The notes under the pieces were generated by a model. That model saw only the letters and a program-made list of their open reading frames with translations. It searched no databases and was not told the DNA's origin. A stretch of 64,000 nucleotides of DNA, from positions 1,426,001 to 1,490,000 of the forward strand of contig NZ_CP043626.1 in assembly GCF_008807415.1 (NCBI RefSeq), given 5' to 3'. Numbering within the stretch: the first letter of the stretch is position 1; each line of letters starts with the position of its first letter. Made by a program: the position numbers and the translations under genes. This DNA comes from Pseudomonas denitrificans (nom. rej.) (GTDB lineage: Bacteria > Pseudomonadota > Gammaproteobacteria > Pseudomonadales > Pseudomonadaceae). Positions 1-64,000 of the stretch are shown one piece after another.

Positions 1-388
1 TCATCGGGCCGCGCATACCGAGGGACTCGGCGGCTTCGATCTGCCCCTGCTGGATGGCCTGGATGCCGGCGCGGAAGTTCTCCGCCTGGTACGCCGAGTA
101 GGCGATGCCCAGGCCGATGATGCCGGCCTGCATGGCGGAAAGCTGCACGCCGAAGTCCGGCAGCACGAAGTAGATGTAGAACAGCTGCACGATGATCGGC
201 AGGCCGCGGATCACGTTGACCACGGAGATGCCGAACAGCGCCACGGCGCGGATTTTCGACACCATCATCAGGGCGAAGGCCAGGCCGATGAGCGAGCTGA
301 GCAGGAACGACGCAATCGTGACCTGCACGGTGACCACCGCGCCACTCAATAGAATGGGCAGGAAGTCCAGAGCATTCTGGAGAAACAT
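1..388 (-). CDS. Amino-acid ABC transporter permease, N-terminal part (runs off the window)
   Basis: The gene starts at an ATG at 388 and is cut by the left window edge after about 129 residues. The translation begins MFLQNALDFLPILLSGAVVT and contains hydrophobic segments at roughly residues 8-35 and 45-75. A stretch near the cut end, with EAAESLGM, resembles the EAA loop that docks on the ATPase in HisM/GlnP-type permeases. In this family the permease forms the inner-membrane channel of a polar amino-acid importer. The periplasmic binding protein lies 110 bases upstream on the same strand, which supports one transport operon. No strong Shine-Dalgarno precedes the start, so a nearby alternative start is possible. 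The substrate cannot be read from the sequence. Confidence 0.85.
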   Translation of the reverse strand, partial: MFLQNALDFLPILLSGAVVTVQVTIASFLLSSLIGLAFALMMVSKIRAVALFGISVVNVIRGLPIIVQLFYIYFVLPDFGVQLSAMQAGIIGLGIAYSAYQAENFRAGIQAIQQGQIEAAESLGMRGPM

Positions 389-498
389 GGGAGGTGTCCG
401 TGAGCGTAAATCTGAGGGCGGCCGTCACCCTTCACCGGGCGCGGGCTCCGGCGAAAGGTGCGGGTCAGTCTTGGGTGCGGCGTGAAGAAAAGCGGACG

Positions 499-1257
499 TC
501 AGTCCAGGTGCCACTTGCCGATGATGGCGGCGAGGGTGCCGTCGGCCTTGATGCTGGCGATGCCCTGGTTGACCTGGGCGAGCAGCTGCGGGTCGCCCTG
601 GCGCAGGATCAGGCAGACTTCGCCCTTGATCTGCGGCTGGTAGCTGTCCACCAGGCGGACCTTCTTCAGGCTGCCCTTGGCCATCTGGTAGGCGAGGATC
701 GGGTGGTCGCCGAAGCCGGCCTTGATCCGGCCCAGTGCCAGGTCGCGGGTGAGGTCGGCGAGGGAATCGTAGCCGCGCACTTCCTTGAAGATGCCGCGCT
801 GGTTGAGCTTGTCGATGAAGATGGTGCCGACCTGGGCGCCGACCACTTCGCCCTTGAAGTCATCCATGCTGGTGTAGGCCTTGTCGTCGTCAGCGCGCAC
901 CACTAGGCCTTCGCCGTACTCGAACACCGGATCGGAGTACTGCACCACTTTCTCCCGCTCGGGCGTGCGCAGCATGGCGGCGGAGATCAGGTCGATCTTC
1001 TTCGCGGTGAGCGAGGGAATCAGCGCGGCGAAGGTGGTCTGGGCGATTTCCACGTCGAAGCCGCCGGCCTTGGCCACGGCCTGGGCGGAGTCGACCATCA
1101 TGCCCTGGATGCTGTTGGTCTTGACGTCGAGGAAGGTGAAAGGCACGCCGGTGGCAGTAGCCCCGACTTTCAGAGGTTCGGCCTGGGCGGCGAAGGATGC
1201 AGCGCAGCTGGCGACGAGCGCGAGGGCGCAGGAAAACACGCGGAGGCGAGGATGCAT
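499..1257 (-). CDS. Amino-acid ABC transporter periplasmic substrate-binding protein
   Basis: This 252-residue protein has a clear Sec signal peptide (MHPRLRV, then a hydrophobic stretch, likely cleaved after AQA near residue 26). The mature part has the fold pattern of family 3 solute-binding proteins: LKVGATATGVPFTFLD at its start, a region with RTPEREKVVQYSDPV and VGAQVGT in the middle, and ADGTLAAIIGKW at the end. It should capture a polar amino acid or related compound in the periplasm and deliver it to the permease encoded just downstream at 1-388. A divergent IclR regulator starts 177 bases away and may control it. Substrate unknown. Confidence 0.9.
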   Translation of the reverse strand: MHPRLRVFSCALALVASCAASFAAQAEPLKVGATATGVPFTFLDVKTNSIQGMMVDSAQAVAKAGGFDVEIAQTTFAALIPSLTAKKIDLISAAMLRTPEREKVVQYSDPVFEYGEGLVVRADDDKAYTSMDDFKGEVVGAQVGTIFIDKLNQRGIFKEVRGYDSLADLTRDLALGRIKAGFGDHPILAYQMAKGSLKKVRLVDSYQPQIKGEVCLILRQGDPQLLAQVNQGIASIKADGTLAAIIGKWHLD

Positions 1258-1370
1258 TGGTGAACTCCCATTTGACGCGGTTTGTTGTCTTTATGCGTTA
1301 TGGATGGCCTCGAGTATCGGCAGGAGGCGTTGGCTGCAATATAAATGATTTACAAGAATCGTAAAGAGAT

Positions 1371-1396
1371 TTATAAATATCGCATATCGATATTAA
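1371..1396. promoter_or_regulatory. AT-rich divergent promoter region with a palindrome
   Basis: The 177 bases between the binding-protein gene and the IclR gene are much more AT-rich than their surroundings from about 1340 to 1410. They contain the perfect 10-base palindrome ATATCGATAT at 1384-1393, next to a related half site ATATCG at 1377-1382. This is a plausible IclR operator between divergent promoters. The assignment rests only on position and symmetry. Confidence 0.3.
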
Positions 1397-1434
1397 TAGC
1401 CTGATAAAGGCGTGATCCTTCCCAAGGAAGAGAC

Positions 1435-2211
1435 ATGAGCGACAACGAAAACAGCCTGTTCAACCAGTCGCTGGAAAAGGGCCTGGCCGTGCTGCGCGGC
1501 TTCAACGCGCGCAACCGCACCATGAACCTGGCCGAGGTAGCCGAGGCCGCCGACATCACCAAGAGCTCGGCGCAGCGGATGATCCACACGCTCGAAGCGC
1601 TGGGATACGTCAGCAAGCACCCCCAGACCAAGCGCTTCCAGCTGACGCCGCAGGTGATGGAGATCGGCTACAACTACCTCGCCGCCGACACCCTGGTGGA
1701 CGTTGCCAATCCTTTCCTCGCGGAGCTGGCGCAGACCACCGGCGAGACCACCAACCTCACCGAGCCGGTGCGCACCGACATGCTCTACGTGGCGCGCTTC
1801 GTGGGGCCGAAGTTCATCCCCATCCACCTGCCCATCGGCAGCCGCATCCCCATGTACTGCACCGCCTCGGGCCGCGCTTTCCTCAGCGCGCTGAGCGATG
1901 ACGAGGTGCTGGAACTGCTGCAGGGCAGCGACCTGTCCAGCCATACCCAGTACACGCGCACCTCGCTGGAGGAAATCCTCGCGGAAATCGCCGAGATCCG
2001 CCGCAAGGGCTATGCGATCAACAGCGAGGAGCTGTTCCTCGGCGACATGGCGGTGGCAGCGCCGGTGCGCAACAGCCAGGGCCGCCCGGTGGCGTCGGTG
2101 CACGTGGTGGCGCCCACCAGCCGCTGGACCCGTGAGGACGCCGAACGCCGCCTGGCGCCAGCGGCCATCGAGTGCGCACGGGCGATCAGCACCTCGATCA
2201 GGACGCTCTGA
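1435..2211 (+). CDS. IclR-family transcriptional regulator
   Basis: This 258-residue protein has the usual IclR length and order. An N-terminal winged helix-turn-helix (about residues 10-65) includes the phrase LEKGLAVLRGF and the recognition-helix region ITKSSAQRMIHTLEALGYV. The C-terminal IclR effector domain follows, with LPIGSRIPMYCTASGRAFLS and an end region resembling VASVHVVAPTSR. A Shine-Dalgarno-like AAGGAAGAG lies just before the ATG. It is divergent from the amino-acid ABC genes, so local control of that transporter is the simplest inference. The ligand is unknown; family members often bind small aromatic or organic acids. Confidence 0.92.
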   Translation: MSDNENSLFNQSLEKGLAVLRGFNARNRTMNLAEVAEAADITKSSAQRMIHTLEALGYVSKHPQTKRFQLTPQVMEIGYNYLAADTLVDVANPFLAELAQTTGETTNLTEPVRTDMLYVARFVGPKFIPIHLPIGSRIPMYCTASGRAFLSALSDDEVLELLQGSDLSSHTQYTRTSLEEILAEIAEIRRKGYAINSEELFLGDMAVAAPVRNSQGRPVASVHVVAPTSRWTREDAERRLAPAAIECARAISTSIRTL

Positions 2212-2221
2212 GGCCGCACGC

Positions 2222-5200
2222 TCAGGCTTGTGGCTGCAGGGGCTCGGGTGTCGCGTCCAGCAGCCGTTGCAGCTGCGCCAGGGCGCGTTCGTAGTCGAAG
2301 CCCTCGACGGCTTCGGTCATCTCCCGCAGCAGCCCGGCCCGTAGCGGGTCAGCAAAAGCGCTGCCCAGCCGGCCGACCAGCTCGCCAGCGCCGGTGTCGC
2401 TGTCTTCGAGCAGGGCGCGCAGTTGCTGGAGCAGGGTGCTGATCTGCGCTGGGGAAAGCCCCGGCGCCGCCGGCTGTTCGAGTTGCGGGGCGGTGCGCGT
2501 CGCCAGGCCGGCGAGCACTCTTTCCAGCTGTGCTTGCAGTTCGAACAGCAGGCGCGAGATCGATTCCTCGGACGCGCTGCCCTGGCAGGCATCCTCCAGC
2601 GCCGTGGCGGCCCTGGCCAGCTCCAGGGCGCCGATGTTGGCTGCCGCGCCGCGCAGGGTATGGGCGGTCCGGCGGCGGGCGGTCGGATCGGCTGCCGAGT
2701 CGAGGGCGCGAAACTCGCCGATGAAGTCCCGGTAGCTGCTGCCAAAACGCTGCAGCAGCCGTTCGTAGAGCGCGATCTTGCCGGCGCAGGTCGCCAGTCC
2801 TGCATGGGTATCGATGCCCGGCAGGTCGAGGTCGCCAACCTGCCTCTCCACCGGTGCAGGCGCCGGAGCGCCGCTGGCTTGCCGCTGCCGGGGAGCGATC
2901 CAGCGCGACAGGGTGAGGAACATCGCGGGCGGGTCGATGGGTTTGGCAATGTGGTCATTCATTCCCGCGGCCAGCGCCAGTTCACGATCACCGGCCATGT
3001 TGTTGGCGGTCATGGCAATGATTGGCAGCTGCGCCAGTTCCGGGCGCTGGCGTAGCGCCTGGGTGGCCGCGTATCCATCAAGCACCGGCATCTGGCAGTC
3101 CATCAGCACGCAGTCGAAGTGCGTGTCGGCGGCCAGCCGATCCAGCGCTTCCTGGCCGTTGCAGGCGAGCACGATCTCAATGCCGGCGTCGCCCAGCAAC
3201 TCCATCGCCAGCTCCTGGTTCAGTTCATTGTCTTCCACCAGCAATACCCGGCTGCCGGCGACACGGGCCAACGCCTCGTCCGTGGCGCTCTGGCGCTCAC
3301 GGCTGCGTGGCTCGACGACGCTCTCCTTGCCCAGGGCGATGTTGATCGACTCCAGCAGGGTGGAGGGCGTCACCGGCTTGGTCAGCACCGTGCCCAGCTC
3401 TACGCCGCGCTCCTGTGCGGCATCCAGCGCTTCTTCGCGGCCGAAGGCGGTGACCATGATCACCGCCGGGACGTTCTCGCAGTGGCCATCGTGCAGGCGC
3501 GCTACCACCTCGATGCCATCCATCCCCGGCATCTGCCAGTCCACCAGCACCAGTTGATACGGCAACTGCCGCTGTTCGGCCTCGCTGATCCATTCCAGTG
3601 CTTCGCTGCCGTTGCGCGCGACGTCCACTTCCAGTCCGTAGCTGAGAGCCATGCCCGAGAGAATCTCCCGCGCCGAGGCGTTGTCGTCGACCACCAGGGC
3701 GCGCACCCCGAGCAGTTCGTCCGCCCGCAGCATGCGCCGGGGCGCGGCGGTCTCGGGGATGCCGAAGTGCGCGTGGAAGTGGAACACCGAGCCCTTGCCC
3801 GGCTCGCTCTCGACCCAGATGCGCCCGCCCATCAGCTCCACCAGACTCTTGGAGATCGACAGCCCCAGCCCGGTGCCGCCATAGCGGCGTGAGGTGGAGG
3901 TGTCGGCCTGGATGAACGACTGGAACATGCGCGCGCACTGCTCCGCGGTCATGCCGATGCCGGTGTCGCGCAGCCAGAAGTGCAGCTCGGTGACATCGCT
4001 GCCGATCACTGCCGGCTCGATGCCCAGGACGATCTCCCCGAGCTCGGTGAACTTCACCGCGTTGTTGCCCAGGTTCAGCAGGATCTGCCCCAGACGCAGT
4101 GGGTCGCCCACCAGCGAGGTGGGCAGCCGCTGGTCGAGCTGGAACAGCAGTTCGAGGGATTTTTCCTCGGCCTTGAAGCCGACCAGCGCGGAGAACTGCT
4201 CCAGCACGTCCTCCAGACGGAATTCGACGTGCTCCACGCTCATCATGCCGGCTTCGATCTTCGAGAAGTCGAGGATGTCGTTGATGATGCCGAGCAGGCC
4301 CTCGGCGGAGCGGTGGACCTTCTGCACGTAGTTGTACTGGCGAGTATCGAGCCCGCTTTTCAGGGCGAGGCTGCTCATGCCGATGATCACATTCATCGGC
4401 GTGCGGATTTCGTGGCTCATGTTGGCGAGGAACTCGCTCTTGGCCCGCGTCGCTTCCTCGGCCAGCTCCTTGGCGCGATGTGTCTGCTGCTCGACCAGCT
4501 TGCGTGCGGTGATGTCGTACAGCCAGGCGAGCACGGCAGGCTCGCCATGGTGGAGGACCGGCAGGTAGGTCGCGAGGATGTCGCGCTCGCCACCCTGACT
4601 GTCGTACATGCGGACTTCGCGCTCGATCATCTGTTCGCCGGCCAGCATGTCGTTCCAGACCGACTCGCGCTCCGCCATCTCGACATACAGGCCGGCTGCC
4701 GCGTCGCCGACCTTCAGGCCGAAGTTCTCGCTGAATGCCGGGTTCACCAGGTGCAGGCGGTCGCGGGTGGCGATGGCCACGCTGACCGGGCTGCAGTCGA
4801 GGATGTACTGCAGGCGCTTCTCGCTTTCCTGCAGGGCAGCGGCCTGTTGCTCCATCAGTTCCGCCTGGCTCAGGGTCTCCTTGAGCAATTGCTCGGTGCG
4901 CGAGTTGCGCTCGAGGATTTCCAGGTTCATCGCCAGCAACGGCGCGAACTCGTCCAGCAGCGACCTCTGGCTCGCCTCCCGCACCTGCAGGCTTTCCAGT
5001 GCCAATACGCCAACCAGGCGCTCGCCGTGGATCAGCGGCAGTATGTCGAGGAACAGCGGCGGCGCGTACTCGCCCTCCTGCTGACGGTCGGGCTGGTGCA
5101 GGTGGATCGGCGCGCGCTGCTTGGCGCACTGGCCGATCAGGCCCTGGCCCAGGGGCAGGCGCCGGGCAGGTCCGGCGGCGCTGCGTAGCTGCCCAGCAGG

Positions 5201-6192
5201 ACCAGTTCCTCGCTGTCCTGCGCGTGGATGTGCAGCGAGGCGCGGCGCAGCGCCAGCAGCGGCGCGAGGGCGGCCAGGGTGCGATCGCCCAGCTCGCTGG
5301 AGCCGGCGACGGACTGCATCTGCCCGCTGAGCGTCGCCACCTGGGTCTTCACCCAGCGCTGATCGGCCATCTGTTGCGCCTCGGACTGCAGGGCAGTGAT
5401 CGCCCGCGCCATTTCGCCGACTTCGTTGGGGTAATCCTGGAACGGCACCTGCACATCCAGTTCGCCCTTGCTCAGGGCATCCACCGAGAACCGCAGCTGG
5501 TCGGCCGGCCGGCGAATCGACTGGCTGATCAGGATGCCGAACAGCACGCCGCCGCCCAGGCCCAGCACAAGAAGCCAGATGGTCAGCTGGACACTGCGGT
5601 AAAAACGCTCCGTGGCCAGGTTCACTTCCAGATCGGCGCCCTGGCGCTTGACCTGGGCCACCTCGGCCAGCGCCTGGTTGGCCACCTCGCCTGGCCGTTG
5701 CAGCGCAGTGGAGGAGAGCAGGGCGATGGCGCCCAGGTCGGTGGCTTGTCCGTGGCGGATAGGCTGGTCGTTGAGCTCCAGGACGTGCTTGATCTGGTCC
5801 TGGTACTCCTCGTAGGCGGCCTCGAATCGCACCAGCCCCTGCTGGGCGGAGGTCCGGTAGATGAGCGGCCGCGCCAGTTCGATTTCCTCGCGCAGGTTGC
5901 TGCGAACCTCGTTGAACTGCTTGACCGCCTGCGCACGGCCGTTCTCGTCGGCGGCCAGGACGAACTGGCGGATGCTGCGCCCCATGCCCGCCAGGGCGAC
6001 GCGGGCCGCCTCGATGTGCGAGAGGCCGAGCATCTCTTTCTCGTAGATCACGTTGATCTGTTCGATCTGCTGGCGCTGTACGTGCAGGCCGTAGAGACCG
6101 AGGAACAGGGCAAGCAGCAGGATGCCGCCGAACCCGAGCGCCAGCCGGGTGCGCAGCCTCAGGCGCTGAAGAAAGCCGAGCGGAGTCAACAT
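2222..6192 (-). CDS. Membrane-bound hybrid histidine kinase (4HB-HAMP-GAF-PAS-HisKA-HATPase-REC-REC-HPt), one apparent frameshift
   Basis: With one base restored near 5160 the protein is about 1,323 residues. It starts with a transmembrane helix (residues ~15-35), a four-helix-bundle-like periplasmic region and a second membrane helix near 205-228, followed by HAMP. A GAF domain is split by the frameshift: one frame ends after [13 protein letters not shown] and the next resumes with [12 protein letters not shown]. Then come a PAS domain ([16 protein letters not shown]), HisKA (SHEIRTPMN), HATPase ([23 protein letters not shown]), two receiver domains ([26 protein letters not shown]) and an HPt domain ([13 protein letters not shown]). 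This gives a complete intramolecular His-Asp-His phosphorelay. It lies 39 bases downstream of an HD-GYP response regulator, a likely output partner. The signal is unknown. Confidence 0.85.
5156..5168 (-). other. Apparent frameshift in the hybrid kinase GAF domain
   Basis: Reading on the minus strand, the kinase frame passes to the -1 frame here. Restoring one G in the CCCGG run rejoins ...PPDLPG with [10 protein letters not shown] and gives a normal GAF domain. The simplest reading is a one-base loss in the sequence. Confidence 0.75.
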
Positions 6193-6231
6193 GGGGCCGC
6201 CTCCAGGCAGGTTTGCCGTATGCGCTGCGAA

Positions 6232-7368
6232 TCAGACCCTGGCCGGCGCCGGGATGGGGGCAGCCTGCGCGCCGTCGTTGAAGCGCTCGGCGATGCCGCG
6301 GAAGCTGTCCTGCAGGGCGAGGAAGGCATCGGTCACGTCCGGATCGAAGTGCTGGCCGCGCTGGCTGCGGATGAAGTCCACGGCGCTGGCGTGGGTCATC
6401 GGCGATTTGTAGATGCGCTTGCTGATCAGCGCGTCGTAGACGTCGGCCAGCGCCATCAGCCGCGCCGACAGGGGGATCGCATCGCCGGCCAGGCCCTGCG
6501 GGTAGCCGCTACCGTCCCACTTTTCGTGGTGGCCGTAGGCGATCTGCTTGGCCAGGCGCAGGAAGGGTACGTCCATCCCCAGGCGCTCCTCGGCCTTCTC
6601 CAGGGCTTCGAGCCCCAGGGTGGTGTGGGTCTTCATCAGCTCGAACTCCTCGGCAGTGAGCTTGCCGGGTTTGAGCAGGATATGGTCGGGGATGCCGACC
6701 TTGCCGATATCGTGCAGCGGCGCCGATTTGAACAGCAGCTGGCGGGTTTCCTCATTCAGCTCGGCGGCGAAACGTGGGTGCTGCTGCAGGTGTTCGGCCA
6801 GCGCGCTGACGTAGTGCTGGGTACGACGGATGTGGTTGCCGGTCTCGTTGTCGCGGGTCTCCGCCAGGGATGCCATGGCGATGATGGTGACGTCCTGGAT
6901 GGCCGCCAGCTCGCGGGTGCGTCGCTGCACTTCCTGTTCGAGGAATTCGTTCTGGTCACGCAGGAAGTCAGCGGCGGCCTTGATGCGCAACTGGTTGTCC
7001 ACGCGCATCAGCACGGTAGGCGGATTGATCGGCTTGGTCAGGTAGTCCACCGCGCCCAGCTCCAGGCCGCGGATTTCCTCGTCGGCGGCGACCTGGGCGG
7101 TGATGAAGATCACCGGGATGCGCTGCGTGCGGGGGTCTTCGCGCAGGCGCCGGCAGACTTCGAAACCGTTCATGCCCGGCATCATCACGTCCAGCAGGAT
7201 GAGGTCCGGCGGATCGTCGGACTTTGCGATCTGCAGTGCCTTCTCGCCGGTTCGCGCTGCCTTGACTCGATACAGCAGCTTGAGCAGTTCCGAGAGGAGC
7301 GTGAGATTCTCGGGAGCATCGTCGACGATCAGGATCGTCGGACGAACAACGGGACCAGGTGCATTCAT
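6232..7368 (-). CDS. Response regulator with HD-GYP c-di-GMP phosphodiesterase domain
   Basis: This protein has 378 residues, counted from the ATG at 7368, which follows a strong GGAGG site; upstream in-frame starts lack one. A receiver domain (residues ~10-128) has the acidic pair DD at 16-17, the phospho-acceptor Asp60 in [10 protein letters not shown] and the conserved Lys112. A helical linker leads to an HD-GYP domain with HDIGK at 219-223 and [11 protein letters not shown] at 280-290, so the metal-binding and GYP residues are intact. The family hydrolyses cyclic-di-GMP, usually lowering biofilm and adhesion. The big hybrid kinase follows 39 bases later and probably phosphorylates it, directly or by its HPt domain. 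Architecture matches RpfG-type regulators. Confidence 0.93.
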
Positions 7369-7486
7369 TGACCATCCTCCGCCACAGGGCATGCGCCGCG
7401 GGACTTCCTGCCCGCGCGCCGGTGTGAGTATAGATCGCGCCGGGCAAGCCTCCGGGGTGATCCGGCAGGCGTGTTCGGCGGGTATT

Positions 7487-8053
7487 TCAGCCGTTGTGCT
7501 CGACCTCGACGAAGTGCCGCGTGCCGGCCTCGACGTCATAAATGTGGTAGTTGTTCATCATTCGCCCGTAAAGGTGCAGGCTGACCGCGCGCGGGCGGTC
7601 GGCGGGAACGCCGGTGACGTGGATGTGGTCGGGGTTGGGGACGAAGCTGGTGACCGCGCCGGGCGGCAGCAGGATCATGCCGCCCTTGACCAGTTCGATG
7701 CCCTCGTCGCGGTTGCGGTCGGCGGACAGGCAGACGTAGCTGCGCTCCTCCAGCACGCCCTCGACTATGCCCACCACGCCCCAGCTGCCGTGGTCGTGCA
7801 CCGGCGTCCACTGGCCCGGTGACCAGACCAGGGCGTAGAGCGAGAGGTTGTCGTCCGGCGCCTGGTAGACCAGGTTGCGCGCGTAGTGGAACGGGTCGCT
7901 CTGGTAGTGGTGCGCTTCGAGGAAGTCGCCGGCATGGGCCAGCAGCTCCATCATGAAGGGCGCCAGCGAGGCGACGCACTGGCAGGGTTCGGATTCCTGC
8001 CGGCTGAGCTGAGTGGCGTGTTCGATGAAGCGGGCGAGGCTGACGTTGGGCAT
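7487..8053 (-). CDS. Cysteine dioxygenase-like cupin protein
   Basis: This 188-residue protein has a cupin core with the metal-ligand motif PVHDHGSWG (His86 and His88) and a third histidine in NPDHIHVTG (His143 or His145). This is the three-histidine iron site of thiol dioxygenases such as cysteine dioxygenase and 3-mercaptopropionate dioxygenase. The family oxidises a thiol to a sulfinate using O2 in the cytoplasm. It is rather short and lacks an obvious eukaryotic-type Cys-Tyr crosslink signature, so the substrate is open. It stands alone between cobF and the HD-GYP gene. Confidence 0.7.
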   Translation of the reverse strand: MPNVSLARFIEHATQLSRQESEPCQCVASLAPFMMELLAHAGDFLEAHHYQSDPFHYARNLVYQAPDDNLSLYALVWSPGQWTPVHDHGSWGVVGIVEGVLEERSYVCLSADRNRDEGIELVKGGMILLPPGAVTSFVPNPDHIHVTGVPADRPRAVSLHLYGRMMNNYHIYDVEAGTRHFVEVEHNG

Positions 8054-8141
8054 GAGCGGTGCGCTCCGGCGGGCGTTGTCGACACAACGAAATCACTCTA
8101 GCCGCTTTTGTCGAGCCTGCTCAGAACTGCAGGGTGTGGGC

Positions 8142-8906
8142 TCAGGCGTCCTTCGGCGCGCGCCGCAGCAGGTAGGTGTCCATGATCCAGCCGTTGGCCT
8201 CGCGGGCCGCCTGGCGGGTGCGCTGGATATCGTCGCCGACCTCGACGAGCCGCCCGCTACGAAGAATCTCGTCTGGCGTGCCGACGTAGGCGCCCCAGTA
8301 GATTTCCAGTTCCGGGTCGTCCAGCTGGCGGTAGGTGTCTTCTGCGTCGAGCATCACCACGACGCTCTCGGCGTTGGCCGGAAAGCCCTCGGCCAGACGG
8401 CGACCGGTGGTGATCTGTACCGACTGGCCGATGGCGTTCAGCGGCACCCGGTGGCGCGCGGCCAGCGCCTGCACGCTGGTGATGCCGGGGATCACCTGGT
8501 AGTCGAAGCTCACCCGGCCCCCGCGCAGGATTGCATCGAGGATGCGCAGCGTGCTGTCGTAGAGCGACGGGTCGCCCCAGACGAGGAAGGCGCCGCACTG
8601 GCCGTTCTGCAGTTCGTCTTCGATCAGCCGCTCGAACACCTGCTGCCTGGCCTGGTTGAGGTCGCGTACCTGCCCGGTATAGTCGCCTTCGCGCACGCGT
8701 TCGGGGCTCTCGGCTGCGACGATGCGGTAATCGCTGCGGGAAACGTAGCGCTGGAGAATGTCGCGGCGCAGCTGGATCAGCTTGTCCTTGGCTGCGCCCT
8801 TGTCCATGAGGAAGAACACGTCCGCGCGGTTCATCGCGTTGATCGCCTGCACCGTGAGGTATTCAGGGTCGCCCGCGCCGATGCCGATGATGAGCAACTG
8901 CTTCAT
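8142..8906 (-). CDS. cobF: Precorrin-6A synthase (deacetylating)
   Basis: This 254-residue protein is a tetrapyrrole methylase. It opens with MKQLLIIGIGAGDPEYLTVQ, the P-loop-like SAM-binding start of the family, and contains FLVWGDPSLYDSTLRI and VIPGITSVQALAARH, which correspond to conserved methylase motifs. The length and the RADVFFLMDKG region fit CobF, which methylates C-1 of precorrin-5 and extrudes acetate in the aerobic cobalamin pathway. It stands apart from other cob genes in this window. The B12-independent metE lies just upstream on the same strand, with a REP element between them. Confidence 0.9.
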   Translation of the reverse strand: MKQLLIIGIGAGDPEYLTVQAINAMNRADVFFLMDKGAAKDKLIQLRRDILQRYVSRSDYRIVAAESPERVREGDYTGQVRDLNQARQQVFERLIEDELQNGQCGAFLVWGDPSLYDSTLRILDAILRGGRVSFDYQVIPGITSVQALAARHRVPLNAIGQSVQITTGRRLAEGFPANAESVVVMLDAEDTYRQLDDPELEIYWGAYVGTPDEILRSGRLVEVGDDIQRTRQAAREANGWIMDTYLLRRAPKDA

Positions 8907-8997
8907 GTCTGGTCCTACGTGCCTTCGTTCGGAGGGGCTCCAGATTACGCCTGTCCGGCGCCACGCTCATCTGCCGGATCGACGCGGTAGCAGCGGC

Positions 8998-9065
8998 GTA
9001 GGGTGCATAACCCGGCACGGGTTATCCGCCGTGGCGGATAACGCCTGGGGCGTTATGCGCCCTAC
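8998..9065. repeat. REPIN-type dyad repeat, copy 1
   Basis: This 68-base element has two hairpin arms facing each other. The outer ends are GTAGGGTGCATAAC and GTTATGCGCCCTAC, and the inner ends are GTTATCCGCC and GGCGGATAAC. It lies between cobF and metE. Two more full copies occur at 33646 and 36898, and related single units occur inside the second NRPS. Confidence 0.85.
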
Positions 9066-9126
9066 GGGGCTGGCGCGGCGTCACCGTAGAGCGGGTCAGG
9101 CAGGATGGGTGGCGCGCCAGGTCGGA

Positions 9127-11424
9127 TCAGCCCAGCAGCGCCACGTCCTTGCGCAGTTCGCGGGCGGCCGCGACCATGTTCACCAGCGCCGCTTCCGTTT
9201 CCGGCCAGGCACGGGTCTTCAGGCCACAGTCGGGGTTGACCCACAGGCGCTCGGCGGGAATGCGCTGCGCGGCCTTGCGCAGCAGCTTGACCATCTCGTC
9301 CTTGCCCGGCACACGCGGCGAATGGATGTCGTAGACGCCCGGACCGATCTCGTTGGGGTACTCGAACTTCTCGAAGGCTTCCAGCAGCTCCATGTCCGAG
9401 CGCGAGGTCTCGATGGTGATCACGTCGGCGTCCATGGCGGCGATGGATTCGATCACGTCGTTGAACTCGCTGTAGCACATGTGGGTGTGGATCTGCGTTT
9501 CGTCGCGCACGCCGGAGGCACACAGGCGGAAGGCTTCGGTGGCCCAGTCCAGGTAGCGGCCCCAGTCGCTGCGGCGCAGCGGCAGGCCCTCGCGGAAGGC
9601 GGCTTCGTCGATCTGCACGATCCTGATACCGGCGCGCTCCAGGTCGACGACCTCGTCGCGGATCGCCAGGGCCAGCTGGCGCGCCTGGGTTTCGCGGGAG
9701 ACGTCCTCGCGCGGGAAGGACCACATCAGCATGGTCACCGGGCCGGTCAGCATGCCCTTCATCACCTTGCTGGTGAGGCTCTGCGCGTAGCGGATCCACT
9801 CCACGGTCATTGCCTTCGGCCGGTTCAGGTCGCCGAAGATCACCGCCGGCTTCACGCAGCGCGAACCGTAGCTCTGCACCCAGCCGAAGCGCGTGAAGAG
9901 GTAACCATCGAGCTGCTCGGCGAAGTACTCGACCATGTCGTTGCGCTCGGCCTCGCCGTGCACCAGTACGTCCAGCCCGAGGTTTTCCTGGATCTCGACG
10001 GCATGGCGGATTTCGCTGTGCATGGCCTCGGTGTAGTCGGCGACGCTGAGCCTTCCTTGCTTGAAGGCCTGGCGCGCCAGGCGGATGGCCGAGGTCTGCG
10101 GGAAGGAACCGATAGTGGTGGTGGGGAAGTCCGGCAGGTTGAGGCCTGCGCGCTGCTTGACGATGCGCTGGGCAAAGGGCGACTGGCGCTGGCTGTCGGC
10201 GGCTTTCACCGCTGCGAGGCGGCCCTTCACCTCCGGTTTGTGGATGCGCGGCGAGGCGGCGCGGCTGGTCTGCACGGTGCGGCTCTGCGCTAGCGCGGCG
10301 ATGACTTGCGGAGCCTCGGGTTGATTGATGGCGCGGGCGAGCAGGGCGACTTCGGCGCACTTCTGCACGGCGAAGGCCAGCCAGCTCTTCAGTTCGGCAT
10401 CCAGCTGGTCTTCGCGCTCCAGGTCCACCGGGCTGTGCAGCAGCGAGCAGGACGGCGCGACCCACAGGCGCTCGCCCACCCGCTCATGGGCGTGGCGCAG
10501 CACTTCCAGGCTTTTCTCCAGGTCGCAGCGCCAGACGTTGCGGCCGTTGACCACGCCGAGGGAAAGAATCTTGTAGGCCGGCAGGCGGTCGAGGATGGTC
10601 GGGAACTGTTCCGGCGCGCGCACCAGGTCGAGGTGCAGGCCGTCCACCGGCAGGCCGGCGGCCAATCCCAGGTTGTCGTCCAGGCCGCCGAAGTAAGTCG
10701 CCACCAGCTTCTTCAGCGGCTCGCTCTGCAGCAGGTTGTAGGTGCGCTCGAAGGCGTTCTTCCAGTCCTGCGGCAGGTCGAGGGCGAGGATCGGTTCGTC
10801 GATCTGCACCCACTCCACGCCTTGCGCGGCCAGGCGGCGGAAAATCTGGCCGTAGAGCGGCAGCAGGCGCTCCACGAGGTCGAGCTTGTCGAAGTCGGCC
10901 CCTTTGGTCTTGCCCAGCCAGAGATAGGTCAGTGGGCCGATTACCACCGGTTTCACCTGATGGCCGAGGGCGTGGGCTTCCTCCACTTCCTCGAACAGCT
11001 GCTCCCAGCTCAGTTCGAACTGCTGGTCAGCGCTGAATTCGGGGACGAGGTAGTGGTAGTTGGTGTCGAACCACTTGGTCATCTCTTGGGCATGCGCGCC
11101 GCAGCACCCCGTACTGACGCCTCGCGCCATGGCGAACAGGGTCTGCAGGGTCGGCCTGGCTTCGCCATGGCCACGGAAGCGCGCGGGGATCACGCCGAAG
11201 GTCAGCGAGTGGGTCAGCACCTGGTCGTACCAGGCGAAGTCGCCCACCGGCAGCAACTCGATGCCGGCGTTCTTCTGCACCTGCCAGTGGGCGGCACGCA
11301 GTTCGCGGCCGATGGCGCGCAGGCCGGTTTCGTCCAGCTCGCCCTTCCAGAAGGCTTCCTGGGCTTTCTTCAGCTCGCGGTCGCGGCCGATGCGGGGAAA
11401 GCCGAGGTTGTGTGCCAGCGCCAT
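9127..11424 (-). CDS. metE: Cobalamin-independent methionine synthase
   Basis: This 765-residue protein has the full length of MetE. It transfers the methyl group from 5-methyltetrahydropteroyl-triglutamate to homocysteine to make methionine. The start [20 protein letters not shown] is the typical N-terminal barrel. The catalytic barrel has [14 protein letters not shown], the zinc-ligand segment [10 protein letters not shown] with His and Cys, and the C-terminal ligand region NPDCGLKTR. The gene is monocistronic here. No cobalamin riboswitch box was recognised in the 174 bases before it, although the family is often B12-repressed or MetR-activated. Confidence 0.97.
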
Positions 11425-11490
11425 GTGAATCTCTCCATTGAATCAACGATGGGGAAATTCTCCCGGCGCAGCCTTCATGAGACAAACTCA

Positions 11491-11509
11491 ATGTTCTTGT
11501 GATGAACAT
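11491..11509. promoter_or_regulatory. Inverted repeat upstream of metE
   Basis: ATGTTC and GAACAT form a perfect 6-base inverted repeat spaced by 7 bases, 67 bases before the metE start. It sits where a MetR site would be expected but does not clearly match the MetR consensus. The rest of 11425-11598 shows no gene. Confidence 0.25.
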
Positions 11510-11598
11510 AAGAAATTCTCATGTTGATGTGGCTCCTACAGGCCCTGGTCGACCACCGAGTAGATCCTCATGGCGCGCTCCTGCTGGTTGACTCTCGA

Positions 11599-12405
11599 TT
11601 AGCCACCCGCCCGCATTTGCCGCGCCAATGCGCCGGGCGAGGTGTGGAGCTGGCGCTGGAACAGCTCGATGAACGCCGAGGTGGATTCATAGCCCAACTC
11701 GCCGGCAATGAGTGTCACCGACTCGCCGCGTTCCAGCCTCGGCAGGGCCGCCAGCAGGCGTACCCGCTCGCGCCATTCGCGGAACGACAGCCCGGTCTCG
11801 TCGCGGAACAGCCGCGCCAGCGTGCGCCTTGAAGCGCCGACGCGCTGCGCCCAGTCCTCGATGCCCAGGCGCTCGCCGGGGTGCTCCTGCAAGTGATCGG
11901 TGACGCGCCGCAGGCGGGCATCACGCGGCAGCGGCAGGGCCAGGCCGGAGTCCGGCGCGCTGTGCAGTTCGTCCACCAGCACCTGCATGAGTCGCGCTTC
12001 CGGGCCCTCGTCGGGGTAGTCGCGGGAGAATTCGCTGGCGCGCTGGATGAGGTTGTCCAGCAGTGGTGAGATTTCCAGCACGCGGCACGGGCCCAGGCCG
12101 ACGGCCAGTTCCGGGGCCAGGTAGAAGCTGCGGTGGACCACCAGCGTGCGCGCCCGCGCGCTGTGGCGAACGCCCGCTGGCAGCCACATCGCCCGGCGCG
12201 GTGGAATCACGCAGGCGTACTGCTCGGTCGTCGCCTCGAGCACGCCGCTGGCGGCGTACATCAGTTGCCCCCAGGGGTGGGAGTGTGGCTCCACCTCGTG
12301 GCCGGCGGGCATGTCGAAGGCGCGCAGCCACACGGGGCGGGGCAGCGACGTGAAGCCGGGGAGTGCCAAAGCATCCTGTCCCGCTGGCGGCATAGCTTGT
12401 CTCAC
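11599..12405 (-). CDS. AraC-family transcriptional regulator with cupin N-domain
   Basis: This 268-residue protein has a cupin-like sensing domain at about residues 15-100, including [20 protein letters not shown]. The C-terminal double helix-turn-helix has [19 protein letters not shown] in the first HTH and [19 protein letters not shown] in the second. It belongs to the subgroup of AraC regulators with a short RmlC-like ligand domain. It is divergent from the panB homologue, with 73 bases between starts, so autoregulation and control of that gene are plausible. A second Met four residues in could be the true start. Confidence 0.9.
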
Positions 12406-12478
12406 TGTCGGAAGTGGGTCATGGAGGGCCGATGGTAGCGTCTTCCCCGGCCAATATCAGCCATCCGTGGAGAGCACC

Positions 12479-13303
12479 ATGAGCAGCCATCGCCTGCAAC
12501 AACGCCTGTCGATCCTGGACATCCGCCAACGCCGCGAGCCCGGCAGTCTGGTCGTGCTGACCGCCTACTCGGCGCCCATGGCGCAGCTGCTCGACCCGCA
12601 CGTCGATGTGCTGCTGGTAGGGGACTCGCTGGGCATGGTGCTCTACGGTATGCCGCACACCCTGGCCGTCAGCCTCGACATGATGATTGCCCACGGCGCC
12701 GCCGTGGTCCGGGGCTCGCAACGGGCCTGCGTGGTGGTGGACATGCCCTTCGCCAGCTACCAGGCCTCGCCGCAGCAGGCATTCCTCGCCGCCGCGCGGG
12801 TGCTCGCCGAGAGTGGCGCGCAGGCGGTGAAGCTGGAAGGGGGCGCGGAGATGGCCGAGACCATCGCCTTCCTGGTCGAGCGGGGCATTCCGGTGATGGC
12901 GCATATCGGCCTGATGCCGCAGAAGGTCAACGCCCTCGGCGGCTTCAAGGTGCAGGGCAAGGAGGAAGTCGGTGTTGCACAGGTACTGCGCGACGCGGAT
13001 GCCATCGCAGCCGCCGGGGCGTTCAGCGTGGTGCTCGAGGGAGTGCTGGAGCCAGTGGCGCGGCAGGTCTGCGAACGGCTGGAGATCCCGGTGATCGGCA
13101 TCGGCGCTTCACCTGCCTGCGCCGGGCAGGTGCTGGTGACCGAGGACATGCTCGGGCTGTCCGGCGAGCAGATTCCGCGCTTCGCGCAGCAGTACGTGCG
13201 GGTGGACGAACTGATCGGCGCGGCGGCCGAACGCTTTGCCAGCGAGGTGCGCGAGCGCCAGTTCCCGAAGGCGCGGCATTGTTTCGGCATGGAGAAGGAG
13301 TGA
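12479..13303 (+). CDS. panB: 3-methyl-2-oxobutanoate hydroxymethyltransferase (PanB family)
   Basis: This 274-residue protein begins at an ATG following GTGGAGAGC. It contains the PanB landmarks [66 protein letters not shown] and [16 protein letters not shown]. The enzyme adds a hydroxymethyl group from methylene-tetrahydrofolate to 2-oxoisovalerate, the first step to pantothenate. There is no panC beside it and it is paired with a divergent AraC regulator. It could therefore be a second, specially regulated paralogue. The active-site segments (GDS, EGG, GIGA) look intact. Confidence 0.9.
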
Positions 13304-13337
13304 GCCCGGCGCGGGGCCACAAGCAGGGGCATCAAGC

Positions 13338-13384
13338 TGCAGGAGCGGGCCATGCCCGCGATTGCGCGCGTGGCGCGCTCCTAT
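13338..13384. repeat. REP-like palindromic element
   Basis: The short intergenic space after panB holds an element with AGGAGCG at 13341-13347 and its complement CGCTCCT at 13376-13382, and an inner hairpin CGGGC-CAT-GCCCG. It resembles common Pseudomonas REP sequences and lies between convergent genes. Confidence 0.6.
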
Positions 13385-13400
13385 CAGGGAAACTCCGGCG

Positions 13401-15500
13401 CTAGAACCCACTCTCGCGCAATGCCACCGCCAGCAGGCGGGTGAAACCCTCGCCCAGCCAACTGCGCCGGGCGCCCTCGATCTGCAGATGGCCACGGGTT
13501 TCGTGAAGTCCAGGCGGTGCGCTTTCCAGCTTCACCAGCACATGGAACAGCGCAGGGTTGGGCACCAGTGCCTCGCCCTGCGGATTGACGTTCAGCGGGC
13601 CGCCGTAGCGCGAGGCGAGCATCGGATGTTCCAGCTGGCTGATGCGCGTAGTGCCGATCAGCACCACCTGGCCCTCGATGGGACGTGGCACGCCTTCGGG
13701 GTAGAAGCGCACATGACCGCCGTCGGTGAGGCGCTGCACTTCGTCCTGTTTGACGTAGGCGTCCACCAGCCAGTGCTGCGGGTCCACCAGTACGCCGATG
13801 GGCTCGCGGGTGTTGATCCACTGGCCGGGCTTCCAGTCCGGGTTGACGTCCATCCAGCGTCCGCTGAAGGGAGCCTGCAGGTTGAGACGGGCCATCTCGT
13901 TGCGGGCGGCGCGGGCCTGCTGGTACTCCACGCCCAGGCGCTGGCGGGTGACGGCTTCCTCGGAGAGACCGGACGGGTCGGCCAGCATGCCCGCCAACCG
14001 CCCCTGAAAGCCGCGGATGCTCGCCTCGCTGCCGGCCACCTTGGCGGCGATGTCGGGCTCTTCCATCACCGCCAGGGTTTCACCCTTGCCGACTTCGCCG
14101 CCGGGGCGCAGGTCGCGCAGCAGCGCGGGGAATGGCGCGTAGACGTGCAACTGCTGCGCCGAACGCGCTACGCCCATGGCGTGGACCTGGGTGCGCCAGG
14201 GGATGGCGAGCAGCAGAGCGATGGCGCCGATCAGCGCGAGGAACACCAGCTTGCGCCGCGGCTTCACTTCCGCACGGCGCTGCCACCAGACCTTGAGTTC
14301 GCGCCACACGGGCTGAACGATGAACCAGCTGATTTCCACGGCGAACAGGAAGATCCCCAGCAGTTTGAAGAAGAAGTAGTAGACCGCCACGGCGATGCCG
14401 AGGAACAGCAGCAGGCGGTAGACCCAGGTACCGAAGGCAAAGGCCACCAGCAGGCGGCGCTTGCCGATGGGGAAGTGCTCCGGCCAGGGCTCGTCCAGCC
14501 CCAGCAGGTTGCGCCGCAGCGTGGTGCGCGCCAGGGCGCCGGCGCGTTCGTGCAGGTTGGGAAAGTCCAGCAGGTCGGAGAAGATGAAGTAACCATCGAA
14601 GCGCATGAAGGGGCTGGCGTTCAGGGCCAGCGACAGCGCCCAGCTGGTGGTCGCCAGGTACAGCAACCCGTTGCGGAAAGCACCAGGGTCGGCCAGTGCC
14701 CAGCCCAGCGTCGACAGCCCGGCCAGGCCCAGTTCGGTGATGATCCCGGCGCTGGCGATCGCCAGGCGCTGGCGGTTGCTGCGCAGCTTCCAGCTCTCGC
14801 CGGTGTCGGTGTAGAGCATCGGCCACATCACCACGAAGGCGATGCCCATGTGCGCGACCTTCAGGCCCAGCCGCGTGGCCACCAGCGCATGCCCCAGCTC
14901 GTGCAGCGTCTTCGCCACCACCAGCGCAGCGGCGAAGCTGAGCAGGCCCTCGAAGGAGAAGGACTCCACCACGTCGTGGGTGAAGGTGTCCCACTGGTGC
15001 GCCACCAGCACGATGCCGGCGAGGCTGAGCATTAGCACCAGCATCGCTACGTAGCGGTTGAACAGCCAGTCGAGGCTGCCGGCGATGGCGCGCAGGAAGC
15101 GCTGCGGGCGCAGCAGCGGGATACGGAAGAACAGGTAGTGGTGCAGCCACCAGTTCCAGGTGGTCCATTGCTTGCCTTCGCTGCGCGCGGCCAGCCGCGC
15201 CAGTGCCTCGGGGCCGGGGCGCAGCAGCTGGTGGTGTTCGAGGAACTGGCGGAAGCCCAGCACCTGCTCGGCGTCGGGCTTGAGCGCGGTCTGCTCGGCG
15301 ATCTGCTCGCTGATCTGCCGGGGCGTCTGTTCCCAGCGCAGCAGGCATTCGAACTCCAGCCAGCCGATGCGGTAGAAGCGGTTGAGCACGCTGTCCTGGA
15401 TTACCCACACCGGCTCGCCGTCCGGGCCGGGCGCGGCTTCGTCCAGGCGCAGGTCGTCGCGCAGCGGCGGGGTGGGCAGGTCCTCGGCGGCGATGTCCAT
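13401..15500 (-). CDS. M50-type membrane metallopeptidase fused to an HlyD-like adaptor, with PqqD-like N-domain
   Basis: This 699-residue protein is the last gene of the surface-protein operon. Residues ~30-100 resemble a small PqqD-like winged helix (VWVIQDSVLNRFYRIGWLEF). Several membrane helices follow, with the zinc motif HELGH at 200-204 and a second site-2-protease motif NASPFMRFDGY at 294-304 (Asp302). After a later group of helices (about 360-430) the C-terminal third is a periplasmic HlyD/biotinyl-lipoyl-like adaptor (LRDLRPGGEVGKGETLAVME, NLQAPFSGRW). It starts 6 bases after the GAF-HlyD gene. I infer a role in exporting or processing the giant surface protein; whether the peptidase is active is not known. 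Confidence 0.8.
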   Translation of the reverse strand: MDIAAEDLPTPPLRDDLRLDEAAPGPDGEPVWVIQDSVLNRFYRIGWLEFECLLRWEQTPRQISEQIAEQTALKPDAEQVLGFRQFLEHHQLLRPGPEALARLAARSEGKQWTTWNWWLHHYLFFRIPLLRPQRFLRAIAGSLDWLFNRYVAMLVLMLSLAGIVLVAHQWDTFTHDVVESFSFEGLLSFAAALVVAKTLHELGHALVATRLGLKVAHMGIAFVVMWPMLYTDTGESWKLRSNRQRLAIASAGIITELGLAGLSTLGWALADPGAFRNGLLYLATTSWALSLALNASPFMRFDGYFIFSDLLDFPNLHERAGALARTTLRRNLLGLDEPWPEHFPIGKRRLLVAFAFGTWVYRLLLFLGIAVAVYYFFFKLLGIFLFAVEISWFIVQPVWRELKVWWQRRAEVKPRRKLVFLALIGAIALLLAIPWRTQVHAMGVARSAQQLHVYAPFPALLRDLRPGGEVGKGETLAVMEEPDIAAKVAGSEASIRGFQGRLAGMLADPSGLSEEAVTRQRLGVEYQQARAARNEMARLNLQAPFSGRWMDVNPDWKPGQWINTREPIGVLVDPQHWLVDAYVKQDEVQRLTDGGHVRFYPEGVPRPIEGQVVLIGTTRISQLEHPMLASRYGGPLNVNPQGEALVPNPALFHVLVKLESAPPGLHETRGHLQIEGARRSWLGEGFTRLLAVALRESGF

Positions 15501-15506
15501 CGCGCG

Positions 15507-16847
15507 TTACCAGCCGGTCCAGGCGCGCAGGGAGGCCAGCGGCCGGCGCAGCAGGTAGTAGCCGAGCACCACGCGCTCGCCGTAGAGCTTGGCGGTGCCG
15601 TGCAGGCCCAGGCGCGCGTGGGGCGGGGCGTCCTGCACGCTGGCCAGCAGGCGGTAGGAGGCCACGCCCTCATCGCTGGGCTTGGCCTGGTAGCTGGTGT
15701 CGAGGATTTCCCCGTGCAGCGGGTCGAGCGGGTAGGCGGTGAGGAACAGCGCCACGGGTGCCCCCGGCTCCAGCGCGATGGCATCCGCCACCGGCAGCTG
15801 GATGCGCATGCCCGGTGCCTTCGGATCGGCGATCTGCAGGATGCGTTCGCCGGTCACCACCGGCTTGCCCAGCCAGTCGTTGGGGTCGCTGTACACGGCC
15901 ACGCCGGCGCGCGGCGCGAGTACGCGGGTGCGCGCCAGTTGCGCCTGCACGGCGGCCAGTTCGGCGCGGCGCTGGCGGGAGCGGCCGTCGAGCACCGAGA
16001 GTTCGCTCTTGCTCTGCGGGTTGTCGAAGGCGCGCTGGCTGGCGGCCATGAGTTCGGCGTCGGCCACGGCAACTTCCTTGGCCAGCACGTCGGCGCGGCT
16101 GCGCAGGGTGGTTTCGTCCAGCTCGAAGAGCGGCGTGCCGACCTCGACGCTCTGGTTCGGCCGCACCAGCATCCGGACTATCACGCCGTCGATGGGCGAG
16201 CTGATCACCTGGGCGTTGCGCGAGACGACCTCCGCCGGCGCCAGGGCGGTCTGCCGCACCGGGATCAGCAGCAGAGCGGCCAGGGCGATCACCCCGACCA
16301 GCACCTGACGCTTGCTCGGCCGCCAGAAGCGCAGGCGGGTACGCGGGCCGAACGCGGCCCAGGCGTGCGCCCAGGTCTGCCAGATGCCTTGCAGCAGCGG
16401 CTGCAGGTTGCGCGCTGGCGGCTCGTCGAGCAGGAACAGCACCAGCCCCAGGCGCTTGCCGGCACGGTCGTGCAGCGGCACGCACCAGAGCCCGGCCGGC
16501 CACCATTCGCTCCAGCCTTCGGCGATGTCGGCGGGCGGTTCGAGGGCGTCGCGGGCCAGCCAGGTGGGGGGGGCGTCAGGTGTTTGCGTGGCGACCCAGC
16601 GGCTGGCGCGCTCCAGCCAGACCAGATAGGGCGAGTCTTCCGTGGGCTTGGCCAGGCCGGACACCGCCAGCAGCTCGTTGCGCGACTCATGGCAGGCGAA
16701 CACCAGCGCCTGGTGGAAGCGCAGCAGCGGGAACAGGTCGTTGGCGATGCTGAAGGCCAGGGCGCCGAGGGAGTCGGCCGTCAGCGCCTTGTCGCGCACA
16801 TTGGCCAGGCTCAGCAGCAGCTGGGGTGGCGGCAGCAGCTCACTCAT
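15507..16847 (-). CDS. HlyD-family membrane-fusion protein with N-terminal GAF-like domain
   Basis: This 446-residue protein has a cytoplasmic GAF-like region at about residues 15-165, including FPLLRFHQALVFAC and LWCVPLHDRAGKRLGLVLFL. One membrane helix follows near 180-200 (VLVGVIALAALLLIPV). After it comes an HlyD adaptor with a lipoyl half motif VISSPIDGVIVRMLVRPNQS, a coiled-coil hairpin around residues 260-310, and the second half RVLAPRAGVAVYSDP. Adaptors of this family link inner-membrane exporters to TolC. The gene overlaps the preceding adaptor gene by 8 bases and is followed after 6 bases by the M50-HlyD gene. The GAF domain hints at ligand-gated export. Confidence 0.82.
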   Translation of the reverse strand: MSELLPPPQLLLSLANVRDKALTADSLGALAFSIANDLFPLLRFHQALVFACHESRNELLAVSGLAKPTEDSPYLVWLERASRWVATQTPDAPPTWLARDALEPPADIAEGWSEWWPAGLWCVPLHDRAGKRLGLVLFLLDEPPARNLQPLLQGIWQTWAHAWAAFGPRTRLRFWRPSKRQVLVGVIALAALLLIPVRQTALAPAEVVSRNAQVISSPIDGVIVRMLVRPNQSVEVGTPLFELDETTLRSRADVLAKEVAVADAELMAASQRAFDNPQSKSELSVLDGRSRQRRAELAAVQAQLARTRVLAPRAGVAVYSDPNDWLGKPVVTGERILQIADPKAPGMRIQLPVADAIALEPGAPVALFLTAYPLDPLHGEILDTSYQAKPSDEGVASYRLLASVQDAPPHARLGLHGTAKLYGERVVLGYYLLRRPLASLRAWTGW

Positions 16848-17616
16848 GGCTTTCGGGGAAGCGCGCGACCCCGCTCATGCCGGCGATCAGTTCGGGGTAG
16901 CTGGCGTCCAGCTTCGCTTCCAGCTCCACGGTCTGCGCCACGGCGTCGACCCGCGCGTTGATCACGCTGACCTTGGCCGGGTAGTGCTTGCCGGTTTCGT
17001 GGATGTCCACTTCCAGCGGCATGTCCGGACGCAGACTGGGCAGCATGGACGAGGGCACGTTGAGGCGGACCTTCAGCGCGCCATCGCTGACCAGGTCGAA
17101 CAGCGGCGTGCCGGCGGTCACCGTCTGGTAGGGCTTGACGTAGACCTTGGCGATGCGCCCGGAGAAGGGCGCATCGACCAGGCAGTAACCGGCCTGGGCG
17201 CGGGCCAGGGTGAGGGCGCCGTCGGCCTTCTGTACCTCGGTGTTGGCCATGGCGACTTCGAGGTCGCCCACCGCGTCGAGCTTGCGCAGGTTCTGCTTGG
17301 CGGCGAGGTTGGAGCGCGCCATGTTCAGTTCGGCGGCGGCGACCTTGGCGCGGGCGTTGACTTCCACGCAGTTGAGCTGGGCCAGTTCGGCGTCCTTGGC
17401 GACCTTGTCGCCCAGGCTGGCCTTGAGCGCGCCGAGGGTGCCGTTCATCTGCGCGGAGAGGGTGGTTTCCAGGTTGGATACCAGCAGCACGCGGATGGCG
17501 CCGGGGTCCTGGTTGTCGGGCAACGGGGGCAGGCCGCTGGTGGCATCTTCGGCCAGCGCCGGCTGGAGCAACATCAGGCACAACGGGAGGAGCAGGTACG
17601 GCTTACTGCGCGGCAT
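16840..17616 (-). CDS. Periplasmic adaptor (HlyD/RND-type membrane fusion protein)
   Basis: This protein has 258 residues from the ATG at 17616, whose product opens with a signal peptide (MPRSKPYLLLPLCLMLLQPA, cleavage after ALA near 22). It has lipoyl-type halves separated by a short helical hairpin (residues ~60-135), the segment CLVDAPFSGRIAKVYVKPYQ and a beta-barrel domain with SMLPSLRPDMPLEVDIHETG. There is no membrane anchor beyond the signal peptide, so it should be free in the periplasm. It overlaps the upstream TolC-like gene by 14 bases and the downstream GAF-HlyD gene by 8. This tight coupling places it in the same export complex. Confidence 0.85.
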   Translation of the reverse strand: MPRSKPYLLLPLCLMLLQPALAEDATSGLPPLPDNQDPGAIRVLLVSNLETTLSAQMNGTLGALKASLGDKVAKDAELAQLNCVEVNARAKVAAAELNMARSNLAAKQNLRKLDAVGDLEVAMANTEVQKADGALTLARAQAGYCLVDAPFSGRIAKVYVKPYQTVTAGTPLFDLVSDGALKVRLNVPSSMLPSLRPDMPLEVDIHETGKHYPAKVSVINARVDAVAQTVELEAKLDASYPELIAGMSGVARFPESHE

Positions 17617-19192
17617 TGGCGATTTCCTTCTGCCCTGCGGATGCTTGCCCAGCGGTCGGTCGAACGGTTGGTTGCACGGTCGTGGCGCCACTGCTGGCCA
17701 GCAGGTTGGTACTGGTCTGCTGCTCCAGCGTGCGCTGGATTTCCCGCGCCAGGGTCTTCACGTCGTGGTTTTCGATTTCCCTGGGCATCACCTCGAAGCC
17801 CACCGAGTTGTACAGCCGGCCCCAGGCGGCCTGGGCGTCGGAGTAGGCGGCTTCGCGCTGGTAGCGCGAGAGCAGGAAGCGCCCCTCGGCGCGGATCAGC
17901 TCCAGCTCGCTGCCCAGGGCGGCGCCACGGGCGGACTGGGCGTAGCTGAGCAGGCTCTGGTCGACGCGCAGGCTTTCGTCGGCGAATTCCACTTCCTGCT
18001 TCGCCAGCTGGTAGCGCAGCAGGCCGACGCGGACCTGGGTGAGGATGGCCATCGACAGCGCAGTACGGCGCATGTCGTCGGTCTTTTCCTGGCTGGCCTC
18101 GGCGGCCTTGATGTCCGGGTACTGCGCCAGGCGCAGCAGGTTCATCGAGACGTTGATGCCGGTCTGGTTCCAGTCGTTGTTGTACAGGTACTTGTTGGAG
18201 TCGTACTCGTAGCCATAGTTGAAGCTCACGTTGGGCCACAGCTGGGCCTTGGCGATCTTCAGGTCGTTCATGTCGACGCGCTTGCGGTACCACTCCTCCA
18301 TGATTTCCGGGCGGCGCTCCAGTGACAGGCGTTCGAGTTGCTCGACGTTGTTGGTCACCAGTGGCAGCGGCTGTTCGCCGACGTCGGCCAGGACCATTTT
18401 GGTGTTCGGCGGCAGTGACATCAGTGCGGCCAGTTCGGCGCGGGCGAACTCCAGGTCCTGGCGGCGCACGGTGAGCATGTACACCGAGTCGAGCAGGGCG
18501 CGCTGGTAGGCGAGGATGTCCTGGCGCGGCAGCAGGCCCTTGCCCTCGGCCTCGCGGGCGGAGGTCAGCGCGCGGTGGGTGCGCATCAGCAGGCCGTCCA
18601 CTTCCGGCAGCAGGCGCTGGGCGCCCAGCGCGCGCCAGTAAGCGTTGCGCACGTCCTGCAGGACGTTCTGCGCGACCTTCTCGCGGCGCTCTTCGGCCAT
18701 CAGCATCTGGTCGTTCTTCTGCTGGGTGCGGTAGTAGGCGACGCCGAAGTCCAGCAGGCTCCAGGACAGGCCCAGGCTGTAGAGCTGGCGGTAACGCTCT
18801 TCCGAGGTGGACGGACGCAGGCTGACCTGGCGGTCCTCGATGCCGATGGAGGTGCCGCCCGAATCGTTGTTGCGCCCGGCGTAGCCGGCGGAGGCGACCA
18901 CCCGCGGCAGCATCTCGTGGCTGGTGACATCGCGCAGGTCGGAGGCCAGCGCGCTTTCCAGCAGTTTCAGGCGGTAGTCGAGGTTGTATTTCAGGGCGCG
19001 CGCCGAGGCTTCGTAGAAGGTGATCGGCCCGCTGACCGGCTCCTGCTCCTTGTACATCCGCGCCTGGTCGTCGATCACCCGCTGGCGCATTTCCTCCTCG
19101 GTGTAGGGCTTGGGCTCGAACGCCGAGCAGGCGCTGAGGAAGAGGCTGACGGTGATGGTGGCGCTCAGGCATTTCAGTGCGTAGGCAGGCAT
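17603..19192 (-). CDS. TolC-family outer-membrane efflux lipoprotein
   Basis: This protein has about 529 residues from the ATG at 19192, chosen because it follows AAGGA and gives a compact lipoprotein signal with lipobox LSAC (Cys22). An upstream ATG at 19234 overlapping the previous stop is also possible. The body shows the long helical repeats of TolC-type channels, including SARALKYNLDYRLKLLESAL and a repeated second half with LSLERRPEIMEEWYRKRV and IKAAEASQEKTDDMRRTALS. It should form the outer-membrane exit duct for the giant surface protein encoded just upstream. Confidence 0.88.
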   Translation of the reverse strand: MPAYALKCLSATITVSLFLSACSAFEPKPYTEEEMRQRVIDDQARMYKEQEPVSGPITFYEASARALKYNLDYRLKLLESALASDLRDVTSHEMLPRVVASAGYAGRNNDSGGTSIGIEDRQVSLRPSTSEERYRQLYSLGLSWSLLDFGVAYYRTQQKNDQMLMAEERREKVAQNVLQDVRNAYWRALGAQRLLPEVDGLLMRTHRALTSAREAEGKGLLPRQDILAYQRALLDSVYMLTVRRQDLEFARAELAALMSLPPNTKMVLADVGEQPLPLVTNNVEQLERLSLERRPEIMEEWYRKRVDMNDLKIAKAQLWPNVSFNYGYEYDSNKYLYNNDWNQTGINVSMNLLRLAQYPDIKAAEASQEKTDDMRRTALSMAILTQVRVGLLRYQLAKQEVEFADESLRVDQSLLSYAQSARGAALGSELELIRAEGRFLLSRYQREAAYSDAQAAWGRLYNSVGFEVMPREIENHDVKTLAREIQRTLEQQTSTNLLASSGATTVQPTVRPTAGQASAGQKEIANAAQ

Positions 19193-19230
19193 AGTCTGTC
19201 CTTGATCGATCCTAAAGAGTCGCGAGTTCC

Positions 19231-22200
19231 TCATTGGCCGCTCCGGCGCTGGGCGGCCTCGCGCAGCTGGGCGCGGAAGCCCTGGGTGTTCTGCGCCTTG
19301 TCAGCCTTGCCGACCATGTCGGCGGGGAAGGGCGCCCACAGCGACGGGTCGGGCAACAGCCCGTCGGCGCTGAGGCTGATCACGCCGTGGCGGCCGTCCA
19401 CCCAGTTCTTGTCCAGCGTTGCCGCGCGGCGGCTTTCGGCCACGGCGCGGGCGACGAACTGGCCCTTGACCTGGCCCAGCTGCGCGCCCAGCGACGGGCT
19501 CTCGATTTCCGGCGTGGCGAAGATGTCGATGTTGCTGCCGTCGGCGCCCAGTTGGAGAGCGACAGGCGATCGTCGATGCGCTCGACCACCGGCTGCACGA
19601 AGATCGCCGGGTCCACGTCCGGGAGGCGGTCACGCGGGTAGCCGTCGTCGCCGAAGCGGTCGAAATGCGGGCCCGGCGGGATGTACGGCGTGGCGATGTC
19701 CAGGGTAATGGTCAGCACGGCATCGTCGGTGGCGCCGGCCAGGTCGCTGATGGTGTAGGTGAAGTAGTCCTTGAGCACCTGCCCGAGCCCTGCCGCCGCC
19801 AGCACTTCGCGGTTGGTCAGGTCGATGGTGTAGGTGTAGCTGCCGTCCGCGTTGAGGACGAGCGTGCCGTAGCGCCCGGCAATCGGCTGGCCGATCACAC
19901 CAGCAGTACCGCTGCCGGTTTCCTGGCCGGTACGGATACCGGTGACGGTCAGCGAGTCGCCGCCATCCACGTCGCTGTCATTGGGCAGCACGTTGCCGGT
20001 GGCCTGCGGTGCCGGCGTCTGGTCGGTGGCGCTGTTGCTGTCGTCGCGCGCCACCGGATTGTCGTTGGCGCCCTGGATGACCACGGTCAGGCGCGCATCG
20101 GAGGTGGCGCCGGCGTTGTCGCGCATGCGGTAGGTGAAGACTTCCTGCAGCTTCTCGTTGGCGCTGCGCATGGCCTGCACAGTGGGGTTGTCGTTGTCGA
20201 CGCGGTACTCGTAGCTGCCGTCGGCGTTGATCGTCAGTTTGCCGTAGAGACCTTGCAGCACGTTGCCGGCATTGGTCGTGGTGCCGTTCTGGTTGGTGAA
20301 GTTCACCACCGACTTGGTTTCGCCGTACTGCACGCCGTCGACGTCAGTGTCGTTGTCCAGCACGTTGCCGCGCGGGTCGACACCGGGGGTGCCGTTGTTG
20401 ACGCCGCCGGCCTCCACGGCCAGCGCGTTGTCGTCGCTGGCAATCGGCGTGTCGTTGCGCCCGTCGATGGTGATGGTCAGCAGGCCTGGGGTGGCGCCGC
20501 CCCAGATGTCCGCGCCCAGGTAGGTGAACTTGTCCTGCAGGGTCTGGCCGCTGGCGCGCAAGGCTTCGACCTCCGGCAGGGAGTTGTCCAGCTCGTAGCT
20601 CCAGCTGCCGTCGTCGTTGAGCGTCAGGGTGCCGTACTGGCCGCGCAGGCTCTGGCCGGGAGCGCTGGCATCGGGCGGAAGGGGACCGTCGCCGGCCCAG
20701 TACGAGACGACGTGCATCACATCCTGCGGGATGGTGGTGATGGTGTCCGGGTCGGTGTCGTTGTCCAGCACGTTGCCCGATGGGTTGCTGCCCGGCACGT
20801 TGTTGTGCAGGCCGCCGTCTTCGACCGCCGTGCCGAAGTCCGGCGCGGTGTCCGGTGGCTGGTTCTGCCCACGGACCAGGATGATCAGCGTGGCCTGGTC
20901 GTTGAGGCCGCCTTCGTCGGTGACCTGGTAGGTGAAGGATTCCAGGGCGAACGCCAGCGGGCCGAGGGCGATGATGTCCGCGTTGGTGTTGTCGACGAAG
21001 TACTGGTAACTGCCGTCGGCATTGATCACCAGGGTGCCGAACGCGCCGACGATGGTCTGCGGGCTGCCGGGTGTCACCACCACGGTGCCCACCTGCGCAC
21101 CCTCCGGGCCGACCGCGATGGTGGTGACGCGCATGTGATCGCCGGCATCGACATCGGTGTCGGCACCGATGCCGGCGAAGATCCCGGTCAGGCCGGTGAT
21201 CACGTTGCCGGTGGGGTTGCGCCCGCCGCTGCCGTCGAGGTTGGCCACGGCGTAGTTGATGTCGTCGTTGGCCACCGGGGCGTCGTAGCGGCCTTCGATG
21301 GTGATGGTCAGCTGGGCGATGGAAGTGGCGCCAGCGGTGTCATGCATGCGGTAGGTGAAGGCTTCGGTCAGCGAGTCGCCGTTCTTCAGCGCCTGCACGG
21401 CGGCCAGGCTGTCGTTGACGGTGTAGGTATAGGTGCCGTTGGCGTTGAGGGTCAGGGTGCCGTAGGTCCCTGCGATCACGCCGCCGCTGGCGGTCAGGTC
21501 GATCAGCGTGCCGCCGGCGCCTTTGGTGCCAGTGCGCACAGCGTCGACCACATGGGTTTCTCCGTAAGCCGCGCCGTCCACATCCAGATCGTTGGGCAGC
21601 ACATTGCCGGTGGCGGGCGCGCCGGGCGTGGTGTTCTGCGTGCCGCCGCCTCGATGGCGGCCCCCGTGTCGTCTGCAGCGATGGGGGTATCGTTCTGCCC
21701 GTGAATGATGACAGTGAAGGTGCGGGTGACAGTCTTGCCGTTCCCGTCACTGACGCTGTAGGTGAAGACTTCGCTGAGTGTGTCGTTGTAGGTACGCAGC
21801 GACTGCACCGCCGGGTCGAGGTTGTTGACCACGAAACGGTAGCTGCCGTCGGCGTTGAGCAGCAGCACGCCGTAGTTGCCCGCCAGGTCCGCCCCCACGT
21901 TGCCGCTGACGCCGTTGGGGTTGACCACGGCGGTGATGGTCAGGACATCGCCGTCGGGATCGACATAGGAGCCCCGGATACTGCCGGTCGGGTCGAGGCC
22001 TGCGACGTTGTTGAGCAGGCCGCCGGCCTCGGTGGCGTGGATCACGACGGGTTGCACGACGGGCGGGTCATTCACCCCGCGTACGGTGATCACCAGCTGC
22101 GCCTGGTCGGTCAAACCGCCGGTGTCGTGGATGCGGTAGGTGAAGATGACGTCCAGGCTCTGGTTGGCGGTGAGCGCGAGAATGGCAGGATCGGCACTAT

Positions 22201-25200
22201 TGACCACGAAGGTGTAGGTGCCATCGTCGCTCAGGCTGAGCTGGCCGAAGTTGCCGCTGATGAGGGTGCCGTTGGCCAGCCGGGCGACCGTGCCGGTGAT
22301 GTTGGTGGTGACGCCGCTGGCGACGCCGGTCAGAGTCCCGCCGGCGGTCTCAAGGCCGGAGCGAACGCCATCGACCTTGAGCTTGTCGGCGTTGGGCTGG
22401 TCGACAGTGTCGACGTCGGTGTCGGTGCCCACCCCGGCGTTACCGGTGATCACGTTGCCGCTGGCGTTGACCGGTGGCGGGGTGCCGTCGCTGGCGCCAG
22501 CGGTGGCGGTGCCATGGTCGTCCACCGCCACCGGGGCGTCGTTGGCGCCCTGGATGGTGATGGTGAGGGTGGCGATGGCGCTCAGGCCGCCCTTGTCGGT
22601 GACCTGGTAGGTGAACTGCTCGGAGAGCAGGGGATCGTTGGGAGTCAGGGCCTGGACCACGGGATTGCTGTTGTCCACCACGTAGCGATAAGTGCCGTCG
22701 GCGTTGATCGTCAGGGTGCCGTAGAGGCCTACAACAGTGGTCGGCGAGCCGGGGGCGACCGGCAGGATAGCGCCGCCGCCGGTGCCGTCGAAGCGCACCA
22801 GGCTGACGGCCTTGGTCTCGCCATAGACCGTGGCGTCCACATCGCTGTCGTTGGTCAGCACGTTGCCGGTGGCATCGCTGCCGGCGGTGCCGTTATTGGT
22901 GCCGCCGGCCTCGATGGCGGCGCCGGTGTCGTTCAGCGCCACGGGAGTATCGTTGGCGCCGTGGATGTCGATGGTCAGGGAGGTGGAGCTGGAAAGGCCG
23001 CCGGTGTCGGTGATGAAGTAGCCGAACGACTCGCGCAGCACGTCGCCCGCGGTGCGCAGCGCCTGGACTTCGGCATTGCTGTTGTCGACCACATACTGGA
23101 ACCCACCGGTCGCGGTGATGTAGAGCGTGCCGTAGCGGCCGGCGAGGCTGACGACACCGGCAGCGGGGACCACCACGAAGCCGCCGGTGGAGTTCTCCAG
23201 GCGGGTGACCTTGAGGATGTCGCCGTTGGTGGCGATGTCCACGTCGGTGTCGTTGTCCACCACGTTGCCCGTGGGGTCGACGCCGACCGTGGCGTTGTTC
23301 GAGCCGCCGGCTTCGATGGCGATCGCAATGTCGGGACGGGCGATGGGCGCGTCGTTCACCGGGTCGATGACGATGTTCAGGGTGTCGGTGTCTTTCAGGG
23401 CGTCGTCGGGGTTCTCGCCGGGGATGCCGTCGCCGTCCGCGTCACCGAAGTTACCCTGGTCGTTGGTGACCATGGTGAGGGTTTCGGCATTGCGGGCGGT
23501 GTTGAAGTCCTGGTCGCCCTTGTAATAAATCTGGCTGAGCAACACGTTGATCTGCTGCAGTGTGCCGGTGAGCACCAGGGTGCGGCCGGCGCCGGCCGGG
23601 GGGGTATCGTTGGCGCCGGGCGTCGTTGCGCTCTGCCAGAGCACGCCGTGCACCACGCTGAGGGTGACGGTCATGACGCCGGCGGTATTGCCGGCGTTGA
23701 CGTCCACGTCGCTGGTGGCGAGGCCGACGATGTGCAGCACGGTATCTTCCTGGCCATGCTGGTCGGCGACGGCGTTGATCGGCGCTTCGTTGATATGCAC
23801 GTAGCCGGCATCGGCGATGCCGATGGCGCCTTCGGCCAGGTTCAGGTTGATGTTGCCCAGGCCGACGGTGGAGGTCCCGCTGTCGGAGTCGACGCGCACG
23901 TGGAAGCGGTTGTTGCTCGCCTGGGCGAAGTTCTGCGCCACCGCCACCAGGTAATTGCCCGAGGGCAGGATGGCGAACTGGTAGGTGCCATCGGCGGCGG
24001 TCACCGTGCTGAAGGTGCGGTCGTCGGCGTTGCCGAACACGCCGTCGTCGCCGGCCCAGGTCAGGGTCACGTCGATGCCGCCCAGGCCAGGGCCGTCGGG
24101 CGTCGTGCTGGTGGTGGCGGACTTGGTGTCATCCCACAGGGTGCCTTTCACCACGCCCATGCCGGCGCCGTCGCTGAGGATGTAGTTGTTCAGCCCGCCC
24201 GCGCCGTCCTGGCCAGTGCGCTCGCCATCGGCGTCGCCGGCGGTCAGTGGCAGCGAGCCGCCCCAGCCGGCGTTCTCGAAGCTGGTGGGCAGGCTGGTCC
24301 AGGTCAGCACCGCGGAGCTGGTGACGTCGTCGGGAACGATGGTGTTGGGCAGGGTGACGCTGTAGATCACCTGCACCTTGTCGTTGACGTTCAACTGGTC
24401 GAAGTTGAGCACCACTTGGCCGCCCACCACGCTGGCGGTGACGCCCGCTGGCAGGTTGCCGGTGGTGTAGCTGGTGCCGTTGATGACGATGCTCTGGATC
24501 GCGTAGTCGCTGCCATTGGGGAACTGGTCGCGCAGCACGACGTTGTAGGCCGGTACTTCGCCGTTCTGGGTGAAACTGACCGAGACTGTCGCGTTGGTGG
24601 TGCCGGCGACGCTGCCGGCGGCGATGTCGATCACCGACTTATCCATGCCGGTGAAGCTCGGTTCCACGACGTTCTCGAAGATCGTGGCGCTGTGGCCGCG
24701 GTCGACCCCGCCGCCGGTGCCGACGTGTTCGAACACATTCATGCTCAGCTGCGCACCGCTAATGTTTGAGGCGATGTTGGCGACGCGCACGTTGAACTCC
24801 AGGATCACCCCTTCGATATCGCCGTCGTTGATCTCGTTGTTGGTCAGGTTGCCCAGGTTGAAGGTGATGGTCCGGCCGTCCGTGGAAATCTGCAGGCGGT
24901 TGCTGTTGATGTTGAAGATGCCGGTGGGCTTGTCGCCGGACAGGTCGGGATGGATCGGCAGCGATACGTCACTGTTCTGGTTGCCGACCATGCCCAGGGT
25001 GCCGCCGCTGATCAGGTCGGTGGCGTCGGTGGTGAGGCCGCCAATGGCGCTGGAACCCAGGGCGATAAGGATGTTGTTGAGGTCGGCGGGGATGAACTCC
25101 AGCCCGGGAGCCAACTCGATGCGGATCTGGTAATTGGGGTTCAAGCCGGTGGGCACCACGATCGCCACGCGGTAACGTACGATTTCGCCGACCACCACGG

Positions 25201-28200
25201 TTTCTTCCAGCCCAGCGGTATCGGTGGCGCCCGAGGAGTTGGTCGCCGGCGGCGTGGCGTCGAGGCCGCCGACGCGCGAGACCTGGATGCCGTTGGTGAC
25301 GGGAATGAGCAGCGTGTTGATCTGCCGGTAGTCGTTGAGCACCCCGGAGTTGAGCAGTCCGTCGTCGCCGCCGCGCTCGCCGGCACCCGTGTCGGTGGCG
25401 TTGCCCAGGCCGTCCAGGCTGGTCCAGCGCACCACGACGTTGTTCGTGATGACTGCCTGGCCGGCTGCTGAGGCGTTCACCACGCCCGAGAGGGAAATGA
25501 CGATGCTGCCGCCATTGGCGATATCGATGTTGGCGCCGCTGGCGGTGACCAGCTGGCCGTTCTGGATGATGAAGTCCACGCCGCCGTTGTTGGTGGCGCC
25601 GTTGTAGACCTTGCCGGTGATCACGATGTTGTCCATCTGCGTGGGCAGTATGTTCAGCAGGCTGAGATCGAAGGCATTGGTGCCGGAAGTGTTGCTGATG
25701 GTGATGGTGTAGGTGACCGTGTCGCCTTCGTCGAAGCCGCCGTAGGTGGGGGTGGCCGTGACCTGCTGGCTCACCGTCAGGGTCGGCTCGACGATGGTCA
25801 CCGAGGGCTGCTGCGGGCTGGCGACGGTGCGGTCCACTGCCGTGGCGCCGTTGGGGGTATCGCCGTCGGGGTCGCTGTAGGTCAGCTGCGCGCCGTTGTT
25901 CAGGGTGACGCCCTGCTGGTTGCCCTGCACGTTGCTCGCCACCAGCACCAGGCGGATGACGAAGGCGTTGTTGCCGATGTTGTTATCGGCCGTGGAGCCG
26001 GCGGCACTGAACAGCAGGTTCAGGTCGCCGCCATCGCTGCCGTCGCCGCTGAAGGTGAGGACGTTGACAGAGCCGGCGAAGGCCTGGGTGAGTGCGCCGC
26101 TGAACGGATCGATGCCGTTGTTCACGGCGTTGTAGATGATCTGGTAGCCCGCCCCGCTGAAGGCCGTGAGGTCCAGGCGCAGCCCCGGCGGAATCAGGTC
26201 GGAAAGACGCAGGTTGGCGGTACTGCCTTCGGGCAGGGTGACCACGATGTCGTAGGTCATCTTCTCGCCGATCACCAGGTTGCTGCCGCTGGTGTGGCCG
26301 GCGCTGGAGTCGTCGTCGGTGAGGCTGCCGTTCTGGTAGGTCTTGCTGATGGTCGGCGCGGCCACCTGCTGGTTGGCGACCTCGACGATGTCCACCGGGG
26401 TGAAGTCCTGGCCGCCCTCGACGCTGGCGTAGTTGGTCAGCGCCGCGCTGCTTTGCAGGGTGCTGGAGGCGAGGATGGCGTTGCTCACCGTGACGTCGTA
26501 GGTGATCACCACGACGTTGGCGCCGGAGAGGTCGTTGGCCGTGCCGGCGCGGCCGGCGAGCAGGGTGCCCTGGTTGTTGGGGTCGAGGAAGGTGATGCTG
26601 TTGCCGCTGATGCTGTAGTCGACGCCCTGCACCAGCAGGCTGCCGTCGCCACGATGGATCTGCAGGTTGGCGGTGGACAGGCTGCCTCCGACGAACGCCA
26701 GGCCTGCCGGCAGGGTGATGCTGGTGGACACGTCGAAGGCGTTGCCGCCGCCGCTGTTCTTGATCGCCGTGGCCAGGCGCAGGGTGTCGGCGCCGTCGAT
26801 GCCGCTGACGTTGCCATCCACCGCCGCCAGGCTGGTCACGCTGCCGCTGAAGGGCGTGCCGGTGGTGCCCGGCTGGGCCCAGGTGCCGGTGGTGCCGGTG
26901 ACCGTGCCATGGGTGGTGGAGACCACGCCGTGCTTGATGTCCAGCACCGGTTCGGCGACCGATTCGATGACCGCGACATCCGAGGAAATCAGCGGCGTCT
27001 TGTCGATGGTGGTGGTCTGGCTGGACTGCGCCAGCACGTCGAGTTCGCGCTGGTCGGCATAGGGCTGGTCGCCGACCACCATGGTGAAGCGCACCTGCAC
27101 GGTACCGCCGTTGAGGCCGCCGGAAACGTAGTTGCCGAAGTCGAAGATGATCGAGTTGCCCGCCCCGGTGGTGACGCTGTCGGGCACGTCGAGGATGCTG
27201 TTGCCGGCGCCGAAGCTCCACTGGCCGACACCGTTGCCAATGCTCCAGTTGATGCCCGCCGCGTTGAGCAGCGGTAGCGGCAGGTAGGCGGTGAGCTTGA
27301 AGTTCTCGTAGTCCGCCACCAGCAGGTCGTAGGTGATGGTGAAGGTGACCACGTCGCCGGGACGCAACTCGCCGTTGGCAGGCGGGTTGCCGCCGTTCAC
27401 CTGGGTCAGGGTGATATCGATGTTGGAGGTGTCGATGGTGCTGGTGGTGCCGGAGCCGTCGGTCTGCTCGCCGCCAATGTTCAGCGAGTCGCGCAGCACA
27501 GTGGCATCCACCGTTGCATTGTTGCTGACGCTGTCGCCCTCGTTGAGCTGGTCGTGGGGCGGGTGGTCGGAGGTGTAGGTGGTGTCGATGGTCGCGTCGT
27601 AGACGATGGACATCCGCGTGGCGCCTTCCTGCACATCGTCATCCCAGAGGTCGCCGAACAGCGCATAGAGGCCGGGCCCCTGGACGGCGGCAGCGATGGA
27701 TGCGCCGATATCGAAGACCAGCGTGGTGCTGCCGTCGGCGTTCACCGTGGCGGTGTAGATCACCGGGATGACCTGCGATGCGCCGTGTTGCTGGATGACG
27801 ATGCTCGGCGCATTGGCGGCGGAGAAGGTCTGGCCGTCGCTGAGCTGGTCGGTGACGGTGAAGGTGCCCTGGCCGAGGATGTTCTTGCCGAAGGCATAGA
27901 AGTCGGAGATGGCCACATCCATGGTGTAGCGCAGGGTATCGCCGGGGGTAATGCCGGGGTGCCGACGTCGGTCTGCAGGTTCACCGTCTTGAGCAGGGTG
28001 ATCGATTTGGCGACGAAGGTGATACCTGCGCCGTCGCCGGTCACGGTGAAGGGATAACCGTCCGGATCGGTGGGGCGGTCGCGCGGGTCCAGCGGGTTCC
28101 AGTCGCCATTCACCGTGGCGGTGCCGAAGGTGATGGTGCGCGGGTTGCCCGTGGCAGGGTCGAGCACCGGCCGCCCGGCCGCGTCGATCTCCGGTACGTA

Positions 28201-29795
28201 GAAGCCGACCGTGGTGGTGCTGGCCGCGCTCAGGGTGTCGTAGTGAATGGTGTAGCTGGCGACGAAGGCATTGGGGTTGTTGAGCGCCGCGGCGATCAGT
28301 GTCGGGTTGGTCAGTACGGTGCCGTCGTGCAGGGTGATCGAGGTCAGGGTGCCGCCGGCGCCGGGGGTGATGGAGCTGACGTGAACCTGGTCGGGCACCG
28401 TCTGGGTAACCGTCACGTTGGTCAGGGTCTGGCCGGGGCCGGGGTCACTGTCACCGTTTCGGTGCGGGTGAAGTTCGGCCCGGTGACCGTCTCGCCCTCG
28501 GGCATGTTCACCGTCTGGGTCACCGACAGCAGCGTCGGGGTGACCACGAAACTGTGCAGCGCCGCCTCCACCAGGGTCGGGTCCTGCGCCGGGTTGTTCA
28601 GTGAATCGTTGCCGTACTCGAAGCCGCCGCGGGCATTGATGGTGAGATTGGGCGCGCCGTCGGAATAGCTGGTGTCGGCCAGGTTGCTCAGCTGCGCGGT
28701 GACCTGGATGCCGATGGCCGGCTGGCCGCTGGTGACGCTGGCGTAGGGCAGCTGCAGCACCACCATCTGGTCGCCGGCCTTCATGCCGACGCTGGCAGCG
28801 TTGATCACCAGGGCATTGCCGTTGGCGTCCTTGGCCAGCGGGTGGGTGGCATTGCCGTTGGCGTCGAAGGTGATCACATAGCTGGTCACCGCCTGGCCCA
28901 GGTAGGTGGCGGAAACGAAAGTGGCGCCGTCATTGCCGTCGCGGCCGGTGGCCGGCATGAACAGGTCGATGTAGGGCGCGAAGCCGACCTGGGTGGATGG
29001 GTTGCTGAAGTTGACGTCGAAGGTGAAGGTATCGCCCAGGCGCACCGCCGCGCCGCCGCTGCCCATGGCCACGGTGGGGCTGGCGTCGGCCAGCAGGCCC
29101 TGGAAGCTCACCAGGGTGTCGGCGCTCAGTGCGATGGACTTGTCCACGTCGCCCGCGCGCACTTCCAGGTTCCAGTCGCCGCCGGCGCTGGTGGAGCCGG
29201 TGGCATTGCTGGAGGCGCCGACGTCCGCGCCGGTCCAGCGCGCCAGTTCGTTGACCAGCGCCTGACCGGCGCTGCCTGCGCCGACGTCGCAGCCATAGAG
29301 CTGGATGTCCGCACCGGTATTGAGCTCGCCGCGCCAGGCGCTCAGGCGATCGCCGAGCTGGTCGACGCTCTGGCTGGTGAAGGTCTGGTTGCCCAGGGTG
29401 AACTGGCCGGTGGCGCCGTGGGAGAAGATCTGGATCGAGTCGACCTTGCCCAGTTGCGTCAGCGCATTACTGATGGCCGCGATGGCGTCCTGGCCTGCGT
29501 CCACCACCAGCGCGGTGGTGCCCACCGGCAGGCTGGCGGCGAGCTGGTCGCGGTTTTCCAGGCGGGCATCGATCACCACCAGATTGCGCGGCGCCGCCTG
29601 TGCGGGGGCGGCTGCCTGGGCGCGAGCCTCGACGGCAGTGGCCGGCTTGGCCGTGTCCTTCGCCTCGGCGGCGGTGCTGTCGTGATGCTGTTGATCGACG
29701 GCCGCAGCGGCTGCGCCGTCGAACAGGATGCGTTGTTCCAGCGCCAGGGCGTGGGCAACTGGCTGGAAGAGCTTCGAGCGATATTTGGCCTGCAT
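19231..29795 (-). CDS. Giant repetitive surface protein (LEPR-XLL/DUF4347, DUF11-like, SdrB-like and VCBS-like repeats), four apparent frameshifts
   Basis: Restoring one base at each of four sites gives about 3,522 residues. The N-terminus has an LEPR-XLL-type motif (ALEQRILFDGAA) followed by a DUF4347 domain (LVVIDARLENRDQLAASLP ... SIQIFSHGATGQ ... QLYGCDVGAGSAGQ). A long series of DUF11-like beta-sandwich repeats spans roughly 29050-24180. An SdrD B-type domain lies near 24160-23930 (KGTLWDDTKS ... ADGTYQFAILPSGNYLVAV). Nine VCBS/cadherin-like repeats follow to about 19640, and then a roughly 110-residue tail that lacks RTX GGxGxD repeats. There is no Sec signal peptide. Such proteins are cell-surface adhesins exported by type I-like machinery. 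The four export genes follow directly and are co-transcribed. Confidence 0.85.
19550..19563 (-). other. Apparent frameshift near the C-terminus of the giant surface protein
   Basis: The minus-strand frame ending ...DDRLSL continues in the -1 frame as LQLGADGSNIDIFATPEIES. One base lost around TCGCTCTCC would explain it. The new frame runs to the stop that touches the TolC-like gene. Confidence 0.7.
19640..23360 (-). repeat. Nine tandem VCBS/cadherin-like protein repeats, period about 400 bases
   Basis: Within the giant surface gene, units begin with variants of GANDTPVA followed by TGNVLxNDxDVD. They lie near 23350, 22940, 22540, 22070, 21690, 21285, 20870, 20450 and 20060, about 130 residues each. 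The repeats are diverged in DNA, not identical copies, which argues against very recent expansion. Confidence 0.8.
21642..21652 (-). other. Apparent frameshift between two VCBS-like repeats
   Basis: Other repeats read AAIEAGGTNN at this position. Here the frame breaks after AAIEA and resumes as GGTQNTTPG if one C is restored in the minus-strand GAGGCGGCGG. Repeat similarity continues at once on both sides. Confidence 0.8.
27950..27960 (-). other. Apparent frameshift in the DUF11-like region, second site
   Basis: The frame ...NLQTDVGTPG breaks in a CCCCGG run on the minus strand. Adding one G gives GITPGDTLRYTMDVAISDF and rejoins the following 2,100-residue frame. Confidence 0.8.
28434..28444 (-). 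other. Apparent frameshift in the DUF11-like region, first site
   Basis: The minus strand reads CCCCGGCCCCGGCC. One additional G would turn ...VTVTP into GPGQTLTNVTVTQTVPDQV, the correct continuation of the DUF11-like domain. Confidence 0.8.
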
Positions 29796-30173
29796 TTCCC
29801 TAATTCCGGCTGGTAAATCCCCAGAGAAAAGCAGTCCTACGCATATCTGCTTACGGAATTGACGCTAGTCGCGATTGGAATTTTCGCCAGCAGAACAGAT
29901 ACATAAGCGACAAATAGAAGCGCTTTTTGTCTCAGAAATGTAACAGCCTTCCTACAAAGGCATCGGCTGCAGGCCTTGGGAACCGCGGCTCTGCGGCAGA
30001 CGCCTGAAGTAGAGCGGATGACCGTGCTGGAAGCTGTCCGAGGAGCCAGTCGGGGTCTTCCAGCGTCTAACGGGCTGGCTGGCACCGGTGAGAAAGCGCC
30101 GCCTATGCTGAGTCGTCCATTCCCACTCCGGCCCGCGCCGGCGTCCTCGTGTTCCGTCTACTGGAGACTCGCC
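29796..30173. promoter_or_regulatory. Divergent regulatory space between the giant surface operon and the SDR gene
   Basis: These 378 bases hold no convincing gene. The half next to the surface-protein gene (about 29810-29950) is AT-rich, unlike its surroundings, and should hold the promoter of the five-gene export operon. A weak AGGGA site precedes its ATG. No specific regulator site was recognised. The half next to the SDR gene is GC-rich and featureless apart from a GGAGA site before the ATG at 30174. Confidence 0.4.
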
Positions 30174-30962
30174 ATGAACCTGCATCTGTCCGACAAGCTC
30201 GCCCTGGTCAGCGGTTCGACCAAGGGCATCGGTTTCGCCATCGCCCAGGGTCTGGCCCGCGAAGGGGCGAGGGTGATCCTCAATGGTCGCAGCCAGGCCT
30301 CGGTGGATGACGCGCTGGCGCGTATCCGCGACGGGCAGGCCGATGCCAGGGTCGAAGGCTTCGCCGGTGACCTGTCCGACCCGCAACAGATTGCCGCGCT
30401 GGTGGAGCGCTACCCGGCGGTGGACGTGCTGGTGAACAACCTCGGCATCTTCGACCCCAAACCCTTCGAGGAGATTGCCGACGAGGAGTGGCTGCGCTTC
30501 CTCGACGTCAACCTGCTGTCCGGTGTGCGCCTGTCCCGTGCCTACCTGCCGGGCATGAAGCAGAAGAACTGGGGGCGGGTGGTGTTCATCAGCAGCGAGA
30601 GCGGCATCCAGATTCCCCTGGAGATGATCCACTACGGCGTCACCAAGACTGCCCAGCTCGGCCTGTCCCGCGGGCTGGCCGAATACTGCGCGGGCACCGG
30701 GGTGACGGTGAACGCCGTGCTGCCGGGGCCGACCGCGTCCGAGGGCGTGGGTGATTTCGTCGACAAGCTTTCCGGTGGGCAGCCGTTCGAGCAATTCGAG
30801 GCGGAGTTCTTCCGCACCGCGCGGCCGGGCTCGCTGCTGCAGCGCTTCGCCCGCCCCGAGGAGATCGCCAACCTGGTGCTTTATGTCTGCTCGGAGCTGT
30901 CTTCGGCCACCAACGGCGCAGCGCTGCGGGTGGATGGCGGGCTGGTGCGCACGGCGTTCTGA
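30174..30962 (+). CDS. Short-chain dehydrogenase/reductase (SDR)
   Basis: This protein has 262 residues from an ATG that follows CTGGAGACTC. It shows the classical SDR pattern: the nucleotide-binding motif GSTKGIG at residues 14-20, VNNLG near 87-91, a catalytic Ser near 141 and the YGVTK motif with Tyr154 and Lys158. The end has LRVDGGLVRTAF, common in FabG-like members. An Arg follows the first beta strand region (ILNGRS), which favours NADP(H). It should reduce or oxidise a small alcohol or ketone; substrate unknown. It converges with the ABM-domain gene, with stop codons next to each other. Confidence 0.9.
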   Translation: MNLHLSDKLALVSGSTKGIGFAIAQGLAREGARVILNGRSQASVDDALARIRDGQADARVEGFAGDLSDPQQIAALVERYPAVDVLVNNLGIFDPKPFEEIADEEWLRFLDVNLLSGVRLSRAYLPGMKQKNWGRVVFISSESGIQIPLEMIHYGVTKTAQLGLSRGLAEYCAGTGVTVNAVLPGPTASEGVGDFVDKLSGGQPFEQFEAEFFRTARPGSLLQRFARPEEIANLVLYVCSELSSATNGAALRVDGGLVRTAF

Positions 30963-30963
30963 G

Positions 30964-31254
30964 TCAGTCAGCGCTGCGGCTTTCGAACTCCAGCCCCAGC
31001 GCCAGGTCGCCACAGCCGAGCTGGCCGAGCCACTGCTGCGCTTTCGGGCCGGACAGGTGCGCCTCCAGCTCGGCCTGGCTGGCCCAGCGGGTGAGCACCT
31101 GCCAGCGGTCGGCGGCCAGTTCCTGCAACTCGCTGCCCTGACAGCCGGGTTGCTGGCGGACCTGGGTGACCAGTTGATTGAGGTGCTCGCCCAGCGCGGC
31201 AGCCTGGCCGGGGAATGCCTGGACGCGAACGATGGCGATGGCGGACGGGGACAT
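30964..31254 (-). CDS. Antibiotic biosynthesis monooxygenase (ABM) domain protein
   Basis: This small protein has 96 residues from an ATG at 31254 preceded by AAAGGAGTC. It begins MSPSAIAIVRVQAFPGQAAA and includes VRQQPGCQGSELQEL and WQVLTRWASQAELEAHLSGP, the hallmarks of the single ABM domain of the ferredoxin-like dimeric alpha/beta barrel fold. Members include quinol monooxygenases (YgiN type) and many of unknown function. It is convergent with the SDR gene. No active-site assignment is possible from sequence. Confidence 0.82.
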   Translation of the reverse strand: MSPSAIAIVRVQAFPGQAAALGEHLNQLVTQVRQQPGCQGSELQELAADRWQVLTRWASQAELEAHLSGPKAQQWLGQLGCGDLALGLEFESRSAD

Positions 31255-31454
31255 GGCGAGACTCCTTTGTGCTGGGTGGCCATTGGGCGCTGACGCCGGA
31301 ATCCGGTAAATGCCGGAACCGGCTTTCAAAACCGATGCGCAAAGGTTAAGGGCGCGCTGCCTGCGGCTGAACCGCCAATTCCCCGGAAAAGTGCCGGACC
31401 AATCCTTCCCGGATGACGACTGCTGATCGGCGTCGCTCCGCTGCCATGGGATCG

Positions 31455-31579
31455 ATGGGTATCGCTGCGCTCCACGCCATCCTGCGGGTAGCCCGTGATG
31501 CTGCTGAGCAGAGTCCTGCAAGACGCGATCGTTACAGGTTGAACGCTTCGTAGGATGGGTGGAGCGCAGCGATACCCAT
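31455..31579. repeat. Inverted repeat element with 28-29 base arms in a 360-base gene-free space
   Basis: The arm at 31455-31483 (starting ATGGGTATCGCTGCG) and the arm at 31552-31579 (starting AGGATGGGTGGAGCG) are near-perfect inverted copies with one indel, separated by 68 bases. This looks like a REPIN or MITE-type element, different from the GTTATCCGCC family. The rest of 31255-31614, between the ABM gene and the MocR stop, shows no gene. Confidence 0.75.
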
Positions 31580-31614
31580 GCTGTCAGTGCGCCAGAGTCG
31601 ACAGGAAACGAGGT

Positions 31615-33045
31615 TCAGGCCAACTGCTGCAACAGGTCGCGAACCTTGTCCAGCGCCGGGTCGATGTCCAGCGTGTCGATGGCGCCGAAGCCCAGCAGCA
31701 GGCCGTCGCGTACCGGCGCCTGATGATGGAAGGGCGCCAGCCCATAGAGGCCGACCTCGACCTTGCGCGCCAGCTCGCAGAGCAGCGCCACGTTGACCGG
31801 CTGGCGCAGCAAGGCGGTGAGGTGGAAGCCGGCCACCGAGGGCACTGCTTCCAGCCAGGGCGACAGGTCGCCCGCCAGCCGCGCCAGGATGCGCTCGCGG
31901 CGTCCGGCGTAGATGCCGTGGCAGCGGCGGATGTGCTTGAGCAGGTAGCCCTCGCTGATGAACTTGGCCAGCGCCCACTGCGGCAGCGTCGAACTGTGCC
32001 AGTCGGAAATCTGCCGCGCCCGCACCAGCGCCGTGAACAGGCTGGGCGGCGGGATCAGGTAGCCCAGGCGCAGTTCCGGCAGCAGCACCTTGGAGAAGGT
32101 ACCGATATAGGCCACCACGCCGTGGCGATCGAGGCTTTGCAGCGCGTCGGTGGGCCGTCCTTCGTAGCGGAACTCGCTGTCGTAGTCGTCCTCGATCACC
32201 AGCGCGCCCAGTTCCAGCGCCCGTGCGAGCAAGGCCTCGCGGCGTGCCGGGCTCATCGGCATGCCCAGCGGGAACTGGTGCGACGGCGTGGTGTAGATCA
32301 TCCGCGTACCGTCGGGGATCAGGTCGACGCGGATACCATCGGCGTCCACCGGCACGCTGGCCACTTCGGCGCCGAGGGTCTGGAAGATCAGCCTCGCCGG
32401 GGTGTAGCCGGGGTCTTCCATGGCGACCTTGTCACCGGGGCGGAGCATGACGCGGGCGAGCAGGTCCAGTGCCTGCTGCGCGCCGTTGCAGACCATCACG
32501 TCGTCCAGCTGGCAGTTCACTCCACGGGCATAGGAGATGTGCCGGGCGATGCCGTCGCGCAACGGGGCGATGCCTTCGGGCGAGCTGTAGTGCCCGCGCA
32601 GGCCGGTCATCTGGCGCATGGCATGGTTCACGCAGCGCCGCCATTCCTCCTGGGGGAACTGCAACTGGGTGGTGGCGCCGCCGATGAAGTCGGCCTTGGC
32701 TGTACCCGCGCCGGGGTGGCGCAGGCGCGTGTCGAGGTTGGCCCAGCGCTCGATGTTGTCCTGGCTGGCGAAGCGCACGCCATCCTGGCGCCGGTCGTGG
32801 CGCGGCAGGTGGGTGTTGACGAAGGTACCGCTGCCGATCCTGCCCACCAGCACGCCTTCGTAGGTGAGCTGGGCGTAGGTGTCGGAGATGGTCTTGCGCG
32901 AGATGCCCAGCTGCTCGGCCAGCAGCCGGCTGGGCGGCAGGCGGGTGCCGGCGGCAAGGCGGCCGGAGTCGATGGCTTCGCGCAGCTGGCGATAGAGTTG
33001 CCCGGCGAGATCCTTCTGGCCGTGGATGATCAGGTGCAGCTCCAA
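31615..33045 (-). CDS. MocR-family transcriptional regulator (GntR HTH plus aminotransferase-like domain)
   Basis: This 476-residue protein has an N-terminal GntR winged helix (LYRQLREAIDSGRLAAGTRLP, then RKTISDTYAQLTYEGVL). It is followed by a class I aminotransferase fold of about 350 residues with MVCNGAQQALDLLARVMLRP, VIEDDYDSEFRY and the PLP-lysine region TFSKVLLPELRLGYL. MocR/PdxR proteins use PLP as a ligand and often regulate the divergent neighbour. Here that neighbour is the AhpD-like gene at 33195, with 149 bases between starts. Confidence 0.92.
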   Translation of the reverse strand: MELHLIIHGQKDLAGQLYRQLREAIDSGRLAAGTRLPPSRLLAEQLGISRKTISDTYAQLTYEGVLVGRIGSGTFVNTHLPRHDRRQDGVRFASQDNIERWANLDTRLRHPGAGTAKADFIGGATTQLQFPQEEWRRCVNHAMRQMTGLRGHYSSPEGIAPLRDGIARHISYARGVNCQLDDVMVCNGAQQALDLLARVMLRPGDKVAMEDPGYTPARLIFQTLGAEVASVPVDADGIRVDLIPDGTRMIYTTPSHQFPLGMPMSPARREALLARALELGALVIEDDYDSEFRYEGRPTDALQSLDRHGVVAYIGTFSKVLLPELRLGYLIPPPSLFTALVRARQISDWHSSTLPQWALAKFISEGYLLKHIRRCHGIYAGRRERILARLAGDLSPWLEAVPSVAGFHLTALLRQPVNVALLCELARKVEVGLYGLAPFHHQAPVRDGLLLGFGAIDTLDIDPALDKVRDLLQQLA

Positions 33046-33194
33046 GGACGAACTCCGCAGCTTCTGGGCAGTGGCGCAAGCGTAGCGCCGGCGCGGGGCG
33101 CGGTGAAGTTGCGCGGTCGAAATTCCGCGGATTGGTCACTTGTGGCCGGCACGGCTCGGCGCACAATGGCACGGTCAACCTCTGGAGTGCCGTC

Positions 33195-33635
33195 ATGGAG
33201 CCACGCCTGGATTACTACACCGCCTCGCCGGAAGCGCTGAAGGCGGTGCTGGCGCTGGAAGCCGCGATCTTCGAGCTGTCGCTTGAGAAGCCGCTGCTGG
33301 AGCTGGTGCGCCTGCGGGTATCGCAGGTGAACAACTGCGCCTTCTGCGCCGACATGCACGCCATGGAAGCGCGCCGCAACGGCGAGACCGAGCGACGCCT
33401 GTTCGCCGTCAGCGTCTGGCGTGAGTCGCCGTTCTTCACCGAGCGTGAGCGGGCGGCGCTGGCCTGGTGCGAGTCCGTGACGCTGCTGTCCGAATCCAAG
33501 GTGCCGCTGGAGGTCTTCCAACTCGCCCGCGAGCAGTTCAGCGAGCGGGAGCTGGTGGACCTCACCGTGGCCATCGGCGCGATCAACGTGTGGAACCGCC
33601 TGGGCGTGTCCTTCCGCCAGCAGCCGCCTGCGTGA
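33195..33635 (+). CDS. Carboxymuconolactone decarboxylase / AhpD-family protein
   Basis: This protein has 146 residues, with the start chosen at the ATG at 33195 because the product then opens MEPRLDYYTASPEALKAVL, typical of the family. The redox motif CAFC at residues 48-51 with a following His (CADMHAMEAR) marks the AhpD-like alkylhydroperoxidase subgroup. These proteins act as small thiol peroxidases or partners of peroxiredoxins. The ending VAIGAINVWNRLGVSFR is also characteristic. It is divergent from a MocR regulator that may control it. The physiological substrate is unknown. Confidence 0.88.
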   Translation: MEPRLDYYTASPEALKAVLALEAAIFELSLEKPLLELVRLRVSQVNNCAFCADMHAMEARRNGETERRLFAVSVWRESPFFTERERAALAWCESVTLLSESKVPLEVFQLAREQFSERELVDLTVAIGAINVWNRLGVSFRQQPPA

Positions 33636-33645
33636 GTTGCACCTT

Positions 33646-33722
33646 GTAGGGCGCATAACGCGCCAGCGTTATCCGCCGCGCGGCAGCTGGCGGATAACCT
33701 GTTCCAGGTTATGCGCCCTACG
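33646..33722. repeat. REPIN-type dyad repeat, copy 2
   Basis: This 77-base element has the same arms as the copy at 8998: GTAGGGCGCATAAC on the left, GTTATGCGCCCTACG on the right, and GTTATCCGCC/GGCGGATAAC inside. It fills the space between two convergent genes. The right edge supplies the TAG stop codon of the MFS gene (minus strand, 33718-33720). Confidence 0.88.
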
Positions 33723-34869
33723 TGGGCTCCACCTCGGCGTGACGCAGGGGGAGACAGCACAGCGCCCCAACCAGCAACGCACTGGCTGCCGCTCCCAATG
33801 CCGGGATGAAGCTCCCGGTCAGCTCACGCAGGGCGCTGGCCGCCAGCGGCCCGACGATCTGCCCGACGCCATACAGCGCCGTCATCGCCGCGAGCATGTT
33901 GAAGCGCACCTGCGAGGCCACCGCGCGGGCCGCCGGCATGGCGATGGTCACCGTGCCCATGAAGCTGCCGCCCACCAGTACCGCGCTGCCCAGGTAAAGG
34001 AAGGCGGAGTCGCCCAGCGCCGGCAACATCACGCCTACCGCCTGCACCAGCAGGTTGAGCGCCAATGCGCGCCGGCCGCCGAGCTTCAGGTGCAAGCGGT
34101 GCCAGAGGAAGCACGATGGCGCAGCGCCCAGGCCGAACGCGGCCCAGACCTGCAATGGGTCGATGGCGCCCAGGCCGCTCTTCATCAGCAGCGGCAGGTA
34201 GGTGGCGGTGATGATGTAGCCGAAGCCGGCCAGCCCGTAGACCAGCAGGATGATGGACGCGGACAGCTCTGGCGCCGGCCCCGCACTGTTCGCTGCCGGA
34301 TGCGGCGCAGTCGGCGCATCCCGACCGAGCGCAGGCGCGGCCAGCAGCGACAGCACCAGCCCGGCCAGCGCCAGCACGCACCAGATTGCCGCACTGCCCA
34401 GGCCGAAGGCGTTGCCGGCGGCGATCAGTTCCGCCGAGACCAGGATGCCGATCCCCACACCGGCGAACATCATCGGTGCGCCATGGCTTTCGCCCATGCT
34501 CTGCAACAGCCACTGCGCGGCGCTGACCAGCGCCATGGCGCTGAGCACGCCGGCCAGCAGGCGCACACCGATGGCGAACCAGGCCGGGGCGGGAATGGCC
34601 ATGGCGGCGAGGGTGGCCAGGGTACCGAGCAGAGCGATCACGCAGATGCGCGCGGCATGCCGCTCGTGGCTGCGCGCCAGCAGCAGCGCGCCGAGCAGGT
34701 AGCCGGCGTAGTTGGCCGAGGCAGCCAGGGAGCCGCCGGTGACGCTGAGCACGCCGTCGCGCACCATCAACGGGTACAGCCCGGTGAAGGCGAAGCGGCC
34801 GAAGCCCATGCCGACGGCCAGGATCAGTGCCGCCGACAACGCGGCGGGCAGGCGGCGAGTGCGGCTCAT
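33718..34869 (-). CDS. MFS transporter of the YbfB/YjiJ type
   Basis: This protein has 383 residues from the ATG at 34869. It opens [20 protein letters not shown] and has about 12 hydrophobic segments, including [19 protein letters not shown] in the first helix pair and [20 protein letters not shown] midway. The pattern G-x-G-R-F-x-Y/F-T-P-L/Y-P is typical of the YbfB/YjiJ branch of the major facilitator superfamily. The start overlaps the LysR stop by 4 bases (ATGA), so the two are translationally coupled. Its stop codon lies in a REPIN repeat. Substrate unknown; efflux is a common guess for this branch. Confidence 0.88.
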
Positions 34870-35738
34870 GGGCGTGCCTCCAGGGTTTCCCGCCAGCGCT
34901 GGAAGGCGCCGGTGGCGTAGCCGTCGCGCCAGATCAGCAGGGTGTCGACTTCCATCAGCGGCACCAGCTGCAGGTCCGGCGTTTCCCGTTGCAGCTCCAG
35001 CACCGAGCGCGGCAGCGCGCCGATGCACGAGCCGGCGTTCACGCAGGCAAGGATGCCGTGGTAGGAGCCCACCTCCTGCACCGCCAGCGGCGTGCCTTTC
35101 AGCCAGCTTTCCGCCAGTTGACGGTAGGTGCAGCCGCGGGTGAAGCCGACCAGGGTGCGAATCTGCACATCCTCTGGCCGGTGTACCGGCGGATGGTTGC
35201 CCGGCAGCACCAGCAGCAGTTCCTCGCGGAATACCGGTTCGGCGCGCAGGCCGCGCTCCAGCTTCGCTTCGAAGCCCGGCTCGGCGCGAAGGATGTCCGG
35301 GTGGGCGATCAGGGCGCAGTCCAGCTGGCGGTTCAGCACTTCGCCGAGCAGCTTCTGGCTGTGGCCGGTGGTCATGTGCAGTTCCACCTCGGGGTAGGCG
35401 CGGTGGAAGCGCGCCAGCGGCTCGGGCAAGCGGCTGGCGGCGGAGGCCTCCATGCTGCCCAGGCGCAGGCTGCCAGTGGCGCTGTGCGGGTGCAGCGACT
35501 GTCGCGCCTCGCTGGCCAGGGCCAGCAATTGCTCGGCGTAGCGAAGGAATTCGCGGCCCTGGTCGGTCAGCGTCATGCGCTTGCCGTCGCGCAGGAACAG
35601 CGCGGCGCCGAGGTCTTCCTCGAGCTGGCGGATGCGCGTGGTGACGTTCGATTGCACGCGTTGCAGGCGGGCGGCGGCGCGGGTGACGCTCTGTTCCTCG
35701 GCCACGCAGCGGAAGATTTCCAGGCTGGAGAGATCCAT
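34866..35738 (-). CDS. LysR-family transcriptional regulator
   Basis: This 290-residue protein has an N-terminal winged helix-turn-helix ([25 protein letters not shown], then [18 protein letters not shown]) and a two-lobe periplasmic-binding-protein-like effector domain ([20 protein letters not shown]). It is coupled to the downstream MFS gene and divergent from a nitronate monooxygenase gene, with 105 bases between starts. It may control either or both. The intergenic stretch is AT-rich near 35760-35800, as expected for divergent promoters. Confidence 0.93.
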
Positions 35739-35843
35739 GATTGATCTTCAGTAGAGAACAAGTTGCCGTTAATATTCTCTTTGTGAGATTGTTGGTCAAG
35801 TGCCAATCAGCCAGTCGGCCCTGCCGACCACGAGGACCCCGTC

Positions 35844-36908
35844 ATGCCCATCACCGAACTGCTCGGCATCCAGCACCCCATCATCCAGGCGCCCATGGTC
35901 GGCGTGTCCACCCCAGCGCTGGCGGCGGCGGTGTCCAATGCCGGCGGGCTGGGCTCCATCGGCCTGGGCGCGAGCAATGCCAAGCAGGCCCGTGCCCTGC
36001 TGGAGCAGACCCGCGCGCTGACCGACAAGCCGCTCAACCTCAATCTGTTCTGCCACCGCCCGGCCGTGGCGGACCCGGCCCGCGAGGCCGCGTGGCTGGA
36101 ACACCTGCGCCCGCTGTTCGCCGAGTTCGATGCGCAGCCGCCGGCGCAGATCACCGAGATCTACCGCAGCTTCCTGGCCGACCCCGAGATGCTGGAATTC
36201 CTCATCGAGGCGCGCCCGGCCGTGGTCAGTTTCCACTTTGGCCTGCCGCCGCAGGACTGGATCGACCGCCTGAAAACCGCCGGCATTCGCCTGCTGGCTA
36301 CCGCCACCTGTCTGGATGAAGGTCGCGCCATCGAGGCGGCGAGCATCGACGCCATCGTTGCGCAAGGCTATGAGGCCGGCGGCCACCGGGGCGTGTTCGA
36401 GCCTGAGAAGGACGCGCGCATTGGCACCTTTGCACTGGTCCGTACGCTGGCGAAGGGCACCGGCCTACCGGTGATCGCGGCGGGCGGGATCATGGACGGG
36501 CAGGGCATGCGCGCAGTGTTCGAGCTGGGCGCGCAGGCGGTGCAGATGGGTACGGCCTTCATCTCTGCCGACGAATCCTCGGCCAACGCTGCATTCAAGG
36601 CAGCGCTGCGCGGCGAGCGTGGGGAGCGTACCGAGGTGACGGCGGCGATTTCCGGTCGTGCCGCGCGGGGCATGGTCAACCGGCTGTTCACCGACCTGGG
36701 CAGTGCGGATGCGCCAGCGCTGCCGGATTACCCGATCACCTACGACGCCGCCAAGGCGCTGACCGCCGCGGCGACCGCCAAGGGCAACACGGACTTCGCC
36801 GTGCAATGGGCCGGGCAGGGCGCACCGCTGTCGCGGGAGATGTCGGCGGCGGAGCTGGTTTCGACTCTGATGGCCGAGTTCCACGCCGGTCGAGCGCAGG
36901 GCGCATAA
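35844..36908 (+). CDS. Nitronate monooxygenase (2-nitropropane dioxygenase family)
   Basis: This 354-residue protein opens [20 protein letters not shown], the usual TIM-barrel start of FMN-dependent nitronate monooxygenases. The flavin and catalytic segments are present: [20 protein letters not shown] (with the catalytic-type His) and [30 protein letters not shown]. The enzyme oxidises alkyl nitronates to carbonyl compounds and nitrite, protecting against compounds such as propionate 3-nitronate. The last residues and the TAA stop are contributed by the start of a REPIN repeat, so the natural C-terminus may have been trimmed or replaced. Confidence 0.92.
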
Positions 36909-36971
36909 CCTGGAACAGGTTATCCGCCGGCCCACTCACGGCGGATAACGCTGGCGCGTTATGCGCCCTAC
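36898..36971. repeat. REPIN-type dyad repeat, copy 3
   Basis: This 74-base element has AGGGCGCATAAC and GTTATGCGCCCTAC outer ends and GTTATCCGCC/GGCGGATAAC inner ends. It overlaps the last codons of the nitronate monooxygenase gene, and its GCATAAC motif supplies the TAA stop. Confidence 0.88.
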
Positions 36972-37006
36972 GAGACTGATGCGGGAGTTTGAAACCGGCA
37001 CGAAGC

Positions 37007-37100
37007 TGTAGGAGCGAGGGGGACGCCATCGTTATTGCTCGCGAACAGATTTCCCGCCGACGACTGCGTCAAGCGGTTTGCGAGCAAGCTCGCTCCTACA
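37007..37100. repeat. REP-like element with TGTAGGAGCGAG termini
   Basis: TGTAGGAGCGAG at 37007-37018 is matched by CTCGCTCCTACA at 37089-37100. The inside has GCTCGCGAACAGATTTCCCG-like and TTTGCGAGCAAG sequence. This matches the common Pseudomonas REP/REPIN type and differs from the neighbouring GTTATCCGCC family. It lies between convergent genes. Confidence 0.8.
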
Positions 37101-37113
37101 AAAGGCGTCCGGG

Positions 37114-38007
37114 TCAACGAGCGTTGATGGCGGCGACGGCCTTCTCCCGCGGCCGCCACAGTTCGGCCAGCAGCACGCCGGCCAGGGTCAGCGCACCGCC
37201 CACCAGGTGGTAGCTGGTCAGCTGTTCGCCCAGCACCACGGCGGCGATGGCGGCGGTCAGTACCGGCAGCAGGTTGAAGAACAGCGCCATGCGGCTCGGC
37301 CCCATGCGCTGCACGCCCTGCATCCACGCCAGCGCGCCGACGATGGAAGCCAGCAGCCCGGCATACAGCACCAGAGGCAGGTTGGCGGCGTTAAGGCCGT
37401 GGTGCGGCGAGGCCAGGTAAAGCGGTGCCAGCGCGACGATGGCCACCAGTACCTGCAGGTACAGCATCAGCAGCGGCGGCAACGGCAGGTTCCACTTCTT
37501 CAGCAGCACGCCATACACGCCGTAGGCGAGGGTGGCGATGATCATCATGCCGTCGCCCAGGTTCACGCCGTGGCTGATCAGTTGCTGCGGGTTGCCCTGG
37601 GTAATCACCAGCAGCACGCCGCCCAGTGACACCAGTGCGCCCAGCACGGCGGCAGCACTCAGCTTGTGGCGCAGCAGCACCGAGGCCAGGGCGAGGGACA
37701 TCAGCGGCATCAGCGAGAGAATGATGCCCATGTTGGTCGCCGAGGTGAGCGCGGCGGCGTAGTAGGCCAGGCACTGGTAGACGGCCATGCCGAGCAGGCC
37801 GAGGGTGACGAGCTTGCCCAAATTGGCGCGGATCACCGGCCAGTGGGCGAGGGTGGCGCGCAGCAGGAAGGGCGTCAGCAGCGCGCCGGCCAGCACCCAG
37901 CGATAGAAGCCGATCTCCGCCGGGGCGATCTGCCCCACGGCGAGCTTGTTGACGACGGTGTTGCCGGACCAGATGACCACGGCCAGCAGGGGGAACAGGT
38001 AGTTCAT
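37114..38007 (-). CDS. EamA-domain (DMT superfamily) transporter
   Basis: This protein has 297 residues from the ATG at 38007. It has ten predicted membrane helices in two EamA repeats: the first opens MNYLFPLLAVVIWSGNTVVN and includes GFYRWVLAGALLTPF, and the second includes LGDGMMIIATLAYGVYGVLL and SRMALFFNLLPVLTAAIAAV. The Drug/Metabolite Transporter family exports amino acids, nucleosides and toxic metabolites. It is divergent from an AraC-type regulator (starts 94 bases apart), which probably controls it. The substrate cannot be inferred. Confidence 0.9.
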   Translation of the reverse strand: MNYLFPLLAVVIWSGNTVVNKLAVGQIAPAEIGFYRWVLAGALLTPFLLRATLAHWPVIRANLGKLVTLGLLGMAVYQCLAYYAAALTSATNMGIILSLMPLMSLALASVLLRHKLSAAAVLGALVSLGGVLLVITQGNPQQLISHGVNLGDGMMIIATLAYGVYGVLLKKWNLPLPPLLMLYLQVLVAIVALAPLYLASPHHGLNAANLPLVLYAGLLASIVGALAWMQGVQRMGPSRMALFFNLLPVLTAAIAAVVLGEQLTSYHLVGGALTLAGVLLAELWRPREKAVAAINAR

Positions 38008-38101
38008 GAAGGAACGCTTCCGGGGATAACGGAGCGTATTGTCCGCTCGTCCGAAACCAGACGTATAATGAAAACCGGACAATCCACCCCGGCATTCGGA
38101 C

Positions 38102-38899
38102 ATGACCCGCGTACTGCCGCTCCCGCTTCCCGACATCGACCAGTTGCCCGCCGACCTGTACTTCCGCTACGACGAGTTCGACGCTGGAACTCATTCCCCC
38201 AGCCATCGTCACGCCTGGGGCCAGCTCAACTACGCGTCCCACGGGGTGATGGAGCTGGAAGTGGACGGCCAGCGCTTCCTCTCGCCGCCGCAGTACGCCG
38301 TGTGGGTACCGCCGGGGCTCGAACACAGCTGCTACAACCGCCAGGCCATCGTCTACCGCTCGCTCTACGTGTCCGCCGAACTGGCGCGCAAGCTGCCGCA
38401 GAACCCCTGCACCCTGGCCATCAGCGACATCCTCAAGGCGATCCTCTCCGACTTCGCCGCACGCCAGGTGAACATCCCGCAGAGCGCCGCCGATCAGCGC
38501 CTGGCCGAAGTGGTGATCGACCAGCTGCAGGCCGCGCAGCCCCACGACGACTACCTGCCGTACGCCAGTGGTGGTGCGCTCGGCGAAGTGCTGGCCGCGC
38601 TGCAGGCCGAGCCCGGCGACAACCGCACCCTCGCGCAATGGGCCGAGCGCGTGCACAGCACCGAGCGCACCCTGGCGCGGGCCTGTCAGCGGGAGTTGGG
38701 AATGTCGTTCGGCGAATGGCGTCAGCGCCTGCGGTTTCTCGCCGCCATCGAGGCACTGGCATCGGGGGAAGGGGTACAGCAGATCGCCTTCAACCTGGGC
38801 TACAGCAGCCCTTCGGCGTTCATCGCGATGTTCCGGCGGCTGTCGGGCACCACGCCGGAGCAGTATCGCTCGACCTTCCGCGCCCTGGCGGAAGGCTGA
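38102..38899 (+). CDS. AraC-family transcriptional regulator with cupin N-domain
   Basis: This 265-residue protein has a cupin-like segment (SPSHRHAWGQLNYASHGVME, residues ~32-52) and PPQYAVWVPPGLEHSCYNRQ. The C-terminal AraC DNA-binding domain has LAQWAERVHSTERTLARACQ and GVQQIAFNLGYSSPSAFIAM. It has the same overall plan as the regulator at 11599-12405. It is divergent from the EamA transporter, whose expression it probably controls. It ends 3 bases before the stop of the convergent sigma-factor gene. Confidence 0.92.
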   Translation: MTRVLPLPLPDIDQLPADLYFRYDEFDAGTHSPSHRHAWGQLNYASHGVMELEVDGQRFLSPPQYAVWVPPGLEHSCYNRQAIVYRSLYVSAELARKLPQNPCTLAISDILKAILSDFAARQVNIPQSAADQRLAEVVIDQLQAAQPHDDYLPYASGGALGEVLAALQAEPGDNRTLAQWAERVHSTERTLARACQRELGMSFGEWRQRLRFLAAIEALASGEGVQQIAFNLGYSSPSAFIAMFRRLSGTTPEQYRSTFRALAEG

Positions 38900-38902
38900 G
38901 GC

Positions 38903-39439
38903 CTACAGCTTGCCGTCCTCCAGGCCCTTCAGGGTCTTGCGGCAGTGGATCAGCGCATCACGCACCATGAAGTTGACCAGGGTCGGAGAGACGCCCAGTT
39001 CCTCGGCGATTTCCTTCTGCGTGCGGCCGTGCAGGCGATACATCTCGAAGGCGTAGCGAGTGCGCTCGGGCAGCGTCTGCAGGGCGCTGGAGATGGCCTC
39101 CAGGGTCTGCCGGTCCTCGTGCTCGATCTCCGGTGACGCGGACGGCGTCGCGATGTGCATGCCTTCTTCCTCGCTACCCGAGTAGCGCTTCTCCAGCGCC
39201 TGGCGGCGATAGAGGTCGATGGCCAGGTTGCGCACCACGCGCATCAGATAGCCGCTCTGCGACTGGATGCCGGGAGTGAGGTCGCTCGCATTGAGCTTGA
39301 TGTACGCATCATGGACCACGTCTTCGGCATGGCTGCGGCAGCCGAGGATGCGTGCGGCCGCATTGATGAAGGTCTGCCGGTGGGTAGCGAACAGCTCGTG
39401 GAGAGCGGGGCGCGACTCGGCGGGCATTGGCTTGGACAT
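38903..39439 (-). CDS. PvdS-family iron-starvation ECF sigma factor
   Basis: This 178-residue protein is an ECF sigma factor. Region 2 covers about residues 15-80 (GCRSHAEDVVHDAYIKL and YLMRVVRNLAIDLYRRQALE), and region 4 has LPERTRYAFEMYRLHGRTQK and LGVSPTLVNFMVRDALIHCR. These phrases are nearly those of PvdS, which drives siderophore biosynthesis genes under iron limitation. A Fur box overlaps its promoter. It is divergent from the mbtH-thioesterase-hydroxylase-NRPS operon, which has a PvdS-like box. It may be the pyoverdine regulator or a paralogue dedicated to this locus, so no symbol is given. Confidence 0.92.
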   Translation of the reverse strand: MSKPMPAESRPALHELFATHRQTFINAAARILGCRSHAEDVVHDAYIKLNASDLTPGIQSQSGYLMRVVRNLAIDLYRRQALEKRYSGSEEEGMHIATPSASPEIEHEDRQTLEAISSALQTLPERTRYAFEMYRLHGRTQKEIAEELGVSPTLVNFMVRDALIHCRKTLKGLEDGKL

Positions 39440-39496
39440 GCAAGGGTTTCCTATGCGGCGGCGGAGGCGGGGACGTCCACATGGGTTGAGGCGGCC

Positions 39497-39526
39497 AATC
39501 TAGATCAAATGATAATTATTATCAAT
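39497..39526 (-). promoter_or_regulatory. Sigma70-type promoter with overlapping Fur box for the sigma-factor gene
   Basis: On the minus strand TTGATA (39525-39520) and TAGATT (39502-39497) are spaced by exactly 17 bases. The 19-base sequence AATGATAATTATTATCAAT at 39508-39526 is a near-perfect Fur palindrome (8 of 9 half-site positions symmetric) covering the spacer and the -35 element. Fe-Fur should block this promoter when iron is sufficient. Confidence 0.85.
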
Positions 39527-39690
39527 TTATTCGAGAGACTCCGACTATCGCTCTGCGACAGGGTTCCCACACAAGTGTGAAGATTTTTCATTCGCATCCA
39601 TTCGTCAGATCTCTCAGCGCTCGGGTGAAGGACAAGCCAGGAAATTTCGCCGGCGCATATCTTATGAGAATTAATCGCATCCGAGAACAC

Positions 39691-39714
39691 TAACTATTTC
39701 ATCGCCTCCCTCGT
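39691..39714 (+). promoter_or_regulatory. PvdS-like (iron-starvation) box before the siderophore operon
   Basis: TAACT at 39691-39695 and CGT at 39712-39714 are separated by 16 bases. The PvdS consensus is TAAAT, 16-17 bases, CGT, so there is one mismatch. It lies 73 bases before the mbtH start, facing the right way. Apart from this box and the Fur promoter, 39440-39786 shows no gene. Confidence 0.6.
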
Positions 39715-39786
39715 CTTCATGGCAGAGCTGGAAAACATCGGTAATGGCCGGTGGCCGGCATCCCATACAGCTGAAGGAGAAGGGCG

Positions 39787-39996
39787 ATGGCGTTCGATCG
39801 CGAAGACGCGGTTTACATGGTGCTGGTCAACGGTGAAGAGCAGTACTCGCTGTGGCCGCAGTACAAGGAAGTCCCGGCCGGCTGGCGCGAAGCGGGCAAG
39901 CAGGGGAGCAAGGCCGAGTGCCTGGCCTTCGTCGAAGCCAACTGGACCGACATGCGCCCGCTCAGCCTGCGGCAGAAGATGGCCGAGGGGCAGTAA
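39787..39996 (+). CDS. MbtH-like NRPS accessory protein
   Basis: This 69-residue protein is preceded by GAAGGAGAAGG. It has the invariant family pattern: an N-terminal [15 protein letters not shown], the motif with VPAGW, and [12 protein letters not shown] at the end, including the conserved tryptophans. MbtH proteins bind adenylation domains and are often required for their solubility and activity. It is first in the siderophore operon and is followed after 3 bases by the thioesterase gene. Confidence 0.96.
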
Positions 39997-39999
39997 CCC

Positions 40000-40722
40000 A
40001 TGCTGCGTCTGTTCTGCCTGCCGTACTCCGGCGCCAGCGCCATGGTCTATGCACGCTGGAAGCGCCAGCTGCCGAGCTGGATCGAAGTCTGCCCGGTGGA
40101 GCTGCCCGGCCGTGGCCGGCGCTTCGCGGAAAGCCTGCAGACCGACCTGCGCGCCCTGGCCAGCCAGTTGGCCGATGAAATCGCCGCGGGCCTGGAGCAG
40201 CCCTACGCCATCTTCGGCCACAGCCTCGGTGGCCTGCTGGCCTTCGAACTGACCCATGCGCTGCGTGAGCGCGGCCTGCCGATGCCGCAGGCGCTGTTCG
40301 CCTCGGCGGCCTCCGCGCCGGCGCGCCGCGACAGTCATCGCGAGCTGGCGCAAGAGCAGAGCGACGCCCAGCTGATCGAGCGCATGCGCCGCCTGGGCGG
40401 AACGCCCGAAGCAGTGTTCGCCGACGAGGAAATGCTGCGCCTGACCCTGCCGGTGATGCGCGCCGACTTCCTCCTCTGCGGCCTCTACGACTACCGCCGC
40501 CGCCCGCCGCTGGCCTGCCCGATCCACGTGTTCGGCGGCAAGGCCGACCGGCTTTCGGTGGAGTCCCTGTCCGCGTGGCAGGACGAGACCAGCGCCGGCT
40601 TCTCCCTGGAGATGCTCGACGGCGGCCACTTCTTCCTCAATGCCGGCGAGGCGCGCCTGCTCGAGCTGCTGCTCGGCCACCTGCGCCAGCCCGGCCAGTC
40701 GACCAGCGCAGCGCTGGCCTGA
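40000..40722 (+). CDS. Type II thioesterase (PvdG-like) of the siderophore operon
   Basis: This 240-residue alpha/beta hydrolase opens with LFCLPYSGASAMVYARWKRQ and VELPGRGRRF, the hallmark of stand-alone NRPS thioesterases. The nucleophile is Ser75 in GHSLGG, the acid is likely the Asp in GGKADRLS, and the His lies in LDGGHFFL. Type II thioesterases usually clear misprimed acyl groups from T domains. No NRPS in this locus carries its own TE domain, so this enzyme could also release the finished peptide. It starts 3 bases after mbtH. PvdG sits in an equivalent position beside pvdS and pvdL in pyoverdine loci. Confidence 0.93.
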   Translation: MLRLFCLPYSGASAMVYARWKRQLPSWIEVCPVELPGRGRRFAESLQTDLRALASQLADEIAAGLEQPYAIFGHSLGGLLAFELTHALRERGLPMPQALFASAASAPARRDSHRELAQEQSDAQLIERMRRLGGTPEAVFADEEMLRLTLPVMRADFLLCGLYDYRRRPPLACPIHVFGGKADRLSVESLSAWQDETSAGFSLEMLDGGHFFLNAGEARLLELLLGHLRQPGQSTSAALA

Positions 40723-40743
40723 TCGATTCAAGCGGAGACCCAG

Positions 40744-41724
40744 ATGCCCACCTCCACTCTGTTCGACATTGCTCCCCTGGCCGAAGCGCGCGGTGGTCTG
40801 CCGCTGCTGGTGCAGGCCCGCGGCGACGGCATCGACCTGCTCGACGCCCTGGCCGAACTGCGCCCGCTGGTGGATGAACGCCTGCCGGTCTGTGCCGGCA
40901 TGCTCTTCCGTGGCTTCCAGGTCGGCGCGCCGGAGCGCTTCCGCGAGTTCGCCGCCGGCTTCGGCCACCCGCTGCTCAACTACGAGTTCGGCTCCACCCC
41001 GCGCAGCAACGTCACCAGCGGCGTGTACACCTCCACCGAATACCCGCCGCACCAGCACATCCCGCTGCACAACGAGCAGGCCTATACCCGCGAGTGGCCG
41101 ATGAAGATCTGGTTCTACTGCGTGCAGGCCGCGCAGAGCGGTGGCGAGACACCGATCGCCGACAGCCGCGAGATCTATCGCCGGGTCGATGAAGGTATCC
41201 GCCGCCGCTTCACCGAGCGCGGGCTGATGTACACCCGCAACTTTGGCAACGGCCTGGACGTGGCCTGGGAGCAGGTGTTCAACAGCGACGACCCGGCCGT
41301 GGTCGAGGCCTACTGCAAGGCCCACAAGATCGGCTGGGAGTGGAAGGAAGACGGCGAACTGCGTACCCGCCAGGTCTGCCAGGCAGTGGCGCAGCATCCG
41401 GTCACCCGAGATTGGGTGTGGTTCAACCAGGCGCACCTGTTCCACGTCTCGAATCTTCCGCCGGAAGTGCGCGAAAGCCTGCTGGAAATCGTCGACGAGG
41501 AAGACCTGCCGCGCAACGTCTACTACGGCGACGGCAGCCCCATCGAGCCCTCGGTGCTCGACGAAATCCGCGGCGTGCTGGAGGAGGCCAAGGTGAGTTT
41601 CCCCTGGACCAGCGGCGACGTCCTGATGCTCGACAACATGCTCGCTGCCCACGCGCGCTCGCCGTTCAGCGGCCCGCGAAAGGTAGTAGTCGCGATGGCG
41701 GAAGGGCATGGCGCTGACGCCTGA
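40744..41724 (+). CDS. TauD/TfdA-type Fe(II)/2-oxoglutarate dioxygenase, SyrP-like aspartyl beta-hydroxylase
   Basis: This 326-residue protein belongs to the TauD/TfdA family and resembles SyrP, which hydroxylates T-domain-bound aspartate in syringomycin synthesis. The iron site is the HxE-type pair in LHNEQ (His109, Glu111) with the distal His303 (AAHARSPFSG), and Arg312 probably holds 2-oxoglutarate. It lies between the thioesterase and the first NRPS, whose second adenylation domain has an aspartate signature. A role in making beta-hydroxyaspartate, an iron-binding residue in many siderophores, is therefore likely. Hydroxylation is inferred, not shown. Confidence 0.88.
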   Translation: MPTSTLFDIAPLAEARGGLPLLVQARGDGIDLLDALAELRPLVDERLPVCAGMLFRGFQVGAPERFREFAAGFGHPLLNYEFGSTPRSNVTSGVYTSTEYPPHQHIPLHNEQAYTREWPMKIWFYCVQAAQSGGETPIADSREIYRRVDEGIRRRFTERGLMYTRNFGNGLDVAWEQVFNSDDPAVVEAYCKAHKIGWEWKEDGELRTRQVCQAVAQHPVTRDWVWFNQAHLFHVSNLPPEVRESLLEIVDEEDLPRNVYYGDGSPIEPSVLDEIRGVLEEAKVSFPWTSGDVLMLDNMLAAHARSPFSGPRKVVVAMAEGHGADA

Positions 41725-41748
41725 CGCCTGACGCCGGCACGAATAGCT

Positions 41749-41770
41749 CCCTCTCCCTGAGGGGAGAGGG
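41749..41770 (+). other. Hairpin in the spacer before the first NRPS
   Basis: CCCTCTCCC and GGGAGAGGG form a perfect 9-base stem with a TGAG loop. No U-run follows, so it is more likely an RNA-processing or attenuating hairpin than a strong terminator. Just upstream, CTGACGC is repeated three times in tandem (41714-41734) across the hydroxylase stop codon. Confidence 0.5.
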
Positions 41771-41877
41771 AACAGTTCGGAGTACCCGGGAAGCGCCTGC
41801 GACGGCCATCCCCCGGTACACCCCACGAATTTCCCTCCGGCGGGCCCCACGCGCCCGCCGACAGAACAGGTGATGTC

Positions 41878-54644
<12,767 letters not shown>

Positions 54645-54645
<1 letters not shown>

Positions 54646-57600
54646 TGAGTCAACCGATGGACGCCCAGCTGAAACAGGTCGCGGAGCGCCTTGGCGCGCT
54701 GCCCGAGGACAAGCAGATCGTCTTCCTGCGTCAGCTGCGCGAGAAAGGCGTGAGCCTGTCGCGACTGCCGATCCTGCGCGAGGGGCGCGAGCACGCGCCG
54801 CTCTCGGCAGCCCAGGCGCGCCTGTGGTTCCTCTGGCAGATGGAACCGCACAGCGCCGCCTACAACATTCCCGCTGCCGTGCGCCTGCGCGGTGTGCTGG
54901 ACGAGGGTGCGCTGCAGCGGGCCTTCGCCGCGCTGATCGCGCGCCATGAAAGCCTGCGGACGGTCTTCCGCACGGTCAACGATTCGGCGGATAACGCTGG
55001 CGCGTTATGCGCCCTACAGGAGCCGGCTGGCAAGGTTCAGGGCACGACAGAGGACCGCTCTGGTAGGGCGAATGACGCGCAGCGTCATCCGCCGCAAGGT
55101 GCGGCGGATGGCGAGGTGCTGCAATGCATCCTGCCTCCCGGTCCGGCGGATCTGGAGGCGAAGGACTTCAGTAACGAAGCCGAGGCGCGGCAATGGCTCA
55201 ACGCATGCGCCCAGCGCTCCTTCGACCTCGCCGTTGGCCCGCTGCTGCGCCTGCACCTGGCGCGCCTGCCGGGCGAGGCGCTGCTGCTGGTGAACCTGCA
55301 CCACATCATTGCCGACGGCTGGTCCATTGGCGTGCTGATCGATGAATTCGCTGCTCTCTACAGTGCCGAAGTGCAGGGCACCCGGGCCGAGCTGGAAGCC
55401 TTGCCGATCCAGTACAGCGACATGGCGCGCTGGCAGCGCCTGTGGCTGTCGGCCGGCGAGGGCGAGCGGCAGCTGGCCTACTGGAAGGAACAGCTGGGCG
55501 ACGAATCCCTGCTGCTGACCCTGCCGGGCGACCGGCCGCGCCCGCTGGTGCAGAGCTACCGCGGCGCGACGCTGGACTTCGAGCTGCCCCGTGCGCTCAG
55601 CGATTCCCTGCGCGAACTGGCGCGCGGGCAGGGCGCCACGCTGTTCATGCTGATCCTCGCGGCCTACCAGCTGCTGCTGTCGCGCTACAGCGGCCAGCGC
55701 GAGCTGCGCGTGGGCGTGCCCATCGCCGGCCGTGGCCGTGCCGAAAGCGAAAGGCTGATCGGCTTCTTCGTGAATACCCAGGTACTGTCGGCGCGCATCG
55801 ACGGCGACGAATCCTTCAACGCCTTCCTTGCCCGTACCCGCGAAGCAGTGTTGGGTGCCCAGGCCAACCCGGACCTGCCGTTCGAGCAACTGGTAGATGC
55901 CCTGCAGCCCGAACGCAGCCTGAGCTACAACCCACTGTTCCAGGTGGCCTGCAACCACCAGCCGAGCCGCCGCGATGCCCTGCGCGACCTGCCCGGCGGC
56001 CTGCAACTGGAAAGCCTGGAGCTGGACAGCGGCATCGCCAAGTTCGACCTGACCCTGAACACCGAGGAAAGCCGCGACGGCCAGGTGCGCGGGCAGTTCA
56101 TGTACGCCACCGACCAGTTCGACGCAGCGACCATCCAGCGCCTGAGCGGGCACTTCCTCAACCTGCTGCAGGCCCTGGTGCGCGAGCCGCAATGCCCGGT
56201 GGCGCGCCTGCCGCTGCTGGATGGCAGCGAACGCGAACAACTGCTCTGCGGCTGGAACGCCACCGCGATGGACTACCCGAGCGATGCCTGCCTGCATCAG
56301 CTGATCGAGCAGCAGGTGCAGCGCTCGCCCGCTGAGGTGGCGCTTACCGACGGCCAGCGCAGCTTCAGCTACGCCGAGCTGAACAGCCGCGCCAACCGCC
56401 TCGCGCATTGGCTGCGCGAGCAGGGTGTCGGCCCGGACAGCCGTGTCGGCGTCGCGCTGGAACGCTCGGTGGAGCTGCCGGTAGCGCTACTGGCGGTGCT
56501 CAAGGCCGGCGGCGCCTATGTGCCGCTGGACCCGGAGTTCCCCGCCGAACGCCTGGCGCACATGCTCGAAGACGGCGGCGTGCGTCTGCTGCTGACCCAG
56601 CAGCACCTGCTCGGTGAACTGCCGCAGACGGGCGCCCGCGCGTTCTGCCTGGACCGCGATTGGGCGCAGCTGGATGGCTACGCCGACAACGATCTGGCAA
56701 ACCTCGCCAAGCCGGATGATCTGGCCTACGTCATCTATACCTCTGGCTCCACCGGCAAGCCCAAGGGCGTCGCCGTTCGCCACGGCGGGGTGGTCAACTT
56801 CATGCTGAGCATGGCCCGTGAGCCGGGCCTGAACGCGCAGGACCGTGTGCTTGCGCTGACCTCGCTGTCCTTCGATATCTCCGCGCTGGAGCTGTACCTG
56901 CCGCTGCTGGTCGGCGGCCGTGTGGTGCTGGTCGACCGCGACGTCGCGCGCGACCCGTCGCGCCTGCTCGGCGTGGCGCTGGAGCAGGGCGTGACGGTAA
57001 TCCAGGCCACCCCGAGCACCTGGACGCTGCTCAGCGGCCACGAGGACTTCCCGCGCCTGACCGGCTGCCGTTTCTTCTGTGGCGGCGAAGCGCTGTCCGC
57101 CGAGCTGGCGGACAAGCTCACCGTGCAGGCCGAGGTGCTTTGGAACCTCTACGGCCCCACCGAAACCACCATCTGGTCGGCGGCCTGGAAGATCGACAAG
57201 GGCGCCCGCGCGCTGCTCGGCAAGCCCATCGCCAACACCCAGCTGTACATCCTCGATGGCGAGCTGCAACCCGCACCCATCGGCGTGGCGGGCGAGCTGT
57301 ACATCGCCGGCGACGGCCTGGCGCGCGGCTACCACGGGCGCCCGGAACTGACCTGCGAGCGTTTCGTCGCCGATCCCTACGGTAGGGAATCCGGCGCGCG
57401 CATGTACCGCACCGGCGACCTCGCGCGCTGGCGCGCCGACGGCGTGCTGGAATACCTCGGCCGTATCGATCACCAGGTGAAGATCCGCGGCTTCCGCATC
57501 GAGCTGGGCGAGATCGAATCGCGCCTGCTCGGCCAGCCCGGTGTGCGCGAGGCGGTGGTGATCGCCCGCGATGCCGGGCAAGTGAAGCAACTGGTTGGTT

Positions 57601-60600
57601 ACGTCACGGGGCATATCGACAGTGACCTGCGTGCGGCCTTGCTGGAAGAGCTGCCGGACTACATGGTCCCGCGCAGATCGTCCAGCTCGAGCGCATGCCG
57701 CTGACCCCCAACGGCAAGCTCGACCGCAAGGCGCTGCCGGAGCCGGACTTCAGCCTGTTGCAGAAGACCTACCGCGCGCCGGAAAGCGAGCGCGAGCAAA
57801 CCCTGGCGGCCATCTGGTGCGCCGTGCTCGGCCTTGAGTGCGTAGGGCTGGACGACAACTTCTTCGAGCTGGGCGGCGACTCCATCGTCTCCATCCAGGT
57901 GGTCAGCCGCGCTCGCGCCGCCGGCCTGCAGCTGAGCCCGAAGGACCTGTTCCAGCACCAGACGCTGCAGGCGCTGGCCCGCGTGGCCGGTGACTTCGTA
58001 GCGCCCGATGCGCCGGTTGCCATCGCCGCTTTCGAGGCGCCGGACGCCGCACAGCTGGCCGCCCTCGGCCTGAATCCCGAGCAGATCGAAGACCTCTATC
58101 CGCTGTCGCCGATGCAGCAGGGCATGCTGTTCCACGGTATGGATGGCAGCGAGGGTGGCGTCTACGTCAACCAGCTGCGCGTGGAGGTGCAGGACCTGGA
58201 CGTGGAGCGCTTCCGCGCCGCCTGGCAGGCCGCGCTGGATGCCCACGACAACCTGCGGGCCGGCGTGCATTGGCATGCTGTTGGGACAGCCAACGGACAG
58301 CCGGTGCAGGCCGTGCACAAGCACGTCGAGCTGCCGCTGGAAGTGCTCGACTGGCGCGGTCGCGAGGACATGGACGCGGCGCTGGACCAACTGGCCGCCG
58401 CCGAGCGTAGCCGCAGCTTCGACCTGGAGCGCCCGCCGCTGCTGCGCCTGGTGCTGGTGCGCAGCGCCGAGGCCAGCCACCAGCTGGTTTACACCCACCA
58501 CCACATCCTGCTCGACGGCTGGAGCAACGCCCAGCTGTTCGCCGAGGCACTGCGTCGCTACAACGGCGAGAGCATCGCCGAGCAGGGCCGCTACCGCGAC
58601 TACATCCACTGGCTACAGGTGCAGGACCAGCAACAGGCGCAGGACTTCTGGAGCGCTCGCCTGCAAGGCTTTGCCCAGCCCACCGTGCTCGCCGACAGCC
58701 TGGCGCGCCCGGTCGAAGGCAGCGGCCACGGCCTGGAATACAGCCGCTACGACGCGGCGGCCACCGAGCGCCTGAAGGCCTTCGCCCGCAGCCAGCGGGT
58801 AACCCTGAACACCCTGGTGCAGGCGGCGTGGATCCTTCTGCTGCAACGCTACACCGGTCAGCAGCGCGTGGCCTTCGGTGCCACCGTGGCCGGGCGTCCT
58901 GCGCAACTGGTCGGCGCCGACAGCCTGCTGGGCCTGTTCATCAACACGCTGCCCATCGTCCAGGCGCCGTCCGAGCATGCCGACCTCGGCGACTGGCTGC
59001 GCGAGCTGCAGGCCTACAACCTGGACGTGCGCGAGTTCGAGCACACGCCGCTGTACGACATCCAGCGCTGGGCCGGTCAGGCCGGGCAGGCGCTGTTCGA
59101 CAGCATCATCGTGTTCGAGAACTATCCGGTCGACGAGGTGCTGCGCAGCGCCCAGGGGCCGCGCTTCGGCGAGCTGAAGTCGAAGGACGAGACCAGCATC
59201 CCCATGGACCTTGCCGTGCGCGTCGGCGAGCGCCTGGAGATCGAGTACCAGTACCTGCGCGCGCACTTCAGCGCAGCCTCCGTGGCGCGCCTGCGCGGCA
59301 ACATGGAGCAGGTGCTGGACAGCCTGCTGCACGGCGCTGGCAAGCGCGTCGGCGAACTGCAATGCCTGTCCGCCAATGACCGCGCGGCGCTAGCCGCCTG
59401 CCGTGGACCGCACCAGTCGCTGCCGCCGGCCGAGCCGGTGCACCTGGCCATCGCCCGCCAAGCTTCGTTGCGTGGCGATGAGGTAGCGCTGATCTGCGGT
59501 GACGAGGAAGTCGACTACGCGGCGCTGGAACGCGACTCCAATCGCCTGGCCCATCGCCTGATGGCGCTGGGTGTCGGCCGGAAGTCCGGGTCGGCGTGGC
59601 CCTGCCGCGCAGCGTGCGCATTCCGTTGGCGCTGCTGGCGGTGCTCAAGGCTGGCGGTGCCTACGTGCCGCTGGACGCCGAGTACCCGCGCGAGCGCCTG
59701 GAGTTCCAGATGAGTGACGCCGGTATCGCACTGCTGATCACCGACAGCCGCCTGCGCGAGCGCCTGCCGCTGCCGGTGGGCGTGACCTGCCTGGAGCTCG
59801 ACAGCCTCGACCTCACCGGCGAAGACAGTGACCTGCCGGTGGTGGCCCTGGAGCCGGAAAACCTCGCCTACCTGATCTACACCTCCGGCTCCACCGGCAA
59901 GCCCAAGGGCGTTGCGGTCAGCCATGGCCCGCTGGCCATGCACTGTGCGGCCATCGGCGAGCTGTACCGGATGGATGCGGCGACCCGCGAACTGCATTTC
60001 ATGTCGTTCGCCTTCGATGGTGCCCACGAGCGCTGGCTGACCACTCTGGTACACGGCGGCAGCCTGGTGCTGCGCGGCGACGAGCTGTGGACGCCCGAGC
60101 AGACCTACCGCGTCCTGCACGACAAACAAGTGAGCGTGGCGGCCTTCCCGCCGGTGTACCTGCAGCAACTGGCCGAGCACGCGCTGCGTGACGGCAACCC
60201 GCCGCCTGTGCGCATCTACTGCTTTGGCGGCGACGCAGTGCCCAACGCCAGCTTCGAACTGGCCAAGCGCGCGCTGCGGGCCGAACACCTGATCAACGGC
60301 TACGGCCCACGGAAACCGTGGTCACGCCGCTGCTGTGGAAGGCTGACCGCGCCACCTCCTGCGATGCCGCCTATGCGCCCATCGGCAAGGGCGTCGGCGC
60401 GCGCAAGCTGTACATCCTCGATGAGCAGCTGCGCCAGGTGCCGCTGGGTGTGGCCGGTGAGCTGTACATCGGCGGCGATGGTCTGGCGCGCGGTTACCAC
60501 CAGCGCGCCGGGCTGACGGCCGAGCGCTTCGTTGCCGACCCGTTCGATGCAGCGGGTGGCCGCCTGTACCGCAGCGGCGACCTGGTGCGCGGCCGTGCCG

Positions 60601-62558
60601 ATGGCGTGATCGACTACGTCGGGCGCATCGACCATCAGGTGAAGATTCGCGGCTTCCGCATCGAGCTGGGCGAGATCGAGGCGCGCCTGCAGGATCACCC
60701 GCAGGTCAGCGAGACGCTGGTAGTGGCCCGCGACGGCATCAGCGGCAAGCAGCTGGTCGGCTATGTGGTCGGTGCAGCGGAAGGCGATACGCTGCGCAAC
60801 TTCCTCCGCGAGCAGGTGCCGGACTACATGGTGCCCGCGCAGATCCTCCGGCTGGAGCGCTTCCCGCTGTCGCCCAACGGCAAGATCGACCGCAAGGCGC
60901 TGCCCGAACCGACCTGGCAGGGCGAGGCCTACGAGGCACCGCGCAACGAGCGCGAGCGTGCCCTGGCGATCATCTGGCAGGACGTGCTGCAAGTGGAGCG
61001 CGTCGGCGTCCGCGACAACTTCTTCGACCTGGGCGGCGACTCCATCCTCAGCCTGCAGATCGTCTCCCGCGCGCGCCAGGCGCTGGGCGAGGGCGTGGAA
61101 ATCCGCCTGCGCGACCTGCTGCAGTACCAGACCATCGCCGGCCTGCTGGAGCGCGCCGAGAGCGTCGCCGAGGCAGCGCCAACAGTGTCTGTGGCGGTGG
61201 CCGACGATGGCGAATCCTTCGGCCTGGTGCCGATCCAGCAATGGATGTTCGAGCAGCAGCTGGAGGAGCCGAACCACTTCAACCAGGCGGTGCTGCTGGA
61301 GTGCCGCCAGCGCCTCGACGCCGAGGCGCTGGAAGCGGCGCTGCAAGGCCTGCTGGCCGAGCATGGCAGCCTGCGCCTGTCGTTCGCCCGTGGGGCTGAC
61401 GGCCTGTGGCGCCAGCGCTATCGCGAGGCCAGCGAGATCACCGGTGCGATGCTCTGGCAGCGGCAGGCGGCGAATGCCGGGGAGGCGCTGCTGATCGCCA
61501 ACCAGGCGCAGCGCAGCCTGGACGTAAGCTGCGGCCGGCTGCTGCGCGGCGTGCTGACCGACATGGCCGACGGCACCCAGCGCCTGCTGCTGGTGATCCA
61601 CCACCTGGGCGTGGACGGCGTGTCCTGGCGCATCCTGCTGGAAGAGCTGCAGCAGCGTTACGTTGCGCAGCTCTCTGGCGAGGCGGCGCCGCGCTTCGAA
61701 CGCACCAGCGCCTACCGCGCCTGGGCCGAGGGTCTGCGCGACTACGCCGACAGCCAACTGGCCCAGGCCGATCTGCCGTACTGGCTGGAGCAGACCGACA
61801 CCGCCGGCCTCGGCGAGCCGCAACGCGACAACCCGCGCGGCGCCGAGCGCATGACGCACCTCGAGCAGCTGTTCCTGCGCCTGGACCGCCAGCAGACCCA
61901 GCGCCTGCTGAAGGTGGCGCCCGAGGCCTATCGCACGCAGATCAACGACCTGCTGCTGACTGCTCTTGGGCGCACGCTTTGCCAATGGTGCGACAGTGAC
62001 TCGGTGCTGATCGGCCTGGAAGGCCACGGCCGCGAGGACATCCTCGACGAGGTGGACCACAGCCGCACCCTGGGCTGGTTCACCAGCCTGTTCCCGCTGC
62101 GTCTGACGCCGGGGCAGGGCGACTACGCCCAGGCCATCCCGGCGATCCGCCAGCAACTGCGCGCGGTGCCGGACAAGGGCATCGGCTACGGCGCCCTGCG
62201 CTATCTGGGCGACAGCGCGCTGCGCCGCCAGCTCGCCGCCCGCGCGGAGCCGCGCGTCACCTTCAACTACCTCGGCCAGTTCGACCAGAGCTTCGACGAC
62301 AAGGCACTGTTCGTGCCGCTGCAGGAAAAGCCCGGCGACACCTACGCCGCCAGCACGCCGATGAACAACTGGCTGGAGATCGTCGGCCAGGTCTATGACG
62401 GCGAGCTGACGCTGCGCTGCATGTTCAGCCGCCGGGTGTTCCGCCCGTCGCGCATCGAGGTGCTGATGGCGCAGTTGCGCACGGAACTGGAAGGGGTGAT
62501 CGGCCATTGCTGCGCCCAGGTGGAAAGCGGCGCGCGCCAGGAGCAAGCCACGGTATGA
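54645..62558 (+). CDS. Siderophore nonribosomal peptide synthetase 2 (C-A-T-C-A-T-E), three apparent frameshifts and an in-frame REP insertion
   Basis: With one base restored at each of three sites the protein is about 2,638 residues. The first C domain (HHIIADG near residue 219) is interrupted by 43 repeat-derived residues (112-154). A4 has signature DILQFGLIWK, one change from the glycine code. Next come T, a C domain of the [13 protein letters not shown] type, and A5 with DGEACGGVTK, identical to A1 of NRPS 1. T and a terminal epimerase follow (HHLGVDG, EGHGRE, FNYLGQ). It should add Gly and a D-configured basic residue. There is no TE domain. It starts at TAATG, overlapping NRPS 1, and its stop overlaps the next gene, so translation is coupled. 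Confidence 0.88.
54978..55106 (+). repeat. REP doublet inserted in frame within an NRPS condensation domain
   Basis: These 129 bases add residues 112-154 to the first C domain of NRPS 2. They contain one REP unit (CGGCGGATAAC to GCGCCCTACA, 54985-55017) and a second related unit (GTAGGGCGAATGACGCG to GTCATCCGCCG, 55063-55094) in opposite orientation. A 9-base hairpin ATCCGCCGC/GCGGCGGAT follows. The homologous C domain in NRPS 1 runs RTTFDEV straight into DGQAFQHI, whereas here RTVFRTV and DGEVLQCI are separated by the insert. Confidence 0.85.
57666..57672 (+). other. Apparent frameshift at the end of A4 in NRPS 2
   Basis: The sequence ATGGTCCCGCGCAG breaks the conserved [10 protein letters not shown] motif. 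One more C gives [20 protein letters not shown], joining the two frames. Confidence 0.88.
59576..59582 (+). other. Apparent frameshift at the start of A5 in NRPS 2
   Basis: GTCGGCCGGAAGTC breaks the usual [15 protein letters not shown]. One more C restores it and rejoins the frame continuing with [19 protein letters not shown]. Confidence 0.88.
60304..60310 (+). other. Apparent frameshift at the A5 motif YGPTE in NRPS 2
   Basis: TACGGCCCACGGAAACC encodes YGPRKP. One more C gives [15 protein letters not shown], the conserved core motif, as seen in A1 of NRPS 1. Confidence 0.9.
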
Positions 62559-63517
62559 ACGCAATGATGAAAGAGGTCGGCATGCTGCACCCGGAGATTT
62601 CCGCCTTTCTGGACATGGTCGACGAGGGGCGTCGCGCTGGCCGGCCGGCGCTGCACGAACTGCCGGTGGAGCAGGCGCGACAGGACTTCGAGGCTTCCTC
62701 GGAGTCACTCAAGGCCGGCGCACCGTCGATGCCGGTGGAAGACCTGCTGATCCCGGTGCGGGAGAGCCGCCAGCTGCCGGTACGTCTGTACCGGCCAGTG
62801 GGAGCTGGTGACGCGGCGATCCTGTATTTCCACGGTGGTGGCTATACGGTCGGCAGCCTGGATTCCCATGACGGGCTGTGCCGGTGGTTGGCGAAGCACT
62901 GCGATTGCGCGGTGATTTCGGTGGGTTACCGGTTGGCGCCGGAGGCACCGTTCCCGGCTGCGACCCATGACGCCCGTGATGCCTGGAGCTGGTTGCTGGA
63001 GTCCGCCGCCAACCTCGGCCTGAACCCGCGCCGCCTTGCCGTTGGCGGCGACAGTGCAGGTGCCACGCTGGCCACTGTGCTCTGCGCCGAGCTGGCGGGC
63101 GAGGGCGCCGAGCAGCCCTGTGCCCAGCTGCTGTTCTATCCGGCAGCGGACGCCAGCACGCGTACTGAATCGGAGGAACTGTTTGCCGAGGGCTATCTGC
63201 TGGAGACGGCCAGCCTGGACTGGTTCTACCAGCAGTACGTGCCTGACGTTACGCAGCGCAGTGATTGGCGCTGCTCGCCGGTCCATGCCGGTGTGGCGCT
63301 GCAGGGCAGTGCGCCGGTATTGCTGTTCGCGGCCGAGTTCGATCCGTTGCTGGACGAAGGCCTGGCCTACGCTCATGCGCTGGTGGAGCAGGGCGTGGAG
63401 GTGGAGGCTGAGCGCTGCTGCGGGATGACCCACGACTTCCTGCGCATGGGCAACCTGGTGCCGGAGGTGGAGGGCTATTACCGGCGCGTGGCGGAATTCC
63501 TTGCCGCCCGCTGGTAA
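62555..63517 (+). CDS. Alpha/beta hydrolase of the hormone-sensitive-lipase (HSL/Aes) family
   Basis: This protein has 320 residues. The ATG at 62555 overlaps the NRPS 2 stop (ATGA), indicating translational coupling. The oxyanion motif HGGG is at 93-96 (LYFHGGGYTVGSLDS), the nucleophile Ser167 in GGDSAGA, the acid Asp in AAEFDPLLDEG and the His in GMTHDFLRMG. The family comprises carboxylesterases. Its operon position suggests a role in siderophore maturation, release or hydrolysis after iron delivery, but it does not look like an NRPS thioesterase. An esterase of unrelated function carried in the operon cannot be excluded. Confidence 0.85.
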   Translation: MNAMMKEVGMLHPEISAFLDMVDEGRRAGRPALHELPVEQARQDFEASSESLKAGAPSMPVEDLLIPVRESRQLPVRLYRPVGAGDAAILYFHGGGYTVGSLDSHDGLCRWLAKHCDCAVISVGYRLAPEAPFPAATHDARDAWSWLLESAANLGLNPRRLAVGGDSAGATLATVLCAELAGEGAEQPCAQLLFYPAADASTRTESEELFAEGYLLETASLDWFYQQYVPDVTQRSDWRCSPVHAGVALQGSAPVLLFAAEFDPLLDEGLAYAHALVEQGVEVEAERCCGMTHDFLRMGNLVPEVEGYYRRVAEFLAARW

Positions 63518-63548
63518 GCCAGCGACACCTTGCAGGACGGGATAAGGC

Positions 63549-63578
63549 GCCCAACCGATGCCCGGACTTCGGTTGGGC
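63549..63578 (+). terminator. Perfect hairpin downstream of the siderophore operon
   Basis: GCCCAACCGA and TCGGTTGGGC form a 10-base perfect stem with a 10-base loop, 32 bases after the esterase stop. No long T-run follows, so it is a likely but not textbook intrinsic terminator. Confidence 0.6.
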
Positions 63579-63853
63579 CGGCGTGTGCCACCTTGAGTTG
63601 AGGATTCGGGGACGCCAACCAGGCATCCTCCCTCGACAGGCCATTCCTGGCCCTACAGCGCTCTAGCGGCACTCATGCCGCTGCACTCTCTGAAACTCCG
63701 CTTCAACGACGCCTCCTGAACGGAGCGTTCAGGCGGTTGCGGACGTTTCACCGGAACTCCCCTTGCAGGAGCGCTATCCAGCACATGCGTCCAATAGGAC
63801 GACCGTTGCCGCCGCCATAGTGAGCGGACCTCAATCATGAGTCCGGAACACCC
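63579..63853. other. Gene-free spacer with two small hairpins
   Basis: No convincing gene is seen. Two perfect hairpins occur: AGCGGCA/TGCCGCT at 63665-63682 and CCTGAACG/CGTTCAGG at 63715-63733. A six-codon reading frame from the ATG at 63837 ends in CCATGA, overlapping the next start, and could couple translation. The promoter of the ABM-domain gene presumably lies here, but no clear motif was recognised. Confidence 0.4.
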
Positions 63854-64000
63854 ATGAGCGCCGAAACCATCGATCTGAACAGCGTGGTGACGCTGGTGGT
63901 CCACCACAAGGTGCGTTGCGAAGCCCTGCCCAGCTACGAGGCCTGGCTGCGCCGCACGGTTTCGGCCGCGCGCCGGCAGCCGGGGCACCTGGGGGTGAAC
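63854..64000 (+). CDS. ABM-domain protein, N-terminal part (runs off the window)
   Basis: The 49 visible residues begin MSAETIDLNSVVTLVVHHKV and include YEAWLRRTVSAARRQPGHLG. This matches the start of an antibiotic-biosynthesis-monooxygenase domain, in which a conserved PGhLG-type turn follows the first helix. The rest lies outside the window, so domain number and any membrane part are unknown. It follows the siderophore operon at 336 bases in the same direction but is separated by a hairpin, so it is probably a separate unit. Confidence 0.7.
   Translation, partial: MSAETIDLNSVVTLVVHHKVRCEALPSYEAWLRRTVSAARRQPGHLGVN

Follow-up and report, generated by a model that had tools for sequence, protein, structure and literature searches.

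The closest described systems to the operon reported here are the type I secretion systems (T1SS) for large adhesins (LapA/LapEBC, BapA and SiiE). In both, the substrate is giant and rich in repeats, lacks a Sec-like signal and has conserved C-terminal residues, and an HlyD-type adaptor is encoded together with a TolC-type outer-membrane protein. A second parallel is offered by RiPP leaders, which are bound by RRE domains. RiPP metalloproteases of the Daptide / YydH-LiaK type (NF041824, NF058609) resemble the operon in having an M50 protease whose N-terminal region is related. PCAT/AMS exporters, in turn, combine an ABC transporter with a C39 protease domain, and there an N-terminal leader is clipped by the exporter's own protease (PMC8277102).

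We analyzed a window of 64,000 nucleotides from Pseudomonas denitrificans (nom. rej.) (GCF_008807415.1, NZ_CP043626.1, positions 1,426,001-1,490,000), in which five genes for a giant surface protein and its putative carrier occupy positions 13401..29795. The gene order, the minus strand and the tight packing given in a first-pass annotation are all borne out by the ORF tables. That annotation allowed for spacings of up to 38 bases; the tightness holds, and with revised starts neighbouring genes overlap or are separated by no more than 6 bases. For example, the stop codon of the giant gene's tail (19231-19233) overlaps the ATG of the TolC gene (19234-19232, minus strand). Three further elements, namely the frame breaks, the association between LEPR-XLL and M50 genes and the RRE-like domain, were absent from it. 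The features are as follows:

19231..29795, minus strand: gene of the giant LEPR-XLL/DUF4347/VCBS-cadherin surface protein (ORF tables, Pfam/NCBIfam, tail frame, intact copy in locus L149)
29706..29747, minus strand: motif of the LEPR-XLL type (LALEQRILFDGAAA) at the N-terminus of the giant protein, a proposed leader for export (sequence and alignment)
29091..29582, minus strand: DUF4347 domain with predicted caspase-like (clan CD) fold and conserved His126 and Cys169
19264..19278, minus strand: FxxQ[LIMV] motif near the C-terminus, read as FRAQL in the giant gene's tail piece (tail frame)
17603..19234, minus strand: TolC-type outer-membrane efflux lipoprotein, lipobox LSAC recognized by eye (PF02321, 131.6 bits)
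16840..17616, minus strand: HlyD/RND-type periplasmic adaptor with signal-like N-terminus, start set by eye (PF13437 and TIGR01730 above cut-off)
15507..16847, minus strand: GAF-like domain, transmembrane segment and HlyD adaptor (PF13437; alignment)
13401..15500, minus strand: fusion of RRE-like domain, M50 site-2-type metalloprotease and HlyD (Pfam/NCBIfam, alignment, profile and fold searches)
15213..15476, minus strand: RRE-like domain, putatively leader-peptide-binding, residues 9-96 of the M50 fusion
14889..14903, minus strand: HExxH zinc motif (HELGH), residues 200-204 of the M50 fusion (alignment)
14592-14597, minus strand: second zinc motif (DG), residues 302-303 of the M50 fusion (alignment)

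The domains are those expected: Pfam returned DUF4347, cadherin/Big repeats, OEP, HlyD_3 and Peptidase_M50 with HlyD_3, and the VCBS match in the giant protein came from NCBIfam. An Rfam search of the whole window returned zero matches. The pairing of an HlyD-type adaptor with a TolC-type outer-membrane protein that defines part of a T1SS is present. The protein previously described as a GAF-HlyD adaptor does carry HlyD; its GAF part has no Pfam match in the window, and PF01590 is matched by 5 of 38 aligned GAF-HlyD proteins.

The M50 fusion has the features of a site-2 protease, with an HExxH motif, a downstream D-G motif and a membrane bundle. Residues H200, E201, H204, D302 and G303 are invariant in 51 sequences, and PF02163 scores above cut-off. 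Profile searches matched MjS2P (3b4r, E 0.0011) and RseP (7w6x, E 0.0012); the list of the fold search was filled by HlyD rows and barely covered the M50 core. The N-terminal domain has a winged-helix fold of the PqqD/RRE type, RRE standing for RiPP recognition element. Residues 31-392 align with NF041824 at 161.4 bits, below the cut-off of 300. The M50-HlyD profile matched 5,127 of 7,997 scored candidates at E<=1e-20 (90% identity clusters), mostly annotated as efflux adaptor or peptidase. Searches of an open-licence library gave us no paper on M50-HlyD as a carrier for giant proteins.

The order TolC, HlyD, GAF-HlyD, M50 was found in 72 of the best 80 of 86 candidate loci, and the four genes were contiguous in all 72. 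The M50 gene is present at every locus by construction, the M50 protein having served to find them; the four-gene order itself is conserved more than expected by chance. According to record titles, the loci belong to Gamma-, Beta- and a few Alphaproteobacteria. At locus L065 no TolC or HlyD gene was recognizable beside M50, and at the short loci L122 and L137 the M50 scores came from cut-off genes, the final count including full-length matches only. In a sample of genomes by class, many of the 28 M50 matches were distant (E 1e-42 to 1e-97), had other gene orders and often had no recognized TolC.

The set is associated with a particular N-terminus. Residues L19, E20 and R22 are invariant across the 27 hand-picked LEPR rows of our N-terminal alignment. 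The LEPR-XLL motif noticed in the first-pass annotation is visible in the window protein, although its score of 16.2 bits falls just below the NF012209 cut-off of 17; all seven relatives tested score above it (17.6-31.8 bits), and two of the seven match Planc_extracel (PF07595) weakly, below cut-off. By hydrophobic maximum, none of the 27 rows has a Sec-like N-terminus (0.77-1.73, as compared to 1.54-2.52 in four signal-bearing DUF4347 proteins, the ranges overlapping). M50-HlyD occurs in 18 of 20 genomes with LEPR-XLL, a group from which we had separated six genomes with only short matches (open frames <=445 aa); M50-HlyD is found in none of these six, whose inclusion would make the count 18 of 26. 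The genome of the window, being below the LEPR cut-off, lies outside the 20. LEPR proteins also occur without M50, in G109 and in G221, where a 7,373-aa LEPR protein is found with T1SS ABCs. Leaders of the LDAAA type accompany M50 proteins that score low (L184, 300 bits) or are in two pieces (L214). A leader-pattern match in L034 lies inside the M50 protein itself and was discarded as a chance match. M50 is also present in 16 of 21 genomes with DUF4347 by rule, or 17 of 21 when counting G144, which was scored negative yet has an M50 fragment at a contig end; DUF4347 is absent from 12 of the 28 M50-positive genomes of the class sample. Our searches of an open-licence library yielded no carrier for either the LEPR-XLL or the Planc_extracel motif.

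Behind the leader, DUF4347 (PF14252) matches the giant protein at 167 bits, above the cut-off of 24.6, and its predicted fold, with a His/Cys dyad, is that of a clan CD cysteine peptidase. At the other end, FxxQ[LIMV] occurs within the final 60 aa of 31 of 38 hand-picked giant C-termini and in 31 of 1,189 internal windows, with the pattern set post hoc. To judge from its conservation, this motif could be a classical C-terminal secretion signal.

The protein of ~3,520 residues reported earlier is not one open frame: in the window assembly its span is split into four pieces (29795-28422, 28444-21503, 21746-19380 and the tail 19629-19231). Since the gene is frame-broken in the assembly, the strain may not produce the giant protein. 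In Pseudomonas sp. 21 (G001, locus L149) the gene is a single open frame of 3,517 codons. The window genome has the system a second time (L095), again frame-broken in both the M50 and the giant gene, so that assembly error and real decay are both possible. A blastn count of gaps was set aside, as compensating gaps are mixed in it. An operon that no longer works in this strain, its giant gene and the other copy being decaying pseudogenes, is a real but lesser possibility; it would agree with the broken frames here and the intact ones in relatives. However, all four carrier genes in the window have open frames, and errors of assembly may account for the breaks. Decay in this strain would leave the role of the system in relatives unchanged and is compatible with the other explanations.

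The absence of an ABC ATPase from the operon, as first described, extends to the entire window, which has no ABC ATP-binding ORF by the ABC profile. By the same profile, no dedicated exporter of the LssB/HlyB/PrtD type is encoded with the adaptor in the window. In the DNA analyzed around the best 80 of 86 loci, any ABC ATP-binding ORF occurs in only 7, the nearest at 1.1 kb and ATPase-only; given this inconsistent placement, we rejected a T1SS ABC conserved beside the set. The neighbour at L184 was likewise rejected as a transporter, being by its domains presumably of the ABC-F class. A LapB-type ABC consistently next to the set, which would have spoken against the first-pass reading, is not seen in relatives, with one counter-case, L150, a Rhodocyclaceae MAG in which a 736-aa ABC exporter frame starts 33 bp behind the M50 frame. 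At L185 an ABC exporter lies ~3 kb upstream of the set. A distinct secretion route without a T1SS ABC, as suggested earlier, is supported, while M50 as the replacement translocase is a proposal.

We extended the search to whole genomes with the LssB and PrtD models. The first pass scored 18 candidates per genome in a 50-genome search and 5 or 6 in the class sample; from its matches of 370-600 bits, the LssB model probably reaches HlyB-like ABCs. Of 50 genomes reached via the best 80 loci, and hence without a completeness figure, 12 had no LssB-model match at E<=1e-120, and 8 of these 12 had no PrtD-type match above cut-off. In the class sample, 15 of 28 M50-positive genomes had no LssB-model match at E<=1e-110 and none of the 15 had a PrtD match at E<=1e-80; the 15 include G199, in which just 114 profile positions are covered by the M50 match, as well as G173 and G222, with partial matches at contig ends. 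They also include two single-contig genomes, G229, with the full set and a LEPR giant, and G093, with a divergent set of HlyD, LEPR giant, GAF-HlyD and M50 and no TolC recognized in the 20 kb analyzed.

These data leave an even balance for our preferred reading, in which the operon is a leader-guided exporter of giant surface proteins that works without a type I ABC ATPase. The RRE-like domain of M50-HlyD would bind the LEPR-XLL peptide of the giant in the cytoplasm, as suggested by the fold, the co-occurrence with LEPR-XLL and the parallel with RiPP leaders. The metalloprotease, whose catalytic residues are intact, would then act at the membrane and remove the leader close to the Ala-rich stretch that follows the motif, so that the substrate is admitted or released. 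Judging by protein family, the HlyD part of the fusion would join the GAF-like/HlyD protein and the soluble adaptor in a periplasmic conduit to the TolC lipoprotein, with the GAF-like/HlyD protein as a possible cytoplasmic sensor. After export, the caspase-like DUF4347 behind the leader may process the protein or help in anchoring it. The inner-membrane pore and the driving force might be supplied by the membrane bundle of M50 together with the proton-motive force, or else by a pump, either a general ABC or another type. Weighing against the leader-guided reading are the ABC exporters at L150 and L185, the LEPR proteins without M50 in G221 and G109, the LDAAA-type leaders at L184 and L214, the conserved C-terminal motif, the M50-positive genomes without DUF4347, the LssB-model matches in 38 of the 50 genomes and the bare M50 locus L065.

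An alternative is a two-step export, which we consider rather unlikely: the giant would cross the inner membrane via a general ABC exporter or an unrecognized Sec/YidC-type route, and M50-HlyD, GAF-HlyD, HlyD and TolC would only process it and bring it to the cell surface once it has reached the face of the inner membrane. To our knowledge, M50 proteases are not known as translocases. General ABC exporters (MsbA-like) occur in most genomes, sub-cut-off matches of ABC exporters to the PrtD model were found in 11 of 12 set-bearing genomes searched, and exporters adjoin or approach the set in L150 and L185. The LEPR rows, however, have no Sec-like N-terminus within the overlapping ranges given above, the set has no one ABC type as a conserved neighbour, and the RRE-like leader domain sits on the M50 fusion itself. 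Borrowing of a T1SS ABC ATPase (LapB/LssB type) from elsewhere in the genome, with M50-HlyD as an accessory, is improbable: it could apply to the window genome, which has four LssB-type ABCs above cut-off, and agrees with LssB-model matches at E<=1e-120 in 38 of the 50 genomes (above cut-off in 29) and with a mild enrichment of DUF4347 with T1SS ABCs (13 of 21, expected 7.6, p=0.011), but it is not general because 12 of 50 and 15 of 28 genomes lack an LssB-model match, and in the class sample neither M50 nor LEPR is significantly associated with T1SS ABCs.

If the leader-guided exporter is real, the orphan LEPR-XLL motif, annotated without known function, gains a candidate receptor and carrier and becomes the sorting signal of an M50-HlyD pathway. 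RiPP-type leader recognition is thereby linked to the secretion of giant surface proteins, and a widespread gene family, M50-HlyD, is brought into view. We tentatively propose a further kind of Gram-negative exporter, in which an HlyD-TolC conduit works without an ABC, RND or MFS engine, and RRE-M50-HlyD recognizes and clips the LEPR-XLL leader of giants of ~3,000 to possibly >13,000 residues. Should its independence from ABC be true, the rule that tripartite conduits need one of these engines would be broken.

The operon differs from each of the known systems. Unlike the T1SS for large adhesins, it encodes no ABC ATPase, and many genomes have no LssB- or PrtD-model match; it has three HlyD proteins, an RRE-like domain on its M50 protease and a LEPR-XLL motif at the N-terminus of the substrate. 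As compared to Daptide / YydH-LiaK metalloproteases, its protease is fused to HlyD, and the substrate encoded next to it is a giant surface protein instead of a small peptide. The RRE domains of lasso peptide B1 proteins (6jx3, 5v1u, 5v1v) share 10-11% identity with the one found here, which is inside an exporter-like fusion and binds peptides only putatively. With PCAT/AMS exporters it would share an N-terminal leader cut by a protease within the exporter, here of the intramembrane M50 type and with no ABC encoded alongside (PMC8277102). Finally, while LEPR-XLL (NF012209) and Planc_extracel (PF07595) are known as motifs, LEPR-XLL is here tied to M50-HlyD.

The gene set of the window lies in series on the minus strand, from 29795 to 13401, in the order that the first-pass annotation had proposed for a five-gene operon:

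from 29795, minus strand: giant gene, in four frame pieces (ORF tables)
19234-17603, minus strand: TolC-type lipoprotein
17616-16840, minus strand: HlyD adaptor
16847-15507, minus strand: GAF-like/HlyD adaptor (GAF-HlyD)
15500-13401, minus strand: M50-HlyD fusion

Downstream of the set are an AraC-type regulator and a MetE-type methionine synthase, and two ORFs tested upstream have no Pfam match. The host genome is a single contig of 6.88 Mb, and the closest records for the M50 protein in a contig scan come from Pseudomonas sp. 21, P. nitroreducens and allies (96-98% identity). Elsewhere in the window (41878-59713, plus strand), a three-gene NRPS cluster encodes proteins of 4,255, 1,019 and 672 aa with condensation, adenylation and carrier domains.

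The span fits the giant of ~3,520 residues claimed initially, but not as a single open frame, since the gene is in four frame pieces in the present assembly. It is whole in relatives (for example, 3,517 codons at locus L149 of Pseudomonas sp. 21). This genome also contains another copy of the system (L095, G000:C1:1345000-1364999; HlyD, GAF-HlyD, M50, DUF4347 giant and TolC), which is likewise frame-broken. Either sequencing error or decay may account for the breaks in this genome. Between M50 and giant, L095 hosts an aspartyl/asparaginyl beta-hydroxylase-like gene (PF05118; 7855-8685) and a sulfotransferase-like gene (8673-9653; weak match, below cut-off), which suggest that the giant protein is modified.

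The set keeps together across genomes. When genome contigs were scanned once with the M50 protein, 86 candidate loci came up, of which we retained the best 80 and called neighbours with profiles made from the window proteins. The order TolC, HlyD, GAF-HlyD, M50 was found in 72 of the 80 loci, always contiguously (72/72). Among the remaining eight, contig ends cut L035, L083 and L084, gene order is changed in L076, L078 and L079, the M50 gene is more distant from the rest in L051, and no TolC or HlyD gene is recognisable in L065. A giant ORF ends just ahead of TolC in 66 of the 67 ordered loci with enough contig (five are too short), the exception being L077. Alternatively, a DUF4347 giant follows M50 (L073, L076, L078, L079, L095 and L160). 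Among the best 120 of 5,127 matching proteins, sources label the fusion 'HlyD family efflux transporter periplasmic adaptor subunit', 'site-2 protease family protein' or 'putative peptide zinc metalloprotease protein', among other names.

The set has no T1SS ABC of its own. The claim that no ABC ATPase lies beside it largely held when co-occurrence was tabulated: within the locus DNA examined, an ABC ATP-binding ORF of any kind occurs in only 7 of 80 loci, the nearest being 1.1 kb off and ATPase-only. At the genome level, we searched 50 genomes with the set, covering 50 of the 80 loci, using the LssB model and then, for those without a match, the PrtD model. Judging by its matches of 370-600 bits, the LssB model probably extends to HlyB-type ABCs as well. 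LssB-model matches were absent from 12 of the 50 at E<=1e-120, and from 21 over the cut-off. PrtD types passed the cut-off in 4 of the 12, so that 8 lack both. The class sample comprised 187 genomes, 185 of them with completeness of 90% or more and contamination of 5% or less. M50-HlyD is present in 28; 15 of these lack an LssB-model match at E<=1e-110, and no PrtD match at E<=1e-80 occurs in any of the 15. Among them are two single-contig genomes: G229 has the complete set and a LEPR giant, and the set of G093 is divergent, consisting of HlyD, a LEPR giant, GAF-HlyD and M50, with no TolC recognised within 20 kb. There are counter-cases: an ABC exporter frame (736 aa) lies immediately behind M50 in L150, the second set of a Rhodocyclaceae MAG, and another lies upstream in L185, past a lectin/galactose-oxidase-like gene. 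ABC exporters are 11-12 kb distant in L152 and L151. In L151 (11037-16585, genome G045), T1SS-like ABC and HlyD genes lie ~12 kb from an M50-DUF4347 set, beside a pair of short genes that have membrane-anchored N-termini, match nothing in Pfam and look MotB/SiiA-like by eye.

The giants share an N-terminal motif that appears signal-like from its sequence, mostly LALE[PQA]Rx[LM]FDGAA, with L, E and R invariant across 27 chosen alignment rows. All seven N-termini tested passed the LEPR-XLL model NF012209. A regular expression, composed after seeing the motif, gave 74 matches in 2.1 million ORF residues from a set with repeated loci and enriched for these genes; 71 fell within the first 220 residues. 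Of the 50 set-bearing genomes, 42 have DUF4347. In the window (PF14252, 29091-29582) it has a caspase-like predicted fold and a conserved His/Cys pair, from which the family may be cysteine proteases.

The LEPR motif and the M50-HlyD carrier go together beyond DUF4347. NF012209 passed the cut-off in 26 class-sample genomes, 20 with an open frame of at least 497 aa. M50-HlyD is present in 18 of these 20 (expected 3.0, Fisher p=4e-16) and in none of the six short-frame genomes; T1SS ABCs are present in 10 of the 20 (expected 7.3, p=0.14). G229 lacks DUF4347, yet its giant bears the motif next to the whole set. Conversely, the motif is absent from the DUF4347 proteins of the four class-sample genomes where a lax threshold, too, finds no M50-HlyD (G077, G149, G183 and G224), three with hydrophobic signal-like N-termini and the fourth with DUF4347 near its start. 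The DUF4347 protein of G110 is also signal-like, and a separate LEPR protein occurs in that genome (L208). In loci with both a leader and a full-length M50, the M50 scores 783-1147 bits beside [FY]D[GA]A leaders (20 loci counting the window, 19 of them distinct) and 212-294 bits beside xSAD/xAAD leaders (4 loci). Against this pairing, LDAAA leaders lie beside a 300-bit M50 (L184) and a two-piece M50 (L214); against the wider tie, long LEPR proteins occur in G221 and G109, which lack M50. That of G221 (C57:21725) measures 7,373 aa, in a genome with T1SS ABCs. LEPR-XLL frames reach 13,848 codons (G093:C1:429854) and 12,249 (G132:C1:2506229), both in genomes with M50-HlyD.

What the analysis shows directly is the gene set, how it is conserved and co-occurs, the motif, the predicted folds and the catalytic residues. 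The simplest interpretation is a leader-guided exporter that works without T1SS ABCs. The RRE-like domain would bind the leader, M50 would clip it, and the giant would pass through HlyD-TolC with no ABC engine taking part. The main rival is export in two steps, with a general pump. Within one openly licensed literature collection, papers holding DUF4347 or LEPR-XLL are sparse (4 and 2), and searches there showed none on an M50-HlyD carrier; relevant papers may exist outside it. Three touch on these domains in passing: one notes a domain of a T6SS effector as uncharacterised (PMC8262886), and the others concern a stationary-phase protein (PMC12322963) and a giant Vibrio protein (PMC10868602). 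Planc_extracel is counted among signal peptides in a further paper (PMC10952558). For tripartite systems, the engines named in the abstract of a Chem Rev review are ABC, RND and MFS (PMC8277102).
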